64,000 bases of DNA from assembly GCA_024697025.1 (NCBI GenBank), contig JAILGH010000012.1, positions 1 to 64,000 on the forward strand, read 5' to 3'. The translations under genes and the position numbers were made by a program. Numbering within the stretch: the first letter of the stretch is position 1; each line of letters opens with the position of its first letter. Positions 1 through 64,000 of this stretch are shown here, in pieces. The stretch is from Pseudobutyrivibrio sp. (GTDB lineage Bacteria; Bacillota; Clostridia; Lachnospirales; Lachnospiraceae). Under the pieces are notes generated by a model. The model worked only from the letters and a program-made list of their open reading frames with translations, ran no database searches and was not told where the DNA came from.

Positions 1-128
1 GCAAGAAGCTCTACACCTGTTGCTCCTGTCTTGGCAGTTTCACGTAAGCATCCCTCTAAATCAAGCTTTCCAAGATAAAACTCATCCTGGTAGCTGTAGA
101 GAGATACGGCTCTTTTAATATCGCTCAT
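1..128 (-). CDS. Sugar phosphate isomerase/epimerase-like protein, N-terminal part only (C-glycoside deglycosidase alpha-subunit-like); continues past window edge
   Basis: Reverse complement reads MSDIKRAVSLYSYQDEFYLGKLDLEGCLRETAKTGATGVELL..., typical TIM-barrel sugar isomerase N-terminus; adjacent to DUF6379-like gene. Confidence 0.75.
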   Translation of the reverse strand, partial: MSDIKRAVSLYSYQDEFYLGKLDLEGCLRETAKTGATGVELL

Positions 129-143
129 TTCATTACCTCCCTA

Positions 144-536
144 CTAAATCTCAAATGTAGTATTGCAAGGTGCCTCAATTACAAATGGCATATATGAAGG
201 AGCAATCCTCTGGATAGCTTCGATTGTATGGCTGCCCTTTGTAAGTCCGCCCTCTTTTTTAACTGTTACTGTTGCATACTCGCCAAACTCCCAGCGATAC
301 TCTGGATCGATGACTGTTCGGCATTCTTCTAATGTAAATGTCTCGCCATTTACAGTGATTGTGATGTCTTCTCTATTTACATTAACACCATCAACCTTAA
401 GGATGATGTCCCTCAAAATCGAGAGAGTAAATGAACGGTAGTACTGGGCTTTCCAGTCGAAGCTATAGCCCACTACCTGTCCATTCTCCTCAACATTCTT
501 AAAGCTAGATGGATTATAAATTGGTCTTCCTGCCAT
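144..536 (-). CDS. DUF6379-like protein (C-glycoside deglycosidase beta-subunit-like)
   Basis: 130 aa, MAGRPIYNPSSFKNVEENGQVVGYSFDWKAQYYRSFTLS..., resembles the small subunit that pairs with the isomerase-like alpha subunit; genes are adjacent. Confidence 0.75.
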   Translation of the reverse strand: MAGRPIYNPSSFKNVEENGQVVGYSFDWKAQYYRSFTLSILRDIILKVDGVNVNREDITITVNGETFTLEECRTVIDPEYRWEFGEYATVTVKKEGGLTKGSHTIEAIQRIAPSYMPFVIEAPCNTTFEI

Positions 537-609
537 TTATATATCCTCCGTAAAATTTGTAATTCTTTTAATAAGACGAAAGTTTTCTAACAAGATTTAA
601 AATCCTTAT

Positions 610-1719
610 TTAAAAGAAGTATTCCTTACCAGACTCTGCTGACTTGTAAATACCCTCAAGAATCTGTGTTACTACAAATGCTTGCTCTGGCTTAACAAGT
701 GGCTCCTTGTCGTTGATGATAGCATCAAGCCACTGATCTGCCTCACGAACAGCCTCTGCTGCAGCGCCACCTTCGAAGAAGTCAACTACACCTGCTGGTG
801 AGATAACCTTCTCCATAAGCTGATTGTGCTCAACTGTGTTGTAGATGAGCTCATCCTGTGGATATGAACCACCGTGGTGAATCTCAGCACCTGCCTTTGT
901 ACCGCAAAGTGTTGTAGATGCTTCCATAGACTTAAGAACGTTAAGTGCCCAAGAAGCCTCAAGGTATATAACTGCACCATTCTTCATCTTTACAAGACCG
1001 AAAGCTGAATCCTCAACCTCAAAAGTCTTAGGATCCCAAGGACCAAATACGTTACCCTCTGGACCATGCTCGTCACGACCAAGCTTGTAGAATACCTGAC
1101 CAGAAACTGAAACTGGCTCATAGTTATCCATCATCCAAAGTGTGATATCAAGAGCGTGTGTTCCGATATCGATAAGTGGACCGCCACCCTGAAGTGCCTT
1201 GTTAGGGAATACACCCCATGTAGGAACTGCACGACGTCTAAGAGCGTGTGCCTTTGCCATGTAAACTTCACCAAGCTCACCAGCTTCACATGAAGCGTGA
1301 AGTGTCTGTGTGTCATCACGGAATCTGTTCTGATAGCCGATTGTAAACTTCTTACCAGACTTCTTCCAAGCATCAATCATCTTACGTGCATCCTCTGTGC
1401 AGTGAGCCATTGGCTTCTCGCACATTACATGCTTGCCAGCCTCGAAAGCTGCAACTGTAATAGGGCAGTGTGCAACGTTTGGAGTACATACATGTACAAC
1501 ATCAATGTTTATTGAAGTGTCAGCAAGCATCTCCTTGTAATCTGTATAAACCTTTGAATCTGCTGAGCCATACTGCTCTTTAGCCTTTACTGCTCTCTCT
1601 TCAATGATGTCGCAGAAAGCAACGATTTCTGCTCTATCTGGAAACTTTGCAAGAGAAGGAAAATGCTTCTGATTTGCAATTCCTCCGCATCCTACTACAG
1701 CAACTCTAACTTTACTCAT
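610..1719 (-). CDS. Gfo/Idh/MocA family oxidoreductase
   Basis: VRVAVVGCGGIANQKHFPSL Rossmann motif, CEKPMAHC motif; start trimmed to MSKVRVAVVG, preceded by AGGAGG. Confidence 0.9.
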   Translation of the reverse strand: MSKVRVAVVGCGGIANQKHFPSLAKFPDRAEIVAFCDIIEERAVKAKEQYGSADSKVYTDYKEMLADTSINIDVVHVCTPNVAHCPITVAAFEAGKHVMCEKPMAHCTEDARKMIDAWKKSGKKFTIGYQNRFRDDTQTLHASCEAGELGEVYMAKAHALRRRAVPTWGVFPNKALQGGGPLIDIGTHALDITLWMMDNYEPVSVSGQVFYKLGRDEHGPEGNVFGPWDPKTFEVEDSAFGLVKMKNGAVIYLEASWALNVLKSMEASTTLCGTKAGAEIHHGGSYPQDELIYNTVEHNQLMEKVISPAGVVDFFEGGAAAEAVREADQWLDAIINDKEPLVKPEQAFVVTQILEGIYKSAESGKEYFF

Positions 1720-1964
1720 TTTAAATTCCTCCTGAAAATCCCGCACATAAATCACACTTTTTATTTTTTTCTCGCTGGTTACGTTCTCAAACCTGAGTAT
1801 TGTCTTCACTCACCAAAACGTTCGTTGCGACAACACTCAGAGTTTTATAACTACCAGCTCCTCTAACATTTTTTGAGTGTGATTTATATGCTATTTTTAT
1901 TCTTATTAATAATTTGATTTTTTCTTTATATGTTCTTATTAATAGACTTTATGTACGTGTTAAC

Positions 1965-3413
1965 TTAGTCCTCTATATACTCTGCTGCTTCCATACCAGC
2001 AATACGTCCTGTGTTTACAGCGTAACCCATTGAGTTACCTGGAAGTAGGAACATGTAGCTGTCATCATAGATGTTGCATGAATCAGCACCACAAGCATAA
2101 AGACCTGGGATTGGCATGAAATCTTTGTCACAAACCTCACAGTTTTCGTTGATTCTGATTCCACCGACCGTACCGTATCCACCTGGATGATATGTTCCAC
2201 AGTAGAATGGTCCCTTTCTTAACTTACGAAGGTATCTGTAGTTCTTGAAGAACTCCTCATCTCTGCCTTCGCAGTAATCGTTGTAGTCATCGATTGTCTC
2301 CTCGAGAACCTCTGCATCAACACCAATCATCTCTGCAAGCTCCTCGATTGTCTCAGCCTTAAAGAAGTTCTTAGAACCTTTGGAAACAACCTCGTCCATT
2401 CCCTCATAGAAATCTGATACGTCTGGATCTGGTGTAACAAGGCTTGTTACATCAACACCGTTCTTTACATATGACTTAACGATTGTTGAATCAACGATTG
2501 AATATAAAACCTTATCCTTCTGATGCATTGCTACATTTGAAAGATATGTTGTGTTCTGTGCATATTCCTCGTTCATTACACGCTTACCAAACTTGTTAAC
2601 AATAAGGTTTGGTTGTCTGAGAACGTTCTTTACTGAGCCTGAAGCTTCCTCGCCACCGCCAAGGTCGCAAGCCTGCTCTATTCTAACTGGAAGGTGGTCA
2701 GCACCTGCCTCCCAAGCCATCTTTAATCCATCACCCATAAGACCTGGAATTGCAAAGTTGAACATGTCCTTACCCTGCTCTAAGCCAGTTTCCTCAAGGA
2801 TGAATTCCTTGTTGCATCCGGCACCGCCTGTCGCGATAACTGCTGCCTTACACTCGATTGTGAATTCCTCACCATCCTTATTTACTGCAACAACTCCGCA
2901 AACCTTGCCTTCATCATCCTTAAGAATCTTCTTGCCAGCTGTCTCAAGTAAAACTTTTACCCCAAGCTCCTGAGCTCTGTTAAGAAGTGCCTTGTTCATA
3001 TGACCTGCTGCACGAGGTCCGATCTTGTTTCCAGTCTTAACGATATGCCATGTAGCCTCTGACTGTGGGAAGTACTTGAATGCACCTTCAAACTCAACTC
3101 CCAAGTCCTCAAGCCACTCAATTGTCTCGCCTGACTGCTCGAAGTATCTCTTTATAAGTCTTGCATCAACATTGTAATGTGTGTAATCCATAAACATGTT
3201 AAATGCCTTTTCAACAGTGATATCTATCATCTGTTGCTGCTGGTACTTTGTTCCAATACCAAGTGGTCCCATACCCATGTTGGCTGCACCACCAGTAATT
3301 GCTGCTTTTTCAATTAAGATAACCTCAGCTCCGTCCTCAGCTGCCTGAACTGCTGCTGATAAACCAGATGGGCCACCTGCAATTACAACTAATTGTGTCT
3401 TTAAGTTTTCCAT
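1965..3413 (-). CDS. FAD-dependent oxidoreductase, fumarate reductase/3-ketosteroid dehydrogenase-like flavoprotein
   Basis: N-terminal AGGPSGLSAA FAD motif, C-terminal HPGGYGTVGGIRINENCEV and FLLPGNSMGYAVNTGRIAG. Confidence 0.85.
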   Translation of the reverse strand: MENLKTQLVVIAGGPSGLSAAVQAAEDGAEVILIEKAAITGGAANMGMGPLGIGTKYQQQQMIDITVEKAFNMFMDYTHYNVDARLIKRYFEQSGETIEWLEDLGVEFEGAFKYFPQSEATWHIVKTGNKIGPRAAGHMNKALLNRAQELGVKVLLETAGKKILKDDEGKVCGVVAVNKDGEEFTIECKAAVIATGGAGCNKEFILEETGLEQGKDMFNFAIPGLMGDGLKMAWEAGADHLPVRIEQACDLGGGEEASGSVKNVLRQPNLIVNKFGKRVMNEEYAQNTTYLSNVAMHQKDKVLYSIVDSTIVKSYVKNGVDVTSLVTPDPDVSDFYEGMDEVVSKGSKNFFKAETIEELAEMIGVDAEVLEETIDDYNDYCEGRDEEFFKNYRYLRKLRKGPFYCGTYHPGGYGTVGGIRINENCEVCDKDFMPIPGLYACGADSCNIYDDSYMFLLPGNSMGYAVNTGRIAGMEAAEYIED

Positions 3414-3588
3414 TTCTTCTCCTTCTAAAACTTCAACCTAATTGTTTGGTTCTTATTTTCTTGTATATAAGTTAGCACCCCAAAGCAATTGCAACTATTT
3501 TCAAATTCCTTAAACCTTATCTATTATTGCATTCAAATTTTTGCTGACATTTTCATCTGCAAAAAAAGACAAGACACTGTTGCACAGG

Positions 3589-4695
3589 CTAGAACTTACC
3601 TACCTTAGTTCTCTTCTTAGGAAGCTTTGGTAACTTGGTGGCTGTCTTGATGCAGCCCTCGTCGCAGGCACCCACACACTTGCCGCACTGTTCGCAAAGA
3701 TCCTGGTCAATCATATGTATGAAACCGTCTTTTCCTTCGATTGCTTCCTCTGGACAAGCATCTATACAGTCGCCACAACCAATACATTCATCTGGGTCGA
3801 TATAGTAAAGTGCAGCTGCCTTGTAGCACTTGCCACACTTACAGGTCTTTTTCTTGATATGGTCATTAAACTCCTCTGCAAAAATTTCCATTGCAGATGT
3901 AAGAGGTCTTGTCATGCTCTGGCCAAATGGACAGTAAGCACCCACTGTAATCAGCTCAGACACTTCCTTGATAAGGTCCACATCAGTAGCCTTTGCCTTT
4001 CCTGTAGTCATCTCTGTGACAATCTGTCTAAACTGAGATGTTCCTTCGCGGCAAAGAACGCACTTACCACAGGAAGCCTTATACGCTTCATTCATAAGCT
4101 GAACACAAGTCTCAACTATACACTGGTCCTGACCGTATATAGATATTGAGCTAAACTTTTCTGTGGCATCTATCTTGGTTGAAGAAGCTTCCTCAGGTGT
4201 AACAAAGGAACCCTTCAAACCACCGATAAGCACTGCCTTAGCATCGTCAAGTGATGCTACTTCTGACAAGGCTGTTCCTACTGCAACCCTCTTAATCTCT
4301 GTTTTGTCACCTGAATTTACAGCGACAAATCTCTCCTCAAAACCGTTCTTAATGCCATAGGCAACCTCTGGTGTAATAACCGAAACAGCCTTGTCATCAT
4401 ATACTGTAACGTAATCATCCTGAATCATTGGACGAGGAAGGTTACCTGAAAGTACCTGAGCTACAGCATATGGATTGTTAAGTGTAGGGGAAGTTGTCTT
4501 GGCATATCTTACTTCACCATCCAAGCCCTCTACCTTGTCGCCTTCTAATAGAAGATAAATTATATCTGCATCAATCTCCTTAGCCTGCTTATTTGCCCCA
4601 GCTACAACATCCTCAAGATAGTTGTTCATAAGATACATGGAGATTGGTGCCTTAACATCGTCACTTACACAACTAACAACTAATAAATTCTTCAT
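3589..4695 (-). CDS. NuoF-like iron-sulfur protein (SLBB + NADH-4Fe-4S region + two C-terminal 4Fe-4S motifs), no recognisable FMN/NADH domain
   Basis: SCGKCVLCREGTSQ; CIGCGDCIDACPEEAI; CEQCGKCVGACDEGCI; no GRGGAGFP-type motif. Confidence 0.8.
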   Translation of the reverse strand: MKNLLVVSCVSDDVKAPISMYLMNNYLEDVVAGANKQAKEIDADIIYLLLEGDKVEGLDGEVRYAKTTSPTLNNPYAVAQVLSGNLPRPMIQDDYVTVYDDKAVSVITPEVAYGIKNGFEERFVAVNSGDKTEIKRVAVGTALSEVASLDDAKAVLIGGLKGSFVTPEEASSTKIDATEKFSSISIYGQDQCIVETCVQLMNEAYKASCGKCVLCREGTSQFRQIVTEMTTGKAKATDVDLIKEVSELITVGAYCPFGQSMTRPLTSAMEIFAEEFNDHIKKKTCKCGKCYKAAALYYIDPDECIGCGDCIDACPEEAIEGKDGFIHMIDQDLCEQCGKCVGACDEGCIKTATKLPKLPKKRTKVGKF

Positions 4696-6818
4696 TACTG
4701 CTGACCTCCTTCCTCTTCAATGTAATCGCTCCAGAACTTCTGTGGAGAGATTTGAACACGAAGGTCACACTGCAAGCAACGGCTAGCTTCACAGCCTGCC
4801 TTGCTGCAGTCAAAGCCAAGATCCATTGGCTCAAAGTTGCACTTTCTAGCTTCAATGTCAGTTACATTTGGCTCATTACGATGAGTCTTGGTAAGGTCTT
4901 CATTCTTGCCGATGCATGGATTGAGAGTCTGCTCTGGCGCAAGACTTTCTTCGATGTTTCCATCTCCGCCAAGATACTTATCAATCTCACTGACAGCTTC
5001 TCTTGCCTCTGCAATTGCTGCAATGACTGAACGTGTACCTGTAACAGCATCACCAGCGGCATAGATTCCATCCTCAGATGTCTTGTGCTCATCTGATGTA
5101 ACAACACGACCTCTGTTAAGTTCAAGACCAAACTCCTCGTCTATATCTGGATGCTGGCCAACTGCAAAGATAATTGTGTCTGCAGGGAATGTAACTGTTG
5201 AATCAGGAATGCGAGTAAACTCTGGTCCCTTAGGCCCAAACTTAAGTCCCTCAATTCCTGTGACAGTAAGGCCTGTCACCTTGCCATTTTCTGATTCGAT
5301 GGCATCAAAGGTGCGGGAATTTTCTACAACGATTCCGTCTTCCTTAGCCCATGTAACCTCTTCTTCTGATGCAGTCATCTTGTCTGCTGCCTCAAGACAT
5401 GTCATAACAACATGCTTTGCCCCAAGACGTAGAGCTGACTCTGCACAGTCGATTGCAACGTTACCGCCACCAAGTACTACTACGTTGTCTCCCACTGGAA
5501 GTGGCTCATCTAAATTGATAGCACGCAAGAAATCTGCATTGAGATAAACGCCAGGCAAATCATTTCCTTCAAGAGGAAGCTTGTTACCAGCGTGAGTACC
5601 AACTGAAACAAACACTGCATCATAACCCTGGGCCTTAAGCTCAGTAGCTGACTTCACATCACTGTTGCACTTAATCTCTACTCCTACTGCTTCGATTTCT
5701 GCAATCTCTCTATCTAATACTTCTCTAGGTAATCTATATGAAGGAATACCATATCTCATCTGACCGCCAGCCTTTGGAAGCTTCTCAAAAATAGTAACTT
5801 CATGGCCAAGCTTCTTGAGATAGTAACCTGCTGTAAGACCTGCAGGGCCTGCACCAATTACAGCTACCTTTTTGCCAGTTGCAGCCTTCATAAATGCCTT
5901 TTCTTTCCAGCTACCATCGTCCTGGCTTGCTGCAAATCTTTTAAGATTTCTAATAGAAAGAGGTCCATCAAGATGATTTCTCTTACACTGTAATTCGCAT
6001 GAATGCACGCAAATATAGCCAAGTGATTCTGGGAATGGTGCCTTCTCGCGAACTGTTGCTGCAGCTGCTGGGAAGTTTCCTTCCTTTATAAATCTGATAT
6101 ATTTTGGAACGTTGATATGAGCTGGGCATCCCTCACTACAAGGAACAAGGGTCATCTCACGGCTGAGGCCCGGATCATCCTTAAATACTCCAACCTTATC
6201 TCGAATAGAACCTGTAGGACAAACCTCTACGCAGGCTCCACAGAACTGGCAGCCAGCTTCCTCAAGGCTGTTTCCATTGATAACAACCTTCATTCTTCCA
6301 TCAATCTTTTCAAACTTAAGGGCACCTACGCCTCTAAGCTCTGAGCAGGCACGAACGCATCTGCCGCAGAGAATGCAACGATACATTTCGTGAAGCATTA
6401 ATGGATTCTCTTCATTTTCAATAAGAGGAAGCTTCTGCTGACGTAAATCACGACCTGAATCTCCTACATACTGAGAAATTGAAGCAAGCTGACACTTGCC
6501 ATACTTAGGACATCCAACGCACTCGCTTGGATGTGTTTTGAACATTAAATCACAAGAAAGCTTTCTAACCTTTTCAGCTGTCTCGTCCTTAGTGTTGATT
6601 ACCATGCCCTCCTTAACCTTTGTAGAGCAGGATGTAATAACACCATCAACTCCGTCTTGTTTTACCACACAAAGACGACATCCCCCATTTGGATGCAAAT
6701 CGTTGTGGTGACAAAGATGTGGGATATAAATACCATTATCAAGAGCTGCCTCTAGGACAGTTTTTGATTCATCTGCCACTATAGACTTGCCATCAATTGT
6801 CAAATTGACTGTTGCCAT
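4695..6818 (-). CDS. Hybrid protein: NuoG/HydA-like N-terminal Fe-S domains fused to GltD/NfnB-like FAD-NAD(P) oxidoreductase
   Basis: PHLCHHNDLHPNGGCRLC 2Fe-2S; HPSECVGCPKYGKCQL; CILCGRCVRAC; CQFCGACVEVCPTGSI; then VAVIGAGPAGLTAGYYL and VVVLGGGNVAIDCAESAL; start trimmed to MATVNLTIDG. Confidence 0.88.
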   Translation of the reverse strand: MATVNLTIDGKSIVADESKTVLEAALDNGIYIPHLCHHNDLHPNGGCRLCVVKQDGVDGVITSCSTKVKEGMVINTKDETAEKVRKLSCDLMFKTHPSECVGCPKYGKCQLASISQYVGDSGRDLRQQKLPLIENEENPLMLHEMYRCILCGRCVRACSELRGVGALKFEKIDGRMKVVINGNSLEEAGCQFCGACVEVCPTGSIRDKVGVFKDDPGLSREMTLVPCSEGCPAHINVPKYIRFIKEGNFPAAAATVREKAPFPESLGYICVHSCELQCKRNHLDGPLSIRNLKRFAASQDDGSWKEKAFMKAATGKKVAVIGAGPAGLTAGYYLKKLGHEVTIFEKLPKAGGQMRYGIPSYRLPREVLDREIAEIEAVGVEIKCNSDVKSATELKAQGYDAVFVSVGTHAGNKLPLEGNDLPGVYLNADFLRAINLDEPLPVGDNVVVLGGGNVAIDCAESALRLGAKHVVMTCLEAADKMTASEEEVTWAKEDGIVVENSRTFDAIESENGKVTGLTVTGIEGLKFGPKGPEFTRIPDSTVTFPADTIIFAVGQHPDIDEEFGLELNRGRVVTSDEHKTSEDGIYAAGDAVTGTRSVIAAIAEAREAVSEIDKYLGGDGNIEESLAPEQTLNPCIGKNEDLTKTHRNEPNVTDIEARKCNFEPMDLGFDCSKAGCEASRCLQCDLRVQISPQKFWSDYIEEEGGQQ

Positions 6819-6989
6819 AATACTAGACTCCTTTAAAATTAAATCTTTAGAAAATAAGAACAAATTTAATTCCTTTTTGACTGTTCTTATTCTAAAAAAA
6901 TAAACGTCAAGGTTCTTTTAAAATCTTTTACGATTTTTTGCCTTAATTTGCACAATTGATTTATCCATCTATGGGGGATGCAACAAATA

Positions 6990-7973
6990 CTATGATTGTA
7001 TTGCAGTCTCAAAGTTCTTGATTCGCTCATTCATAAGGGAATCAAGCTTTTCCTTATTAGCCATAATCTTTGGTCCACAGATTCCTCCAAAGCTTTGGAT
7101 TTCTACTGTGTGCTCACGAAGTCCCTTGAATGTGCCGCGGGCTCTCTCCTGCTGCTCCTTGGTAAACTCAACCTGTATACCATCATCAACAATTGAAAGC
7201 TGACCGTGGATACCACAGATTGGGCAGGTGACCTTTGTTGAGCCAGGTCTTATCATAAGAAGTCTCTGGTGACAAACCGGGCATACCTCTTCAGGCTTAC
7301 CTGCTGGTCTAAAGAATTCTACTGAATCGTCATTTAATCCAAGGACAGTGCGCTTGCCCATCTCGTGCATGTTTGCAATAAGCTCATCATCAAGGTATGG
7401 ATTTCCTGTTGTGCCCATGCAGTTTGCATTGTAGTTACCCATTACCTTCATCATAGGTGGGAAGCCAAAGAAATGTAGTGTGGATGTACCCATTGATGTC
7501 CAATCATCTGTGATAGCTCCGCCTACTGAAATATAAGAAACAGTTTTCTTTCTCAATCTTTCCATAGGGAAGTCATCTGCGTTGCCTGGAAGCTCCCCGT
7601 TTCTTCTCTTATCAAGTACATAGGTAATTGCAGAATAGTCATGACGACAAGAGAATCTATCTACAAAATCCTTGAACTGACCTACTGGCTGAAGCACATA
7701 AACCGGTGCACCTAAAATAATTGAGTCCGCCTCGTGAACCTTATCCTCCAGCATCTGGAAATCATCCTGGAAGATACATACATTGTCTTTTCCTTTTTCT
7801 AACTGGGTAGAGCAGGCTCCGCAGCCACGGCATCTTCCAATGTTAAGATTTACCGTATTTACGAATTCCACCTCAATTTCCGGCATAGCTTCTTTTGCAC
7901 CAAAGAGAGCTTCCTTTACCAAAATATCAGTGTTTCCATTTTTTCTACCAAAGGAAATACCTAAAACCTTCAT
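6990..7973 (-). CDS. Flavodoxin-like/NADPH-dependent FMN reductase family protein with C-terminal zinc-ribbon-like extension
   Basis: KVLGISFGRKNGNTDILVKEAL; CRGCGACSTQ; C-terminal CPVCHQR...CPICGIHG. Confidence 0.8.
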   Translation of the reverse strand: MKVLGISFGRKNGNTDILVKEALFGAKEAMPEIEVEFVNTVNLNIGRCRGCGACSTQLEKGKDNVCIFQDDFQMLEDKVHEADSIILGAPVYVLQPVGQFKDFVDRFSCRHDYSAITYVLDKRRNGELPGNADDFPMERLRKKTVSYISVGGAITDDWTSMGTSTLHFFGFPPMMKVMGNYNANCMGTTGNPYLDDELIANMHEMGKRTVLGLNDDSVEFFRPAGKPEEVCPVCHQRLLMIRPGSTKVTCPICGIHGQLSIVDDGIQVEFTKEQQERARGTFKGLREHTVEIQSFGGICGPKIMANKEKLDSLMNERIKNFETAIQS

Positions 7974-7991
7974 CTTTTTTCTCCTGTTCTT

Positions 7992-8957
7992 TTATTTAAC
8001 AAATTTCTCTGCATAGTGACATGCCACAACGTGATTTGACTTCAGCTCTCTCAATTGAGGTTCCTGTGCATAACACTGCTCGGTTGCATAAGGACAGCGA
8101 GCAGCAAATCTACAACATGGCTTTGGGTCTATTGGAGATGTAAGCTCTCCTTTTAGCACCATTCGCTCATGTTTTGCATGTACATCTGGAATTGGGATAG
8201 CAGACAATAGTGCCTGGGAATATGGATGAATCGTATTTTTGAAGATTTCATCTGCAGGGCACTTTTCAATCATCTGTCCCAAATACATAACAACAATATC
8301 ATCTGAAATGTGCTTAACAACTGACATGTCGTGGGTGATAAACATATAGGTCAGACCTCTCTCCTGCTGCAGGTCCTGCAGCAGATTGAGGATCTGTGCC
8401 TGTATGGAAACATCAAGAGCTGATACTGGTTCGTCACATACAATGAACTCTGGATTAAGGGATAGTGCTCTTGCTATGCCAATACGTTGGCGACGACCAC
8501 CATCAAGCTCATGAGGATACACACCTTCAAGTCGCTTGGCCAAGCCAACAAGCTCCATCATCTCTCTTGCCTTTGCAGATACCTCCTGCCTGGACATGGA
8601 TTTGTTGTTGGTCTTAATAGGCTCTTCTATCAGCTGTAACACATTCATACGTGGGTCTAAGCTTGCATAAGGATCCTGGAAAATCATCTGAATATCGGCG
8701 CGATATTTTTTCTTGAATTCCTTGATAGGCATATTTGCAATATCCTCGCCCTTGAAAATGATTTCACCGCTGGTTGGCTCGTGAAGTCTCATTAATGTCT
8801 TACCAAGAGTTGATTTACCACAGCCTGATTCTCCAACTACTCCTACTGTTTTCCCCTTCTCAATGTTGAGGGATACGTTGTCTACCGCATGCAGGCTTCC
8901 TCTTGGAGTAGAAAAATATTTCTTTAAATTTTTAATTTCTAATAAATTCTCTGCCAT
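7992..8957 (-). CDS. Oligopeptide/dipeptide-type ABC transporter ATP-binding protein (OppF-like)
   Basis: GESGCGKSTLGKTLMRL Walker A, LDGGRRQRIGIARAL signature, FIVCDEPVSALD Walker B. Confidence 0.93.
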   Translation of the reverse strand: MAENLLEIKNLKKYFSTPRGSLHAVDNVSLNIEKGKTVGVVGESGCGKSTLGKTLMRLHEPTSGEIIFKGEDIANMPIKEFKKKYRADIQMIFQDPYASLDPRMNVLQLIEEPIKTNNKSMSRQEVSAKAREMMELVGLAKRLEGVYPHELDGGRRQRIGIARALSLNPEFIVCDEPVSALDVSIQAQILNLLQDLQQERGLTYMFITHDMSVVKHISDDIVVMYLGQMIEKCPADEIFKNTIHPYSQALLSAIPIPDVHAKHERMVLKGELTSPIDPKPCCRFAARCPYATEQCYAQEPQLRELKSNHVVACHYAEKFVK

Positions 8958-9931
8958 TATTTTTCCTCCCTTGCCTGATACTTAAGACATTTCACCACAT
9001 GGCCATCGCTGACCTCGTAAGGCTGTGGATCCTGTATCTTGCAAGCGTCACATTTTTCATCACACCTGTCATAAAAGCTGCAATGACTAGGTAAATCAGA
9101 TGGATCACAAACCATTCCCGGAATCACATGAAGTCTTTCAACATCTTTGTCCAAAGATGGAATTGATTTGTATAAAGCCTTGGTGTATGGATGCTTTGGA
9201 TTATCAAAAATCTCCTGTAAGGTTCCATACTCAACAATTTCACCTGCGTACATAACTGCACAGTGATCGCACATTTCAGCCACCACTCCCAAATCATGGG
9301 TGATTAAAATTGTGGATGTGTTGTTCTTTTTTTGCAGGCCACGCATCATATCAAGAATCTGTGCCTGAATTGTAACATCAAGGGCAGTGGTTGGCTCATC
9401 TGCAATTAGCAAATCTGGCTCGCAGGCCAAAGCTATGGCAATTACGATACGCTGCTTCATTCCACCTGAAAACTGGTGTGGGTAATCCTTGTATCGCTCT
9501 GGAACTATGCCAACAAGGCCAAGCATTTCCTGGGCACGCTTAAGAGCTTCTGCCTTGGAGCACTTGTCGTGAAGTAATATAACCTCGGCGATTTGATCTC
9601 CCACAGTTTTAACAGGGTTGAGGGCTGTCATTGGATCTTGAAAAATCATGGAGATTTTGTTACCTCTAACAGCTCTCATTTCCCTTTTTGATTTTTCTAA
9701 AAGGTTCTCACCTTCGAATTTAATTTTTCCTTTTTTGATGGCTCCAACATGCTCTGGAAGTAATCCCATTATAGCTAGAGCTGTTGTTGTTTTTCCCGCG
9801 CCTGTCTCGCCCACCAGACCAAGAATTTCTCCCTTTTTCATAGTGAGCTTAATGTTGTTTACAGCCTCTACTACCTCATCGTCAGTTTCGTAGTGAACCA
9901 CCAATTCTTCTATTTCTAAGATATTTTCCAT
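8957..9931 (-). CDS. Oligopeptide/dipeptide-type ABC transporter ATP-binding protein (OppD-like)
   Basis: [17 protein letters not shown] Walker [16 protein letters not shown] signature, [11 protein letters not shown]. Confidence 0.93.
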
Positions 9932-9948
9932 GATTATCCTTTCCGACT

Positions 9949-10872
9949 TTATTTGGATTTAGGATCGAAAGCATCTCGCAAGCCATCACCTAAAAGGTTA
10001 AATGCAAAGCAGGTAACCATAATCATAAGGGCTGGGAAAAACATCATGTAAGGACTGCTGGTCAAATATGCTTTTCCATCATTTAAAATAAGCCCCCATT
10101 CAGGTGTAGGCGCTGCAAGTCCAACTCCGATGTAGCTCATTGCGGACATCATCATAATTGAAACTGCCAAAAATCCTACAAAATAAATAATCATTACGCC
10201 TGCGGCATTTGGAATCATATGTTTAAAAATCATTTTCATCTGACCAACTCCAATTGCCTCAGAGGATTCGATGTAGTCACAGCCGCGAACTCTGAGAATA
10301 GCCGCTCTGTTGTTTCTTGCCATGGTAGGCATGGATGCAAACATAACTGCTGCAACAAGCTGAGGAATACCATTTCCTAAAACAGATACAATGCACATTG
10401 CCATCATAATCATTGGAATGGATTGAAATACATCCATGATTCGCATTATCACCGTATCTACAACTCCACCGCAGTAGCCTGCAATAATTCCAAGCAGGCC
10501 ACCGGATAATAGAGCTGCAATGGTACAGAATAATGCTATAAATAATGAATATCTGGCACCATAAACGCATCGACTGAAAATGTCTCTGCCAAACTGATCT
10601 GTTCCAAATAGATGCGCCGAGCTTGGCGGCTGCATCATAGCTAAATAGTCCTGACTCTGATAATCATAAGGTGCAATAAAATTAGCAAATATCGCAACCA
10701 GTATAAGAATCCCCACTACTATAAGACCAACTATAGCTGTCTTATTTCTTCTAAATCTCTTCCATGCTTCAAATGCAGGAGTAGATTTTACAGGCTTATT
10801 TCTCTTAGCCTTTTTCTTTGCAATTTTCTCCATCTCTGGAGTGTATAACTTTGCCATATCCTTCTCCTTCAA
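9949..10872 (-). CDS. ABC transporter permease (OppC/DppC-like)
   Basis: APYDYQSQD...HLFGTDQFGRDIFSRCVYGARYS typical DppC/OppC N-terminus; multiple TM segments. Confidence 0.92.
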   Translation of the reverse strand: MKEKDMAKLYTPEMEKIAKKKAKRNKPVKSTPAFEAWKRFRRNKTAIVGLIVVGILILVAIFANFIAPYDYQSQDYLAMMQPPSSAHLFGTDQFGRDIFSRCVYGARYSLFIALFCTIAALLSGGLLGIIAGYCGGVVDTVIMRIMDVFQSIPMIMMAMCIVSVLGNGIPQLVAAVMFASMPTMARNNRAAILRVRGCDYIESSEAIGVGQMKMIFKHMIPNAAGVMIIYFVGFLAVSIMMMSAMSYIGVGLAAPTPEWGLILNDGKAYLTSSPYMMFFPALMIMVTCFAFNLLGDGLRDAFDPKSK

Positions 10873-10878
10873 TGAATA

Positions 10879-11841
10879 TTATGCTGCTTTTTTTAGCTTC
10901 TTTTTTCCGCCAGAAATAATTGTGGTCTTTAGTCGAGGGTCAATAAGTATAAAGCTAATATCTACCAAGAGATTAATAACTGTTAGTACTATCGCTATTA
11001 TTAACGCTCCGCCTAGAACCGATGGATAATTACGCTGTGTAATTGAATCTGTAATGTATTTTCCAACACCTGGTATACCAAATACTGTCTCTAAAACCAT
11101 GGCTCCACCAATGGAGTTGCCAAGGTTGGTTCCGATGGACTGAGCCACTGGAATCATTGCATTTCTAAGTGCATGTCTTTTGGTAATGTTTCGCTCTGTC
11201 TGGCCCTTTGCCCTGGCTGTTCTGATATAGTCTTCCGAAAGCACTTCTAACATAGAAGAGCGGGTGATACGGGTGTAGCTTGCTACTGATGAAAGGCCTA
11301 TACACATCATTGGCAAAATATAGCCTTTTGCAGATTCAATTCCGCTGGATGGAAGAATGTGGTAGGTTACTGCAAAGATAAAAATCAAAACCAGTCCCAC
11401 TACAAACTCCGGAACGGATTGGAAAAACATTGATACAACAAGCACCAGTGAATCTATCCAGGTGTATTTCTTTAGTGCAGATACAATGCCTAAAATTATT
11501 CCTATTACTGCACCTATTGCCACTGCACCAAGAGTTATCAATCCAGAGGTTTTCAGCCTAGGTAATATTTCTGATAAAACCGGATTTCCTGTTCTATAGG
11601 AGTCTCCAAAGTCTCCTTTAGTTACGATTCCTTTTATATAATTGAAATACTGAACCACCACTGGATCATTCAAACCCAATTCTTCGCGTTTTGCATCTAC
11701 CTGTTCCTGGGGTGCATCATTTCCTAAGATAATTCTTGCAGGATCACCAGGAGTAAATGTTTTTAAAGCAAATATGATGGCTGACACCCCCAGCATAATA
11801 GGAATAAGATATACAATTCTCTTGATAATATATTTAATCAT
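10879..11841 (-). CDS. ABC transporter permease (OppB/DppB-like)
   Basis: MIKYIIKRIVYLIPIMLGVSAIIFAL...GDPAR...LGLNDPVVVQYFNYI. Confidence 0.92.
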   Translation of the reverse strand: MIKYIIKRIVYLIPIMLGVSAIIFALKTFTPGDPARIILGNDAPQEQVDAKREELGLNDPVVVQYFNYIKGIVTKGDFGDSYRTGNPVLSEILPRLKTSGLITLGAVAIGAVIGIILGIVSALKKYTWIDSLVLVVSMFFQSVPEFVVGLVLIFIFAVTYHILPSSGIESAKGYILPMMCIGLSSVASYTRITRSSMLEVLSEDYIRTARAKGQTERNITKRHALRNAMIPVAQSIGTNLGNSIGGAMVLETVFGIPGVGKYITDSITQRNYPSVLGGALIIAIVLTVINLLVDISFILIDPRLKTTIISGGKKKLKKAA

Positions 11842-11861
11842 CGTCAGCTCCTATTTCTTAA

Positions 11862-13493
11862 TTACTGTTCGCGATAGAATGATGTAACATCGATATATCC
11901 GCGCTCTCTAGTTGCAAGACCGTAAATGTCTGGCTGTGTAATTGCTGAACGCAATTCTGGACAAAGGTTAAGTACAAGTGTGTCTCTCTTGAAAATCTCC
12001 TCAAGTGCTGCAACCTTTTCCTTAGCAGCTTCATTGTCCTCTGCCTTAATTACTTCCTGAATAGCAGACCAGATTTCATCTGAAGTATACTTGTCACCAC
12101 CGATACAGAATGTGTTAATTGAATTCTCATCAAAGAATACCCATGCTGATGGATTTCTTGAATCAAGGTACTCACCTACAAGGATGATGTCATAGTCACC
12201 ACCGTTTGCCCCCTGTACAAAAGTAGGAATATCAACTGAGTTGATTTCAAGTGTGATACCTGCCTGTGCAAGCTGAGCCTGCATTACTGTGTATAAGCCC
12301 TCTGCATCAGGTGTTCCAAGGCAAGAGATTGTAAGGCCATCGCCGTAGCCTGCTTCCTCTAAGAGAGCCTTTGCCCCCCCAACATCCTGCTTTCTCTCAT
12401 CCTCTGTGTAGTAGTCAACTGCAAATGGAACATCAGCATCAATGTAACCTAATGACTGCTTTGCCTGACCGCCAGTTGCATAGGCTGCAATTGCGTCATA
12501 ATCAAGTGCCTTATCAAGAGCCTCACGTACCTTTACGTTCTTCATTGGCTCTGAATCTCTCATGTTCATCCAGATGTGATAAACCTGACCAAAGCTGTAG
12601 AAGGATGTCTTTACATTCTGGTTGTTTACATATGTTGATGCCTGAGCAACTGGAATTTCGTATGCAACTCCTGCATCTCCTGCCTCAACTGCCATCTCTC
12701 TTGCAGCTGGGTCCTGTGTGAATGTAAACTTGATTTCCTTGAAGTATCCAGCGTAATCCTGGTTCCAGTAGTTGTCGTTTCTCTCGAGAACTACATACTG
12801 TCCCTGAACCCACTCTTTAAATCTGTACTTACCAGAGCCGATTACCGGGCTGTCTGCAGCTTTGTCAAATCCGCCGCAAGCTTCTACCTCGTCCTCTGAG
12901 AAAATACCAAATGGTGTCCATGTAAGCATTGTTACAAGGTCAGGTGCTACAGTGTTGAAGCCAAGAATAACTGTGTGGTCATCAACAACCTCATTCTTGG
13001 ATGGATCAAGGAACTTACCACCATCGTTGTTTCCTGACTGTGATGCAAGAGTTTCAAATGTATAAACTACATCCTCCGCTGTAAGAAGAGAGCCGTCAGT
13101 GAATGTTACATCATCACGAAGAGTAAACTGTAATCTGTAATCATCAAGCCACTCCCATTTTGTTGCTATGTTTGGTTCAACCACCCCTGTGAACTGATTC
13201 TGAGATACTAAGGTATCAAGAATAGCTCCTGAAATAATGCTTGATTCATTCTCTGATTCACCAACAAGTGTTGGAGCCAGTGAAGATGGCTCTGAAGCAA
13301 GTGCAACAACAAGTGTCTCATCTGATTTAACTTTGTTTACTAAATCAACATTGGCTGTATTTTCTGTTGCAGCCTTTGAACCCGCTGTTTTAGCTGGAGC
13401 ACTGCCTGTTTCTTTTTCTGAACTGCCGCAGGCTACAACTGAAAATGCCATAGCAACTGCTAAACCAGCCCCAAGAACTTTTTTTAGTTTCAT
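11862..13493 (-). CDS. ABC transporter substrate-binding lipoprotein (SBP family 5)
   Basis: Lipobox MKLKKVLGAGLAVAMAFSVVACGSS; family-5 SBP layout; first gene of an Opp-type operon. Confidence 0.92.
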   Translation of the reverse strand: MKLKKVLGAGLAVAMAFSVVACGSSEKETGSAPAKTAGSKAATENTANVDLVNKVKSDETLVVALASEPSSLAPTLVGESENESSIISGAILDTLVSQNQFTGVVEPNIATKWEWLDDYRLQFTLRDDVTFTDGSLLTAEDVVYTFETLASQSGNNDGGKFLDPSKNEVVDDHTVILGFNTVAPDLVTMLTWTPFGIFSEDEVEACGGFDKAADSPVIGSGKYRFKEWVQGQYVVLERNDNYWNQDYAGYFKEIKFTFTQDPAAREMAVEAGDAGVAYEIPVAQASTYVNNQNVKTSFYSFGQVYHIWMNMRDSEPMKNVKVREALDKALDYDAIAAYATGGQAKQSLGYIDADVPFAVDYYTEDERKQDVGGAKALLEEAGYGDGLTISCLGTPDAEGLYTVMQAQLAQAGITLEINSVDIPTFVQGANGGDYDIILVGEYLDSRNPSAWVFFDENSINTFCIGGDKYTSDEIWSAIQEVIKAEDNEAAKEKVAALEEIFKRDTLVLNLCPELRSAITQPDIYGLATRERGYIDVTSFYREQ

Positions 13494-13659
13494 CTTTTCT
13501 TCTCCTTTTCTTTCCCCATAAAAATTTTTGCCTTTCGGCTGTTATGTATACAATCTTATCCATAGACTCAAGGTAGAAATATGGATTTATTATCCTAAAA
13601 AACTTTTTTACACATTAAAAATTGCCCTTTTGGAAATTTAAAAATAGTCAAAAAAATAA

Positions 13660-13692
13660 CAGGTCAAAAATCAACATGAGATTTTTGACCTG
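13660..13692 (-). terminator. Rho-independent terminator after the AraC-GH39 gene
   Basis: Perfect 13-bp stem CAGGTCAAAAATC / GATTTTTGACCTG followed on - strand by TTATTTTTTT. Confidence 0.8.
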
Positions 13693-13713
13693 AGAAAAAT
13701 GTGAGGCGAAAGT

Positions 13714-16125
13714 TTATATTCTTTTCAAACTAATGCATGCCACTTCATTTGCTTTAAGCTGAATATTGTATTTTAAAATACCATCCACCACCTCAGCTCT
13801 ATCAATAGTAAGATGTGGTTCACACACCTTTCGGCAGAACTTGATGTCATTTTTAGAAAGGTTATTGTCAAATCCAAGCCCCTTCCATATATCAACTATG
13901 CTTCCATAATCATCGTTTACTCGATACACCCTAGCCTTGTACTTATCGCCTCCCACATCCTTTATCTGAAAACCGATGTTAAGCAAATCATTGTCCTCAT
14001 AGTACTTCCACAAATCATTTTTGCTAATATCACCTTCGTCAGTAAGATAATAGTTGTAATTCAGTCGCTTTTGGTTATGGCAGACAATGGTGAAGTTCTC
14101 ATCCTCATCCATTGAGATAATATACTCTTTGCCCTTTCCCACAATATATGGCTTAAGGCGATTCATAAATTCAAAGGCATAAGCCGCCGGCTTGAATATA
14201 CTATCCTTTGTAATAAGTCCGCTTCCTCCAAATAAAAGTGCGTTGGTATCTGAGTACTCCACCGTCCTGTCTGTAGCATGGAAATATCCCATACCGTCGA
14301 TACTTGTAATGTTTTGTATAAGATTTCTTGCAACATAAGCCCCCTTATAGCATGAGTCATTTATGGCATTTCTGTCTGAAATGGTATTATTCCATTCAGT
14401 TGCATAAAGTGGTGTGTCCTCTGAAAAACCAGCCTTGGTCATGCTGGCTCTGATACGTTCTGTTGCGTGCAAAAAAGAATCATTGTCAGTGTTTCTTCTA
14501 GAATATAAATCATTTCTAATCTCTCCACTGACATAAGGAAAGTGCATCATTGAAATGTAGTCCGGCTGCTGCTGTTGTTCTCTCCATTCTTTGAAAAAGC
14601 CATCCATCACTTCGTCACTTATGTCATCTCTGATACCACAGCCACCTATTTGGATTCGCTTGTTAATACCTCTAATAATAGAAGCAGTCTGATTGAATAA
14701 CTTAAAATAATTGTAGCCTTCTATGGCCTCAGCCCTTTCATCATTCCAAAGCTCAACAAGCCAGGTGCCCACCTCCTTTGGATCATAGCAATCGTTAAGG
14801 TGGATAAAAAAGCTTTCAATCATTTTGCCCCAGTAATCCGCTTCGTATCTAAGTTCTGAGTTGTCCTCACCTTTTAAAATGGGAAGTCTGACGCTGGCCT
14901 GTATTTTCTTTGGCTTACATCCAAGCTCCAAGGCAGGCTTCATGCCATGCTCCAAGAGGAAATCAATTATGCCGTCTATCTTGGAAAAATTGTACACTCC
15001 AGTACCAAATCCAATTTCAAGAAGCATATTGGGCGTAAAAATATTCCAAAACCTAACATATTCAAAGTGCAGCGCTTCACCTATTAAAGCAATATGTTCT
15101 CTGGTGCCTGCATTTAGCAAATCCTCTGCATTGCCACCATTTAATATCTTCTTGTAGCCGGTGGTAAGTGTTGGAAACAAAGCCTTGTACTTTAGTGAAT
15201 AGTTGGCGAAAATCTCATTGCAATTCTCGTAGAAAGCCTCCTGCTTTGAGCCACTTTGGATAAAATCCTCAAGCCTTGCCTGAAGCTTTTTGTCCATGGA
15301 ATAGCAATCCTTCGCTGAATCCGCCAGAGTCTTTTTTCTAAATTCTGATGGTGTTTGGCCATACACCTGCTTGAAGGTCTTGTTGAACAAAGCCACCGTG
15401 GAAAAACCGTTATCAAAGGCAATCTTGGTAATTGGCTCGTTGGTGTAAAGCAGACTCTCGTAAGCATGACTCACCCTGATGTTGGTAACATATTTCAGGA
15501 AGCTCATGCCATAGGTTTTTTTAAAAAATCTTGATAAATATGCCTCTGATAAGTACAGCTTGTCAGCCAAATCCTTTAGAGATAGCTGCTCCTTGTAATT
15601 ACCCCTGACATAATTGTTTATCTGATTAATCCTGACTGTGATATTGTCGTCAGTGTTGTCGTGTCTATCTCCGCCTCGAACCTGAAAGTTAACTGTAAGC
15701 TCATCCAACAGCTCATAACAAAGAGCAATATGACCGAAGTCCGCCACATTGCCGTTGGTATTTACATAATGAGTCAACAGACTTTTAATCCTCTTTCTTA
15801 AGGCATCGTATTGCTCATTATTTCCCATATTGCTGTTGCACAAAAACTGTACATCCAAGGAACCCAGCACGTCACTTAACAGTTCAAATGAGATGCAAAC
15901 CTTTACTAAAAGACCATCCTCCGACAATCTTATACTGTGCTTTTTATTGGCGTTGATTAAGTAAAATCCTTCCTCAAACAGAACCACCCTCTCCTGGCCC
16001 ATCTGGATTTCAACTCGCCCCTGAAGCACGTAGCACAGCTCAATATTTTGATGGAAGTGCTCCATTTCCAGCTTCTTGTCAGAAACCTCGATTCTAACTC
16101 TTTCTCTAGAATTCTTTGACTCCAT
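13714..16125 (-). CDS. AraC-family regulator (cupin + HTH) fused to GH39-like glycosidase domain
   Basis: N-terminal cupin; HTH AYLSRFFKKTYGMSFLKYVTNIRV...; C-terminal TIM-barrel-like region with VELWNDERAE and LYATEWNNT. Confidence 0.85.
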   Translation of the reverse strand: MESKNSRERVRIEVSDKKLEMEHFHQNIELCYVLQGRVEIQMGQERVVLFEEGFYLINANKKHSIRLSEDGLLVKVCISFELLSDVLGSLDVQFLCNSNMGNNEQYDALRKRIKSLLTHYVNTNGNVADFGHIALCYELLDELTVNFQVRGGDRHDNTDDNITVRINQINNYVRGNYKEQLSLKDLADKLYLSEAYLSRFFKKTYGMSFLKYVTNIRVSHAYESLLYTNEPITKIAFDNGFSTVALFNKTFKQVYGQTPSEFRKKTLADSAKDCYSMDKKLQARLEDFIQSGSKQEAFYENCNEIFANYSLKYKALFPTLTTGYKKILNGGNAEDLLNAGTREHIALIGEALHFEYVRFWNIFTPNMLLEIGFGTGVYNFSKIDGIIDFLLEHGMKPALELGCKPKKIQASVRLPILKGEDNSELRYEADYWGKMIESFFIHLNDCYDPKEVGTWLVELWNDERAEAIEGYNYFKLFNQTASIIRGINKRIQIGGCGIRDDISDEVMDGFFKEWREQQQQPDYISMMHFPYVSGEIRNDLYSRRNTDNDSFLHATERIRASMTKAGFSEDTPLYATEWNNTISDRNAINDSCYKGAYVARNLIQNITSIDGMGYFHATDRTVEYSDTNALLFGGSGLITKDSIFKPAAYAFEFMNRLKPYIVGKGKEYIISMDEDENFTIVCHNQKRLNYNYYLTDEGDISKNDLWKYYEDNDLLNIGFQIKDVGGDKYKARVYRVNDDYGSIVDIWKGLGFDNNLSKNDIKFCRKVCEPHLTIDRAEVVDGILKYNIQLKANEVACISLKRI

Positions 16126-16149
16126 CTAACCCCCTACATTATTTAACTA

Positions 16150-17313
16150 CTAATCCCTCTTCCTACTAACATTCAAAAAGAATGAATAAACCGCCACCAA
16201 AAGAATCACTACGCCTGCAAATAAAAACTTTGGCGCTGCACCATCCCCCATGATGCCAGCGCAGGCATTGACTACTATTGGTGAAATAGCTGCCCCGACA
16301 TTTATCATTGCCAAATAAACCGACACTGTAAAAGCGTTTGTATCCGGCCTTGTATTTTGGGCAAGCAGGTAGCTTCCACCTGCATTAAATATCGCATATC
16401 CGTATCCCACCAAAAGACTGCCTGCCACTATGGCAACAATATTTGGAATGAAATATGCTATTAAAAATCCAAGGGAAATCACCACAAGAGTGAAGGTCTC
16501 CACCTGATTTTTGAACTTAACTGAAATGCCTTTAAAGGTTGCACCACCTGCAATTCCACCAAAGGTGTTGGCCATTGTAACAATGCTGGCAACCCCGGCG
16601 CCAGCACCGATTGCCTCAGCCACATACTCGGATGAATTAGTGTTGAATGCATTTTGAGTGACAAAATATATAAAGCCTATAATGAATAATCCCATGATGT
16701 ATGGATTCATTTCAAAGTAACTTTTTGACTTTGACTGACCCTCTGGAAGCTCCAGCTTTTGTGGCTCTCCCTTTGGCAGACATGTAAGAGCAATAATGAT
16801 AATTGGTATAACTGCAAGAAAAGTCAAATAGCTAAATCTCCAACCAAACTTTGCCAACTGCCCGCCTATAAAAATAAAAGTCAATGCGCCAAGAGCTGTA
16901 AAGGTGGCGTTTAATCCCATCAGGGTTGCCTGCTCTTCCTTTTTAAAATACTGAACAATAAAGCCATTTATAAGTGGCATCAAAAAGCCTGTTCCCACCC
17001 CTATGATTGCGCTTCCTGCAAGCAATTCCCATATGCTTGAATTAAAGAAAAACGGAAATAAACCTCCAATCAGATAGCAAAACAATGAAAATATTGCAAT
17101 CGCCTTTTTATTTACGTAGCCCATTGCAAATCCACTAAGTGGTGAACATGCAATAAATAAAAAGCTAGGAAGAGTAATTATCATCTGCACTAAAGTCACA
17201 TTTACTCCGGAAAACTCACTGGAAATGCTGGCAAGCACAGGTGATAGAGACATATAAGTCAGTGCCACTGCGCAAATAGATAATATTCCTACTTTTATCT
17301 TTTTGTTTTCCAT
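16150..17313 (-). CDS. MFS transporter
   Basis: Hydrophobic 12-TM-like protein; start trimmed to MENKKIKVGILS. Confidence 0.85.
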   Translation of the reverse strand: MENKKIKVGILSICAVALTYMSLSPVLASISSEFSGVNVTLVQMIITLPSFLFIACSPLSGFAMGYVNKKAIAIFSLFCYLIGGLFPFFFNSSIWELLAGSAIIGVGTGFLMPLINGFIVQYFKKEEQATLMGLNATFTALGALTFIFIGGQLAKFGWRFSYLTFLAVIPIIIIALTCLPKGEPQKLELPEGQSKSKSYFEMNPYIMGLFIIGFIYFVTQNAFNTNSSEYVAEAIGAGAGVASIVTMANTFGGIAGGATFKGISVKFKNQVETFTLVVISLGFLIAYFIPNIVAIVAGSLLVGYGYAIFNAGGSYLLAQNTRPDTNAFTVSVYLAMINVGAAISPIVVNACAGIMGDGAAPKFLFAGVVILLVAVYSFFLNVSRKRD

Positions 17314-17516
17314 AATATGTATAGCCTCATTTCTAAATACTTCTCTATTTATGAGTCTATTATGAAAAGTCAATCCAAAATACTAATACATTTCTTTATT
17401 CTTGCTTTTTTTTGCAAAGAAATCTTTAGGTCACTTTTATGTTCTTTTGATTGCAACTATCATATATAGATTCTTGTTTTGTATCAAAGGAACAAGAAAA
17501 TATATCCAAAAGCGCC

Positions 17517-17543
17517 AAAAGGTGCCGCACTAGCGACACCCTT
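17517..17543 (-). terminator. Rho-independent terminator after the ThuA gene
   Basis: Inverted repeat AAAAGGTGCCGC-ACTA-GCGACACCCTTT directly downstream of ThuA stop (17551). Confidence 0.6.
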
Positions 17544-17550
17544 TGACTTT

Positions 17551-18381
17551 TTAATAATATGGGAACAATTTAAGACGATTATCTCCGCTACGGTTAGGCC
17601 TTTCTAGAGTTACCTCTCCTGAGGCAGCCCATTCAGTACCTCTCACAAGCATTGTGATGAAATTGAATCTATCCAATGCTTCCCAGTGACCAATTGATGT
17701 GACAAACACACGTCCTTTGCCGTATTCGTTTGTCCAAATAACTGGTGTGTATTCATTGACTCCTGGCATGTTTTCAAGCTTGCCCTCTGGAATCTCTACC
17801 GGATGATGTGGTGGTGGGAATCCCGGGATTCTGTAGTTTTCCACGCCATCATATATAGATGCAAGCACGTGCATCTTGGCCTCTGGATGAATGATTAACT
17901 GTGTAAACAAATCATCAAATACATTCATCCACTTGTCGTCAATATCCTTGGTGATAGGATGATTCTTGTCTGTGGTTACCACATAGTGATCATCCTTTGG
18001 ACAGCGCCTGCAGCCCTTATCCATGGCGCAGTAACCGCCAAGCAATTTACGGTATTCATCTGGCCAATCAGGATCAACCCATATGCTTGAATGATAAAAT
18101 ACTACCCCTCTACCCGATGCAACAAAATTAAATAATGCTGACTCACTCTGCTCTCCAAAACGTCGGGCATGATCCGTTGGCCAGGTCTTACCGTCATAAT
18201 TTATGAACAAAGCATCATACGGCTCTAAATACTCTGGAGTGATATTTCTAAACTCCTCTGTAATGACTACGTTAAATCTGCCTGTAGCCTCAAGGAGCTC
18301 TCTCAAACGCTCCTGCATTTTGCGGCCCTGGTGCTCTGCTGTCAACAAGCCTGTTACTAATAAAATATTTAACTCATCCAT
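17551..18381 (-). CDS. ThuA domain-containing protein
   Basis: MDELNILLVTGLLTAEHQGRKMQERL...GRGVVFYHSSIW...GRVFVTSIGHW; start trimmed. Confidence 0.8.
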   Translation of the reverse strand: MDELNILLVTGLLTAEHQGRKMQERLRELLEATGRFNVVITEEFRNITPEYLEPYDALFINYDGKTWPTDHARRFGEQSESALFNFVASGRGVVFYHSSIWVDPDWPDEYRKLLGGYCAMDKGCRRCPKDDHYVVTTDKNHPITKDIDDKWMNVFDDLFTQLIIHPEAKMHVLASIYDGVENYRIPGFPPPHHPVEIPEGKLENMPGVNEYTPVIWTNEYGKGRVFVTSIGHWEALDRFNFITMLVRGTEWAASGEVTLERPNRSGDNRLKLFPYY

Positions 18382-18392
18382 TATAACCCCTC

Positions 18393-19604
18393 TTACTGCT
18401 TCTCCTTTAAAGACAATGCCAATGGAATTGTTATACCTAAAAGTATCGTAAATACGATATACGCAAATCTTACTTCTCCAAATAAGTTCATGCACATTGC
18501 AATAACAAGAAATGTAAGCTGGCCTCCCATACTTACCAGTGGAAATAGAATTCCATTTACAACCTTAAAATTCTCTCTTCCAAAAACTGATATTTCAAAG
18601 GCTGGCATAAATATCTGGTACAAGGAAATAGATAGTCCAAACATTGGAACTGAAAGATAAACCAAAGGTACTATATTGGTAAAGTTTAAAAGCAAAGAAA
18701 CCATAAACCATATTGCAAGTACCACATATGCTTTTCTTGTGCCAAGTCTGTTTTCAATATTTCCTGCAATAATGCTTCCGATAATACCTGCAACCGCACA
18801 AATAGACATCATAAAGGCTGCCTTTGTTTCGGTGTAGCCGTTGCTTGTGTAACGTACCAGCCACTGTGCCATAAGGCCAGTCTGGGACATGCTGCAAACG
18901 CCACAGATGGCTGCCACTACCCAAAATGATTTAGTCTTTAAAAGCTGTGAAAGAGTAATAGTTGGGACATCAACTTCTGTCGCATGCTCTACAGGAAGGT
19001 TGTCAGGGGTTTCCCCTACTTCCTCTGGATTGTTGTGTACAACCACAAGACATATAGCTGCCACAATCAGACATACGCTACAAAGAGTAAATATACCACC
19101 TGCTATTCCAAACTTTCCTATTATCATATTTAGTACTGATACCATGATAATGGTTGCTGCTGGTGGTCCCATGGAAACAAATCCCATGGCAAGTCCCTTT
19201 TTCTTTGGAAACCAGTTGGCAATTACTGAGTTGGCTCCAAAAAATGAAACCGCCTGACCACAACAGATTGTTCCAAACAAGCCTATTACAAATACCACAA
19301 GGGACTTGGAAGTACCGTACAAAAATACGAAGAATGCTGATAAAACCAAGCCAAGAATTATGGCAAACTTACCACCCTTTTTCTCACATACTTTTCCAAG
19401 GAAAAAGCTTCCAACTACGCTGGTACATCCTGCCACTGTGGCCAGTGTAAGCACCAGACTGTAATCCCATCCATTTGCTGCTGCAAGCTTTGGTAATATT
19501 ACATTTTCAGAATCTGATGTAACGGCATTAGCCAGCAAAAAGAGAAGGAAACATAAGATAACTACTAACCAATGCCTTTTACTAAAATTGTATTTCTGTT
19601 TCAT
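18393..19604 (-). CDS. MFS transporter
   Basis: 12-TM-like; GLAMGFVSMGPPAATIIM; start trimmed to MKQKYNFS. Confidence 0.85.
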   Translation of the reverse strand: MKQKYNFSKRHWLVVILCFLLFLLANAVTSDSENVILPKLAAANGWDYSLVLTLATVAGCTSVVGSFFLGKVCEKKGGKFAIILGLVLSAFFVFLYGTSKSLVVFVIGLFGTICCGQAVSFFGANSVIANWFPKKKGLAMGFVSMGPPAATIIMVSVLNMIIGKFGIAGGIFTLCSVCLIVAAICLVVVHNNPEEVGETPDNLPVEHATEVDVPTITLSQLLKTKSFWVVAAICGVCSMSQTGLMAQWLVRYTSNGYTETKAAFMMSICAVAGIIGSIIAGNIENRLGTRKAYVVLAIWFMVSLLLNFTNIVPLVYLSVPMFGLSISLYQIFMPAFEISVFGRENFKVVNGILFPLVSMGGQLTFLVIAMCMNLFGEVRFAYIVFTILLGITIPLALSLKEKQ

Positions 19605-19606
19605 AA

Positions 19607-20653
19607 CTACTTTGTCCAAACATAAGGTAATTTTTCTCCAGCTAAGTACGCATTTACGTTTTCAGCCATCTTGCGTCCAGACCATCCATCAACATCTGTT
19701 GTAAGACCTGCAAAGTGAGGTGAGCAAAGTACATTTTTCATCTTTAAAAGTGGATGATTAGCTGGTACTGGCTCCTGCCAGTATACATCTACTGCTGCGC
19801 CTGCGATTGTCTTGTTCTCAAGAGCCTCTACAAAATCCTTCTGATCAATAACTGCTGCACGAGCTGTGTTAATAACGAAGGCTGTTGGCTTCATCTTTGA
19901 GAACCAGTCTTTATTTACAATGCCTCTTGTAGATGGAACTACAGGAAGGTGAATGCTGACAATGTCTGACTGAGAAAGCATCTCGTCAAGTGAAACTGCC
20001 TTTGCTCCTGTTGCCTCGATAACAGCTGCATCAAGGTAAGGATCGTAAGCTAAGATTTCCATGCCGAATGCCTTTGCACGACTAGCAACCTCGCGACCGA
20101 TTGCACCATAGCCTGCAAGGCCAAGCTTCTTGCCGTAGAGCTCAAAGCCAATGCCGTAATCTGTGTATGGATGATTCTCATCAAGTGGTCCCCAGATAAC
20201 ATTCTTTACATCTGGAACATCATAAATATCATCCACTGGTGCACCAAGGTGCTCTCCCATAAGAAGCCCTGCAACTGCTCTAGTCATGAAACGAGTTGAT
20301 GCAATCATCATACCCATGCAATACTCAGCTACTGCAACTGCATTTCTACCTGGTGTATATGTAAGCTGGATTCCAGCTGCTTTAAGGGCCTCGTTATCAA
20401 CTGTAACTGGTGTACCCTTGGCAACTCCAATAAACTTCATTCCTGACTCAATCCATGCGTTGATTGTATCTGTGCCGGCGACCTCGTCACCTAATACAAC
20501 GATTTCTGCTCCCATACACTCTTCGCGAGTCATTTCCTCTGTAACGTTACCCTTGCCGTGCTTTAATTCACCGCAGATAGTAACTTCACATTCTTTTTTT
20601 ATCTTTTCAAGCTCCTCTTCTGGAAGAGAAGTACATAATGCTAATTTTTTCAT
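19607..20653 (-). CDS. D-2-hydroxyacid dehydrogenase family protein, NAD-dependent
   Basis: GLAGYGAIGREVASRAKAFGMEILAYDPY; INTARAAVIDQ; DVYWQEPVPANHPLL. Confidence 0.92.
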   Translation of the reverse strand: MKKLALCTSLPEEELEKIKKECEVTICGELKHGKGNVTEEMTREECMGAEIVVLGDEVAGTDTINAWIESGMKFIGVAKGTPVTVDNEALKAAGIQLTYTPGRNAVAVAEYCMGMMIASTRFMTRAVAGLLMGEHLGAPVDDIYDVPDVKNVIWGPLDENHPYTDYGIGFELYGKKLGLAGYGAIGREVASRAKAFGMEILAYDPYLDAAVIEATGAKAVSLDEMLSQSDIVSIHLPVVPSTRGIVNKDWFSKMKPTAFVINTARAAVIDQKDFVEALENKTIAGAAVDVYWQEPVPANHPLLKMKNVLCSPHFAGLTTDVDGWSGRKMAENVNAYLAGEKLPYVWTK

Positions 20654-20665
20654 TTTTCCTCCTTG

Positions 20666-21325
20666 CTAAACAGCCTGATCTGCCGCAATTAAATCCTGCA
20701 TTGCCTTTTCTGCTTCTGCTGACATTGGCTCGTAGGTTCCAAGAGTCTTTGCGATAACTGTTGTCTGTGCCATTTCCTCTGTGTAGATTGTTGCATGCAT
20801 TGCCTGCTTCATGCTCTTACCACAAGAGAACATTCCGTGATTCTTGATGAGACATACAAGGCCCTTGCCGCCAAGTGTATTCTTAACCTTGTCTGCGACC
20901 TCGTCAGAACCTGGCATTGTAAAGCTTACGATTCCAATTGGTGTAAACTCACACTGTGGTGGTGTAATTGGTCTAAGCTCTGGATTCTCACCCATGGCGC
21001 AGATTGTTGCGTACATGCTGTGTGTATGAACAGTTGCATTTATCTCTGGGCGATTTCTAAGTACTGCAGTGTGCATTGGAAGCTCTGAAGAAGGCTTGAA
21101 GTTACCTTCTAGCCATTCATTCTTGCCATCCTCGTGCATCTTAACTACTGCTATATCCTCAGCTGACATTCCTGTGTAAGAGATGCCAGATGGTGTTATA
21201 CAACAAATTGTTGGATCCTCAGGTGTTCTCATGCAGATGTTGCCTGAAGTACCATTTATAAGCCCCTTTTCAACAGCCTCAAGAATTGCCTCAAGTACTG
21301 TCTGTCTTGTCTTTTCGTAGTTCAT
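20666..21325 (-). CDS. Class II aldolase/adducin family protein (fuculose-phosphate-aldolase-like)
   Basis: GTSGNICMRTPE...CCITPSGISY; TVHTHSMYATICA zinc-binding HxH; IKNHGMFSCGKS. Confidence 0.92.
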   Translation of the reverse strand: MNYEKTRQTVLEAILEAVEKGLINGTSGNICMRTPEDPTICCITPSGISYTGMSAEDIAVVKMHEDGKNEWLEGNFKPSSELPMHTAVLRNRPEINATVHTHSMYATICAMGENPELRPITPPQCEFTPIGIVSFTMPGSDEVADKVKNTLGGKGLVCLIKNHGMFSCGKSMKQAMHATIYTEEMAQTTVIAKTLGTYEPMSAEAEKAMQDLIAADQAV

Positions 21326-21413
21326 TAAAATACCCTCCTATTATTTAGCTTCTGATGTCTTACATCAGTGACTAATAATCTTTAATTTCTATGTAAATCA
21401 TAGCCGCCTGCAC

Positions 21414-21453
21414 TAGCGGAAACAAATTTTCTATTTCCGCTATGTAGCGGCAA
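21414..21453. promoter_or_regulatory. Putative operator with three half-sites upstream of the aldolase operon
   Basis: TAGCGGAAA...TTTCCGCTA...TAGCGGCAA; same pattern recurs at 24768-24797. Confidence 0.5.
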
Positions 21454-21515
21454 TTGGTAAAGTTAAGTCCATGCAAATTGTCTGCTGTGATAAACAATCA
21501 ACTAGCCTCTGCTGC

Positions 21516-22664
21516 CTAGAAAGCCTGCTTTAGGATTGAGATGATATCTTCCTTTGTAATGCCCTGGCGTGGGTTAAAGTTTAAAACAGGCTCCTTTAAT
21601 ACATCCTCTGCCAACATATCAAAATCGCTTTCCTTGATTCCCTGCTCAGAAAGAGTCTTGATTCCAAGAGCCTTTGTCATAGCAAGTAATTCCTTAGAAA
21701 GAGCAAGAATATCCTCATCCTCATTTCCTGAAAGAGGAAGATCAATTACTTTTGCAAGCTCTATCATCTCAGCCTTGCAGCTAGGTGCATTAAAGGCGAT
21801 TACATAAGGCAGCACGCAGGCATTTGCCATACCGTGTGGAAGGCCAAAGTGAGCGCTAAGTGTGTGGGCGATGCCGTGTACAAATCCAAGGTTTGCATTA
21901 GAAAATCCGAAGCCTGTAATGATGCAGCCAAGCATCATATTTTCTCTAGCTTCCATATCCTCACCATTTTCCACTGCACGCTGAAGGTACTTATGGAAAA
22001 TCTTTAAGCCCTCAATAGAGTTGTACTTTGTAAGTGGATTTGACATGTTTGAAATATATGATTCCACTGCATGAGTGATTGCATCCATACCAGTTGCCGC
22101 TGTAACAGACTTTGGCATAGTGCGTGTAAACTCTGGGTCCGCAATCACATACGAAGGTGTAATCTTGTTGTCAATCACAACGTATTTACAAACTGCCACT
22201 GTATCTGTAAGGGCAGTTACATTGGTTATCTCACTAGATGTACCAGCAGTTGTTGGAATGGCAATAAGTGGAAGAACGTTATTCTTTACCATGCCGATTC
22301 CACCGTACTGACCGATTGGTCCTTCGTTAGTCATAAGAACATTTACAGCCTTTGCTGAATCAATTGATGAGCCACCACCGATAGCAACAAAGCCCTGAAC
22401 ATCCTCGGCCTTTGCAATTCCGTAAATCTTTTCAATAAGCTCGTTAGATGGATTTGGCTCTACTCCATCAAAAACTGTTACTGTAAGGCCTGAAACCTTG
22501 TTTAATTCCTGTAAAACTTTCTGAGCTATGCCTGCTGCTTTAACTCCTGCATCATAAACAACCATTACTCTATTGAGACCCTCAGCCTCAACTATTCCTG
22601 AAATTGCTTCAACAGCACCCTTTCCAAATACTAAATCTGAATGAACAAAAAAATTATATGCCAT
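21516..22664 (-). CDS. Iron-containing (group III) alcohol dehydrogenase
   Basis: GGGSSIDSAKAVNVL; PTTAGTSSEITNVTA; GFVHGIAHTLSAHFGLPHGMANA. Confidence 0.93.
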   Translation of the reverse strand: MAYNFFVHSDLVFGKGAVEAISGIVEAEGLNRVMVVYDAGVKAAGIAQKVLQELNKVSGLTVTVFDGVEPNPSNELIEKIYGIAKAEDVQGFVAIGGGSSIDSAKAVNVLMTNEGPIGQYGGIGMVKNNVLPLIAIPTTAGTSSEITNVTALTDTVAVCKYVVIDNKITPSYVIADPEFTRTMPKSVTAATGMDAITHAVESYISNMSNPLTKYNSIEGLKIFHKYLQRAVENGEDMEARENMMLGCIITGFGFSNANLGFVHGIAHTLSAHFGLPHGMANACVLPYVIAFNAPSCKAEMIELAKVIDLPLSGNEDEDILALSKELLAMTKALGIKTLSEQGIKESDFDMLAEDVLKEPVLNFNPRQGITKEDIISILKQAF

Positions 22665-22712
22665 AAAAACCTCCAACTATGCCTGTTTTGCTAATACTTC
22701 TGCTATCTATTT

Positions 22713-24680
22713 CTATACCCTACGGGCTGCATGATAACCTGCATCCATAGCCTGATAAATCATAGCCACACGGTTGCAATCTCCAATTACGTAATACTCA
22801 TCAACTAAATCACAAAGCTCATCAACCTCTGTAGTTTTAGGTCTAAAGCCAAGAGCACAAACTACGCTATCCGCCTCAACAAGGAAGCTGCCATCGGCAT
22901 TTTCAACCATAACACCCTCTTTGGTGATTTCAGTTACCTTCGTATTTACGAATATTTCTGCACTGTCATAAACATGTGGCATCAAGCCACCTCTGTAGAA
23001 TGAGTTAACCTCCATTGCCACGTCAGGCTTCATTTCTATTATCGCAACCTCATGGCCCTCGGCCTTAAATGAGCAAGCTGCCTCAGCACCTACTAGGCCA
23101 CCACCCATAATTGCCACCTTTTTGCCAAGCTTTTCTGGGTGAAGCTCAGCCTCGATTGCCATGACAACATTGCTGCCATCGATACCTTTAATAGGTGGGC
23201 GAAGCTCGTTTGAGCCGATTGCTACAAACAAAGCATCTGGTGCAGCGTCCTTTACATAGTCTGTAGTAACCTCTGTGTTAAGAACAACCTTTACCCCTGC
23301 CTTTTCAACTCTGCGCTCCATTACCTCACAAAGCTTTTTGATATCCTCCTTGAAAAAGGCTGCTCCTGCTGCATGCAAGTTTCCACCAAGTCTGCTTTCT
23401 TTTTCAACAAGAGTTACATCGTGCCCTCTCTTTGCTGCAGTGATTGCAGCCTCCATACCTGCAGGTCCGCCTCCTGCAACAAGAATCTTCTTTTTAAAGT
23501 CTGGTGCAGGTACGCCATACTTTTCCTCTAGCTGCTGTCCCTGAGTTGGGTTAACAGTACATTTAATCATCTCAAGCTGACCTGTGGCGCCAAAGCACTC
23601 ATAGCATCTTAAGCATGGGCTTATATCGTCTTCCCTGCCCTCAAGAGTCTTCTTTGGCAAGTATGGGTCTGCCACAAGAGCTCTACCTATTTCAACCATG
23701 TCGGCCTGGCCGCTTGCGATTATTTCTTCCATCTGTGCAGGGTCATTTAAAGAGCCCACACATGCAACCGGCTTGCTCACATGCTTTTTAATCTCTGCTG
23801 AAAGATAAACATTTACTCCTCTTGGGAAGAATGAATTTGGATGGGTTCTGCAAAACATTGCAGGGTCCTCATGATTTCCACAAGAGATGTTGAACATATC
23901 AACTTTATCCTCAACTAGCTTTGCAATTTCCACATAATCAGAAAGTGTCAATCCGCCTTCCTGAAAATCATCGCCATTCATTCTAAGTTCAATTGGAAAA
24001 CCAGGTCCAACTGCAGCGCGAACTGCCTCAAGTGTAAGTGTAAGGAATCTCACTCTATTTTCTAATGAACCACCAAACTCATCTGTTCTGTGATTAAATA
24101 GTGGTGACATGAACTGATTGAACAACCAGCCGTGGGCTGCGTGTACCTGAACCATGTCATATCCCACATCCTTACAAAGCTTTGCGGCCTTGCCATAGGA
24201 TTCTATGATTTCATATATAAGCTCCTTTGGCATTTCGTATACGTGACCTGCTGGCATTTCCATTTCGCTAGGGCCGTAAGCCTTGTCCCCAACTCCCACG
24301 TCGCCTCCTACAGAGGCAAGTCCACCGTACATACCACCGTGGGACAACTGAATGTTTGCAAGGCCTCCTGCGTTGTGAATCATACGAGTTGACTCTGTAA
24401 GCCCCTGACGAACACCAAAGGCATCCAGCTGCAGCTGCTTGTTGTGACTCTTTCCTGTCTTGCTGTGTGGAATCGCCTCTCCATATGTAACAACTGCACA
24501 TCCACCCAAAGCTTTTTCCTCAAGATAGGCTGCCATCTCTGGTGTGAACAACCCTTCAGTTGTAATCATGCTTGGGCTTGTTGGTGCTGCTATGATTCTA
24601 TTTTTTAATTTCAAATTTCCTATTCTTATTGATTTAAATAGGTTAGGATATTTATCCTTCCCTGGATATCTTGTTGACAT
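22713..24680 (-). CDS. OYE-type NADH:flavin oxidoreductase/2,4-dienoyl-CoA-reductase family protein (FMN barrel + 4Fe-4S + FAD domain)
   Basis: KSIRIGNLKLKNRIIAAP; VHAAHGWLFNQFMSPLFNHRTDEFGGSLENR; CLRCYECFG; ILVAGGGPAGMEAA; start trimmed to MSTRYPG. Confidence 0.92.
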   Translation of the reverse strand: MSTRYPGKDKYPNLFKSIRIGNLKLKNRIIAAPTSPSMITTEGLFTPEMAAYLEEKALGGCAVVTYGEAIPHSKTGKSHNKQLQLDAFGVRQGLTESTRMIHNAGGLANIQLSHGGMYGGLASVGGDVGVGDKAYGPSEMEMPAGHVYEMPKELIYEIIESYGKAAKLCKDVGYDMVQVHAAHGWLFNQFMSPLFNHRTDEFGGSLENRVRFLTLTLEAVRAAVGPGFPIELRMNGDDFQEGGLTLSDYVEIAKLVEDKVDMFNISCGNHEDPAMFCRTHPNSFFPRGVNVYLSAEIKKHVSKPVACVGSLNDPAQMEEIIASGQADMVEIGRALVADPYLPKKTLEGREDDISPCLRCYECFGATGQLEMIKCTVNPTQGQQLEEKYGVPAPDFKKKILVAGGGPAGMEAAITAAKRGHDVTLVEKESRLGGNLHAAGAAFFKEDIKKLCEVMERRVEKAGVKVVLNTEVTTDYVKDAAPDALFVAIGSNELRPPIKGIDGSNVVMAIEAELHPEKLGKKVAIMGGGLVGAEAACSFKAEGHEVAIIEMKPDVAMEVNSFYRGGLMPHVYDSAEIFVNTKVTEITKEGVMVENADGSFLVEADSVVCALGFRPKTTEVDELCDLVDEYYVIGDCNRVAMIYQAMDAGYHAARRV

Positions 24681-24767
24681 ATACTCCTCCTTTAATACCT
24701 CTCCTGTGAGCATCAATTCTTTATGTATTCAATCTACGCCCTACGCTGGTCAGTCTCAAATTTTATA

Positions 24768-24797
24768 TTTCCGTTAATAAGCGGCAATCAGCGAAAT
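24768..24797. promoter_or_regulatory. Putative operator with three half-sites between the OYE and FGGY-kinase genes
   Basis: TTTCCGTTA, TAAGCGGCAA, CAGCGAAAT; parallels 21414-21453. Confidence 0.5.
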
Positions 24798-24861
24798 TGA
24801 ATAGGAAAGTTTAGGATGATAAATTACAAACTAGGAGAAACTAATTTAGGGAGGTCAGACA

Positions 24862-26421
24862 ATGAACTTGAAAAACTGCTACCTTCTTGGCATTGATTTA
24901 GGAACAACCAATGTTAAAGGTAATATTATGGACGGAGAAGGAAAGCTGATAGCCACAGCTTCCCGAAGCCTAGGAAAGATTTTTCCGGGCCAAAATATGA
25001 TAGAGCAGGATCCGGCTCAGTGGTGGACCAGCACTATCGCTATATTAAAATATATGACTGCTCTCGCAGGGGATGAAGTGGTGGCTAATATTAAGGGTAT
25101 TTCCATCAGCTCACAATGTCCTACACTTTTGCCTCTTGATGCAGATGGCAATCCTGTTCACAACGCAATCATTTATGCCGATGGTCGCTCTGTGGCAGAG
25201 ACTAATGAAGTAACTGAAAAAATAGGTTTTGATAAATTTGTCAGCATTGTTGGCGGTCAGCCAAGTGTGGCATTCCTGCCTGGCAAGCTATTGTGGCTTA
25301 AGAGAAATCTTCCAGAGGAATTTGAGCGCACAGCTACAATTATGCAAGCCAACAGCTACCTTAACTACAAGCTTACAGGGGAGCTTACCATCGATATTGA
25401 TACAGCAAGCCGCACCCAACTGATGAATCTTTCCACATTAAAATGGGCTAAGGAAGTTGGTGATGTAATCGGCGTCAATCTTGATGAGATAATGCCACCT
25501 GTTAAAAACTGCACCGACATAATCGGCTATGTAACAGAAAAGGCCGCCAAAGAAACAGGACTTTGTCCAGGTACTCCTGTTGTAGCAGGCTGCTCTGATG
25601 CCATGGCTTCAATGTATGCAATCGGACTTAGCAAGCTTGGTGATGCCGGAGAAAGTGCTGGTACGTCATCTCTCATTTTTGCAAGTGCACCAAAGGCAAG
25701 TGCCTGCGATGTACCTGTTGTCACACGCCCTGTCGGTCTTGAGACAATGCCATTTGTATACGACGGTCCAATCGGAACAACCGGTGCTGCCATCAGATGG
25801 TATGTTGAGCAGATGGGTGAGGCTGATGTGGCCAGCTCAATCGAGGCAGGCAAAAACATTTACGACTACATGAACAAGGTTGCTTTGACTGTAAAGCCAG
25901 GCGCAGATGGATTGTTCTTTTTCCCTTATATGGCAGGAGGTGAGCGCGCTCCTCTTTGGAATTCCCACGCTAGAGGAATGTTTATCGGCCTCAATCTCAC
26001 CACTGATAGGGCCCATATCATACGTGCAATTTTTGAAGGCACAGCCTTTGCTCTTCGTCATGTAATGGATACCATCAAGGATGCTGGCGGCGTTGCTGAA
26101 AACCTTCGCATCACAGGCGGAGGCTCAAAGAGTATGACCTGGAACAAAATTAAGGCTTCTATGCTTCATATGCCAGTTTATGTGTTGGATGATATTTCAG
26201 GCGATGTGCCTTTTGGAGATATTCTCCTTGCCGGACATGCAGTTGGAATCTACCCTGACTTGTCAGAGGCGGTTAAGAAAATGGTTAAAATCAAAGAAGT
26301 CGTAGAACCAGTTCCTGAATGGGAAGAGGCCTACGACAAGCTTTACAATTATTATATTAGCATGTATCAGCACTTGGACGGAGATTTACAGAAACTACAA
26401 TATACTCTTTCATCCCTTTAA
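24862..26421 (+). CDS. FGGY-family carbohydrate kinase (xylulokinase-like)
   Basis: GIDLGTTNVKGNIMD; GTSSLIFAS; FPYMAGGERAPLWNSHARGMFIGL; ITGGGSKS. Confidence 0.92.
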   Translation: MNLKNCYLLGIDLGTTNVKGNIMDGEGKLIATASRSLGKIFPGQNMIEQDPAQWWTSTIAILKYMTALAGDEVVANIKGISISSQCPTLLPLDADGNPVHNAIIYADGRSVAETNEVTEKIGFDKFVSIVGGQPSVAFLPGKLLWLKRNLPEEFERTATIMQANSYLNYKLTGELTIDIDTASRTQLMNLSTLKWAKEVGDVIGVNLDEIMPPVKNCTDIIGYVTEKAAKETGLCPGTPVVAGCSDAMASMYAIGLSKLGDAGESAGTSSLIFASAPKASACDVPVVTRPVGLETMPFVYDGPIGTTGAAIRWYVEQMGEADVASSIEAGKNIYDYMNKVALTVKPGADGLFFFPYMAGGERAPLWNSHARGMFIGLNLTTDRAHIIRAIFEGTAFALRHVMDTIKDAGGVAENLRITGGGSKSMTWNKIKASMLHMPVYVLDDISGDVPFGDILLAGHAVGIYPDLSEAVKKMVKIKEVVEPVPEWEEAYDKLYNYYISMYQHLDGDLQKLQYTLSSL

Positions 26422-28388
26422 TCTTCGTATATACGTTTTGATTCTTCTATTCCACGGCTGATATTAAAAGACAAATCCTCAACTGAGGTTCCTTCAAAAA
26501 CGGACCTCAGTTCCTGAGGATACCATGCAAAGGCCATGGCCATGTAATAAAACCAGCCAAGGGCTTGCATATCCTTTTCAGGCATAAGCATATACATGAC
26601 TGTCTTGATATTTCGCTGATGTTTGCTGGACAAGTCTTTTCCTAAATCCACAAGGCTTACAGCAGGCTCCTGCACCTGGTTGGTAATCTGATAGCAGAAT
26701 AACAATCCGTTGCTGAGACTGCAATAATAATCTTCTTCCATGTCAAATGGCTTGAGACTATCTAGTCCAAGCAAATCCTTAATTTTTCCTTCGATGCTGC
26801 TTATAGCTGAAGTTAGATTGCTCTTATCTGGCAATCTATAGCATAAATCCTTTAAAAAATATGCCTCCATCTGCTTTTGAGGCACCTTATAGAGATAATG
26901 ATTCTTAAGACTTGTAAGGTATAAATCTATCTCTGCCTGATCCTTTTCATCTATAAGAGGTGACACCGTAAGACTTGGAGTGTTGAAATATTTCTTAAAA
27001 GCATCCACCTTTACAGTTGTAAGCACCAATCTAACCTGGTCTTTATCTATAAGCTCCTTGTTGTACATGGCATATGGGCCATCCAGCTTTAAGATTCCTC
27101 CATAATGACGATTCAAAGTTTCCATCAAATAGTGTGTCATACTTTCGTTGTAGTGGCTTACCACAGCTGTTGGTATACCCTCGCCACGCTTTTTCTTGTA
27201 GCGGGCCTCCTCAGAAAGCATAATAAAAGGAAGGAGGTAATCCTCCTCTTCTATTCCAAGAGCAATTTCACACTTTTTAGAAAGACAACAACGCATGTAA
27301 TGAGCAATGTCTCCTAAGAATGGATTCTTCTTGCGAAGCTCATCACCCAATACATGGTTCTGCAAATGTGGTGCCACAATACCGCTTACTAGAGCCTGTA
27401 CATGTCTAGTTAAATCCACAAACAACTTGTCATCCTCTGTAAAGTCAATACCGTATTTACGAAGTAAATCCTCAAGTAAATTATTAACTATCTCATGGCA
27501 TCGTATATCCGTATTATTTAAAACATAGTTCTTAGAATATGTTTTGAGGCACAGGAATACCAGCTGCTCCTTAATCTGAGATAAATAGTGGTATTCACCT
27601 GGCAAAAGGGACACTTCCTGGCTTTCAGACAATCTGTCTAAAACAATCCTAATATCCTCATCAATAAAGGCCTTGTCATCACTGTTTATAAAATGACCGT
27701 TCTTCACTCTGAAAATCATTACAGCTATCGCCAGAGAAAGATATATAAATGCAAAGTCATCTAGATGAGTGCCTGAAGCGTGAAGAGTCTTTTTTACCAC
27801 CTTTTGAACCTCTTTGAGAAGCTCGCCTCCAAACTCATCCTGCTTTAATACAATTCCTTCTGTAGAATCATAATCCCAGTTCTTGGCGTAGTACCTTGTA
27901 AGCAAATCACGCTTTTTGTGCTCATCGTCCTCTAAGCGAATGCTATTTAATTTCCTCTCTACCTTTAGGTATGGGTGTTGCTCGAAAATGATTTTATTTA
28001 GTACCTTAATATCCTTTTCTAGGGTGGTATTGCTGACAAACATCTCATCCTCAAGCTCTCCCAAATTGTACCAGTCATCATGGCGCAATAGCTTTAATAA
28101 CAGAGCTGTAATCCTGTCATCCTTGGTGATGAAGTTTTGCTCATCAGAAAAAATCTCAAGTAAAGTAGACCTGTCCTTAACCTGTATGGTATAGCCCTTA
28201 CTATGGACGGCCTGAATCTGAATGCCTAAATCTGCCAAGGCAGAGTTGATGTGACTGATATCACTTCGGATTGTGCGCTCGCTGACACCGATTTTGGTAG
28301 ACAGCTCTTTGCCTGAAACAATCCCATGTCTGGCATTCAAAATAGATAATATTTTCTTTTCTCTAGATGGAATATTTGTACTAATCAT
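26418..28388 (-). CDS. BglG/PRD-domain transcriptional regulator
   Basis: N-terminal HTH_11-like REKKILSILNARHGIVSGKELSTKIGVSERTIRSDI; long PRD-like helical region. Confidence 0.8.
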   Translation of the reverse strand: MISTNIPSREKKILSILNARHGIVSGKELSTKIGVSERTIRSDISHINSALADLGIQIQAVHSKGYTIQVKDRSTLLEIFSDEQNFITKDDRITALLLKLLRHDDWYNLGELEDEMFVSNTTLEKDIKVLNKIIFEQHPYLKVERKLNSIRLEDDEHKKRDLLTRYYAKNWDYDSTEGIVLKQDEFGGELLKEVQKVVKKTLHASGTHLDDFAFIYLSLAIAVMIFRVKNGHFINSDDKAFIDEDIRIVLDRLSESQEVSLLPGEYHYLSQIKEQLVFLCLKTYSKNYVLNNTDIRCHEIVNNLLEDLLRKYGIDFTEDDKLFVDLTRHVQALVSGIVAPHLQNHVLGDELRKKNPFLGDIAHYMRCCLSKKCEIALGIEEEDYLLPFIMLSEEARYKKKRGEGIPTAVVSHYNESMTHYLMETLNRHYGGILKLDGPYAMYNKELIDKDQVRLVLTTVKVDAFKKYFNTPSLTVSPLIDEKDQAEIDLYLTSLKNHYLYKVPQKQMEAYFLKDLCYRLPDKSNLTSAISSIEGKIKDLLGLDSLKPFDMEEDYYCSLSNGLLFCYQITNQVQEPAVSLVDLGKDLSSKHQRNIKTVMYMLMPEKDMQALGWFYYMAMAFAWYPQELRSVFEGTSVEDLSFNISRGIEESKRIYED

Positions 28389-28390
28389 TT

Positions 28391-28834
28391 TTAATCTTCA
28401 TCAAGCTCAAAGAAAAGTGTTGTATATCTTCCCATGTCAAAAAATACTGGCTTTACTTTAAGTGGAAGCTTTGGCTCAATCTCTCTGCCCTTTTTCTTTG
28501 ATACTCCAAGGATAATTGCATTGATTGAAGGACCCTCGTCCAACTGAACCTCTCCACAAACGTATTTTACACCCTTGTCTTCAAGCTCAAGCCGTGCATT
28601 TAAAATACCTGTAAACACAAAACTCTTTAATACACCTTTTCCGCTAAGCTCAGTCCACTCTGTCTCATGGTAGCCACACTCGTTGCAGGCAAGATGTGGT
28701 GGGAACTCAATAGCTCCGCACTCCTTACACTTTCTAGCTAATATTTTCCCCTCAGCAAGACCGTTCCAGAATTTCTCAACAATGTGTTCAGGATTCCAGA
28801 AGTCTTCTGTTTTGATTGTATTGTTGTTATCCAT
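28391..28834 (-). CDS. Zn-ribbon OB-fold (DUF35-like) protein, thiolase partner
   Basis: CKECGAIEFPPHLACNECG zinc ribbon; beta-rich C-terminal half; adjacent to thiolase gene. Confidence 0.88.
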   Translation of the reverse strand: MDNNNTIKTEDFWNPEHIVEKFWNGLAEGKILARKCKECGAIEFPPHLACNECGYHETEWTELSGKGVLKSFVFTGILNARLELEDKGVKYVCGEVQLDEGPSINAIILGVSKKKGREIEPKLPLKVKPVFFDMGRYTTLFFELDED

Positions 28835-28845
28835 TTTACTCCTCC

Positions 28846-30135
28846 TTAAAATCCTGCTCTAAGAATTGTTGCACGAACATTCTGTGCGCCACCAAATCCA
28901 CGTAAGAATACATGCTTTGGAAGCTTCTTAACCTGGCGAAGACCAGCCTCTCCACGCATCTGTGTAACAGCCTCAAATACATCAGCCATTCCTGATGCAC
29001 CAAAGGCGTGACCATAAGATGTACGTCCACCGTTTGTGTTGATAGGCTTGTCTCCGTCATAAGCGATTCGACCATCAAGTACGTATTTCCAACCCTCACC
29101 CTTTGGAAGATAACCAATCTCCTCTGCAGCAAGGAAGGCTGATGAACCGATAAAGTCGTTTACAAATAATAAATCCATATCGTCAGCAGTAAGACCTGTT
29201 GCCTCAAATACCTGGCGAGCAGCCTCTGCTGTAGCCTTCTTTTCAAGATGTGGCACGATGGCATCAAGTACAGAAGCACCTGTTGCAAGCACCTCAACCG
29301 GCTTGTCTGTAAACTGATGTGCAATCTCTGTTGGCACTACGATACAAGCTGCTGCACCATCTGCAACACAGGAATCAGAGCTTGTTCTCAAGTACTGTGT
29401 CATCTTTGGATTGTGTGGGCTCTTCATGTACTCCCAAACATCATCATAGCCAGCCTCTTTTGCCATCTCATCAAAAGTAGTTCTTCTGACAGCACGTGGG
29501 CAAAGAGCACCAGCACGTCTCATGTGATATGACTGGTGATTAAGCACATCGTCAATCTCATCTGGTGTGAGATTGTTTTCATGTGCATAAAGGTTAATCC
29601 AGTCATCGTGATTCATACCTGGGCCACCGCCTAAGTATCTACCATATGCTCTATCAAATATAGAATCCAAATCTGGGAATAGAATCTCTGTAGACATCTC
29701 TACTCTCATGTGATCTGGTGTATTGCCATCTGGCATACCTGTACCCATGTCACAGGCACCTGAAAGTACAATATCGTATGCACCTGAAGCAACTGCAAAT
29801 ACAGCCTCCTCCAATGCGATATAACCTGTACAGCATCCCTCTGAATGAGAAAGGGAACCCTTTCCTCTCATACCAAACCAATCAGCCACCTGAACATTTG
29901 GAGTAATGCAGTGATTTAACACATGTGGGTTGGCTGAGCCATGGAAGAAATACTGAACATCCCTTGGCTCAATATGAGCATCCTTCATGGCATCAAGGGC
30001 AGCATGTCCGAAAAGCTCGCCGTTTGTAAGGCCATGATAAGTATCATTTTTAATAAGATTCATGAAAGGTGTTGCACCTATACCAACGATAGAAACACTT
30101 CTCATGTTTTTTCCTAATTTAACGTTTTGTACCAT
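28846..30135 (-). CDS. Thiolase-like protein (lipid-transfer-protein/PhlC-like subfamily)
   Basis: SHSEGCCTGYIALEEAV; GRTSYGHAFGASGMA; ends RGFGGAQNVRATIL; start moved to MVQNVKLG or MRSVSIVGIG. Confidence 0.85.
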   Translation of the reverse strand: MVQNVKLGKNMRSVSIVGIGATPFMNLIKNDTYHGLTNGELFGHAALDAMKDAHIEPRDVQYFFHGSANPHVLNHCITPNVQVADWFGMRGKGSLSHSEGCCTGYIALEEAVFAVASGAYDIVLSGACDMGTGMPDGNTPDHMRVEMSTEILFPDLDSIFDRAYGRYLGGGPGMNHDDWINLYAHENNLTPDEIDDVLNHQSYHMRRAGALCPRAVRRTTFDEMAKEAGYDDVWEYMKSPHNPKMTQYLRTSSDSCVADGAAACIVVPTEIAHQFTDKPVEVLATGASVLDAIVPHLEKKATAEAARQVFEATGLTADDMDLLFVNDFIGSSAFLAAEEIGYLPKGEGWKYVLDGRIAYDGDKPINTNGGRTSYGHAFGASGMADVFEAVTQMRGEAGLRQVKKLPKHVFLRGFGGAQNVRATILRAGF

Positions 30136-30136
30136 C

Positions 30137-30376
30137 TTATTCGGCTTCCTCCATAACGAAATCTGCAAGCTTACCAATAGTCTCAAAGTTTCCAAATCTT
30201 GCAACTGGAATCATAACGTCGTACTCATTCTCAATTGAAGCAGACATGGCAACACGCTGAAGTGAAGATGTACCAAGCTCGTTAAGATTGGTATCCTCAG
30301 TAAGTGTGCTTGCATCTACCTTGAAAGCAAGTGCAGCATACTGAATTAAATTTGCTACTAACTCTTCTCTAGACAT
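30137..30376 (-). CDS. Stand-alone acyl carrier protein
   Basis: 79 aa; NELGTSSLQRVAMSASIENEYDVMIP phosphopantetheine-type motif; 1 nt from thiolase start. Confidence 0.85.
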   Translation of the reverse strand: MSREELVANLIQYAALAFKVDASTLTEDTNLNELGTSSLQRVAMSASIENEYDVMIPVARFGNFETIGKLADFVMEEAE

Positions 30377-30442
30377 AATAAAAATCCTCCTAAAAATCAT
30401 TTAAACTAATTAAATGATACCCCCTGTAATTATGACTTTCTA

Positions 30443-30482
30443 ATACCGATAGTGGATTCGTTATAACAAAAATGTTATAATA
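30443..30482. promoter_or_regulatory. Possible LysR-type operator/promoter between ACP and LysR genes
   Basis: GTTATAACAAAAATGTTATAATAAG repeated GTTATAA in divergent intergenic region. Confidence 0.35.
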
Positions 30483-30550
30483 AGCAAAACTTAGACTTAA
30501 TCTATGTAGGGTTCATTTACAGAGTATTTTCTATAAATTGGAGAAGGGCT

Positions 30551-31438
30551 ATGACTATTCAAGATATAACATGTTTTCTTAAACTTTCAGAAACCTTAAA
30601 CTACACCAAGACAGCTGAGGAGCTATTTATCTCTCAGCCTGCGGTCACAAGGCATATTAACTCTTTGGAGGATGAGCTTGGAATCAAGCTTTTTGATAGA
30701 GCTGTGCGACGAAATATCTCTCTTACAGAAGCGGGCGAGATATATTACAAAGGCCTTAAGAAATGTCGGGATGTCTACCAAGAGACTATCGATAAGATTA
30801 ACTGTAAAGCTTTAGAAAATCCATTTTTCATCAACTTCCTTAGAGGCACTCAAATTCCTGACGAGTTTGTTGAGACCACTAGCCAATTTATGGTAGCTCA
30901 TCCAAACTTCCATCATTTTACTAATTTTATTGATGAATCAGGCTTTTCAACCGCATTGGAAAATGGCGAAATGATTATTTGCCAAAAGGAATACAAGAAT
31001 AAATACAAGAGCTGCAAGACCACAACCATAAGCAAAAGTCCTGTGCCATATTATCTGATTGCAAGCAAGCATCACCCAGGATTTGAATGTTTGAATACCC
31101 CAGATTTTCAAAAAATAAAGGACACCACTCTGTTCCTTCCAAAGAACCTACCTGATGCCCTTAAGACTCAATATATGACACATCTAAAATCTCTTCTTGG
31201 CACAATGCCTGTGGAGATAATGTACTTGGATAGCATGGATTCTGTAGAATTATTCTTACGCTCTGGCCGATGCTTTACAATAGCTGGCGGATGGTATTCT
31301 GCTTTAGATTCCAAGCATATAATATCTTACCAGATGGATTTTGCCTCGGATTACATAGCAATGTGGGACCCATCCAAATGTATCTATCCTCTTGCCATGG
31401 ATTACCTTGAAGACATCAAAAAAGGACTCTCTAAATGA
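30551..31438 (+). CDS. LysR-family transcriptional regulator
   Basis: FLKLSETLNYTKTAEELFISQPAVTRHINSLEDELGIKLFDR. Confidence 0.93.
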   Translation: MTIQDITCFLKLSETLNYTKTAEELFISQPAVTRHINSLEDELGIKLFDRAVRRNISLTEAGEIYYKGLKKCRDVYQETIDKINCKALENPFFINFLRGTQIPDEFVETTSQFMVAHPNFHHFTNFIDESGFSTALENGEMIICQKEYKNKYKSCKTTTISKSPVPYYLIASKHHPGFECLNTPDFQKIKDTTLFLPKNLPDALKTQYMTHLKSLLGTMPVEIMYLDSMDSVELFLRSGRCFTIAGGWYSALDSKHIISYQMDFASDYIAMWDPSKCIYPLAMDYLEDIKKGLSK

Positions 31439-31450
31439 GAGTCCTTTTAC
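31421..31450 (+). terminator. Rho-independent terminator overlapping the LysR 3' end
   Basis: AAAAGGACTCT-CTAAATG-AGAGTCCTTTT. Confidence 0.75.
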
Positions 31451-31462
31451 TTATTAAATTAG

Positions 31463-31600
31463 TTAGTGGCATCCTCCACCGCAATGACCGCAGTCACCAC
31501 CGCAGGCTGGATGCTCGCCCCTTTTTCTAGATTTAACCAGTGAGCGAACAATTGCAGCAACTATAGCTGCCAATATAAGTACGACTATTACTGTACCCAT
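31463..31600 (-). CDS. FeoB-associated Cys-rich membrane protein-like small ORF (45 aa)
   Basis: Translation MGTVIVVLILAAIVAAIVRSLVKSRKRGEHPACGGDCGHCGGGCH*: one TM then Cys/His-rich tail, directly downstream of feoB; absent from ORF track. Confidence 0.88.
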   Translation of the reverse strand: MGTVIVVLILAAIVAAIVRSLVKSRKRGEHPACGGDCGHCGGGCH

Positions 31601-31635
31601 AAAATCACCTCTTTTTCTATATCACTGAGGAAAGC

Positions 31636-34011
31636 TTAATTGTTGTACTTGTCCTTGCGGAATAATCCATAAAGGAGTACACAAATTCCTGCGATTCCAA
31701 AGATTGTTCCAACAGAGAAGCCTTCACCTGTGAAGCACTTACCACACTGGTAAACGATAAGTCCTATTACCCAGGCGTATCCGCACTGGTAACCAATTGC
31801 TCTCCAGAACCATCTTGTATTGTTCATCTCACGCTTGATTGCACCCATAGCTGCAAAGCAAGGGGCGCAAAGAAGGTTGAATGCAAGGAATGCAAAACCT
31901 GATGCATTTGTAAATGCCGCACGCATTGTCTCATAAACATCGCCTGTTGCACCGTAGATAATAGCAAGTGTACCTACGATATTTTCCTTTGCCACAAGAC
32001 CTGTGATTGAAGCAACTGTAGCTTCCCAATCACCAAAACCAAGAGGAATAAATATCCAAGCAAGAGCCTTGCCAATATTTGCAAGGATTGACATACCGAT
32101 TTCTTCTTCCTCAAGCATTCTGAATCCATCAGCTGTGAATCCAAAGAATGTTGTAAACCAAACTACGATTGTTGAAAGAAGGATAATTGTACCAGCCTTT
32201 TTAATAAATGACCAGCCACGCTCCCACATGCTACGAAGAACATTGCCAAGTGTTGGCCAGTGGTAAGCTGGAAGCTCCATAACAAATGGTGCTGGGTCGC
32301 CAGCAAACATCTTTGTCTTCTTAAGCATAATTCCGGAAGTAATTATAGCAAAAATTCCAAGGAAGTATGCTGAAGGAGCAACCCATGAAGCGCCACCAAA
32401 GATAGCACCAGCTACCATTGCAATAAATGGAAGCTTAGCTCCACATGGGATAAATGTTGTTGTCATGATTGTCATCTTGCGGTCTCTATCATTTTCGATT
32501 GTACGTGATGCCATGATACCTGGGATACCACAACCTGTACCGATAAGCATTGGAATAAATGACTTACCCGAAAGACCAAACTTTCTAAAGATACGGTCCA
32601 TGATAAATGCAACTCTGGCCATGTAACCGCATGCCTCAAGGAATGCAAGGAAGATGAAAAGTACCAGAATCTGTGGTACAAAACCAAGTACTGCACCAAC
32701 ACCGGCTACAATACCATCAAGGATGAGTCCCTTAACCACATCGTTACATCCAATAGCATCAAGGCCAGACTCGATGATTGGTGGAATACCAGGAACCCAA
32801 ACACCGTAATCAGCTGGGTCTGGCTCCTCTGTAGAATCAATGTAAGCCTTTGCCTCAGCATAGTCTTCAAGAGAAGCTGTCTCGTATTCAACAGCTGCTG
32901 TCTCCTCATCCTCTACAGGATACTCAAAATCACCTGTTGGCTCTGAGCCATTTTCCTCAACATAAATATCATATCCATCAACGATAAGTGCCTTCTCGGC
33001 ATACTCATCTGCTGCGTCATTATAATCTGCTGAACCAATAGCAAATAAGTGCCATCCATCACCAAACACGCCGTCATTAGCCCAATCTGTAGCCCATGTA
33101 CCAACTGTTGTAACTGATACATAGTAAACAATAAACATAACGATAGCAAAGATTGGAAGTGCAAGCCATCTATTGGTAACGATTCTATCAATCTTATCTG
33201 ATGTAGTCATTCCCTTGGATGCCTTCTTAACACAACCATCAATAATAGTTCCAATGTAGTTATATCTCTCACCTGTAATGATTGACTCGGCGTCATCATC
33301 AAGTTCCTTCTCGCATGAAGCAATGTCGTTTTCAATGTGATTAATCACATCAGCTGAAAGACCAAGCTTCTCCTGAATCTTTTCGTCACGCTCAAATAAC
33401 TTGATTGAATACCATCTCTGAACATTCTCATCATCAATGCTATGTAAGCAAAGCTCCTCGATATGAGCAAGTGCATGCTCAACTGAGCCATCAAATCTAT
33501 GCTTAGGCGACTGTGGCTTTGCCTCGTTGGCAGCCTTAACAGCAACGTCAACGATTTCCTTAAGACCTCTGTTCTTAAGAGCAGAAATCTCGATTACTGG
33601 AACGCCAATCTCCTCTGAAAGCTTCTTGGTGTTAATCTTGTCGCCATTTTTTTCAACAACATCCATCATGTTGATGGCGATAACTACTGGAATACCAAGC
33701 TCAACAACCTGAGTTGTGAGATAAAGGTTTCTCTCAAGGTTAGTACCATCAATAACGTTGATGATTGCCTCTGGTCTCTCGTCAATAAGATAGTTACGAG
33801 AAACAACTTCTTCCAATGTATAAGGTGAAAGAGAATAAATACCTGGAAGATCCACGATAGTAACTTCCTTATCCCCTTTGTATTTTCCTTCTTTGTACTC
33901 TACAGTAACGCCTGGCCAGTTGCCGACGAACTGGTTGGAACCTGTGAGAGCGTTAAATAATGTAGTCTTACCGCAGTTTGGATTACCTGCTAATGCAATA
34001 CGAATTCCCAC
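31636..34011 (-). CDS. feoB: Ferrous iron transport protein B
   Basis: GNPNCGKTTLFNALTGSNQFVGNWPGVTVE; DLPGIYSLSPYTLEE; polytopic C-terminus. Confidence 0.96.
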   Translation of the reverse strand: MGIRIALAGNPNCGKTTLFNALTGSNQFVGNWPGVTVEYKEGKYKGDKEVTIVDLPGIYSLSPYTLEEVVSRNYLIDERPEAIINVIDGTNLERNLYLTTQVVELGIPVVIAINMMDVVEKNGDKINTKKLSEEIGVPVIEISALKNRGLKEIVDVAVKAANEAKPQSPKHRFDGSVEHALAHIEELCLHSIDDENVQRWYSIKLFERDEKIQEKLGLSADVINHIENDIASCEKELDDDAESIITGERYNYIGTIIDGCVKKASKGMTTSDKIDRIVTNRWLALPIFAIVMFIVYYVSVTTVGTWATDWANDGVFGDGWHLFAIGSADYNDAADEYAEKALIVDGYDIYVEENGSEPTGDFEYPVEDEETAAVEYETASLEDYAEAKAYIDSTEEPDPADYGVWVPGIPPIIESGLDAIGCNDVVKGLILDGIVAGVGAVLGFVPQILVLFIFLAFLEACGYMARVAFIMDRIFRKFGLSGKSFIPMLIGTGCGIPGIMASRTIENDRDRKMTIMTTTFIPCGAKLPFIAMVAGAIFGGASWVAPSAYFLGIFAIITSGIMLKKTKMFAGDPAPFVMELPAYHWPTLGNVLRSMWERGWSFIKKAGTIILLSTIVVWFTTFFGFTADGFRMLEEEEIGMSILANIGKALAWIFIPLGFGDWEATVASITGLVAKENIVGTLAIIYGATGDVYETMRAAFTNASGFAFLAFNLLCAPCFAAMGAIKREMNNTRWFWRAIGYQCGYAWVIGLIVYQCGKCFTGEGFSVGTIFGIAGICVLLYGLFRKDKYNN

Positions 34012-34023
34012 GATACTCTCCTC

Positions 34024-34263
34024 CTATTCCTCTACTATAATCATTTCAGCGTCTGCCTTGCGCACCGAAAGCTCATATCCTCTAACTGTTATCTCAACTG
34101 GATCGCCAAGTGGTGCAATCTTGCGAACAAAGACCTCAACACCCTTAGTGATTCCCATGTCCATTATTCTGCGTTTTACCGCACCCTCTCCATCGATTTT
34201 TTTAACTTTGGCTGTTTCGCCAACTTTAACATCTCGAAGTGTCATATTTTCTCTCCTTAACAT
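34024..34263 (-). CDS. feoA: FeoA-family protein
   Basis: MTLRDVKVGETAKVKKIDGEGAVKRRIMDMGITKGVEVFVRKIAPLGDPVEITVRGYELSVRKADA. Confidence 0.93.
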   Translation of the reverse strand: MLRRENMTLRDVKVGETAKVKKIDGEGAVKRRIMDMGITKGVEVFVRKIAPLGDPVEITVRGYELSVRKADAEMIIVEE

Positions 34264-34475
34264 TAAACCATTATCTTTTGAGCCAACTGCTTGTCAACAG
34301 CTACTCTTGACTCCTTGACATTAACAATGAGGTTGCCTCCAATCTCACTGACAACAGTAACGTACCCGCCAGGCACGAAACCTAACTCCTGAAGATGGCG
34401 TTTAACCTCTTCGTTTCCGCCAATTCTCTTTATCATTTGCTCTACACCTTGTGGTGCTACAACTAATGGCATCAT
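34263..34475 (-). CDS. FeoA-family protein (second copy)
   Basis: MMPLVVAPQGVEQMIKRIGGNEEVKRHLQELGFVPGGYVTVVSEIGGNLIVNVKESRVAVDKQLAQKI. Confidence 0.88.
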   Translation of the reverse strand: MMPLVVAPQGVEQMIKRIGGNEEVKRHLQELGFVPGGYVTVVSEIGGNLIVNVKESRVAVDKQLAQKIMV

Positions 34476-34644
34476 ATATAACTTCCTTTTACATGTAAAA
34501 ACTTAGTAGGCGTTAAATCCGTACACAATTCAACTAATATAACCAAGGTTTTAGAGAATTAATCTTTGTTAGGATACACTAACACCTGATTTAATTTAAC
34601 ATATTTATCATATAGTTTCAAGCATCTAACTCAAGTTTTTGAAA

Positions 34645-34664
34645 ATTATTCTCATTAGAATAAT
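34645..34664. promoter_or_regulatory. Putative metalloregulator operator upstream of the feo operon
   Basis: Perfect inverted repeat ATTATTCT-CATT-AGAATAAT. Confidence 0.4.
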
Positions 34665-34690
34665 AGTGTTGATAACCTTAGATAAGGACA

Positions 34691-34721
34691 CGAAAAAATG
34701 GCACTGCCCAAAAGCAGTGCC
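34691..34721 (-). terminator. Rho-independent terminator after carbamate kinase
   Basis: GGCACTGC-CCAAAA-GCAGTGCC with - strand ATTTTTT tail. Confidence 0.75.
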
Positions 34722-34737
34722 AAATAAAATTCATCAT

Positions 34738-35670
34738 TTATTTACCAATCATTGTACCAGTCTGACCGCCAACTGCGTTACCAGCATCTGAAAGCTTTGT
34801 AATCAAAACTTTGCGAATTGCTGAATCACCAATGTAGTCGATAGCAGCCTGAATCTTTGGTGCCATGTCTGTCTTGCCAAACTCACCTGCTGCAAGCATC
34901 TTTTTAGCGTCTGCCACTGATAAGTAGTCTAATGGCTCTTCATCAGCCTTGCCAAAGTTCTTGCATACCTTAGAAACAGATGTAAGGATAACCAACATAT
35001 CTGCATTAACCTCTGAAGCAAGAAGCCCTGCTGCTGTATCCTTCTCAACCACTGCTGATGCACCCTTTAACTTGTTGTCCTGAGTAAGTACTGGAATACC
35101 GCCACCACCGCAGGCGATAACAACCTGGTCTGCATCGCAAAGTGCCTTGATTGCATCTATCTCAACAATCTCCATTGGCTTTGGCGCTGCAACGATACGA
35201 CGATAGCCACCCTCAACCTCAACTGTGTGATTGCCCTTTTTCTCCTCAGCCTCAGCCTCCTCAGCTGTCATCACACGACCGATAACCTTGGTTGGCTTGT
35301 AGAAAGCCTCATCATAAGGATCAACAGTAACCTGTGTAAGAACTGTAGAAACTGGCTTGTATATTCCACGGCCAACAAGCTCTGAGCGAATAGCCTGCTG
35401 CAGATCGTATCCAATGTAGCCCTGGCTCATAGCTGAACACACTGACATAGGTGTTGGTGTGTAGTCAGGATGATTCTGATAAAACTCTGAAAGTGCTGTG
35501 TGAATCATGCCGACCTGAGGACCATTACTGTGTGTGATAACCACCTGGTACTCCTGCTTAATAAATTCTGCTACAGCAACAGCTGTACGCTTTGTGGCGT
35601 TCCACTGTTCAAGTACAGTTGTGCCAAGTGCGTCATGTCCAAGTGCAATAACTATTCTCTTTTTGCTCAT
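34738..35670 (-). CDS. arcC: Carbamate kinase
   Basis: MSKKRIVIALGHDALG; VVITHSNGPQVGMI; VVIACGGGGIPVL; DMLVILTSVSKVCKNFGK. Confidence 0.93.
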   Translation of the reverse strand: MSKKRIVIALGHDALGTTVLEQWNATKRTAVAVAEFIKQEYQVVITHSNGPQVGMIHTALSEFYQNHPDYTPTPMSVCSAMSQGYIGYDLQQAIRSELVGRGIYKPVSTVLTQVTVDPYDEAFYKPTKVIGRVMTAEEAEAEEKKGNHTVEVEGGYRRIVAAPKPMEIVEIDAIKALCDADQVVIACGGGGIPVLTQDNKLKGASAVVEKDTAAGLLASEVNADMLVILTSVSKVCKNFGKADEEPLDYLSVADAKKMLAAGEFGKTDMAPKIQAAIDYIGDSAIRKVLITKLSDAGNAVGGQTGTMIGK

Positions 35671-35760
35671 ATGATGCCTCCGATTCTCGCCAAAATCTAT
35701 AATAGAAACTAGCTTTATTTATGTATTTATTCTATCATAACCTGCCATCAGGATACATAA

Positions 35761-36201
35761 TTATCTTCTCTTAGAACGTCTATTATTGGAAATTGCCATT
35801 GTTATCAATGTTCCAAGTAACACTCCTGAAAAATCAATCCACATATCTCTGACCTCTCCGGAACGTCCCGCAACAAAAAGCTGTATGGTTTCATCTATAA
35901 ATGCAACAAAAAGTCCGGCCATAGCTGGAACCAAGAAACGCTTTAATGCTCCGTGCACGTGACTTATAAACTCACTGCACAGCAATATTCCAAGTACCAT
36001 AAACTCAAGAAAATGAGCTGTCTTTCGAACGATAAACATTCCCGATTCATTATTAAATATAGTAGGGAAAGTCTTTATCAAAAACTGCAATATCGCTCCA
36101 CTTTCCCTATCTGAAATTGACGATGGCTGAAGACTGTGCCCCCAGATGAGGCAAAGCCATAAAACTATCAGTATTCTTACGATTATTTTCTTCTTATTCA
36201 T
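35761..36201 (-). CDS. VanZ-family membrane protein
   Basis: WGHSLQPSSISDRESG; KTAHFLEFMVLGILL; FVAFIDETIQLFVAGRSGEVRDMWIDFSGVLLG. Confidence 0.9.
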   Translation of the reverse strand: MNKKKIIVRILIVLWLCLIWGHSLQPSSISDRESGAILQFLIKTFPTIFNNESGMFIVRKTAHFLEFMVLGILLCSEFISHVHGALKRFLVPAMAGLFVAFIDETIQLFVAGRSGEVRDMWIDFSGVLLGTLITMAISNNRRSKRR

Positions 36202-36263
36202 AAGAGGTATTTTATCATAAGTTGAAGCAAAATGAATACCTAGTTATTTCACCTTTGATTTTA

Positions 36264-37406
36264 TTAGAACAAATATGGCTTGTCCCAAAGGTTAAGCTTG
36301 GTTCCGATTCCTTTTTCAAGAGCCTTCTCGTAGCATTTCTTGCCCCAAGCCACATCCTCAACTGGCATACCACCTACTGAGTAGATAATAACTTCATCAT
36401 CTGAAGTTCTGCCTTCTTCCTTGCCAGCCAAGATTGCGCCAAGGTTGATAATCTTGTCTTTAGAAAGCTTTCCATCATGAACAAGGTCAAGCCATAAACA
36501 GCCTGGAATATAAATCTGATTGTATGTTGGATATGGATACTCCTCAGCCCATGCTTCGTACAACTTGATGTTGTCACAAACTAGCTTTGCCTTTCCACTA
36601 CAGATATATTCATCTGAGAAATCGCAGGAACCTGGTACGCAGAACAATGCACCTGGCTTAATCCATTCTTCCTCAACAAATGGATACTGGCTTCTATCCA
36701 TACCCATTGATGTTGATGTAGCAAAGCTTAAAATATCTGAATCTCTAACGCATTCTTCAAGGGTGTCTACAACCTTAATTGTAGTAAACTGGGGCAGATT
36801 CTTTTTTACAAATTCAATACATCTATCAATGGAAGCCTTGCCTCTACCTTTAATCTTTAGTGTATCAAGGGTAGGTCTAAGTGCTGCAAAGGTTTCAATT
36901 GCTGTAATGTTGATTACTCCAGGTCCAACAATACCAAGAACCTTTGCATCCTTAACAGCTAAGTTCTTTACACCTGCACCTGGAATACCTGAGGTTCTGT
37001 AAGCAGATAGTAGGTTTGCTGACATAAGTGAAAGTGGTGCACCTGTATCCTTATCATTTAACATTACCATAAGGATTGATCTAGGAAGGCCCTTCTCTCT
37101 GTTCTCAACATTTGAGCCATACCATTTCATACCAGCCATTGCAGTCTCACCACCAACATAAGCAGGCATCGCCATAAATCTTCTGTCAGGACCGCTCTTT
37201 GGCATGTTAGGGAAAATTGGATTGTCTGGGAATGTAATCATAGTTCCGTGCGAGTTTCCATTTTCTCCACCCATCAAGTAATCGCCTTTATCTAGAGTAA
37301 CTAGAAGCTCCTCCATACAGGAAGTACATGCAACAACATCATTTACGCCAGCCTCAATCATATCTGGCTCACTTAAATATAATAAATCAATCTTTGTATT
37401 TTCCAT
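36264..37406 (-). CDS. Ornithine cyclodeaminase/mu-crystallin family protein
   Basis: MVMLNDKDTGAPLSLMSANLLSAYRTSGIPGAGVKNLAVKDAKVLGIVGPGVINITAIE. Confidence 0.85.
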   Translation of the reverse strand: MENTKIDLLYLSEPDMIEAGVNDVVACTSCMEELLVTLDKGDYLMGGENGNSHGTMITFPDNPIFPNMPKSGPDRRFMAMPAYVGGETAMAGMKWYGSNVENREKGLPRSILMVMLNDKDTGAPLSLMSANLLSAYRTSGIPGAGVKNLAVKDAKVLGIVGPGVINITAIETFAALRPTLDTLKIKGRGKASIDRCIEFVKKNLPQFTTIKVVDTLEECVRDSDILSFATSTSMGMDRSQYPFVEEEWIKPGALFCVPGSCDFSDEYICSGKAKLVCDNIKLYEAWAEEYPYPTYNQIYIPGCLWLDLVHDGKLSKDKIINLGAILAGKEEGRTSDDEVIIYSVGGMPVEDVAWGKKCYEKALEKGIGTKLNLWDKPYLF

Positions 37407-37456
37407 AATGCCATCCTCCTTTTTATCTATATGTTTTAATAATTATTTTCGCTAAC

Positions 37457-38854
37457 TCAGCTTGCTTTTTTGTGGAATTCCAAATATAGTTCATTTTCCA
37501 TAGCCATAACTTCTTTAATCGCATAAGGCTTAAATAAAGGCTTCTTAACCCTAAGCTTTACCCAGAAGAAGGAGTAAATGGCAAGAACTATGATGGTAAC
37601 ACCAACTATCTTGTAAAGAGATAACTTAACTTCCATGCTTGGATCTATGCTGTATATCATATATGCGGAGCCAAGAATCGCCAGCACTGGAATCAACGCT
37701 CCAAAAGGTAATTTAAAGTTTCTAGGTGCATTTGGTAATCTTCGTCTTAGTAGCAATACATCTACGTTTGTAACAATGTAGCTAATCATCCAAAGGATTG
37801 CCAAAACTGCAATCATAAATGATATTGAATCTGTAGATGAAAGACCTGTTATATTGAAAAACAGGAAGAACACTGCCTCTAGCACTATTCCAACATATGG
37901 AGCACCTTTTTTGTTTGTCTTCTGAAAAAATACTGGAAGTAGCTCTATCTTGGACATTCCCATTAGGATATACGAAAGGGAATTCATTATCGTATTTACG
38001 GAACTAATTGCCGCTAATAATGTAACGATTAGCATCCAATATCTTCCAAGTGGTCCAAGAAGCATCCGTCCATATAAGATCTGTGGAGTAGTACTTGATG
38101 CCAACTCATCCCACTGTGTATAGTTCTTGAAGCCTAATACCATGAAGATTTGCATTACCAAAATAATTAACATACTTAGAATCATTCCAAGTGGAATATC
38201 TCTTTTTGAATTTTTACAATTCTTTGTAAGTGGAATTACATATTCACCGCCTACAAATAGGAAGAAAGCAAGTCCACATAAACCTGTTACACTTTTAAAA
38301 TCGGAAGCCACAACAGCTGGCTGGCTAACAATTTCGCCTGTTCCGATGCCAAGAGTTCCAAGAATTCCCATTATTGCCAGTGATGCGATAAGTGCATAGG
38401 CTACAAAATCCTGAACCTTGATAAACACATCTACACCATTTAGATTTGTAATCATTAGGAATGTAACCAAAATTGCTGTAAACACCCATGAGGGGATGTT
38501 GTAATCACTAAACATGGTAGAAAACGTATTTCCGAATACTGCTCCCTCAACTGAGCCAGCAAGGGAATTGCATAAGAGATATCCACCAACCATACAAATA
38601 ATTGTGATAAATGGTCCTACACCTGCCAAGGAAAACTGTGCTAGTCCACCTGTTAGATTCGGCATAAGTGAATTTAATTCTGCCACGGATAGCAATGTTA
38701 GAATATTCACTATACAAGCAATGGTCATTGTGATTATAAAAGGTATTCCAATGCTCCCTGCGCCTATTCCAAGGGATAATAAACAACTACTAGCTACCAC
38801 AAGTCCTACTCCAGTAGCTATTACACTTCCGAGCCCTATTTTCTTTTCAACCAT
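37457..38854 (-). CDS. APC-family amino acid permease
   Basis: 12-TM-like; MVEKKIGLGSVIATGVGLVVASSCLLSLGIGAGSIG...LTGGLAQFSLAGVGPF. Confidence 0.85.
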   Translation of the reverse strand: MVEKKIGLGSVIATGVGLVVASSCLLSLGIGAGSIGIPFIITMTIACIVNILTLLSVAELNSLMPNLTGGLAQFSLAGVGPFITIICMVGGYLLCNSLAGSVEGAVFGNTFSTMFSDYNIPSWVFTAILVTFLMITNLNGVDVFIKVQDFVAYALIASLAIMGILGTLGIGTGEIVSQPAVVASDFKSVTGLCGLAFFLFVGGEYVIPLTKNCKNSKRDIPLGMILSMLIILVMQIFMVLGFKNYTQWDELASSTTPQILYGRMLLGPLGRYWMLIVTLLAAISSVNTIMNSLSYILMGMSKIELLPVFFQKTNKKGAPYVGIVLEAVFFLFFNITGLSSTDSISFMIAVLAILWMISYIVTNVDVLLLRRRLPNAPRNFKLPFGALIPVLAILGSAYMIYSIDPSMEVKLSLYKIVGVTIIVLAIYSFFWVKLRVKKPLFKPYAIKEVMAMENELYLEFHKKAS

Positions 38855-38864
38855 AGAACACCTC

Positions 38865-39248
38865 CTAATCCAATGTACCTTCTTTCAAGGCGTCCGTTCC
38901 TTCTTCACCGGTACGTACTCTAATTGCATTTGTTACTGGAGTGACAAAAATCTTTCCATCACCAATGTGACCTGTATAAAGGGATTTTTCTACAAATTCA
39001 ATGAAGCTATCAACTTCTCTAGTTGGCAAAACAACCATGATAACCTGCTTAGAAAGGAGCTGAGGAACCTCATTTTTATCCCTTTCATATTCCTGTGTTC
39101 CAAGCTGAACACCACAACCTTTAGCATCGTAAATAGTCATTCCGGTTATTCCAAATCTAGAAAAATTTTCCGTAAGCTCAACTACCTTAGCTTCACGTGT
39201 AATAATTTCTACCCTTGATAATTCCTCGATTGAAACCTTCATAAGCAT
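38865..39248 (-). CDS. P-II family nitrogen-regulator-like protein
   Basis: FGITGMTIYDAKGCGVQLG; TGHIGDGKIFVTPVTNAIRVRTGEEGTDAL. Confidence 0.85.
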   Translation of the reverse strand: MLMKVSIEELSRVEIITREAKVVELTENFSRFGITGMTIYDAKGCGVQLGTQEYERDKNEVPQLLSKQVIMVVLPTREVDSFIEFVEKSLYTGHIGDGKIFVTPVTNAIRVRTGEEGTDALKEGTLD

Positions 39249-39264
39249 TTCCTCCTAACCTTTA

Positions 39265-40404
39265 TTAAATCTTTGCCTTGAATCTGCCATATCGCAGACC
39301 CGATATATCAACGGATGTGAATCCATCAATAATAAGTTTTGCCAACTGTTCCCCTACAGCTGGAGCTATTCCAAATCCGTGACCAGAAAAAGCACATGCA
39401 ACCACAAGACCCGGAACCTCATCTACAAAACCAAGGACGGGAACTCCATCCTGACAAATGTCTAAATAACCAGCCCAAGTTCTAACTATCTTGGCATTAG
39501 CTAGCGCTGGGAAATATTTCATAATACCTCGACAAATACAAGGTGATGTAATCGAAGCATTGCTTGGAGAATTTTTAGGACCAGTGTCCTTGTTATTAAG
39601 CTCAAGCCCTGACATTCCTCCAAATACGAATGAACCGTGGTCCGATTGATGTCCGTAGAAATCTGCCTCAGCAGTTCCAAGCATCTGGTCAAACATATGT
39701 GGCTCCGCCTCTGTTACAAGGCACTCACATAACTCCTGATGCATTGGAACATCAACACCTACTGTTCCAAGAATCTCTCTGGATTCATATCCTGCTGCAA
39801 CTACAACATAATCTCCTTCGTAAATGTTTTCCTCTGTGTAAACCTCTCTAAGCTTTCCTTTTACTTTGCGAAGCTTAGTTACCTTCTCGCCTGTAATAAA
39901 ACGAACCCCCAACTCCCTTGCCTTTTTATAAAAAGCTAAGGTTGTCACCATTGGATTTGCATGTCCATCTGTTGGACACCAGCTTGCGCATGTTACTTCG
40001 TCTGAAAGATAAGGATTAATTTCTTTTATTTCATCTGCGTCAATCATCCTAACATCCAAGCCACAAGCTACGGCTCTATCTGTAAGTCCCTGGAGGATTT
40101 CTTTATGCTTTTCATTCTTTCCAAGTCTTAGATTTCCATCCTTGTGATATTCACAATCAACTCCTAATTCCTTAGAAAGCTCTGGCCAAAGCTCCTTAAT
40201 TCCATACATTGCCAGTGGCAACTCTCGTGGATCTCTACCTGATTGTCTAACACCGCCACCATTTCTAGATGAACCACCATTTCCAATATTGTCGCTTGCC
40301 TCTAATACAATTACTGATTTTCCCCTTTTACTTAAGTAATAGCTTGTGGCGCATCCAATAATTCCACCACCTACAACTATCACATCTGCTTTATTTGTAG
40401 ACAT
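39265..40404 (-). CDS. FAD-dependent amino acid/amine oxidase-dehydrogenase (DAO family, HcnC/SoxB-like)
   Basis: ADVIVVGGGIIGCATSYYLSKRGKSVIVLEA; SSRNGGGVRQSGRDPRE; WAGYLDICQDGVPVLG. Confidence 0.9.
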   Translation of the reverse strand: MSTNKADVIVVGGGIIGCATSYYLSKRGKSVIVLEASDNIGNGGSSRNGGGVRQSGRDPRELPLAMYGIKELWPELSKELGVDCEYHKDGNLRLGKNEKHKEILQGLTDRAVACGLDVRMIDADEIKEINPYLSDEVTCASWCPTDGHANPMVTTLAFYKKARELGVRFITGEKVTKLRKVKGKLREVYTEENIYEGDYVVVAAGYESREILGTVGVDVPMHQELCECLVTEAEPHMFDQMLGTAEADFYGHQSDHGSFVFGGMSGLELNNKDTGPKNSPSNASITSPCICRGIMKYFPALANAKIVRTWAGYLDICQDGVPVLGFVDEVPGLVVACAFSGHGFGIAPAVGEQLAKLIIDGFTSVDISGLRYGRFKAKI

Positions 40405-40405
40405 T

Positions 40406-40726
40406 TCAGCTCACCTCCTTGCCAAGTACTTTCATTTCTGTCGGTCTCATAGGAGAACGAGCAGTTGCTGGCTCTAATTCATTAGGATTAATAGCAAGTT
40501 CTCTGGCTACAATCCCTTTAACAAGCCTTGAACAAGTCTGCCCCTGGCAAAGTCCCATTCCTGTTCTCAAGTATCTCCTTATCTCGGTCATAGTCCACAT
40601 TCCATCATGAACCGCTTTTCGGATTTCTCCTTTGGTGATTTCTTCACAACGGCAAATAATCATATCGTCATCTGGCTGTGGCACAAACTCACCTATATCA
40701 ATTGATCTATCAATTACTACGCTCAT
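40406..40726 (-). CDS. BFD-like [2Fe-2S]-binding protein
   Basis: MIICRCEEITKGEIRKAVHDGMWTMTEIRRYLRTGMGLCQGQTC. Confidence 0.88.
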   Translation of the reverse strand: MSVVIDRSIDIGEFVPQPDDDMIICRCEEITKGEIRKAVHDGMWTMTEIRRYLRTGMGLCQGQTCSRLVKGIVARELAINPNELEPATARSPMRPTEMKVLGKEVS

Positions 40727-40737
40727 CCTTCTCCCTC

Positions 40738-42315
40738 CTAACTGCATTTGAAAAATCTTGCCTTCATTGCATATTCTTTTGGAACCTTCATAGTTACAAG
40801 ATTTGTATGATCAAAGGCTTTCATACTCTTGACTGATACAACCTCTGCTTCGCAAAGCTTTTCTCCATTTCTTGATAATCCAAAGCCCTTATCTCCAACT
40901 TCTGGTAAAGGTAAAAACTCGTATGGGAGAGTGATTGTTGCTGTTCCATCTCCGCAATCCTCATCTACCAAAAAGATTGCCTGGCCTGAACAACTAGCTA
41001 CACACATTCCACAATTGACACATTTACTTTCTTCCTTGATAAATGGTAAGCATGTAATATTATTTCCAATTGATATGCATCCTTTGCTGCAAGCATCCTG
41101 ACATGGGTTACAAGGAATATTTTGCGTACATTCCATAACTGGATGTATCCCTACCTTATGAACAACACCTGGGAAACGTTCTATTTCGTCGTCTGCAACA
41201 AATCCCTTTTTAAGAAGGTTAATGGAAATATCTATTCCCTCTTCTGTTTTTTCAATGAGTTTTCCTCTATTCTTTGGAGCAAACATTCCCTGTCTCAAGC
41301 TATCCAAGTCTGTTTCTAACTTTTGAATCTCTGATTGCATTTCTTCTTCTGAAATGTAACCTAGATATCCGCATACACAAACACCTGCCATCTTGCCTTC
41401 AATCATTGCTGATGATGCTTCTTCAATTCCTGATACATCGCCTGCTGCAAACACGCCTGATACAGATGTCTCGCCATACTCATCCACAATTGGCACCTGA
41501 CCGCCTCGTTTTGGATTGTCCTCCATCTTACATCCTGCCATCTTAAGCAACTGAGACATTGGAGAGAGTCCAACTGCCATACAGATAGTATCTACTTCAA
41601 AGAACTTTTCTGTTCCTTCAATCGGTCTAAACTTGTCATCAACCTCGTTGATAGTTACGCCTGTAAGATAATCAGTTCCATGGGCTTCTTTAATTGTGTG
41701 TGATAAGAAAAATGGGACACCACATCTAGCAACCTTAGCTGCATGAACTCCGTATCCTCCAATCTTAGGTGCTGCATCTACTAGTGCCACCACCTCACAA
41801 CCCGCCTGAAGAAGCTGGAAGGAAACTACTAATCCTACATTTCCGGAGCCTAGCATCAAAACTTTTTTGCCCGGCTGAATTCCATGTATATTCATCATTG
41901 TCTGCGCTGCACCTGCACCAATAACTCCCGGCAAAGTCCAACCTGGGAAGGTAACCATATTTTCAGCTGCACCTGTAGCAACTATTACTGTGTCACCCTT
42001 ATAATGCTTTATTGTGTCACCAATCCTAACGCTCACTTCTTTATCTGAATATAATCCAATTACTGTGGCCCCAAGTTCTACCTTTACTCCTACCTCATCG
42101 GCTTCCTTTAACAGTTCCTCGCCAATTCGAAATCCTCTAATCTTTGCATGATGCTCTTTCGAGCCAAAAAACTTATGAATCTGCTTAAATAACTGACCAC
42201 CAGGCTTGTCATTTTCATCAAATACAATTACTTTAAGACCTCGCTTTGCTGCTTCTATCGCTGCTGATAGTCCAGATGGTCCAGCACCTACAACTATCAC
42301 TTCATATCTATCCAT
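40738..42315 (-). CDS. FAD/NAD(P)-dependent oxidoreductase with 4Fe-4S motifs (HcnB/SoxA-like)
   Basis: YEVIVVGAGPSGLSAAIEAAKRG; VLMLGSGNVGLVVSFQLL; CNPCQDACSKGCISI; CVNCGMCVASCSGQAIF. Confidence 0.9.
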   Translation of the reverse strand: MDRYEVIVVGAGPSGLSAAIEAAKRGLKVIVFDENDKPGGQLFKQIHKFFGSKEHHAKIRGFRIGEELLKEADEVGVKVELGATVIGLYSDKEVSVRIGDTIKHYKGDTVIVATGAAENMVTFPGWTLPGVIGAGAAQTMMNIHGIQPGKKVLMLGSGNVGLVVSFQLLQAGCEVVALVDAAPKIGGYGVHAAKVARCGVPFFLSHTIKEAHGTDYLTGVTINEVDDKFRPIEGTEKFFEVDTICMAVGLSPMSQLLKMAGCKMEDNPKRGGQVPIVDEYGETSVSGVFAAGDVSGIEEASSAMIEGKMAGVCVCGYLGYISEEEMQSEIQKLETDLDSLRQGMFAPKNRGKLIEKTEEGIDISINLLKKGFVADDEIERFPGVVHKVGIHPVMECTQNIPCNPCQDACSKGCISIGNNITCLPFIKEESKCVNCGMCVASCSGQAIFLVDEDCGDGTATITLPYEFLPLPEVGDKGFGLSRNGEKLCEAEVVSVKSMKAFDHTNLVTMKVPKEYAMKARFFKCS

Positions 42316-42358
42316 TAAACATACCTCCCTGCTAATCTATAATTTCTTTCTTTGGATA

Positions 42359-42667
42359 CTACATAGCTTCAACACCGTTCTGTGTCTGCACTACCATTCC
42401 CTCCTTAAGAGGTGTTACACAGGTTCTAATATTAGGTTCTCCGTCTACCACCATTACACAGTCTGTACATCTTCCTATGGCACAAAAGATACCTCTTGGC
42501 TTGTGTTCCTTTTTTGTGTATCTGTGAATCATCACTCCGTTTGCTTTAAGTGCTATGGCAATTGGTTCTCCTTCATAGCCTTTATATTCTTTACCGTCAA
42601 ATTCAAATGATACTAGCTTCTTTGCTTCCTGCTTTTCTAGTATTGGATGTTCTGCTATTCTACTCAT
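42359..42667 (-). CDS. [2Fe-2S]-binding protein (HcnA-like)
   Basis: FEFDGKEYKGYEGEPIAIALKANGV; GIFCAIGRCTDCVMVVDGEPNIRTCVTPL. Confidence 0.9.
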   Translation of the reverse strand: MSRIAEHPILEKQEAKKLVSFEFDGKEYKGYEGEPIAIALKANGVMIHRYTKKEHKPRGIFCAIGRCTDCVMVVDGEPNIRTCVTPLKEGMVVQTQNGVEAM

Positions 42668-42689
42668 CTTGACCTCCTATACCTTCTAT

Positions 42690-43088
42690 TTAATCTGTAA
42701 GCATTGCTTCCATTTCTATTTCCACGATTTGTGTTGGTCGATTTAATCTTGTTATCTCAACCATTGTGTTTAAGGGTTTCACTTCTTTAAAGAATTCTGA
42801 ATATGCCTCACAAATCTTTCCTCCAGCTGTGATGTCTGTTGTATAAATGAAAACTGAAAAGACATCCTCTTTTGTTGCACCGGCCTGTTCAAGTAATTTG
42901 ATCTGCTTATCTAAAACATATTTTGTTTGCTCGTATGCATCTTCACCATAAACTGTTCCATCACTTTGGACTGATGTAGTTCCACCTATTTTTATATATG
43001 GTCCAATCTTTACCATTCGTGAGTAACCAACCTTTTCCTCTAATGGTGCACCCGAGCTATAATTTGTTCTCTTCAGTTCCATAACCAT
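42690..43088 (-). CDS. RidA family protein
   Basis: EEKVGYSRMVKIGPYIKIGGTTSVQSDGTVYG...RPTQIVEIEMEAML. Confidence 0.9.
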   Translation of the reverse strand: MVMELKRTNYSSGAPLEEKVGYSRMVKIGPYIKIGGTTSVQSDGTVYGEDAYEQTKYVLDKQIKLLEQAGATKEDVFSVFIYTTDITAGGKICEAYSEFFKEVKPLNTMVEITRLNRPTQIVEIEMEAMLTD

Positions 43089-43117
43089 TACCTCACTTTC
43101 ATTCAATTTAAATCTGA

Positions 43118-43151
43118 AAAAGGCGCTCACACATCTTGTGTGAACGCCTTT
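43118..43151 (-). terminator. Terminator-like hairpin in the RidA-operon 5' leader (possible attenuator)
   Basis: - strand AAAGGCGTTCACACA-AGA-TGTGTGAGCGCCTTTTT, upstream of RidA start 43088. Confidence 0.6.
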
Positions 43152-43254
43152 GTTCTTAGCTGTTTGTTTTCTTGTTGAGTAATTTATATCATTAAATCTA
43201 ACAATTTAAAAGCAGATGTTTAATTTATCTGATAAACCATTTGGTTGAAGTGAC

Positions 43255-43282
43255 TTGACTTTCATTTTCCTGTAGATATAAT
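43255..43282 (+). promoter_or_regulatory. Near-consensus sigma-A promoter upstream of LysR gene
   Basis: TTGACT - 16 nt - TATAAT. Confidence 0.6.
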
Positions 43283-43298
43283 GAACTTAAACAAACGC

Positions 43299-43336
43299 AA
43301 AGGCGCATGGAGTTTTTTCCATGCGCTTTTCTTTTT
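43299..43336 (+). terminator. Terminator-like hairpin in the LysR 5' leader (possible attenuator or short RNA terminator)
   Basis: GCGCATGG-AGTTTTTT-CCATGCGC-TTTTCTTTTT, ~17 nt after predicted TSS and before ATG 43363. Confidence 0.65.
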
Positions 43337-43362
43337 AGAAATATGTAATTGGAGGCTCTACC

Positions 43363-44259
43363 ATGAATCAACGTCAACTGGCTTATTTTTTAGAAGTTTA
43401 TTCTACTAAAAGCATTTCAAAGGCTGCTTCAAATTTATTTGTAACACCCCAAGGAATTAGCAAAACTATTGCTGCTTTAGAAAAAGAATTAGGAACAAAT
43501 CTATTTGAACATAAACATAATAGAATAGTTCCTACCAACGAAGCTGCGCGTTTATCCATTCACGCGAAAAATATTTTAGAAGAATATGAATTAATCACCG
43601 ACAGATTATTTAAAAGTCAAAGAACAATTAAAAATGTTTCTATATATTGCTCCTACGATTTTCCACAGCTAATGCCAGCAACTTTCTTTAAAAAATTCCA
43701 CGATAGTTTTCCGGAAATCCAAATCAATATGAAAGAATTTACAGATGACTATATTCTAGAGAGAATAAAGAAACACAAGGTTGAGCTTGGCATTATTCCA
43801 GGGCCATTCAACCCACATTATTTTGGCTATGAGCAATTGTGTAGTGAACCATTTTGTTTAGTGGTAAACAAAAAACATCCGCTTTCCAAAAGAGATACTG
43901 TATCATTTTCTGAAATAAGTGGAGAGCCAATGGTGGTAAAGGACGCCAAATCCACCACCAGTTTAAATCAGCTATATAGCTTTGACGAACCAGTAGAATT
44001 TCCAAACATAATATTAGAAACCTCTGATATTCACCTGATTCATTCTATGGCAGAGGAAAACTATGCGATAGGAATGAGCTTAGAATATCTTGCTAAGAAA
44101 AATAAATCGGATAAGTTAAAGATTGTGCATTTCAAAGAAGAGTGGTTGGTAAAAAAACTCTATATCGTCTACAACAAGGATAATATTTTAAGCGCCGAAG
44201 CAAACGCATTAAAAGGGGCTATAGTAGATTACTTTAATAACCTACAAGCCCCTGTCTAA
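43363..44259 (+). CDS. LysR-family transcriptional regulator
   Basis: MNQRQLAYFLEVYSTKSISKAASNLFVTPQGISKTIAALEKELGTNLFEH. Confidence 0.93.
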   Translation: MNQRQLAYFLEVYSTKSISKAASNLFVTPQGISKTIAALEKELGTNLFEHKHNRIVPTNEAARLSIHAKNILEEYELITDRLFKSQRTIKNVSIYCSYDFPQLMPATFFKKFHDSFPEIQINMKEFTDDYILERIKKHKVELGIIPGPFNPHYFGYEQLCSEPFCLVVNKKHPLSKRDTVSFSEISGEPMVVKDAKSTTSLNQLYSFDEPVEFPNIILETSDIHLIHSMAEENYAIGMSLEYLAKKNKSDKLKIVHFKEEWLVKKLYIVYNKDNILSAEANALKGAIVDYFNNLQAPV

Positions 44260-44263
44260 AGTA

Positions 44264-46870
44264 TTATTTGAAATATATAAGGAAATGTTCCTCTTTAATA
44301 TCGTTGTACATTTTGCAATCTAACTGGGAAACATCATATACCTGCACTATGTCCTTAAGCTCATTGGCTCCTTCAAAGGTTAGTGTGATATTTTTAGCAC
44401 CAACCTCTTTTAGTAGAGCTGGATTAAATGTAGTTCCTTCCCTATTACTAAATACAGCAGTATAAAGTATATCCTGCTCCACCAAATCTTGGAACATATG
44501 GCTTCCATAGGAAAGCTCAGGATTGTACCCCGCCTTCTTTTCTTCCATCTCACAGATTGCTTCAAAACCACTTATATCTGCAAATGAAGTTGGCACCCCT
44601 AGCTCTGGGGACGATGTGCCAAGCCTTCCTGGAGACATCAAAAACATGTGCTTATCCTTGGTTGGACTATACCAATTCACCTTGCTGATTAACTGCGCCA
44701 CCTTTGCCTTTTCATAGTGCGGCATGTTGTAATAAGCTATTGGATCTACATATATAATCAAGTCTAGCTTCACCTGCCTAGAAAGTCCCATAGAGGCCCC
44801 AAAGCTTTCCAATAAAATCTGTTCTTTCGCCAAATTCTTTGGAATAGATACCTCTCCTAAATCTTTATAGACTTGCAATGGTCGACACTGGAGTAGATTT
44901 ATCATGTACTCATCATTTTCGGAAAGATTAATAGCATATTCTATATCTACAGGATATTGATATTCATCTTGGATGCATGCCATTATATCCCTTAATGCTC
45001 CTATAATTTCTGACCTTTTTACAAGCCCTCTACAGGATACAAACATTACTTCCGTGTTTCTTCCTGTCTCACGCAAGCGGCTTTCGACATCATAATCGTG
45101 ATCTAACATCATAGTTTTAAGATAGAAGGATAATGTTGGCAGCAGCTGGCTTACCTCAAGCTGCTTTAAGCATCTCTCCTTTGTATCAACCACCTCAATT
45201 TTTCTTTGCGAAAACTTATGCATGTCAGCAGAATTCGTATATACGGTTTTGTCAGGTGCAGCTAGGCTAACTAATCTTGGATATGAACCCTCAGTTCTAT
45301 CAACTGCAGTGGTTCCAAGTCCCATAACCAAGCGAAGCATTCCCTTAGACTGGTCTATATCCTTTATGAACTTGTATGGGCTATAGGAATAGCCTACCCC
45401 GGCTGCGCATGGCATGAAGTAATTATCATAGTAAGAGCCTGACACTCTTTGAACCAACAGCGCCATCTGCTCATCACGCTTTTCTAGACCTCTTCTCTTT
45501 CGATAATCTAACGCCGAAAGATTCATTGAACTAGCATAGACTGTTCTTACCGCATTTTCGAATTCCTCCAAACGTTCCTCTTCCGTCCCTCGATTGACAC
45601 AGAAAACCGATTCGTATTTTCCAGCAAAGGCATTGCCAAATCCATCCTCTAAAATACTACTCGAACGAACTATATAAGGGTCCTGTCCATAGTAATCAAT
45701 TATATCTCTAAACTCATCCCTAATCTCTTCGTTAAAAACTCCATTTATCAGCTTATCAGAAAACTGCTTGGCCAAAGAAAAGAATCCATCCTCCGTCCTT
45801 TGTTTTACACGTAAGTCCCAGAAATTGTTATCAACGATATAAGTGTAATAAACATCTGAACCAATGTAAAAAGAGTCATGGGGCTCAATATTATCGTAGG
45901 TCTGTGGCAGCTTGTTGCGCACTATCGTTCTAGACAAAAGCATGCCGCAGGACTTTCCACCAATCATTCCCGTGCCAATCATATGCTCTCGGACTTCAAA
46001 ATAATCCTCTGGTGTAAAATTGCTTTTCACCATCTGGCGCATTTTCTCATCACGGGTCATCATAATATTGCACATCTTATCAGCGTACTCTTTTATATCC
46101 TGTCCCTGTTCATACAAGCTTTTGGCTTGATTAAAAAATCTATCCCAATAGTCTGAATGCTGCTCCTTTTGTGACCTTTGCAGCCTGCCAAGAATCTGAT
46201 AAAACCTGCTAGCCTTTACTCCATCCAAAATCGGATAAAAACCCCCACTGTCCCTGTCATAAATATGCGGCAAGAGCATTTTTTCATCGCTTCTATTCCA
46301 GACCTTTTCCGGTCTCACATAAATATTTTTATCGTCGGAATATACATCTATAAATACTTGAGCTGTGTTCTTGATTTTGTTTATCGCATGGACAGAATGC
46401 TTGCCGCGAAGAACTGGAAAATAAGCTACTGTATCTAGCGTAAATAAAAACGGACAAGTAACCTTGAAAAAATTTCCCATCATCAAATCAGTCGCCCAAG
46501 CCGCCTGTAGCTCGGATAAGCAATCGAAGATATAAAATGCATCGTAACCCTCTTCAGCAATAATATTGTGAATATCCACGGTAAAATTTTCGAAACGATG
46601 GGACAATGGTATTTCGCATTTTTTGATCTCTGGGCAATCCTCAACTAATGGTTCGTGGCTTGCAAATCTAAAATATATAATTCTTCGCTTATCTGCCTTT
46701 GCCTGCTCAACATATGGATTCAAAAATAGTTTGAATTCATCTAGCGTAGATACTCTAAAGACAACATTATCCCCCAATCGTATGTAATCCAAGGCTTCAT
46801 CCATCTGTGGAATTCCCGATAATATCTTTTCAAATGCTGCCATAGCAACCTCCCCCATATTATCCTTCAA
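44264..46870 (-). CDS. PEP/pyruvate-binding (PPDK N-terminal ATP-binding-like) domain protein
   Basis: YIVRSSSILEDGFGNAFAGKYESVFCVNRG; SYGSHMFQDLVEQDILY. Confidence 0.8.
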   Translation of the reverse strand: MKDNMGEVAMAAFEKILSGIPQMDEALDYIRLGDNVVFRVSTLDEFKLFLNPYVEQAKADKRRIIYFRFASHEPLVEDCPEIKKCEIPLSHRFENFTVDIHNIIAEEGYDAFYIFDCLSELQAAWATDLMMGNFFKVTCPFLFTLDTVAYFPVLRGKHSVHAINKIKNTAQVFIDVYSDDKNIYVRPEKVWNRSDEKMLLPHIYDRDSGGFYPILDGVKASRFYQILGRLQRSQKEQHSDYWDRFFNQAKSLYEQGQDIKEYADKMCNIMMTRDEKMRQMVKSNFTPEDYFEVREHMIGTGMIGGKSCGMLLSRTIVRNKLPQTYDNIEPHDSFYIGSDVYYTYIVDNNFWDLRVKQRTEDGFFSLAKQFSDKLINGVFNEEIRDEFRDIIDYYGQDPYIVRSSSILEDGFGNAFAGKYESVFCVNRGTEEERLEEFENAVRTVYASSMNLSALDYRKRRGLEKRDEQMALLVQRVSGSYYDNYFMPCAAGVGYSYSPYKFIKDIDQSKGMLRLVMGLGTTAVDRTEGSYPRLVSLAAPDKTVYTNSADMHKFSQRKIEVVDTKERCLKQLEVSQLLPTLSFYLKTMMLDHDYDVESRLRETGRNTEVMFVSCRGLVKRSEIIGALRDIMACIQDEYQYPVDIEYAINLSENDEYMINLLQCRPLQVYKDLGEVSIPKNLAKEQILLESFGASMGLSRQVKLDLIIYVDPIAYYNMPHYEKAKVAQLISKVNWYSPTKDKHMFLMSPGRLGTSSPELGVPTSFADISGFEAICEMEEKKAGYNPELSYGSHMFQDLVEQDILYTAVFSNREGTTFNPALLKEVGAKNITLTFEGANELKDIVQVYDVSQLDCKMYNDIKEEHFLIYFK

Positions 46871-46904
46871 AATAGCACAACGCAGTTTCGTTTTATTAAT
46901 TTCA

Positions 46905-46950
46905 TGAAAAAAAAGCAGACAGTATGCCCGTCGGACATCATTGTCTGCTT
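46905..46950 (-). terminator. Rho-independent terminator after the 47000-48166 gene
   Basis: AAGCAGACA...TGTCTGCTT stem with ~9 T on - strand. Confidence 0.8.
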
Positions 46951-46999
46951 CTATTGTTATATTAGCACAGATTGAACTTCGTTTAAAGCACTGCAGAAG

Positions 47000-48166
47000 T
47001 TACTTTGATTTTCCTTCGTAAATTTGAGTGTAATCTACTGTCTTGAATTCCTCAAATTTCTCGTCGCCAATTACTTCTTCGGATGCACCAACTGATTCTA
47101 ACCTCTTCTTTTTTATCTTATTAAACTCATCAATAGATATAAACTTGCAATCAAAACTTTCATCCATAGCTTTTTGGTACTCGCTGTCTGTATAAAGATT
47201 AGATGAGCTATTCTTGTAGCTGACTTCATATGAGTAATACTCTTTACCCTCGTAGCTTAATTTATATGGGGTAATCTCGTCATCTATCTTACTATATTTA
47301 TTTCTAAGTTCTTCTTCCTCCCCAAAACTTTTATCCATAACGCTAAAGGCAAAGCTACTCATTCCTGAATCAGCTTCTATTGTATAAATCGACTTTGCCT
47401 TGCCATTTTTATCTATATAAAAATACTCATCATGAGTATGCATAGTTGGCGGATATGGACCACCCTCTCGCAAAATCCCTCCATTCTTGTTAACGTCAAA
47501 AAACTGACGCCCTGTGCTTACCCCAGCATAAATCACCTGCAATTGGTTATCGATATCTTTTATCACAAATTCGATATCTGAAGGTCCCCAAAAAAGGCTT
47601 CCAACTAGTAAAACCATCTCGCGCTTTCCATCCATCCCACAGTCGATAAACGAATAGCTTACTGACTCAACTTTGTAATCCAGATTAAGCTCATCATGGG
47701 CAGCAAAAACATTGTCTAATGTCTCTACAAATTGTTCAAGAGTGAAATCCTGCTTTGGTAAAAGCTCAATCAATTCGTCTTCATCAACAGAGCATTCTTC
47801 CTTAATTCCCAATACATTCTTTCTATAATATGAAAAGCTTATTGTACCCTTTCCCGCCAAAAATTCATCATATTTATCGCCAGATTCATTCTCAACAAAT
47901 TTGAATTCTCCAAGCGGTTCTTTCTCTTTGTCCGTTTTTTCTTCAGAAGTTTCCGAATCTTTAGCTTCTATATCTTGAGTTGGTTTGTCGACTTCGACAT
48001 CATCTACTTTATCAACTCGTGACTCTTGAGACTCTTGCTCTGTATTTGTAGCGTTTGCTTTGCTTGGCTTGCACATGTGAAAAATAATAGCCACAATTAT
48101 CACCACGATAAGTGCCACTACACCTATTATTGCTATTTGTTTTTTATTAAATTTAAATTTTTTCAT
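47000..48166 (-). CDS. Hypothetical membrane-anchored protein
   Basis: Start MKKFKFNKKQIAIIGVVALIVVIIVAIIFHM (single TM), acidic linker, no recognised domain. Confidence 0.65.
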   Translation of the reverse strand: MKKFKFNKKQIAIIGVVALIVVIIVAIIFHMCKPSKANATNTEQESQESRVDKVDDVEVDKPTQDIEAKDSETSEEKTDKEKEPLGEFKFVENESGDKYDEFLAGKGTISFSYYRKNVLGIKEECSVDEDELIELLPKQDFTLEQFVETLDNVFAAHDELNLDYKVESVSYSFIDCGMDGKREMVLLVGSLFWGPSDIEFVIKDIDNQLQVIYAGVSTGRQFFDVNKNGGILREGGPYPPTMHTHDEYFYIDKNGKAKSIYTIEADSGMSSFAFSVMDKSFGEEEELRNKYSKIDDEITPYKLSYEGKEYYSYEVSYKNSSSNLYTDSEYQKAMDESFDCKFISIDEFNKIKKKRLESVGASEEVIGDEKFEEFKTVDYTQIYEGKSK

Positions 48167-48320
48167 AAACCTATCCTCGCATAATGGAAACAATGTTACT
48201 CAGTTATAGTATTGCTTGTCGTGTACTATGTCAAGTAGTACACTTTGCGCAATTAAATTACTAGCAAGTGGCTGTATTGATGTAACGATTACAGGGGGAT
48301 GAAGTGGTTAAAGTGAAAAG

Positions 48321-48440
48321 ACGCAGCACTATATGTGCTCGAGGTCGTCCCGTCTCGATTATCTTATATCTTAGCGCGAGACGGGATTAAGGAAACATCA
48401 CGCCATGGCTACGCTAGCCGTGATAGGTCGTCCCGTCTCG
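48321..48440 (-). repeat. Palindromic array outward of left tRNA-Gly, built on the tRNA 3'-end motif CCCGTCTCG
   Basis: CCCGTCTCG at 48349-48357 and 48432-48440, complement CGAGACGGG at 48377-48385; mirrors 51701-51895. Confidence 0.75.
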
Positions 48441-48459
48441 ATTTACATGCCCGATAACT

Positions 48460-48498
48460 AAAATAGGCAGTACCGCGATTGCGATACTGCCTATTTTA
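48460..48498 (-). terminator. Terminator downstream of left tRNA-Gly
   Basis: AAAATAGGCAGTA...TACTGCCTATTTT hairpin. Confidence 0.65.
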
Positions 48499-48505
48499 AT
48501 TATCG

Positions 48506-48578
48506 AGCGCGAGACGGGACTCGAACCCGCGACCCCCACCTTGGCAAGGTGGTGCTCCACCAACTGAGCCACTCGCGC
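48506..48578 (-). tRNA. tRNA-Gly (anticodon GCC)
   Basis: Cloverleaf read by eye: GCGCGAG/CTCGCGC acceptor, GCTC/GAGC D stem, CCACC-TTGCCAA-GGTGG anticodon arm, GCGGG-TTCGAGT-CCCGT T arm; no encoded CCA. Confidence 0.96.
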
Positions 48579-48751
48579 TTAGTGCCAGAGTTTCAACTAG
48601 TTGAAACGATGGTGCCAATCTCAGCCAACTACATGTCAGCTTTCCTAACGACAATGGTTATTCTATAGGAACTTTGCCCATAAGTCAAGGGATTTCTTAA
48701 AGTTGCAAAGCTTAAAGAAATCCCTTTGATTTTCTGAAAATTTGTATGCAA

Positions 48752-49294
48752 TTATTTACCAGAAACAATGTACTCAATTGAAATCATGTTGTCACCTTCA
48801 AAGATGAAATTCAAGTCAGTACCATTCTTTGTGTATGTTAAAGATGAATCAGTTGCATTTGATGACTCACCATAGGCTGCTATAACATCATCCTTTGAAC
48901 TAGCAAGGCTAATTCCCTCTGCTGTAGCAACGTTGTCAGTTCTAAGCGTAACTGAAAGAATTAAATCCTTGTCATCCTGTGGATATGTCTGAACTTCAAA
49001 ATCGCTGTATGTGTATAACTTACCGATACCATCAGCTGCACAGCTAGGTGACTCAAAATACTTCTGTGGCTCTCCAAGCTTATCTACAATTGGAGCTGCA
49101 TCAGTATCTACAGCAATCTGAGTACCATTATAATCAAAGACGAATCCGCTGCCAGCTTGAGCTGTGCCAGATGTGTCAGACCCCTGACCCTCTGTCTCGA
49201 TAACCTTTGTTCCGTCTGAATCGCCACAAGCTACCATAGAAAGTGCCATAGCAGCAATAAGTGCGAATGCAAGTAATTTGTTTTTCATTTTCAT
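48752..49294 (-). CDS. Secreted lipoprotein of unknown function
   Basis: Lipobox MKNKLLAFALIAAMALSMVACGDSDG. Confidence 0.8.
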   Translation of the reverse strand: MKMKNKLLAFALIAAMALSMVACGDSDGTKVIETEGQGSDTSGTAQAGSGFVFDYNGTQIAVDTDAAPIVDKLGEPQKYFESPSCAADGIGKLYTYSDFEVQTYPQDDKDLILSVTLRTDNVATAEGISLASSKDDVIAAYGESSNATDSSLTYTKNGTDLNFIFEGDNMISIEYIVSGK

Positions 49295-49307
49295 TAATCC
49301 TCCTATA

Positions 49308-50540
49308 TTATTGAATTACAGGGTATTTGCTCGGATCATAATTGTGGGTATTCTTGTGTGCATTTGAATACGCCCAAAGATCCGCGTCATGCCAATAGAA
49401 AATCAGCGTACCATCCAACTGAAGATTTGGATCGTAGTGATACCAGCCTTCGCCAATATCAATCAACAACCAGTAATGACCTCTGGTATCTCTTATCTTT
49501 TCGATTTCCATATTTTTAATGCCCAAACGATTAAGAAGAACTTCCGCTGTCTTCTGCTTAACCGTACAATCCCCAACATGGTAATACATTCCTTTGTAAG
49601 CTGCAGAATATAAATCATCTATTCCTGCAGTCTCAGAATAAGAGATGTTGTTGACAACCCAGTCAAACACGGCCTTAGCCTGTGTCTTTTGATCCATTCC
49701 TGAAACAATTATCTGGGCCAGAACCTGGTCGGCCAACTCGTTGACCTTTTCTTCAGTTGCCTCGGCAATTCTAGCAGATACAATTTTGACTGTTGTTTCC
49801 TTTTCAGTCTTGTTACCTGCTCCATCCACCGCTATATATTTTACCTTGTATACACCTCTTTTATCAACATTAACTTCTGAGCTGTCTACTTCAAGCTTAG
49901 GATTTTCATCCTTATCATCGGTAACCTTAACATTTTTTCTATAAGAAACCGAGTCGCCCTGTGCTATTTCAAGGGGTTCAACGCCAGTGATTTCTGGTGG
50001 AGTTGTGTCTTCTACAACCTTACATGGTAGGGATACCTCTGTTTTGTTTCCAGATGTATCTTCCACTACTATGTTTGCATCAAAAGAACCCTCTTTTGTA
50101 AAATCATATTTCTTATCAAAATCGATAGTGCAATTTGTTACATCGATAACCGATTCCACTAAATCAGCTGCTGCTGGGGCCTCTGCAGTAGTGTACATTT
50201 CTACTGAATCTGTAGCTAGCGTAACTTTAGGGGCAATAGTATCCTGCACATGCAAAACCGTTTTATAATCTCTTTTTCCAAAAATTGGCATCTTCCATTG
50301 AACTACTAGATTGTAGTCTCCTGGAACATTTATGTCAAAATCGGAATCCTTAGATAACTTAGCCCCTTCCGCCTCATGTTTTAATAAATCCCCAACAGTA
50401 ATCTCTCCACTGCCAGCCTCTATGTAAACATCGCGGTACACTAAATCAGACTGGGAATGATAATAAACCCCGCCTGCAGTAATTAAGCCGCCTAGCACTA
50501 AAACTAGTGCAACGATAATTATTAGCTTTCTCTTATTCAT
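49308..50540 (-). CDS. Secreted transglutaminase-like protein with Ig-like (DUF5011-type) repeats
   Basis: N-terminal TM; DTIAPKVTL / DTTPPEITG repeats; VGDCTVKQKTAEVLL, RGHYWLLIDIGEGWYHYDPN Cys/His/Asp triad. Confidence 0.85.
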   Translation of the reverse strand: MNKRKLIIIVALVLVLGGLITAGGVYYHSQSDLVYRDVYIEAGSGEITVGDLLKHEAEGAKLSKDSDFDINVPGDYNLVVQWKMPIFGKRDYKTVLHVQDTIAPKVTLATDSVEMYTTAEAPAAADLVESVIDVTNCTIDFDKKYDFTKEGSFDANIVVEDTSGNKTEVSLPCKVVEDTTPPEITGVEPLEIAQGDSVSYRKNVKVTDDKDENPKLEVDSSEVNVDKRGVYKVKYIAVDGAGNKTEKETTVKIVSARIAEATEEKVNELADQVLAQIIVSGMDQKTQAKAVFDWVVNNISYSETAGIDDLYSAAYKGMYYHVGDCTVKQKTAEVLLNRLGIKNMEIEKIRDTRGHYWLLIDIGEGWYHYDPNLQLDGTLIFYWHDADLWAYSNAHKNTHNYDPSKYPVIQ

Positions 50541-50579
50541 GTTTAATACCCTTTACCCTAACATGCTTTCTGCATTATA

Positions 50580-51431
50580 TTACTTTTGACCGAAAAGTAA
50601 AATATTAGAACAATAATTATTTATTTGCGATTGTCCCACGTAATTCAAATACTCATCGTAATCTATATAAAATCGCTGTCCCCAGCTTGATATCTCTATC
50701 ATCCGACGGTATCTGTCCGCATCCGCTTGTTCCACAATTCCTGTAGCCGTCACATAGTGGCTATTGGTTGTGTTATGTCCAAGTCGTCCATCATCAAGAG
50801 TCAAATAATTATCTACAAATAGTTGTCTTTCCTTATTATACTTGTAAAGCTTAAGACTGTTACCTTTTGAATATAGCCCCCAAATCACTGGAATATTTTG
50901 TGAAAGCATGTCCCTCATTTTCTCATACATATTAACATGGCCATTTCGCCCATTCCATTTTAAGGAATACTCACAACCATTTCCCCTAAGATTTCTGCGC
51001 AAATATCTAATCATTTGTATAGGAAGAATTCCAATTGCATATCCACCTTCCTTGGAGTTGCCAAACAAAAATTCATGTAGAAATAATCTGATGAAAAATC
51101 TCTTTGAAACATAGTCCCTAACTATATTTAGATATTCTCTTTTGGAAATTGTACGTCGATTTGCAATATATAAAGCAGTATCAACTGCAGCAATCAATCC
51201 ACATCCCTGACCACTGATGTTGCAGGACTGGATTCCTTCAAACCAGTTTTGACTGCCACCATAGCTGGCCTTGCCCTCGTCATCAACAACCTCTATATAT
51301 TTTTCCTCAAGGCCAATTCGCTCCATAGCATTTCCCCTACAAAGAATTTCACTATTGAGTTTATCATTCTTTAGTTTTTCAAACAATTGATAAATTTCTA
51401 GATTAGGCAAAAAACTCCTTGACACATTCAC
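50580..51431 (-). CDS. Putative C39-like/papain-fold cysteine peptidase-like protein
   Basis: SGQGCGLIAAVDTALYIANR (Cys), SHYVTATGIV (His), ISSWGQRFYIDYDEY; no obvious signal peptide. Confidence 0.55.
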   Translation of the reverse strand: MNVSRSFLPNLEIYQLFEKLKNDKLNSEILCRGNAMERIGLEEKYIEVVDDEGKASYGGSQNWFEGIQSCNISGQGCGLIAAVDTALYIANRRTISKREYLNIVRDYVSKRFFIRLFLHEFLFGNSKEGGYAIGILPIQMIRYLRRNLRGNGCEYSLKWNGRNGHVNMYEKMRDMLSQNIPVIWGLYSKGNSLKLYKYNKERQLFVDNYLTLDDGRLGHNTTNSHYVTATGIVEQADADRYRRMIEISSWGQRFYIDYDEYLNYVGQSQINNYCSNILLFGQK

Positions 51432-51509
51432 CGCATTAATATAGAATAACGATTGTCGTCAGCAAGCCGACATTTAATTGGCTGAGATTGGCACCGTTTG
51501 CTAGTTTCA

Positions 51510-51639
51510 AGTTGGCTGAGATTGGCACCATCGTTTCAACAAGTTGAAACTCTGGCACTAAGCGCGAGTGGCTCAGTTGGTGGAGCACCACCTTGCCAAG
51601 GTGGGGGTCGCGGGTTCGAGTCCCGTCTCGCGCTCGATA
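51510..51639. repeat. Right arm of a ~130-bp near-perfect inverted repeat containing tRNA-Gly; left arm ~48501-48630
   Basis: GTTGGCTGAGATTGGCACCATCGTTTCAAC(A/T)AGTTGAAACTCTGGCACTAAGCGCGAG... plus the whole tRNA present on both sides in opposite orientation, one mismatch seen. Confidence 0.92.
51562..51634 (+). tRNA. tRNA-Gly (anticodon GCC), second copy
   Basis: Same sequence as 48506-48578 on opposite strand. Confidence 0.96.
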
Positions 51640-51641
51640 AT

Positions 51642-51681
51642 AAAAAATAGGAGATGTCCGATAGGATGTCTCTTATTTTTT
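51642..51681 (+). terminator. Terminator downstream of right tRNA-Gly
   Basis: AAAAAATAGGAGA...TCTCTTATTTTTTATT. Confidence 0.7.
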
Positions 51682-51700
51682 ATTGTCGAGTTCTTTAGAT

Positions 51701-51895
51701 CGAGACGGGACGAAGAGCATCATGGAATTCGACGGATACGGAGAAATTCCGTGATGCCACGACGCAGCCGTGCGAAGCACATATAATGCTGCGTCTTCCC
51801 GATTTATGTTTCCTTAAACCCGTCTCGCGCTCATTAGAAAAATCGAGACGGGACCTTCGGATGCAGCCCGTGCGAAGCACACTTTAATGGCTGCA
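51701..51895 (+). repeat. Palindromic array outward of right tRNA-Gly
   Basis: Hairpins GCATCATGGAATT/AATTCCGTGATGC (51717-51757), GACGCAGC/GCTGCGTC (51761-51795), CCCGTCTCG/CGAGACGGG (51819-51852), TGCAGCC/GGCTGCA (51862-51895). Confidence 0.8.
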
Positions 51896-51937
51896 CCTCT
51901 CCCGTACAGAATGACTTAAATGCTCATACTGAGCGTA

Positions 51938-51973
51938 GCCTCACCTGTGGACCAGACAGGAGGGGCTTTTTTA
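51938..51973 (+). terminator. Rho-independent terminator closing the palindromic region
   Basis: GCCTCACCTGT-GGACCAG-ACAGGAGGGGC-TTTTTT. Confidence 0.8.
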
Positions 51974-52118
51974 TTTATGCTTATTATTTCTCTTGTCGAG
52001 AAAGTTAAGCAACGCTAGAAAGCACAAACCAAAAAACACCCTTAGCAACACCTAAAGATTAACTCTTTAAGCTATTACTAAGGATGTCTCCTATCAAAAA
52101 CCAAATTTTAAACTCAGA

Positions 52119-52481
52119 TTATGAATATAATCTCTTTACGTTGCTCTCTACAACATTAACTGGCTTGATGTGGAACTCTCCATTAAGGAAAGCTTCAAGC
52201 TGGCCATATGTATTGATAGCCTTGCCGTTAACTAAGATAATGAAAGGCTTCTGGCCATCCTCATTGAGTGTCATTCTATAATCTACTCTATCCAAAGCAT
52301 ATTCAATGCCCATCTCATATAAATCAAAATAAGCGATTGAGTTGCCAAGTGTGTGGTCTGATGTAATCCAATATTCCTCAACGATGTTAACCTTTGGATC
52401 TATCATTGATAATTTTATAAATTTGTCTGCATATTCTTCTCTTAATAATTTGTACTCTTTGTTAAGTGTTGTAAGTTCCAT
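52119..52481 (-). CDS. Hypothetical protein
   Basis: Start trimmed to MELTTLNKEYKLLREEYADKF; no family recognised. Confidence 0.6.
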   Translation of the reverse strand: MELTTLNKEYKLLREEYADKFIKLSMIDPKVNIVEEYWITSDHTLGNSIAYFDLYEMGIEYALDRVDYRMTLNEDGQKPFIILVNGKAINTYGQLEAFLNGEFHIKPVNVVESNVKRLYS

Positions 52482-52736
52482 TTTACACCTCATAAAACCT
52501 TTGCAAAAACTACTACTTTTCACACAAACACTTTAAAGATATCACCTTTAGCGTTATATGTCAATATATTTTTTAAAAATTTATAGTTTTATAACGCATC
52601 GGCAATTTTTCGCGTATTTTTAACGTTTTTCTGCATAATCCTAAGTGTGAATTTTTAGTGTTTTTGCATCATTGCATTATCATACTTTAGTCTAGTAAAA
52701 TAAAACTGCACATTACTAGGGTGAGGAGGGACAATA

Positions 52737-54503
52737 ATGATGAAAAAATCAAAATTCAAGCTTACTTTGAATGCATTATTGTTAATAATTGCACTTCCAT
52801 TAATTGTTGCGCTAATAGTTTGCAACGTCTACAACAATTTTAAGCTCAGTAGCATCAAGGACTCTACTAAAGAGACTTACTACGATATGCTTTATGGAAT
52901 CAGTGCAGATCTTTTATCGGCTGAGAGAGATTTCTATCAGGCTCAACTTTCAGGCACACAGATTATTGCATATAGACAGTATGCCAGTGCGTCACAATTA
53001 GCTGCATATAACGACCAATACACTGCTATGGTTAAAGCAGTTCAAGATGAGGTTGATAAGGCAGTTTCTCGTGCTCAGACTAGCAATAGTCTATGGCAAA
53101 CTGTAGTTTCAGAAGATGGAAATAATCTTGCATCATGCTATGATGATTTCAATGCAGCTTTGGGAACTTGGCAAAAGGACTACGCTTTTAACACTAATCC
53201 TGCTAGCGCGCAGGTTTGGGCAAATGATTTTGATACAGCCAGAGGCAAGCTTAACGAGATGAATGAAATCGTTGAGAAATGGGCAGATGCCAAGACAGCC
53301 AGAACTGATGATGAGCTTAGAACTTCTATTCTCTCAAATGCTATCATTTTTGGTGTAGTATCTGCAGTTCTTCTTATATTTACTATCCTAATGCTGTTAG
53401 CTATTTCTAAGAACATGAAGAAAATCCGCAATGCAGTTAATCGAATTTCTAGCGGCGATTTTGTTACAAAGGTGGAACCAAATTCATTTATCAGTGACTT
53501 TGAGGCTATTGGAGTATCACTCGAAGCTATGCGTCACGATTTGAGAAATGCTTTAGTTCAGATTATCAATCATGCTAACGATGTAAATGACAAGGCCGAG
53601 CTTACTAAGGATAACATCACAGCTTCACAGCTAACCACCACCAATATCAACTCAGCTGTTTTTGATATTGCTGAAGGTGCTACAGCAATGGCTCAAGATG
53701 TATCAGGTACATCTGCTATCACAGTAAGCATTGGTGATTCCGTTAATAACGTTATTGATTCTGCCAATACCAACCTTGACAAAGGCCACAAAGTATATGA
53801 CGAATCAGCAAAGATTAAAGAGCAGCTTGAGCAATTAAAGCTTCAGGATCAACAGACAGACTCTATCGCAGGAGAGGTTGCAAACTCCGTTGGTGAAACT
53901 GCAAATGTTGTTTCTCAGATTACTGCTGCAGCTGAAGGCATTATTAATATTTCTAACCAGACCAATTTACTTGCGCTTAACGCATCAATTGAGGCTGCCC
54001 GTGCTGGTGAGGCCGGCAAAGGATTCGCCGTTGTTGCCGACAACATCAAGAATCTTGCAGAAGAGACCAACACTCTTGCAGGAGAAATCACAGGAATGCT
54101 TTCTACAATAACTCAGTACTCAGATAATAATAAGAAGTTGGCTGAGGACATCAAGGCTGCTACAGCCAGCGAGGCCGTTGCTCTTGAAGACATGAGTGTT
54201 TCATTCAACCAGATGATGCTTCTCTTACAGGAGACAGAGGTTGGAACCAAGCAGATTGTTGATTTAGTTAACTCAGTTAACGCAGACAAGAACAGCATTC
54301 TTAGCTCAATAGAATCATTGTCTAGTATCTCTGAGGAGAACGCTGCTTCTACTGAGGAGACTAGCGCAAACCTTGCTCAACTGGATTCCAACATGGAAGC
54401 AGTTGTTAGCCAGGCTAAAGATTTACAGAAAATTGCAGAGAATCTTACCGAGAGCGTACGTTTCTTTAAGGTTGAGCTTCCAGCTATAGAATCTGAAGCA
54501 TAA
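52737..54503 (+). CDS. Methyl-accepting chemotaxis protein
   Basis: Two TM segments, HAMP-like region, signalling-tip-like [38 protein letters not shown]. Confidence 0.95.
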
Positions 54504-54548
54504 AGTGGTATAATAGGTGGCATATTCTTCTATGGAGGACCCACCATT

Positions 54549-55412
54549 ATGAAAACCAACGACAAAATAAAAGGTATTACCTTTATCTTACTTGCAGCAT
54601 TTGGCTTTTCACTTATGACATTTTTTATCAGGATTTCCGGAGATTTGCCTACCATGCAAAAGGCATTCTTTAGAAATTTCGTTGCACTATTTGTTGCCAT
54701 TGGAGTAATGATAAAATCCGGTGAAAAGTATGTAGTAGGCAAAGGTAACCGATTAGATATTTTTATGCGATGTGCTTTTGGTACCTCTGGACTGATTGCC
54801 AACTTTTACGCAATAGATAGGCTTGGTATTGCAGATGCCAATATGTTAAACAAGCTATCTCCTTTCTTTGCGATTATACTTTCAGTCTTCATACTCAAGG
54901 AAGTACCAAATCGTTTCGATATTGTTTCAACTATAATTGCTTTTATAGGAGCATTATTTATCATTAGGCCTACCGGTTCCTTTTCTCAGGTCTTTCCTGC
55001 TCTCGCAGGACTGTTTGGTGGATTCGGAGCTGGAACGGCTTATGTATTTGTACGAAAGCTTGGAAAAAAGGGAGTCAAGACTCCCGTTATAGTGGCGTCC
55101 TTTTCAGGTTTTTCCTGCATTGTTACGTTGCCATTTTTAATAGCTCAATTCAAGCCAATGTCAGGTCGTCAGCTGCTTTGTCTGTTACTTGCAGGCGTTG
55201 CTGCCTCTCTTGGACAGTTTTCTATTACAACAGCGTACAAGTATGCTCCTGCAAAGGAAATCTCAGTATTCGATTATACTCAGGTGATTTTTGCAGCCCT
55301 CCTTGGCATTGCATTCCTTGGAGAGCTACCAGAGAAACTTAGTATTATTGGATATGCTATCATCATCGGAATTGCAGTCATCCGATGGAAGAGAAATCTT
55401 AAATCAGAATAA
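54549..55412 (+). CDS. DMT/EamA-family transporter
   Basis: ~10 TM; ISVFDYTQVIFAALLGIAFLGELPEKLSIIGYAIII. Confidence 0.9.
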   Translation: MKTNDKIKGITFILLAAFGFSLMTFFIRISGDLPTMQKAFFRNFVALFVAIGVMIKSGEKYVVGKGNRLDIFMRCAFGTSGLIANFYAIDRLGIADANMLNKLSPFFAIILSVFILKEVPNRFDIVSTIIAFIGALFIIRPTGSFSQVFPALAGLFGGFGAGTAYVFVRKLGKKGVKTPVIVASFSGFSCIVTLPFLIAQFKPMSGRQLLCLLLAGVAASLGQFSITTAYKYAPAKEISVFDYTQVIFAALLGIAFLGELPEKLSIIGYAIIIGIAVIRWKRNLKSE

Positions 55413-56738
55413 TTAATCTTTAAACACTTTAGGCCATAATCCTTTAACCGGTACCATAAGGAATATGGCCTTTATTACGTTATCAGCAATCATGCAACAC
55501 CATACGTACACAAGCCCTTGATTGAAATAATGTAGGCCTATGTAGGTGGATAAAATTCTTATTAGCCACATTCCACCGCTTTCAACAATAAAGGGATATT
55601 TAGTCCGTCCCAATCCATAATATATTCCCTCAGAAATAATATACATTCCAAAGAAAGGTTCGTTAAAAGCTACCATTTTAAGTACTTTTGCCCCCAATTC
55701 GATTACACTTCTATCGCTAGTAAAAAATGTCATAAGTGGTGTTGCAAAAATATACAACAACACTCCGCTAAGAGTCATTACGCCAATTGTGGCAACTACA
55801 CTGCTGACACATATCTTGCGATACTTGTCATAATTCTTCTCACCGTAGGCGATTCCTACCATGGTATTTGCGGCAGACTTAAAGCCATAGCCGCCAATAT
55901 AAAACAGTTCTTCTGCACCTACAGCAATACTATGGGCCGCAAAAATAACTGTATTCATATGTGCAACCAAACCAGCAAAAACTATGTATCCTGAGGTGGA
56001 AGCTAAGTTAATAAGTAAAACTGGATATGCCAAACGCCACATCCTAACTAATATATCCTTATCAAAATCAAAAAGCTTTCCACTGAAGTCAAATTCAGCA
56101 TGGCGCAATGCACCTATCAGCATTACAATTCCACCAAATATAGCAGATATGCAGGTTGCGTAAGCCGCACCATCTACGCCCCAACCAAACACATATATAA
56201 ACACATAATCCAAAACAACATTTAAAATATTGGCGGCTATACCAATGTACATCGGAGTCTTGGTATCCTTGGTAGCACGAATGGCCGCTGCCATAATAAT
56301 GTTAATAGATTTAAATACAATAGGAATTGAAATCCAAAAGAAATATCTTGTTGCCTCTGGCGCAACCTCAGCCTCAACTCCCATCCATCTAGAGACAAAT
56401 GGGCATATAATCAGACATATTGCCTCCACTACAAGGCCTACTGCTATTGAAAATATAAGACTAAGCTTTGCCGCCTGGCTAATCTTGTGCTTCTCGCCTG
56501 CACCTATGGCTTGTGCAATAAGGGTCATTGTACCCACACCAAAGGCCACCGGTATACTACCTACAAGCCAAGTGATAGTTGTAGACATAGAAACGGCAGC
56601 TGTAGCTTTGGCGCCCAGCTGTCCTACCATTGCTGTATCTACATATTGCATCAGCACTGACAAAATATGCTCCAACATAGTTGGAAGTGCCACAGCAAGC
56701 ACTGTTAAAAAAATGTTGTCTCTATTATTTCTTTTCAT
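55413..56738 (-). CDS. MATE-family efflux transporter
   Basis: LPTMLEHILSVLMQYVDTAMVGQLGAKATAAVSMS. Confidence 0.93.
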   Translation of the reverse strand: MKRNNRDNIFLTVLAVALPTMLEHILSVLMQYVDTAMVGQLGAKATAAVSMSTTITWLVGSIPVAFGVGTMTLIAQAIGAGEKHKISQAAKLSLIFSIAVGLVVEAICLIICPFVSRWMGVEAEVAPEATRYFFWISIPIVFKSINIIMAAAIRATKDTKTPMYIGIAANILNVVLDYVFIYVFGWGVDGAAYATCISAIFGGIVMLIGALRHAEFDFSGKLFDFDKDILVRMWRLAYPVLLINLASTSGYIVFAGLVAHMNTVIFAAHSIAVGAEELFYIGGYGFKSAANTMVGIAYGEKNYDKYRKICVSSVVATIGVMTLSGVLLYIFATPLMTFFTSDRSVIELGAKVLKMVAFNEPFFGMYIISEGIYYGLGRTKYPFIVESGGMWLIRILSTYIGLHYFNQGLVYVWCCMIADNVIKAIFLMVPVKGLWPKVFKD

Positions 56739-57195
56739 TATTATTTCCTGGATCATTGGCTCGAATCATGGCTTCAATTATTCTGGCTGCCTTAATGGCA
56801 TCTATTGCCTCCATGACTCTCTTATAATCTGCTTCCTGCTTCGCAATCTTCGCCGAAAACTCCCTTTGCTTTTGTTCAAACTCCTGGGCTTTTTTTGCTT
56901 TTTGCTTGGCAGCTTTCTTTTGAAAAGCTGCATAATCCGCATTGCTGGCAGTTTTGCGGTGTGAAGTTTTAGTCTTGCCCACCACCTTAGTGTGAGTCAG
57001 AACCTTGCCCTTTGCCTCTGCCATCAAAAACTGATATGCCTCAGTGATTCGATTATAAGCAGTGGCATCATTCTTACCTGTTACGTCAGGGTGGCACTTC
57101 TTCACCAAGTCTTTATATGCCATTTTGATTTGTGACGTTGTGGCATTTGCAGATAATCCCAAAATCCCACACGCCTCTTGCCTTGTTCTAATCAT
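56725..57195 (-). CDS. J-domain protein
   Basis: EACGILGLSANATTSQIKMAYKDLVKKCHPDVTGKN with HPD; start trimmed to MIRTRQEACG. Confidence 0.88.
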   Translation of the reverse strand: MIRTRQEACGILGLSANATTSQIKMAYKDLVKKCHPDVTGKNDATAYNRITEAYQFLMAEAKGKVLTHTKVVGKTKTSHRKTASNADYAAFQKKAAKQKAKKAQEFEQKQREFSAKIAKQEADYKRVMEAIDAIKAARIIEAMIRANDPGNNNEKK

Positions 57196-57220
57196 AACTG
57201 CCTCCATGAAAAAGAACGAT

Positions 57221-58432
57221 CTAACTATTCTTCTCCACGTCCAAAACCTCCCCAATAAAATATAAGGAACCTAATACAATTATCTTGTCTTTAAATGATT
57301 TTGCTTGGTCTAAAGCCCTCTCATAGCTTGGGCAAGCTAGCGCTTCCATCCCCAAAGCCTCTAAGGACTTAGCCAACTCTCTTGCTTGCATGGCTCTATC
57401 AGAGTCAACTGTAACGGTGTATATTCGATTAGTAATCGGCTTGATTATCTCTGCCATTTCTACATAATCTTTATCTGCCATTACTGCCATTATAAATGAA
57501 AATTTTTCATTTGGAAATTCGGCTGCAAGACTATCTTGTAAAGCCCTAACTCCCGAAGGATTATGGGCCCCATCAATCAGAATAAATGGGTCCTCAGAAA
57601 TGATTTGCATCCGTCCAGGCCAAACTGCTTTTGCAAGTCCTTCTGCAATTGTCTGCTCATTTATTCTAATGGATAAACAATTAACAATTTCCATCGCAAC
57701 TGACGCATTTTTCCGTTGATACTCGCCAAATAATCCGAGTTTTATTTTCTTATCAACTTCCCCCGCCTCTATAAGCTCGCAGCCCAATTCTAAAGCCTTG
57801 TGGGCAATTACTTTAGCGGCCTCCTTAGGCATTTGCCCCATTACAACAGGCACACCTTCCTTTATTATGCCTGCTTTTTCGCCTGCTATGGCAGCTAAGG
57901 TATCTCCTAAATATGCCGTGTGCTCCAAGCCAATGGAGGTTATAGCGCACACCTCTGGTAACTGAGCAAGTCCATTAGTGGAATCCTTCGCTCCTCCAAG
58001 ACCGGTCTCAAGCACCACGTAATCCACCTGCTGCTCCTTGAAATATATCATTGCCATTGCCAACCAATAATCAAACATTGTAGGCTCTAGCTTAAGTTCC
58101 TTTCCTAGGAGTATTTCGCCTATCCTCGTAACATCCTCACGGGAAATCTGCTTGCCATCAACCTGAATGCGCTCGGTATAGTCAATTAGATGAGGCGAGG
58201 TAAACAATCCCACCTTAAATGGTTTATTGGACGAAAAAGAAGCAGCCTGCAAGATACTACTCACAAATGCTGCCACAGAACCTTTGCCGTTAGTGCCAGC
58301 TATGTGGATGATATGCATCCCCTGCTCTGGATGGTGCAACACCTCCATAAACTCGAGAGTAACATCTCTTCCACATGCCTTGCCAAAACGGCGCTTATTA
58401 TCAATTGTATTAACTACCTGTTCATAAGTCAT
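57221..58432 (-). CDS. folC: Folylpolyglutamate synthase/dihydrofolate synthase family protein
   Basis: HIAGTNGKGSVAAFVSSIL; FTSPHLIDYTERIQVDG; LIDGAHNPSGVRAL. Confidence 0.93.
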   Translation of the reverse strand: MTYEQVVNTIDNKRRFGKACGRDVTLEFMEVLHHPEQGMHIIHIAGTNGKGSVAAFVSSILQAASFSSNKPFKVGLFTSPHLIDYTERIQVDGKQISREDVTRIGEILLGKELKLEPTMFDYWLAMAMIYFKEQQVDYVVLETGLGGAKDSTNGLAQLPEVCAITSIGLEHTAYLGDTLAAIAGEKAGIIKEGVPVVMGQMPKEAAKVIAHKALELGCELIEAGEVDKKIKLGLFGEYQRKNASVAMEIVNCLSIRINEQTIAEGLAKAVWPGRMQIISEDPFILIDGAHNPSGVRALQDSLAAEFPNEKFSFIMAVMADKDYVEMAEIIKPITNRIYTVTVDSDRAMQARELAKSLEALGMEALACPSYERALDQAKSFKDKIIVLGSLYFIGEVLDVEKNS

Positions 58433-58440
58433 TGTTAAAC

Positions 58441-59277
58441 TTAGACGACCATAATTACTCCGCCATCGCTTGCGTACATTGTACTAACGCCTCTTGTGTC
58501 CACAATAAAGATGTCTTTGAACTTGGCCATCGACTCCATTTTTTTCTTTAATGATAGAGCACGTTCAGGACAGTTGCAATGAGAAATCGCAAGAATTTTC
58601 TCCTCACAGTTAGAGGTAACCTCCATAACGCACTTGGTCATTTTATCAAGAGCCTGGGCCATACCTCTTCCCTTGGCAAGCTGCTGTACATTGCCTTCAT
58701 CTGTTGAACCCATAACTGGCTTGATGTTTAAGGTACCGGCAATTGCTGCCTTTATATTTGAAAGACGTCCTGATTTTCTGAATGTTTCAAGAGTTTCAAG
58801 AACAAAGAATGTATGCTGCTCTGCTATATAACTATCAACAGCTGCAACAACCTCTTCAAAAGACATGCCTGCGTTTTCGCATTCTGCTATTTTTATGGCG
58901 ATAAGAGTCTCGCCAATTGATGCTGACTTGGAATCAAAAATATGGATATTCTTAGAAGAGTCCTCTTCCTCGTATAAATCCTTTGCTAGGCAGGCACTAT
59001 TATATGAACCAGAAAGCTGTGCTGAAAGTGTAACTACATAAATGTTATCCGCAGCACAATCAAGCTCTAACATATATGCATTTGGTGATGGACATGCTGA
59101 CTTAGGAGCAGTCTTAGACTCTTCAACCTTCTTTAAAAAACTTGCCTGATCAAAGGTCTCATCATCAATAATCATTTCGCCCTCTACCTCAAGAGTAAGT
59201 GGTACATTGACAAAATGACCGTCATTTTTCATATCCTCTGTGAGCTCTCCGCAACTATCTACTATAATCTTATACAT
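58441..59277 (-). CDS. DegV family protein
   Basis: MYKIIVDSCGELTEDM...TSACPSPNAYM-like APKSACPSPNAYML; FVLETLETFRKSGRLSNIKAAIAGTLNIKPVM. Confidence 0.92.
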   Translation of the reverse strand: MYKIIVDSCGELTEDMKNDGHFVNVPLTLEVEGEMIIDDETFDQASFLKKVEESKTAPKSACPSPNAYMLELDCAADNIYVVTLSAQLSGSYNSACLAKDLYEEEDSSKNIHIFDSKSASIGETLIAIKIAECENAGMSFEEVVAAVDSYIAEQHTFFVLETLETFRKSGRLSNIKAAIAGTLNIKPVMGSTDEGNVQQLAKGRGMAQALDKMTKCVMEVTSNCEEKILAISHCNCPERALSLKKKMESMAKFKDIFIVDTRGVSTMYASDGGVIMVV

Positions 59278-59374
59278 GCTATTGGTATTCCTCCGTATTA
59301 CTAACAGATACATATTACCACCAAACCAATAGCACGTAAATAGTTTTTATTATCCCGTCACATAGTTTTCAAAA

Positions 59375-60586
59375 CTACTTCCATTGAACCGTAAATACAT
59401 TTGCATCTTCATCCAATAAGTAGTTGATATCTCCCATTCCATTGCAGTAATCAGAGATATGTCTTTCATCAAAGAAATAGTATATAACTCTGTTATATAA
59501 GTCAGAGCTGCTAAATTTAAGGGAGATTTCATCCTCGCCAGCATAGAATGATTCAGCTAGGCGATTACCTATAGCGTCCACACCGAACCAGTCGTAATAT
59601 AATCCCTTGTGAACATAATAATTGTCTGCATTAGACAAACATTCTGGCACCTCAAAGGAAGATGTAATCACATGATTCTGACTGATTTCCTCTGTGGTCA
59701 TTGCAAAGTTAGCATAGTTAATACGCTTTACAGTATCGTTATTCATATTAAGGTACTTACTGTTACCCCAAGTAACATCCATGTAATAGTAAGCACCGTC
59801 CAAATAAACTAAGTTCCATGCGTGCTGCTCACCGTTAGCAGTTCCGATTATTATGGTACTTTGAATGCCAAGTTTGTCTAACATATACCAGGCAGCATCT
59901 GAATAGCCCTGACATACTGTTCTCCTATTTAAAAATGCGCTTATGATATTTTGATTGTCCTCGGCATCACTGTCGTAATCCACATTATTAATTAATGTCT
60001 CAAAGACATAAAGCGCCTTGTCAAAGTCACTGGCATCAGGACTAATTCCGCTGAGCCATTCATCTACAACTGCATCAACTGCAGCCTGGTCCACATCCCG
60101 CTGCTCTTTGGACCTTGTGTATTTAGGCTCAAACTCTAGGCCAATCACCTTGTCTTCAATGGAAAATGTGTTGTACTGGTATCCGCTTATCCAAAACAAA
60201 TTACCATAATCAGCCATAACTGCCTCATAGGCATTGGCAAGAACCTCTTCATCCTTGGTGAAAAGCGTAATCTTGTCCTTATGCTGAATGATACAATCAT
60301 ATAATTGGTCATAGGTCTTTTGCTCTTCTGGACTAATATGTTGGTAGGCATACTTGTCAAAGGATACCCCCTCAACAGTATAAGGCTCCACGAAGGCATT
60401 TTGCTCAATTTCACCACTGTACCATTCTTTTACTTCATCTACACTTCTACACTCAAATAAGCCCTCCAAATTGAAGTTGCCCCTATTACTATTAAGTAAA
60501 AGGCTAACTCCAAGACAAAGAGCACTGAGTAAAAGTAAAGCTCCTATTAAGTTTAAAACAAGTCGTATGAGTTTCTTCAATAACAT
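59375..60586 (-). CDS. Transglutaminase-like domain protein, membrane-anchored/secreted
   Basis: N-terminal TM; NRRTVCQGYSDAAWYML; GEQHAWNLVYLDGAYYYMDVTWG. Confidence 0.88.
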   Translation of the reverse strand: MLLKKLIRLVLNLIGALLLLSALCLGVSLLLNSNRGNFNLEGLFECRSVDEVKEWYSGEIEQNAFVEPYTVEGVSFDKYAYQHISPEEQKTYDQLYDCIIQHKDKITLFTKDEEVLANAYEAVMADYGNLFWISGYQYNTFSIEDKVIGLEFEPKYTRSKEQRDVDQAAVDAVVDEWLSGISPDASDFDKALYVFETLINNVDYDSDAEDNQNIISAFLNRRTVCQGYSDAAWYMLDKLGIQSTIIIGTANGEQHAWNLVYLDGAYYYMDVTWGNSKYLNMNNDTVKRINYANFAMTTEEISQNHVITSSFEVPECLSNADNYYVHKGLYYDWFGVDAIGNRLAESFYAGEDEISLKFSSSDLYNRVIYYFFDERHISDYCNGMGDINYLLDEDANVFTVQWK

Positions 60587-60781
60587 TACCTCTTTTATAA
60601 TCTAAAATGAGGCAGCGTAATATTAATTACGCTGCCTCTCCCCTTAATCATATCTTTGTATTGCCTAAAGCCCGTTTTTCATAACAAAACCAAAGGTACC
60701 CCAAAATAATGATTAACTGTGGTGCTGAATAACGTTCGTCTTCATAACACTCACAAGCTAAGCCCTGCTTAACCCTGAATA

Positions 60782-60985
60782 TTAGCTAACAACTGTAACG
60801 TTAACAGCCTGTGGTCCCTTCGCCCCGTCGGTTACTTCATACTCAACTGTAGCACCCTCTTCAAGAGTCTTAAATCCCTCTGAGTTGATGCCGCTGAAGT
60901 GAACGAATACATCGTTTCCAGCTTCGTCTGAGATAAATCCGTAGCCCTTTGAATTGTTGAACCACTTAACTGTACCTTTGCTCAT
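60782..60985 (-). CDS. Cold shock domain protein
   Basis: [33 protein letters not shown]. Confidence 0.96.
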
Positions 60986-61144
60986 GCTAAGTACCTCCAA
61001 TATATTAATTGCCGGGCTTATGCCCAACTACGTTAAGTTTAACAGAACACTTTTTCAAAGTAAAGAAATTGTACTAACATTTTGAACATATTTTTAATTT
61101 TGTTACTTATTACCTATTTTGGGCTTTGAAATGCACTATTTTGA

Positions 61145-62644
61145 CTAATTGACAGCGACTTTCTCTGGTAAAAGGCCCGTAGTTCTAAGCATAATCTTTG
61201 GGCCACCCTTTTTCTCTATATAATCCTCTGTAATTATGACTTGGCCAATGTTCTCATCCTTTGGAATCTCGTACATAATATCAAGCATAAACTCTTCTAT
61301 TATAGAACGAAGTCCACGAGCGCCAAGCTTCTTATCCAAGGCCTTTCTTGCGATTGCATGCAATGCCCCATCGTCAAATTCAAGCTTCACCTCGTCAAGC
61401 TCAAGAAGCTTCTCGTACTGCTTTGTGATAGCGTTCTTAGGCTCCTTAAGAATTCGAACCAACATATCCTCATCAAGCATTTCTGTTGCAAATACGATAG
61501 GAAGACGACCGATAAACTCTGGTATCATACCAAACTCTCTAAGGTCTTCCACTGTAACCTTCTGAAGGATATTTCTGTCCTCATCATACTTGTCCTTTAA
61601 ATCCGCCATAAATCCCATTGATGAATGTTTATTAAGTCTAGCCTTAATAATTTCATCCATTGATGGGAATGCACCACCGCAGATAAATAGGATATTTCTT
61701 GTATTGATAGTTGTGGTTGGAACCATTGCATTCTTGCTAGATGCCCCAACAGGAACTTCCACATCTGCTCCCTCTAAGAGCTTAAGCATACCCTGCTGAA
61801 CTGATTCGCCACTAACATCGCGCTGATTGGTGTTTTTCTTCTTGGCAAGCTTATCAATCTCATCGATAAAGATGATACCCTGCTGGCATCTTTCAACATC
61901 GTTACCAGCTGCTGCAAGAAGTTTGCTTACTACTGACTCAATATCATCGCCAATATAGCCGGCCTCTGTAAGGGATGTTGCATCTGTAATTGCAAGAGGC
62001 ACATCCAAAAGTCTCGCCAAAGTACGTACCAGATACGTCTTACCTGAACCTGTTGGTCCAAGCATAAGCATGTTGGACTTTTCGATTTCAATATCATCCA
62101 TCGTGCCTGTAGCCACACGCTTGTAGTGATTGTAAACAGCTACTGACATAACCTTTTTAGCATAATCCTGACCTACAACATACTCATCAAGCATAGCCTT
62201 AATCTTGTGAGGTGGAATGATGTTGTTAATATCAATTGCAGGTGCCTCCTTTGGCTCTTTTTCCTTTGCTGTTGCTGGTCCATGAGCGTTCTTAATCTTT
62301 GGTCCCTCACCAAATAGAGAGCCAAGATTCAAAAAGCTGATATTTGGCATCTTGGACATATCCATATCACTCTTGGAATTGTCTCCTCCACCAAATCCAA
62401 AATTACCCATGGAATCAAATGTACGCTGTAAGCAATCCTTGCACACGCTCATACCAGGTGCAAGCCTTACAAGTGGACCTGCCATATCCTCTGGACGATG
62501 ACAGATATAACAAAACTCCGTTGTATGTTTATCATCCTTGTTTTCTTCTTTTGTTTCTTTTTTAACTTCGTCGAGAATATCATCAGCGGCATCTAAATCA
62601 AAGATGTCTTCTGGATCTACTTCTCTAAAATCTTGATCTGACAT
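61145..62644 (-). CDS. clpX: ClpX-like AAA+ ATPase
   Basis: CYICHRP...CKDCLQ zinc finger; MLGPTGSGKTYLVRTLA; FIDEIDKLAKK; EFIGRLPIVF; SMGFMADL at the IGF-loop position. Confidence 0.93.
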   Translation of the reverse strand: MSDQDFREVDPEDIFDLDAADDILDEVKKETKEENKDDKHTTEFCYICHRPEDMAGPLVRLAPGMSVCKDCLQRTFDSMGNFGFGGGDNSKSDMDMSKMPNISFLNLGSLFGEGPKIKNAHGPATAKEKEPKEAPAIDINNIIPPHKIKAMLDEYVVGQDYAKKVMSVAVYNHYKRVATGTMDDIEIEKSNMLMLGPTGSGKTYLVRTLARLLDVPLAITDATSLTEAGYIGDDIESVVSKLLAAAGNDVERCQQGIIFIDEIDKLAKKKNTNQRDVSGESVQQGMLKLLEGADVEVPVGASSKNAMVPTTTINTRNILFICGGAFPSMDEIIKARLNKHSSMGFMADLKDKYDEDRNILQKVTVEDLREFGMIPEFIGRLPIVFATEMLDEDMLVRILKEPKNAITKQYEKLLELDEVKLEFDDGALHAIARKALDKKLGARGLRSIIEEFMLDIMYEIPKDENIGQVIITEDYIEKKGGPKIMLRTTGLLPEKVAVN

Positions 62645-62653
62645 AACTAACTC

Positions 62654-63631
62654 CTACTGAATCAATCTAAAAACTGCATTATAGTATTCCACTATGATGT
62701 CATCTACTGCGTTAAATATCTCATGCTTGCTACCCTCAAATCTGCGAAGCTGGCAATCCTTAACTAGCCTACTAAAGGCGTTTTGCGCCGATGCAGTAAC
62801 AAGGGTATCTAGAGATGCTTGCATTATTATAACAGGAATATCTATTAAACTGGCATTTTTTAGAATTTTTTTAGAAACATTAATTGCTTCCCTAGACCAC
62901 CCAAAAGTAGCTCCGTTAGTGCGATAATGTGGCTCCCGCTCTCTTTCGTTGTAGTGATAAGTGTACCTAGCTTTCGACAAGCAAGAGCATCTAGGGTACT
63001 TAAATGTGTGGTCATATTCGTGATGACCTGGCAAATATCTAGTCTTTAGCGAAGGTAAATAGGAAGCAAGTCCCAGCAACTTCACCAAAAACTTATTAGT
63101 ATCCCCAGTAGAAAGCTCAATCATAGGTGAAGAAAGAATCGCCTTCTCAAAAACATGTGGATACTGCTCCAAGTAAAGGGCACCGATACCTCCGCCCATA
63201 GAATGTCCAAAGAGAATCAAATGCTCAGTGGCACTCTCTGGAATAACCACCTTTTCTATGAATTCATTAAAATCTAAAACGTAGTCCTCGAAATGGTTTA
63301 CGTGGACTTTGCATAAATCATCCACCTGACGGTCAGACAACCCGTGGCCCCTGTGATCCACAATAAATACCGAGTATCCCATCTGATAGAAATAGTACAT
63401 GGTCTCTGCATATTTGGTAGTAAACTCACAGTAACCGTGACAAATAACGATAGATGCCTTTTCTTCTGGGTTGAGCATCATCTGATAGTGAAGTTTTAAA
63501 TCATCTCTTGTCTTAAAATATCCTTCTTTTGAATTGTTTTTGATAAAAGGTAGGACCTTGCTTTCCATAGCCTCAGCAAAGTCCTGTTCCTTTATAAATA
63601 TGTCTTCGAATTTATTCATGTCTAATCCCAT
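62654..63631 (-). CDS. Alpha/beta hydrolase (monoacylglycerol-lipase-like)
   Basis: VICHGYCEFTTKYAETMYYF; VDHRGHGLSDR; LFGHSMGGGIGALYLEQYP. Confidence 0.92.
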   Translation of the reverse strand: MGLDMNKFEDIFIKEQDFAEAMESKVLPFIKNNSKEGYFKTRDDLKLHYQMMLNPEEKASIVICHGYCEFTTKYAETMYYFYQMGYSVFIVDHRGHGLSDRQVDDLCKVHVNHFEDYVLDFNEFIEKVVIPESATEHLILFGHSMGGGIGALYLEQYPHVFEKAILSSPMIELSTGDTNKFLVKLLGLASYLPSLKTRYLPGHHEYDHTFKYPRCSCLSKARYTYHYNEREREPHYRTNGATFGWSREAINVSKKILKNASLIDIPVIIMQASLDTLVTASAQNAFSRLVKDCQLRRFEGSKHEIFNAVDDIIVEYYNAVFRLIQ

Positions 63632-64000
63632 TCGTAGCTGTTAACTATCTCAAGTGCCTGATCGGGATAATTGGTGATGATTCCATCTAATCCCATATCG
63701 CAGGCCATCTTCATATACTGCTTTGAATTAACTGTCCATGTATTTATCTTTAGGCCATATTCATGGCACTTCTCAACGTAGTTTGGATACTGTACGTTGT
63801 AAAGGGCTGGATGCAAAGCCTCCACTCCGTGGTCCCTTCCATATTCTGGCATATTAAGCGTGCCATCCATGTAAAGGAAGCCAGTACGAGCCTCTGGGTC
63901 CAGTTCCTTTATTTTCATGATGCTATAGTGATTGAAAGATGAGTATAACACTCTGTCTTCCATGTCAAATTCCTTGGTCATGGCAATGATATCCTTTTCG
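63622..64000 (-). CDS. Glycerophosphodiester phosphodiesterase-like protein, C-terminal part; continues past window edge
   Basis: GLKINTWTVNSKQYMKMACDMGLDGIITNYPDQAL; frame stays open to the window end (EKDIIAMTKEF). Confidence 0.85.
   Translation of the reverse strand, partial: EKDIIAMTKEFDMEDRVLYSSFNHYSIMKIKELDPEARTGFLYMDGTLNMPEYGRDHGVEALHPALYNVQYPNYVEKCHEYGLKINTWTVNSKQYMKMACDMGLDGIITNYPDQALEIVNSYEWD

Follow-up and report, generated by a model that had tools for sequence, protein, structure and literature searches.

At the left edge of the window, by which we mean the whole stretch of 64,000 nucleotides analysed, lies a block of twelve genes on one strand (Table 1). Three of them, alpha, beta and an oxidoreductase gene, form a triad of the C-glycoside deglycosidase (CGD) type; upstream of it on the same strand follow the genes that we call V, nF and nG, a homologue of flavone reductase (FLR) and a five-gene ABC importer. 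Most intergenic gaps are below 21 bp or are overlaps, the longer ones being 171, 175 and 245 bp before nG, V and dgpA, respectively. Separate transcripts are possible because of these three gaps, the last of which also holds a hairpin element.

Table 1. Features of the CGD block and its upstream border in the window.
Feature	Position	Strand	Basis
CGD (C-glycoside deglycosidase) alpha subunit, DgpC/DfgA/CarB type	3..128	(-)	first 42 codons, ATG 126-128
CGD beta subunit, DUF6379/CGDB, DgpB/DfgB type, 130 aa	144..536	(-)	PF19906; PDB DfgB, DgpB
DgpA-type glycoside 3-oxidoreductase, Gfo/Idh/MocA, 369 aa	610..1719	(-)	PDB 7xr9 DgpA, 557 bits
V: soluble FAD ene-reductase, nearest VprA family, 482 aa	1965..3413	(-)	NF053717, PF00890
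nF: HydB/StnB/NuoF-like Fe-S subunit without FMN/NADH-site motifs, 368 aa	3589..4695	(-)	PF10589, two 4Fe-4S
nG: NuoG-like 2Fe-2S/4Fe-4S domain fused to GltD-like NAD(P)H/FAD domain, 707 aa	4695..6818	(-)	Fer2_4, Fer4_20, Pyr_redox_2
FLR homologue, FMN ene-reductase, 327 aa	6990..7973	(-)	only PDB match 7d38-7d3b
Peptide-type ABC importer, whole	7992..13493	(-)	Pfam/NCBIfam; gaps below 21 bp
DppF	7992-8957	(-)	
DppD	8957-9931	(-)	
DppC	9949-10872	(-)	
DppB	10879-11841	(-)	
SBP_bac_5 binding protein of the importer	11862-13493	(-)	
Terminator-like hairpin between AraC-GH39 regulator and operon	13660..13692	(-)	13-pair stem and T tail; consensus match only
AraC/cupin regulator fused to GH39-like domain, candidate regulator, 803 aa	13714..16125	(-)	PF12833, PF01229, PF07883

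The first-pass annotation had read the edge as a truncated isomerase-like gene, a small DUF6379-like protein and a Gfo/Idh/MocA oxidoreductase, tightly spaced on one strand, and this reading held throughout. The three genes lie on the minus strand with 15 bp between alpha and beta and 73 bp between beta and the oxidoreductase. In a profile search the 130-aa protein matched the Pfam family CGDB with 122.7 bits (cut-off 27.6, E 8e-36); its PDB matches are DfgB, DgpB and a 'DUF6379 domain-containing protein', and it stands far from the characterised beta subunits, with a best score of 61 bits (DfgB). The same profile found no match in 14 control genomes (0/14) and matched 35/397 genomes of the family, so that the assignment is not a chance match. 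The oxidoreductase consists of GFO_IDH_MocA domains and aligns over residues 1-364 with the solved DgpA (E 1.5e-166); a second DgpA scores 495 bits, the best family member that is not a DgpA about 105 bits, and no paralogue in the rest of the genome more than 79 bits. NCBIfam holds no model that matches alpha, beta or the FLR homologue.

The window begins at base 1 of contig C95 in a genome of 110 contigs, and the alpha gene is cut by this contig end. Contig C98 opens with a sequence that, once reverse-complemented, equals window positions 1-141 exactly, and this 141-bp overlap sequence occurs in the genome at the C95 and C98 ends and nowhere else. On C98 the alpha gene is present in full (L003:14-1066(+), 350 aa). 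A contiguous, independent assembly of Pseudobutyrivibrio UBA1225 (L119) has the order nG, nF, V, DgpA, beta, alpha, regulator, Gfo, regulator, FLR, which is the order expected from the C95/C98 join. The unique overlap and the identical gene order rule out that the contigs were misjoined.

The 42-aa fragment of alpha in the window by itself matches the PDB alpha subunits 8qvc and PuCGD (E 1e-7 to 7e-6). Every PDB match of the full protein is of the CGD alpha type (8qvc with 260 bits, DfgA with 161, 8qrz, DgpC with 139, and AgCGD2), which rules out an unrelated isomerase. With this and the CGDB match of the 130-aa protein, both grounds on which the first-pass annotation could have failed were checked and fell away. 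Five metal ligands and two catalytic residues have been described for AgCGD2, PuCGD and MiCGD (PMC8563793). In the alignment alpha keeps all seven (7/7), E143, D175, H283, K285 and E319 as the ligands and H145 and E321 as the catalytic pair, and they are kept throughout its clade. The locus thus combines a CGDB beta subunit, a TIM-barrel alpha subunit with the metal site, adjacent alpha and beta genes and a co-encoded 3-oxidase; by its sequence the triad is almost certainly a further member of the known Dgp/Dfg/Car system of C-glycoside cleavage. That the strain splits C-glycosides, and which of them it would choose, we infer.

A DgpA-type oxidase has been reported to act on O-glycosides too, a DgpA homologue oxidising many of them (PMC11239390), and eliminases with a similar structure are known for O-glycosides (PMC10628242). 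The triad might accordingly serve chiefly for cleaving O-glycosides by oxidation and beta-elimination, with C-glycoside cleavage being incidental. We regard this as very improbable, since the O-glycoside eliminase described so far shows no relationship at the sequence level (PMC10628242), an alpha/beta pair with CGDB and the full set of CGD residues is the C-glycoside form, and no such subunit is needed for O-glycosides.

Among the characterised systems, the DgpABC proteins of strain PUE (DgpA with PuCGD) resemble the triad in the co-encoded 3-oxidase and alpha/beta deglycosidase and in the metal and catalytic residues; however, the window alpha falls into another clade than PuCGD, and alpha and beta are only distantly similar. 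The V, nG, nF and FLR genes further distinguish the window from the PUE cluster, which is known here by description only and in which transporters and accessory genes of unclear role are also present (PMC8398226). DfgB of Eubacterium cellulosolvens (DfgAB/DfgE, EuCGD) is the best match of beta, and alpha matches DfgA with 161 bits, but the alpha of EuCGD belongs to a sister group outside the window clade. The best solved match of the whole window alpha, the 8qvc/8umc alpha with its DUF6379 partner, sits on a long branch, likewise outside the clade that is linked to V. Our search of the open-access literature found no usable description of PDB 8QVC/8QRZ, of DUF6379 or of dgpD-G.

Over its full length V has the VprA family (vinylphenol reductase, NF053717) as best NCBIfam match, and its 298.6 bits against a cut-off of 600 mark it as related to this family, not as a member. 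It is about 91% identical to Pseudobutyrivibrio proteins; judged by these best matches, a Pseudobutyrivibrio or a near relative is the most likely source of the window. The residues that we take to be diagnostic in flavocytochrome c3, the catalytic Arg402 and the carboxylate-binding His504 and Arg544, are replaced in the alignments of V by Asn287, Gly414 and Leu/Phe, which rules out a fumarate or urocanate reductase; the lack of the catalytic arginine and of the carboxylate-binding residues points to an uncharged substrate. VprA of Lactiplantibacillus plantarum has been described with a LysR regulator as its only neighbour (PMC10295242), whereas V comes with nG and nF.

The predicted model of nF (pLDDT 91) has HydB, StnB and NfnB as its best Foldseek matches, and the FMN-site motifs RGGAGFP and GEE[TS] are missing in 37/37 homologues. 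nG, for which a TTG at 6863 is a possible alternative start, matches best subunit A of NfnABC (9bov, 418 bits) and chain C of Stn (8oh5, 369 bits) in the PDB. Its nucleotide motif reads CLE in all 58 readable nG sequences (58/58), compared with YRR in the NfnA match, which suggests the use of NADH rather than NADPH. Although nG resembles StnC/NfnA in joining a NuoG-like to a GltD-like part and nF folds like StnB/HydB, the absent FMN motifs rule out that the pair forms a bifurcating complex of the Stn/Nfn/Hyd kind. In Stn the GltD-type FAD is non-bifurcating and hands electrons to the FMN of StnB (PMC10482914); it is this FMN end of the StnB-like subunit that appears to have been lost in nF. 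In four genomes nF and V are fused into a single open reading frame beside nG, which sets the module apart from Stn/Nfn-ABC and HydABC. These fusions are good evidence that nF would hand electrons to V, and because of them an ene-reductase is the likely end acceptor of nG-nF. This suggests that parts of bifurcating transhydrogenases were reshaped into the donor of a new terminal reductase.

The FLR homologue aligns with 7d38-7d3b over residues 1-295 (E 2e-37, 131.8 bits). This group of structures, named 'Cd1' by the depositors, we take to be the flavone reductase of Flavonifractor plautii, which fits the residue numbering in the FLR paper. Like that enzyme, the window protein is a full-length FMN_red protein, with a WrbA-like FMN domain and the essential C-terminal tail; the A-ring residues His271 and Ile275 (numbering of PMC7862272) correspond to H288 and I292 and are kept in nearly all of 63 homologues. 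It differs from the F. plautii enzyme in the modest score, in Ser108 at the place of Gly106 and in the genomic tie of its type to C-deglycosylation. FLR has been reported to be unable to use NAD(P)H directly, and its electron chain was left open (PMC7862272); nG-nF may be considered a candidate for this donor, a link that is weaker than the one between nG-nF and V. Contig C98 (L035) encodes another two FLR homologues, at 9129-10091 and 11731-12831, with identities of 47% and 36%. Counting the operon copy, the genome has three full-length FLR-like genes in total, and each of them is on C95/C98 at a distance of no more than about 13 kb from the triad.

The triad is flanked by three AraC/GH39-like fusions, one being the regulator of Table 1 (window 13714-16125) and the others lying on contig C98 (L035) at 1223-3631 and 4945-7350. 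A regulator of this AraC-GH39 type stands next to numerous CGD and V loci from many species, and importer genes stand beside V, nG and nF in several other species. In the gap between V and dgpA, window positions 1740-1896 can form a long imperfect hairpin (-58.6 kcal/mol, z -9.2), of which seven partial copies, 74-82% identical, occur elsewhere in the genome; it is probably a small mobile or repeat element. A search of window positions 1-30000 against Rfam, this hairpin included, gave no match.

The first-pass annotation had also pointed to a reductive and transport apparatus beside the triad that it did not know from the described clusters, and this apparatus proved to be real, recurrent and statistically tied to CGD. 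Among 397 genomes sampled from the family, V (at least 65% identity) was found in 13, and 13/13 are CGDB-positive against a background of 35/397 (Fisher 2e-15, a test that ignores phylogeny, related genomes not being independent). A second sample, which shares some species with the first, was a scan of named genomes that yielded 80 V loci; within the flank read, nG accompanied 57 of them, nF 50, CGD alpha and beta 37 and FLR 35. CGD is carried by 76/80 of these genomes, and of the V loci without a nearby alpha, 38 of 42 checked have CGDB elsewhere in the genome. For FLR relatives (E<=1e-40), 23 of 28 genomes are CGDB-positive (Fisher 6e-24, again blind to phylogeny), and in CGDB genomes 28/47 FLR-type genes have a CGDB gene at a distance of up to 15 kb; FLR adjoins V in under half of the loci, and its link to CGD is looser than that of V.

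The association also follows the type of alpha. Among the neighbourhoods fetched by CGDB, 12 loci have an alpha of the window type (480 bits or more); V is present in 6 of these 12 and in just 2 of the remaining loci. In a quick tree, to be read with caution as to long branches, the window alpha belongs to a clade of 37 (SH-aLRT 99%) with V within 13 kb for 30/37, or for 31 if the window with its V across the contig join is counted, as opposed to 12/69 outside the clade; these shares overstate the presence of V because loci fetched for holding V are included. Some genomes that lack CGD have nG-nF together with relatives of V of about 50% identity, so this type of reductase is broader than C-glycoside metabolism, and it is only the V sub-family that is tied to CGD.

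Seen from the gene spacing, the reductase and transport genes could be chance neighbours of the triad, as gaps of 171-245 bp, one of them with a repeated hairpin element, could mark an operon boundary. Yet this set of genes is found again with CGD across many genera, and V hardly occurs outside genomes with CGD; the genome counts given above for V (13/13 and 76/80) so strongly disfavour a chance neighbourhood that we find it hardly credible.

We read the locus as an operon for the import, C-deglycosylation and reduction of plant aryl-C-glycosides, probably C-glucosylflavonoids, and give this reading a probability of roughly three in four. Triad and reductase are probably coupled in one reductive pathway; that relatives keep the triad together with the reductase module suggests that cutting and reduction belong together. 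The ABC importer would take up the glycoside, and DgpA, judged by homology, would oxidise the 3''-OH of the sugar. The alpha/beta CGD, in which the catalytic residues are all present, would then remove the C2'' proton and expel the aglycone by metal-assisted beta-elimination, with 1,5-anhydro-D-erythro-hex-1-en-3-ulose as the predicted sugar product. On the reductive side, nG and then nF, with FAD and Fe-S clusters, may pass electrons from NAD(P)H on to V, whose FAD would receive them. FLR could reduce the C2=C3 bond of a flavone, and V could saturate an uncharged C=C bond in the phenolic moiety, such as that of a chalcone arising after the FLR step; nG-nF might, more tentatively, feed FLR as well.

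The order of reduction and cleavage is likewise something we infer. Purified CGDs act very slowly on intact 3-oxo flavonoid C-glycosides, with a kcat below 0.5 per min and a KM of about 10 mM (PMC8563793), and this would fit an order in which FLR and V, both fed by nG-nF, reduce the flavone C-glycoside before CGD cleaves it. The opened C-glycoside would then be of the dihydrochalcone type, whose freed phloroglucinol-like ring would dearomatise easily and so activate the C-C bond for CGD. We consider reduction before cleavage possible but unlikely; if true, the so far missing source of electrons for FLR would thereby be identified.

Another reading places the reductase on the sugar side: V would reduce the enone that CGD releases, 1,5-anhydro-hex-1-en-3-ulose, and the module would thus serve the chemistry of CGD and not the aglycone. 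The sugar product of CGD is indeed an enone (PMC8563793), V is without carboxylate-binding residues, and its tie to CGD (76/80) is tighter than would be expected of a general flavonoid reductase. Products of this kind are, however, described as being hydrated to 3-keto-glucose and then reduced by an enzyme of the Gfo type (PMC10628242), and many of these clusters come with Gfo and isomerase-like genes. Moreover, a vinylphenol reductase is the nearest relative of V, and the aglycone enzyme FLR recurs beside it, which makes the sugar-side role, in our judgement, quite improbable compared with reduction of the phenolic part.

C-glycosides are common plant compounds that resist ordinary glycosidases, and the triad extends the characterised CGD kit to Pseudobutyrivibrio-like, rumen-type bacteria. 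The electron-transfer and double-bond-reducing module nG-nF-V is the new part of the locus and apparently undescribed in the open-access literature, where our search found no description of a reductase module of the fumarate-reductase/NuoF/GltD type. In the parts of their paper available to us, Goris and Braune report FLR genes and dgpBC clusters in Catenibacillus and describe no nG-nF-V module (PMC11170127). The joint occurrence of a specific CGD clade with a dedicated electron wire and two ene-reductases connects two fields of study that have so far been separate; with nG-nF there is a concrete candidate for the electron donor of FLR, left open in PMC7862272, and the locus gives a reason to consider reduced substrates for CGDs that are slow on flavone C-glucosides.

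Several further observations were made around the locus and in other genomes. Window positions 22713-24716 encode an Fe-S flavoenzyme of the BaiCD/old-yellow-enzyme type (667 aa; 451 bits to the BaiCD model, cut-off 825) with close relatives near the CGD loci of other genomes, by its sequence possibly a further flavonoid reductase. Within 19607-26421 lies a group with a 2-hydroxyacid dehydrogenase, a class II aldolase, an iron alcohol dehydrogenase and an FGGY kinase, which perhaps serves further sugar breakdown. In two Treponema genomes (L188, L195) V occurs together with FLR; one of the two also has CGD and the other nG-nF, which suggests transfer between phyla. In the Pseudobutyrivibrio clusters L122 and L125 a second, DfgA-like CGD pair stands directly beside the window-type pair. 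Catenibacillus scindens DSM 106146 (G067/G429) has 11-14 CGDB matches, as compared with four DgpBC described in PMC11170127. Finally, CGDB was found inside open frames of 470-540 aa (G110:C69:15983 and 34467; G309:C66:21044; G067:C6:25471), which look like beta and alpha fused in one chain, as in PDB 8qrz.
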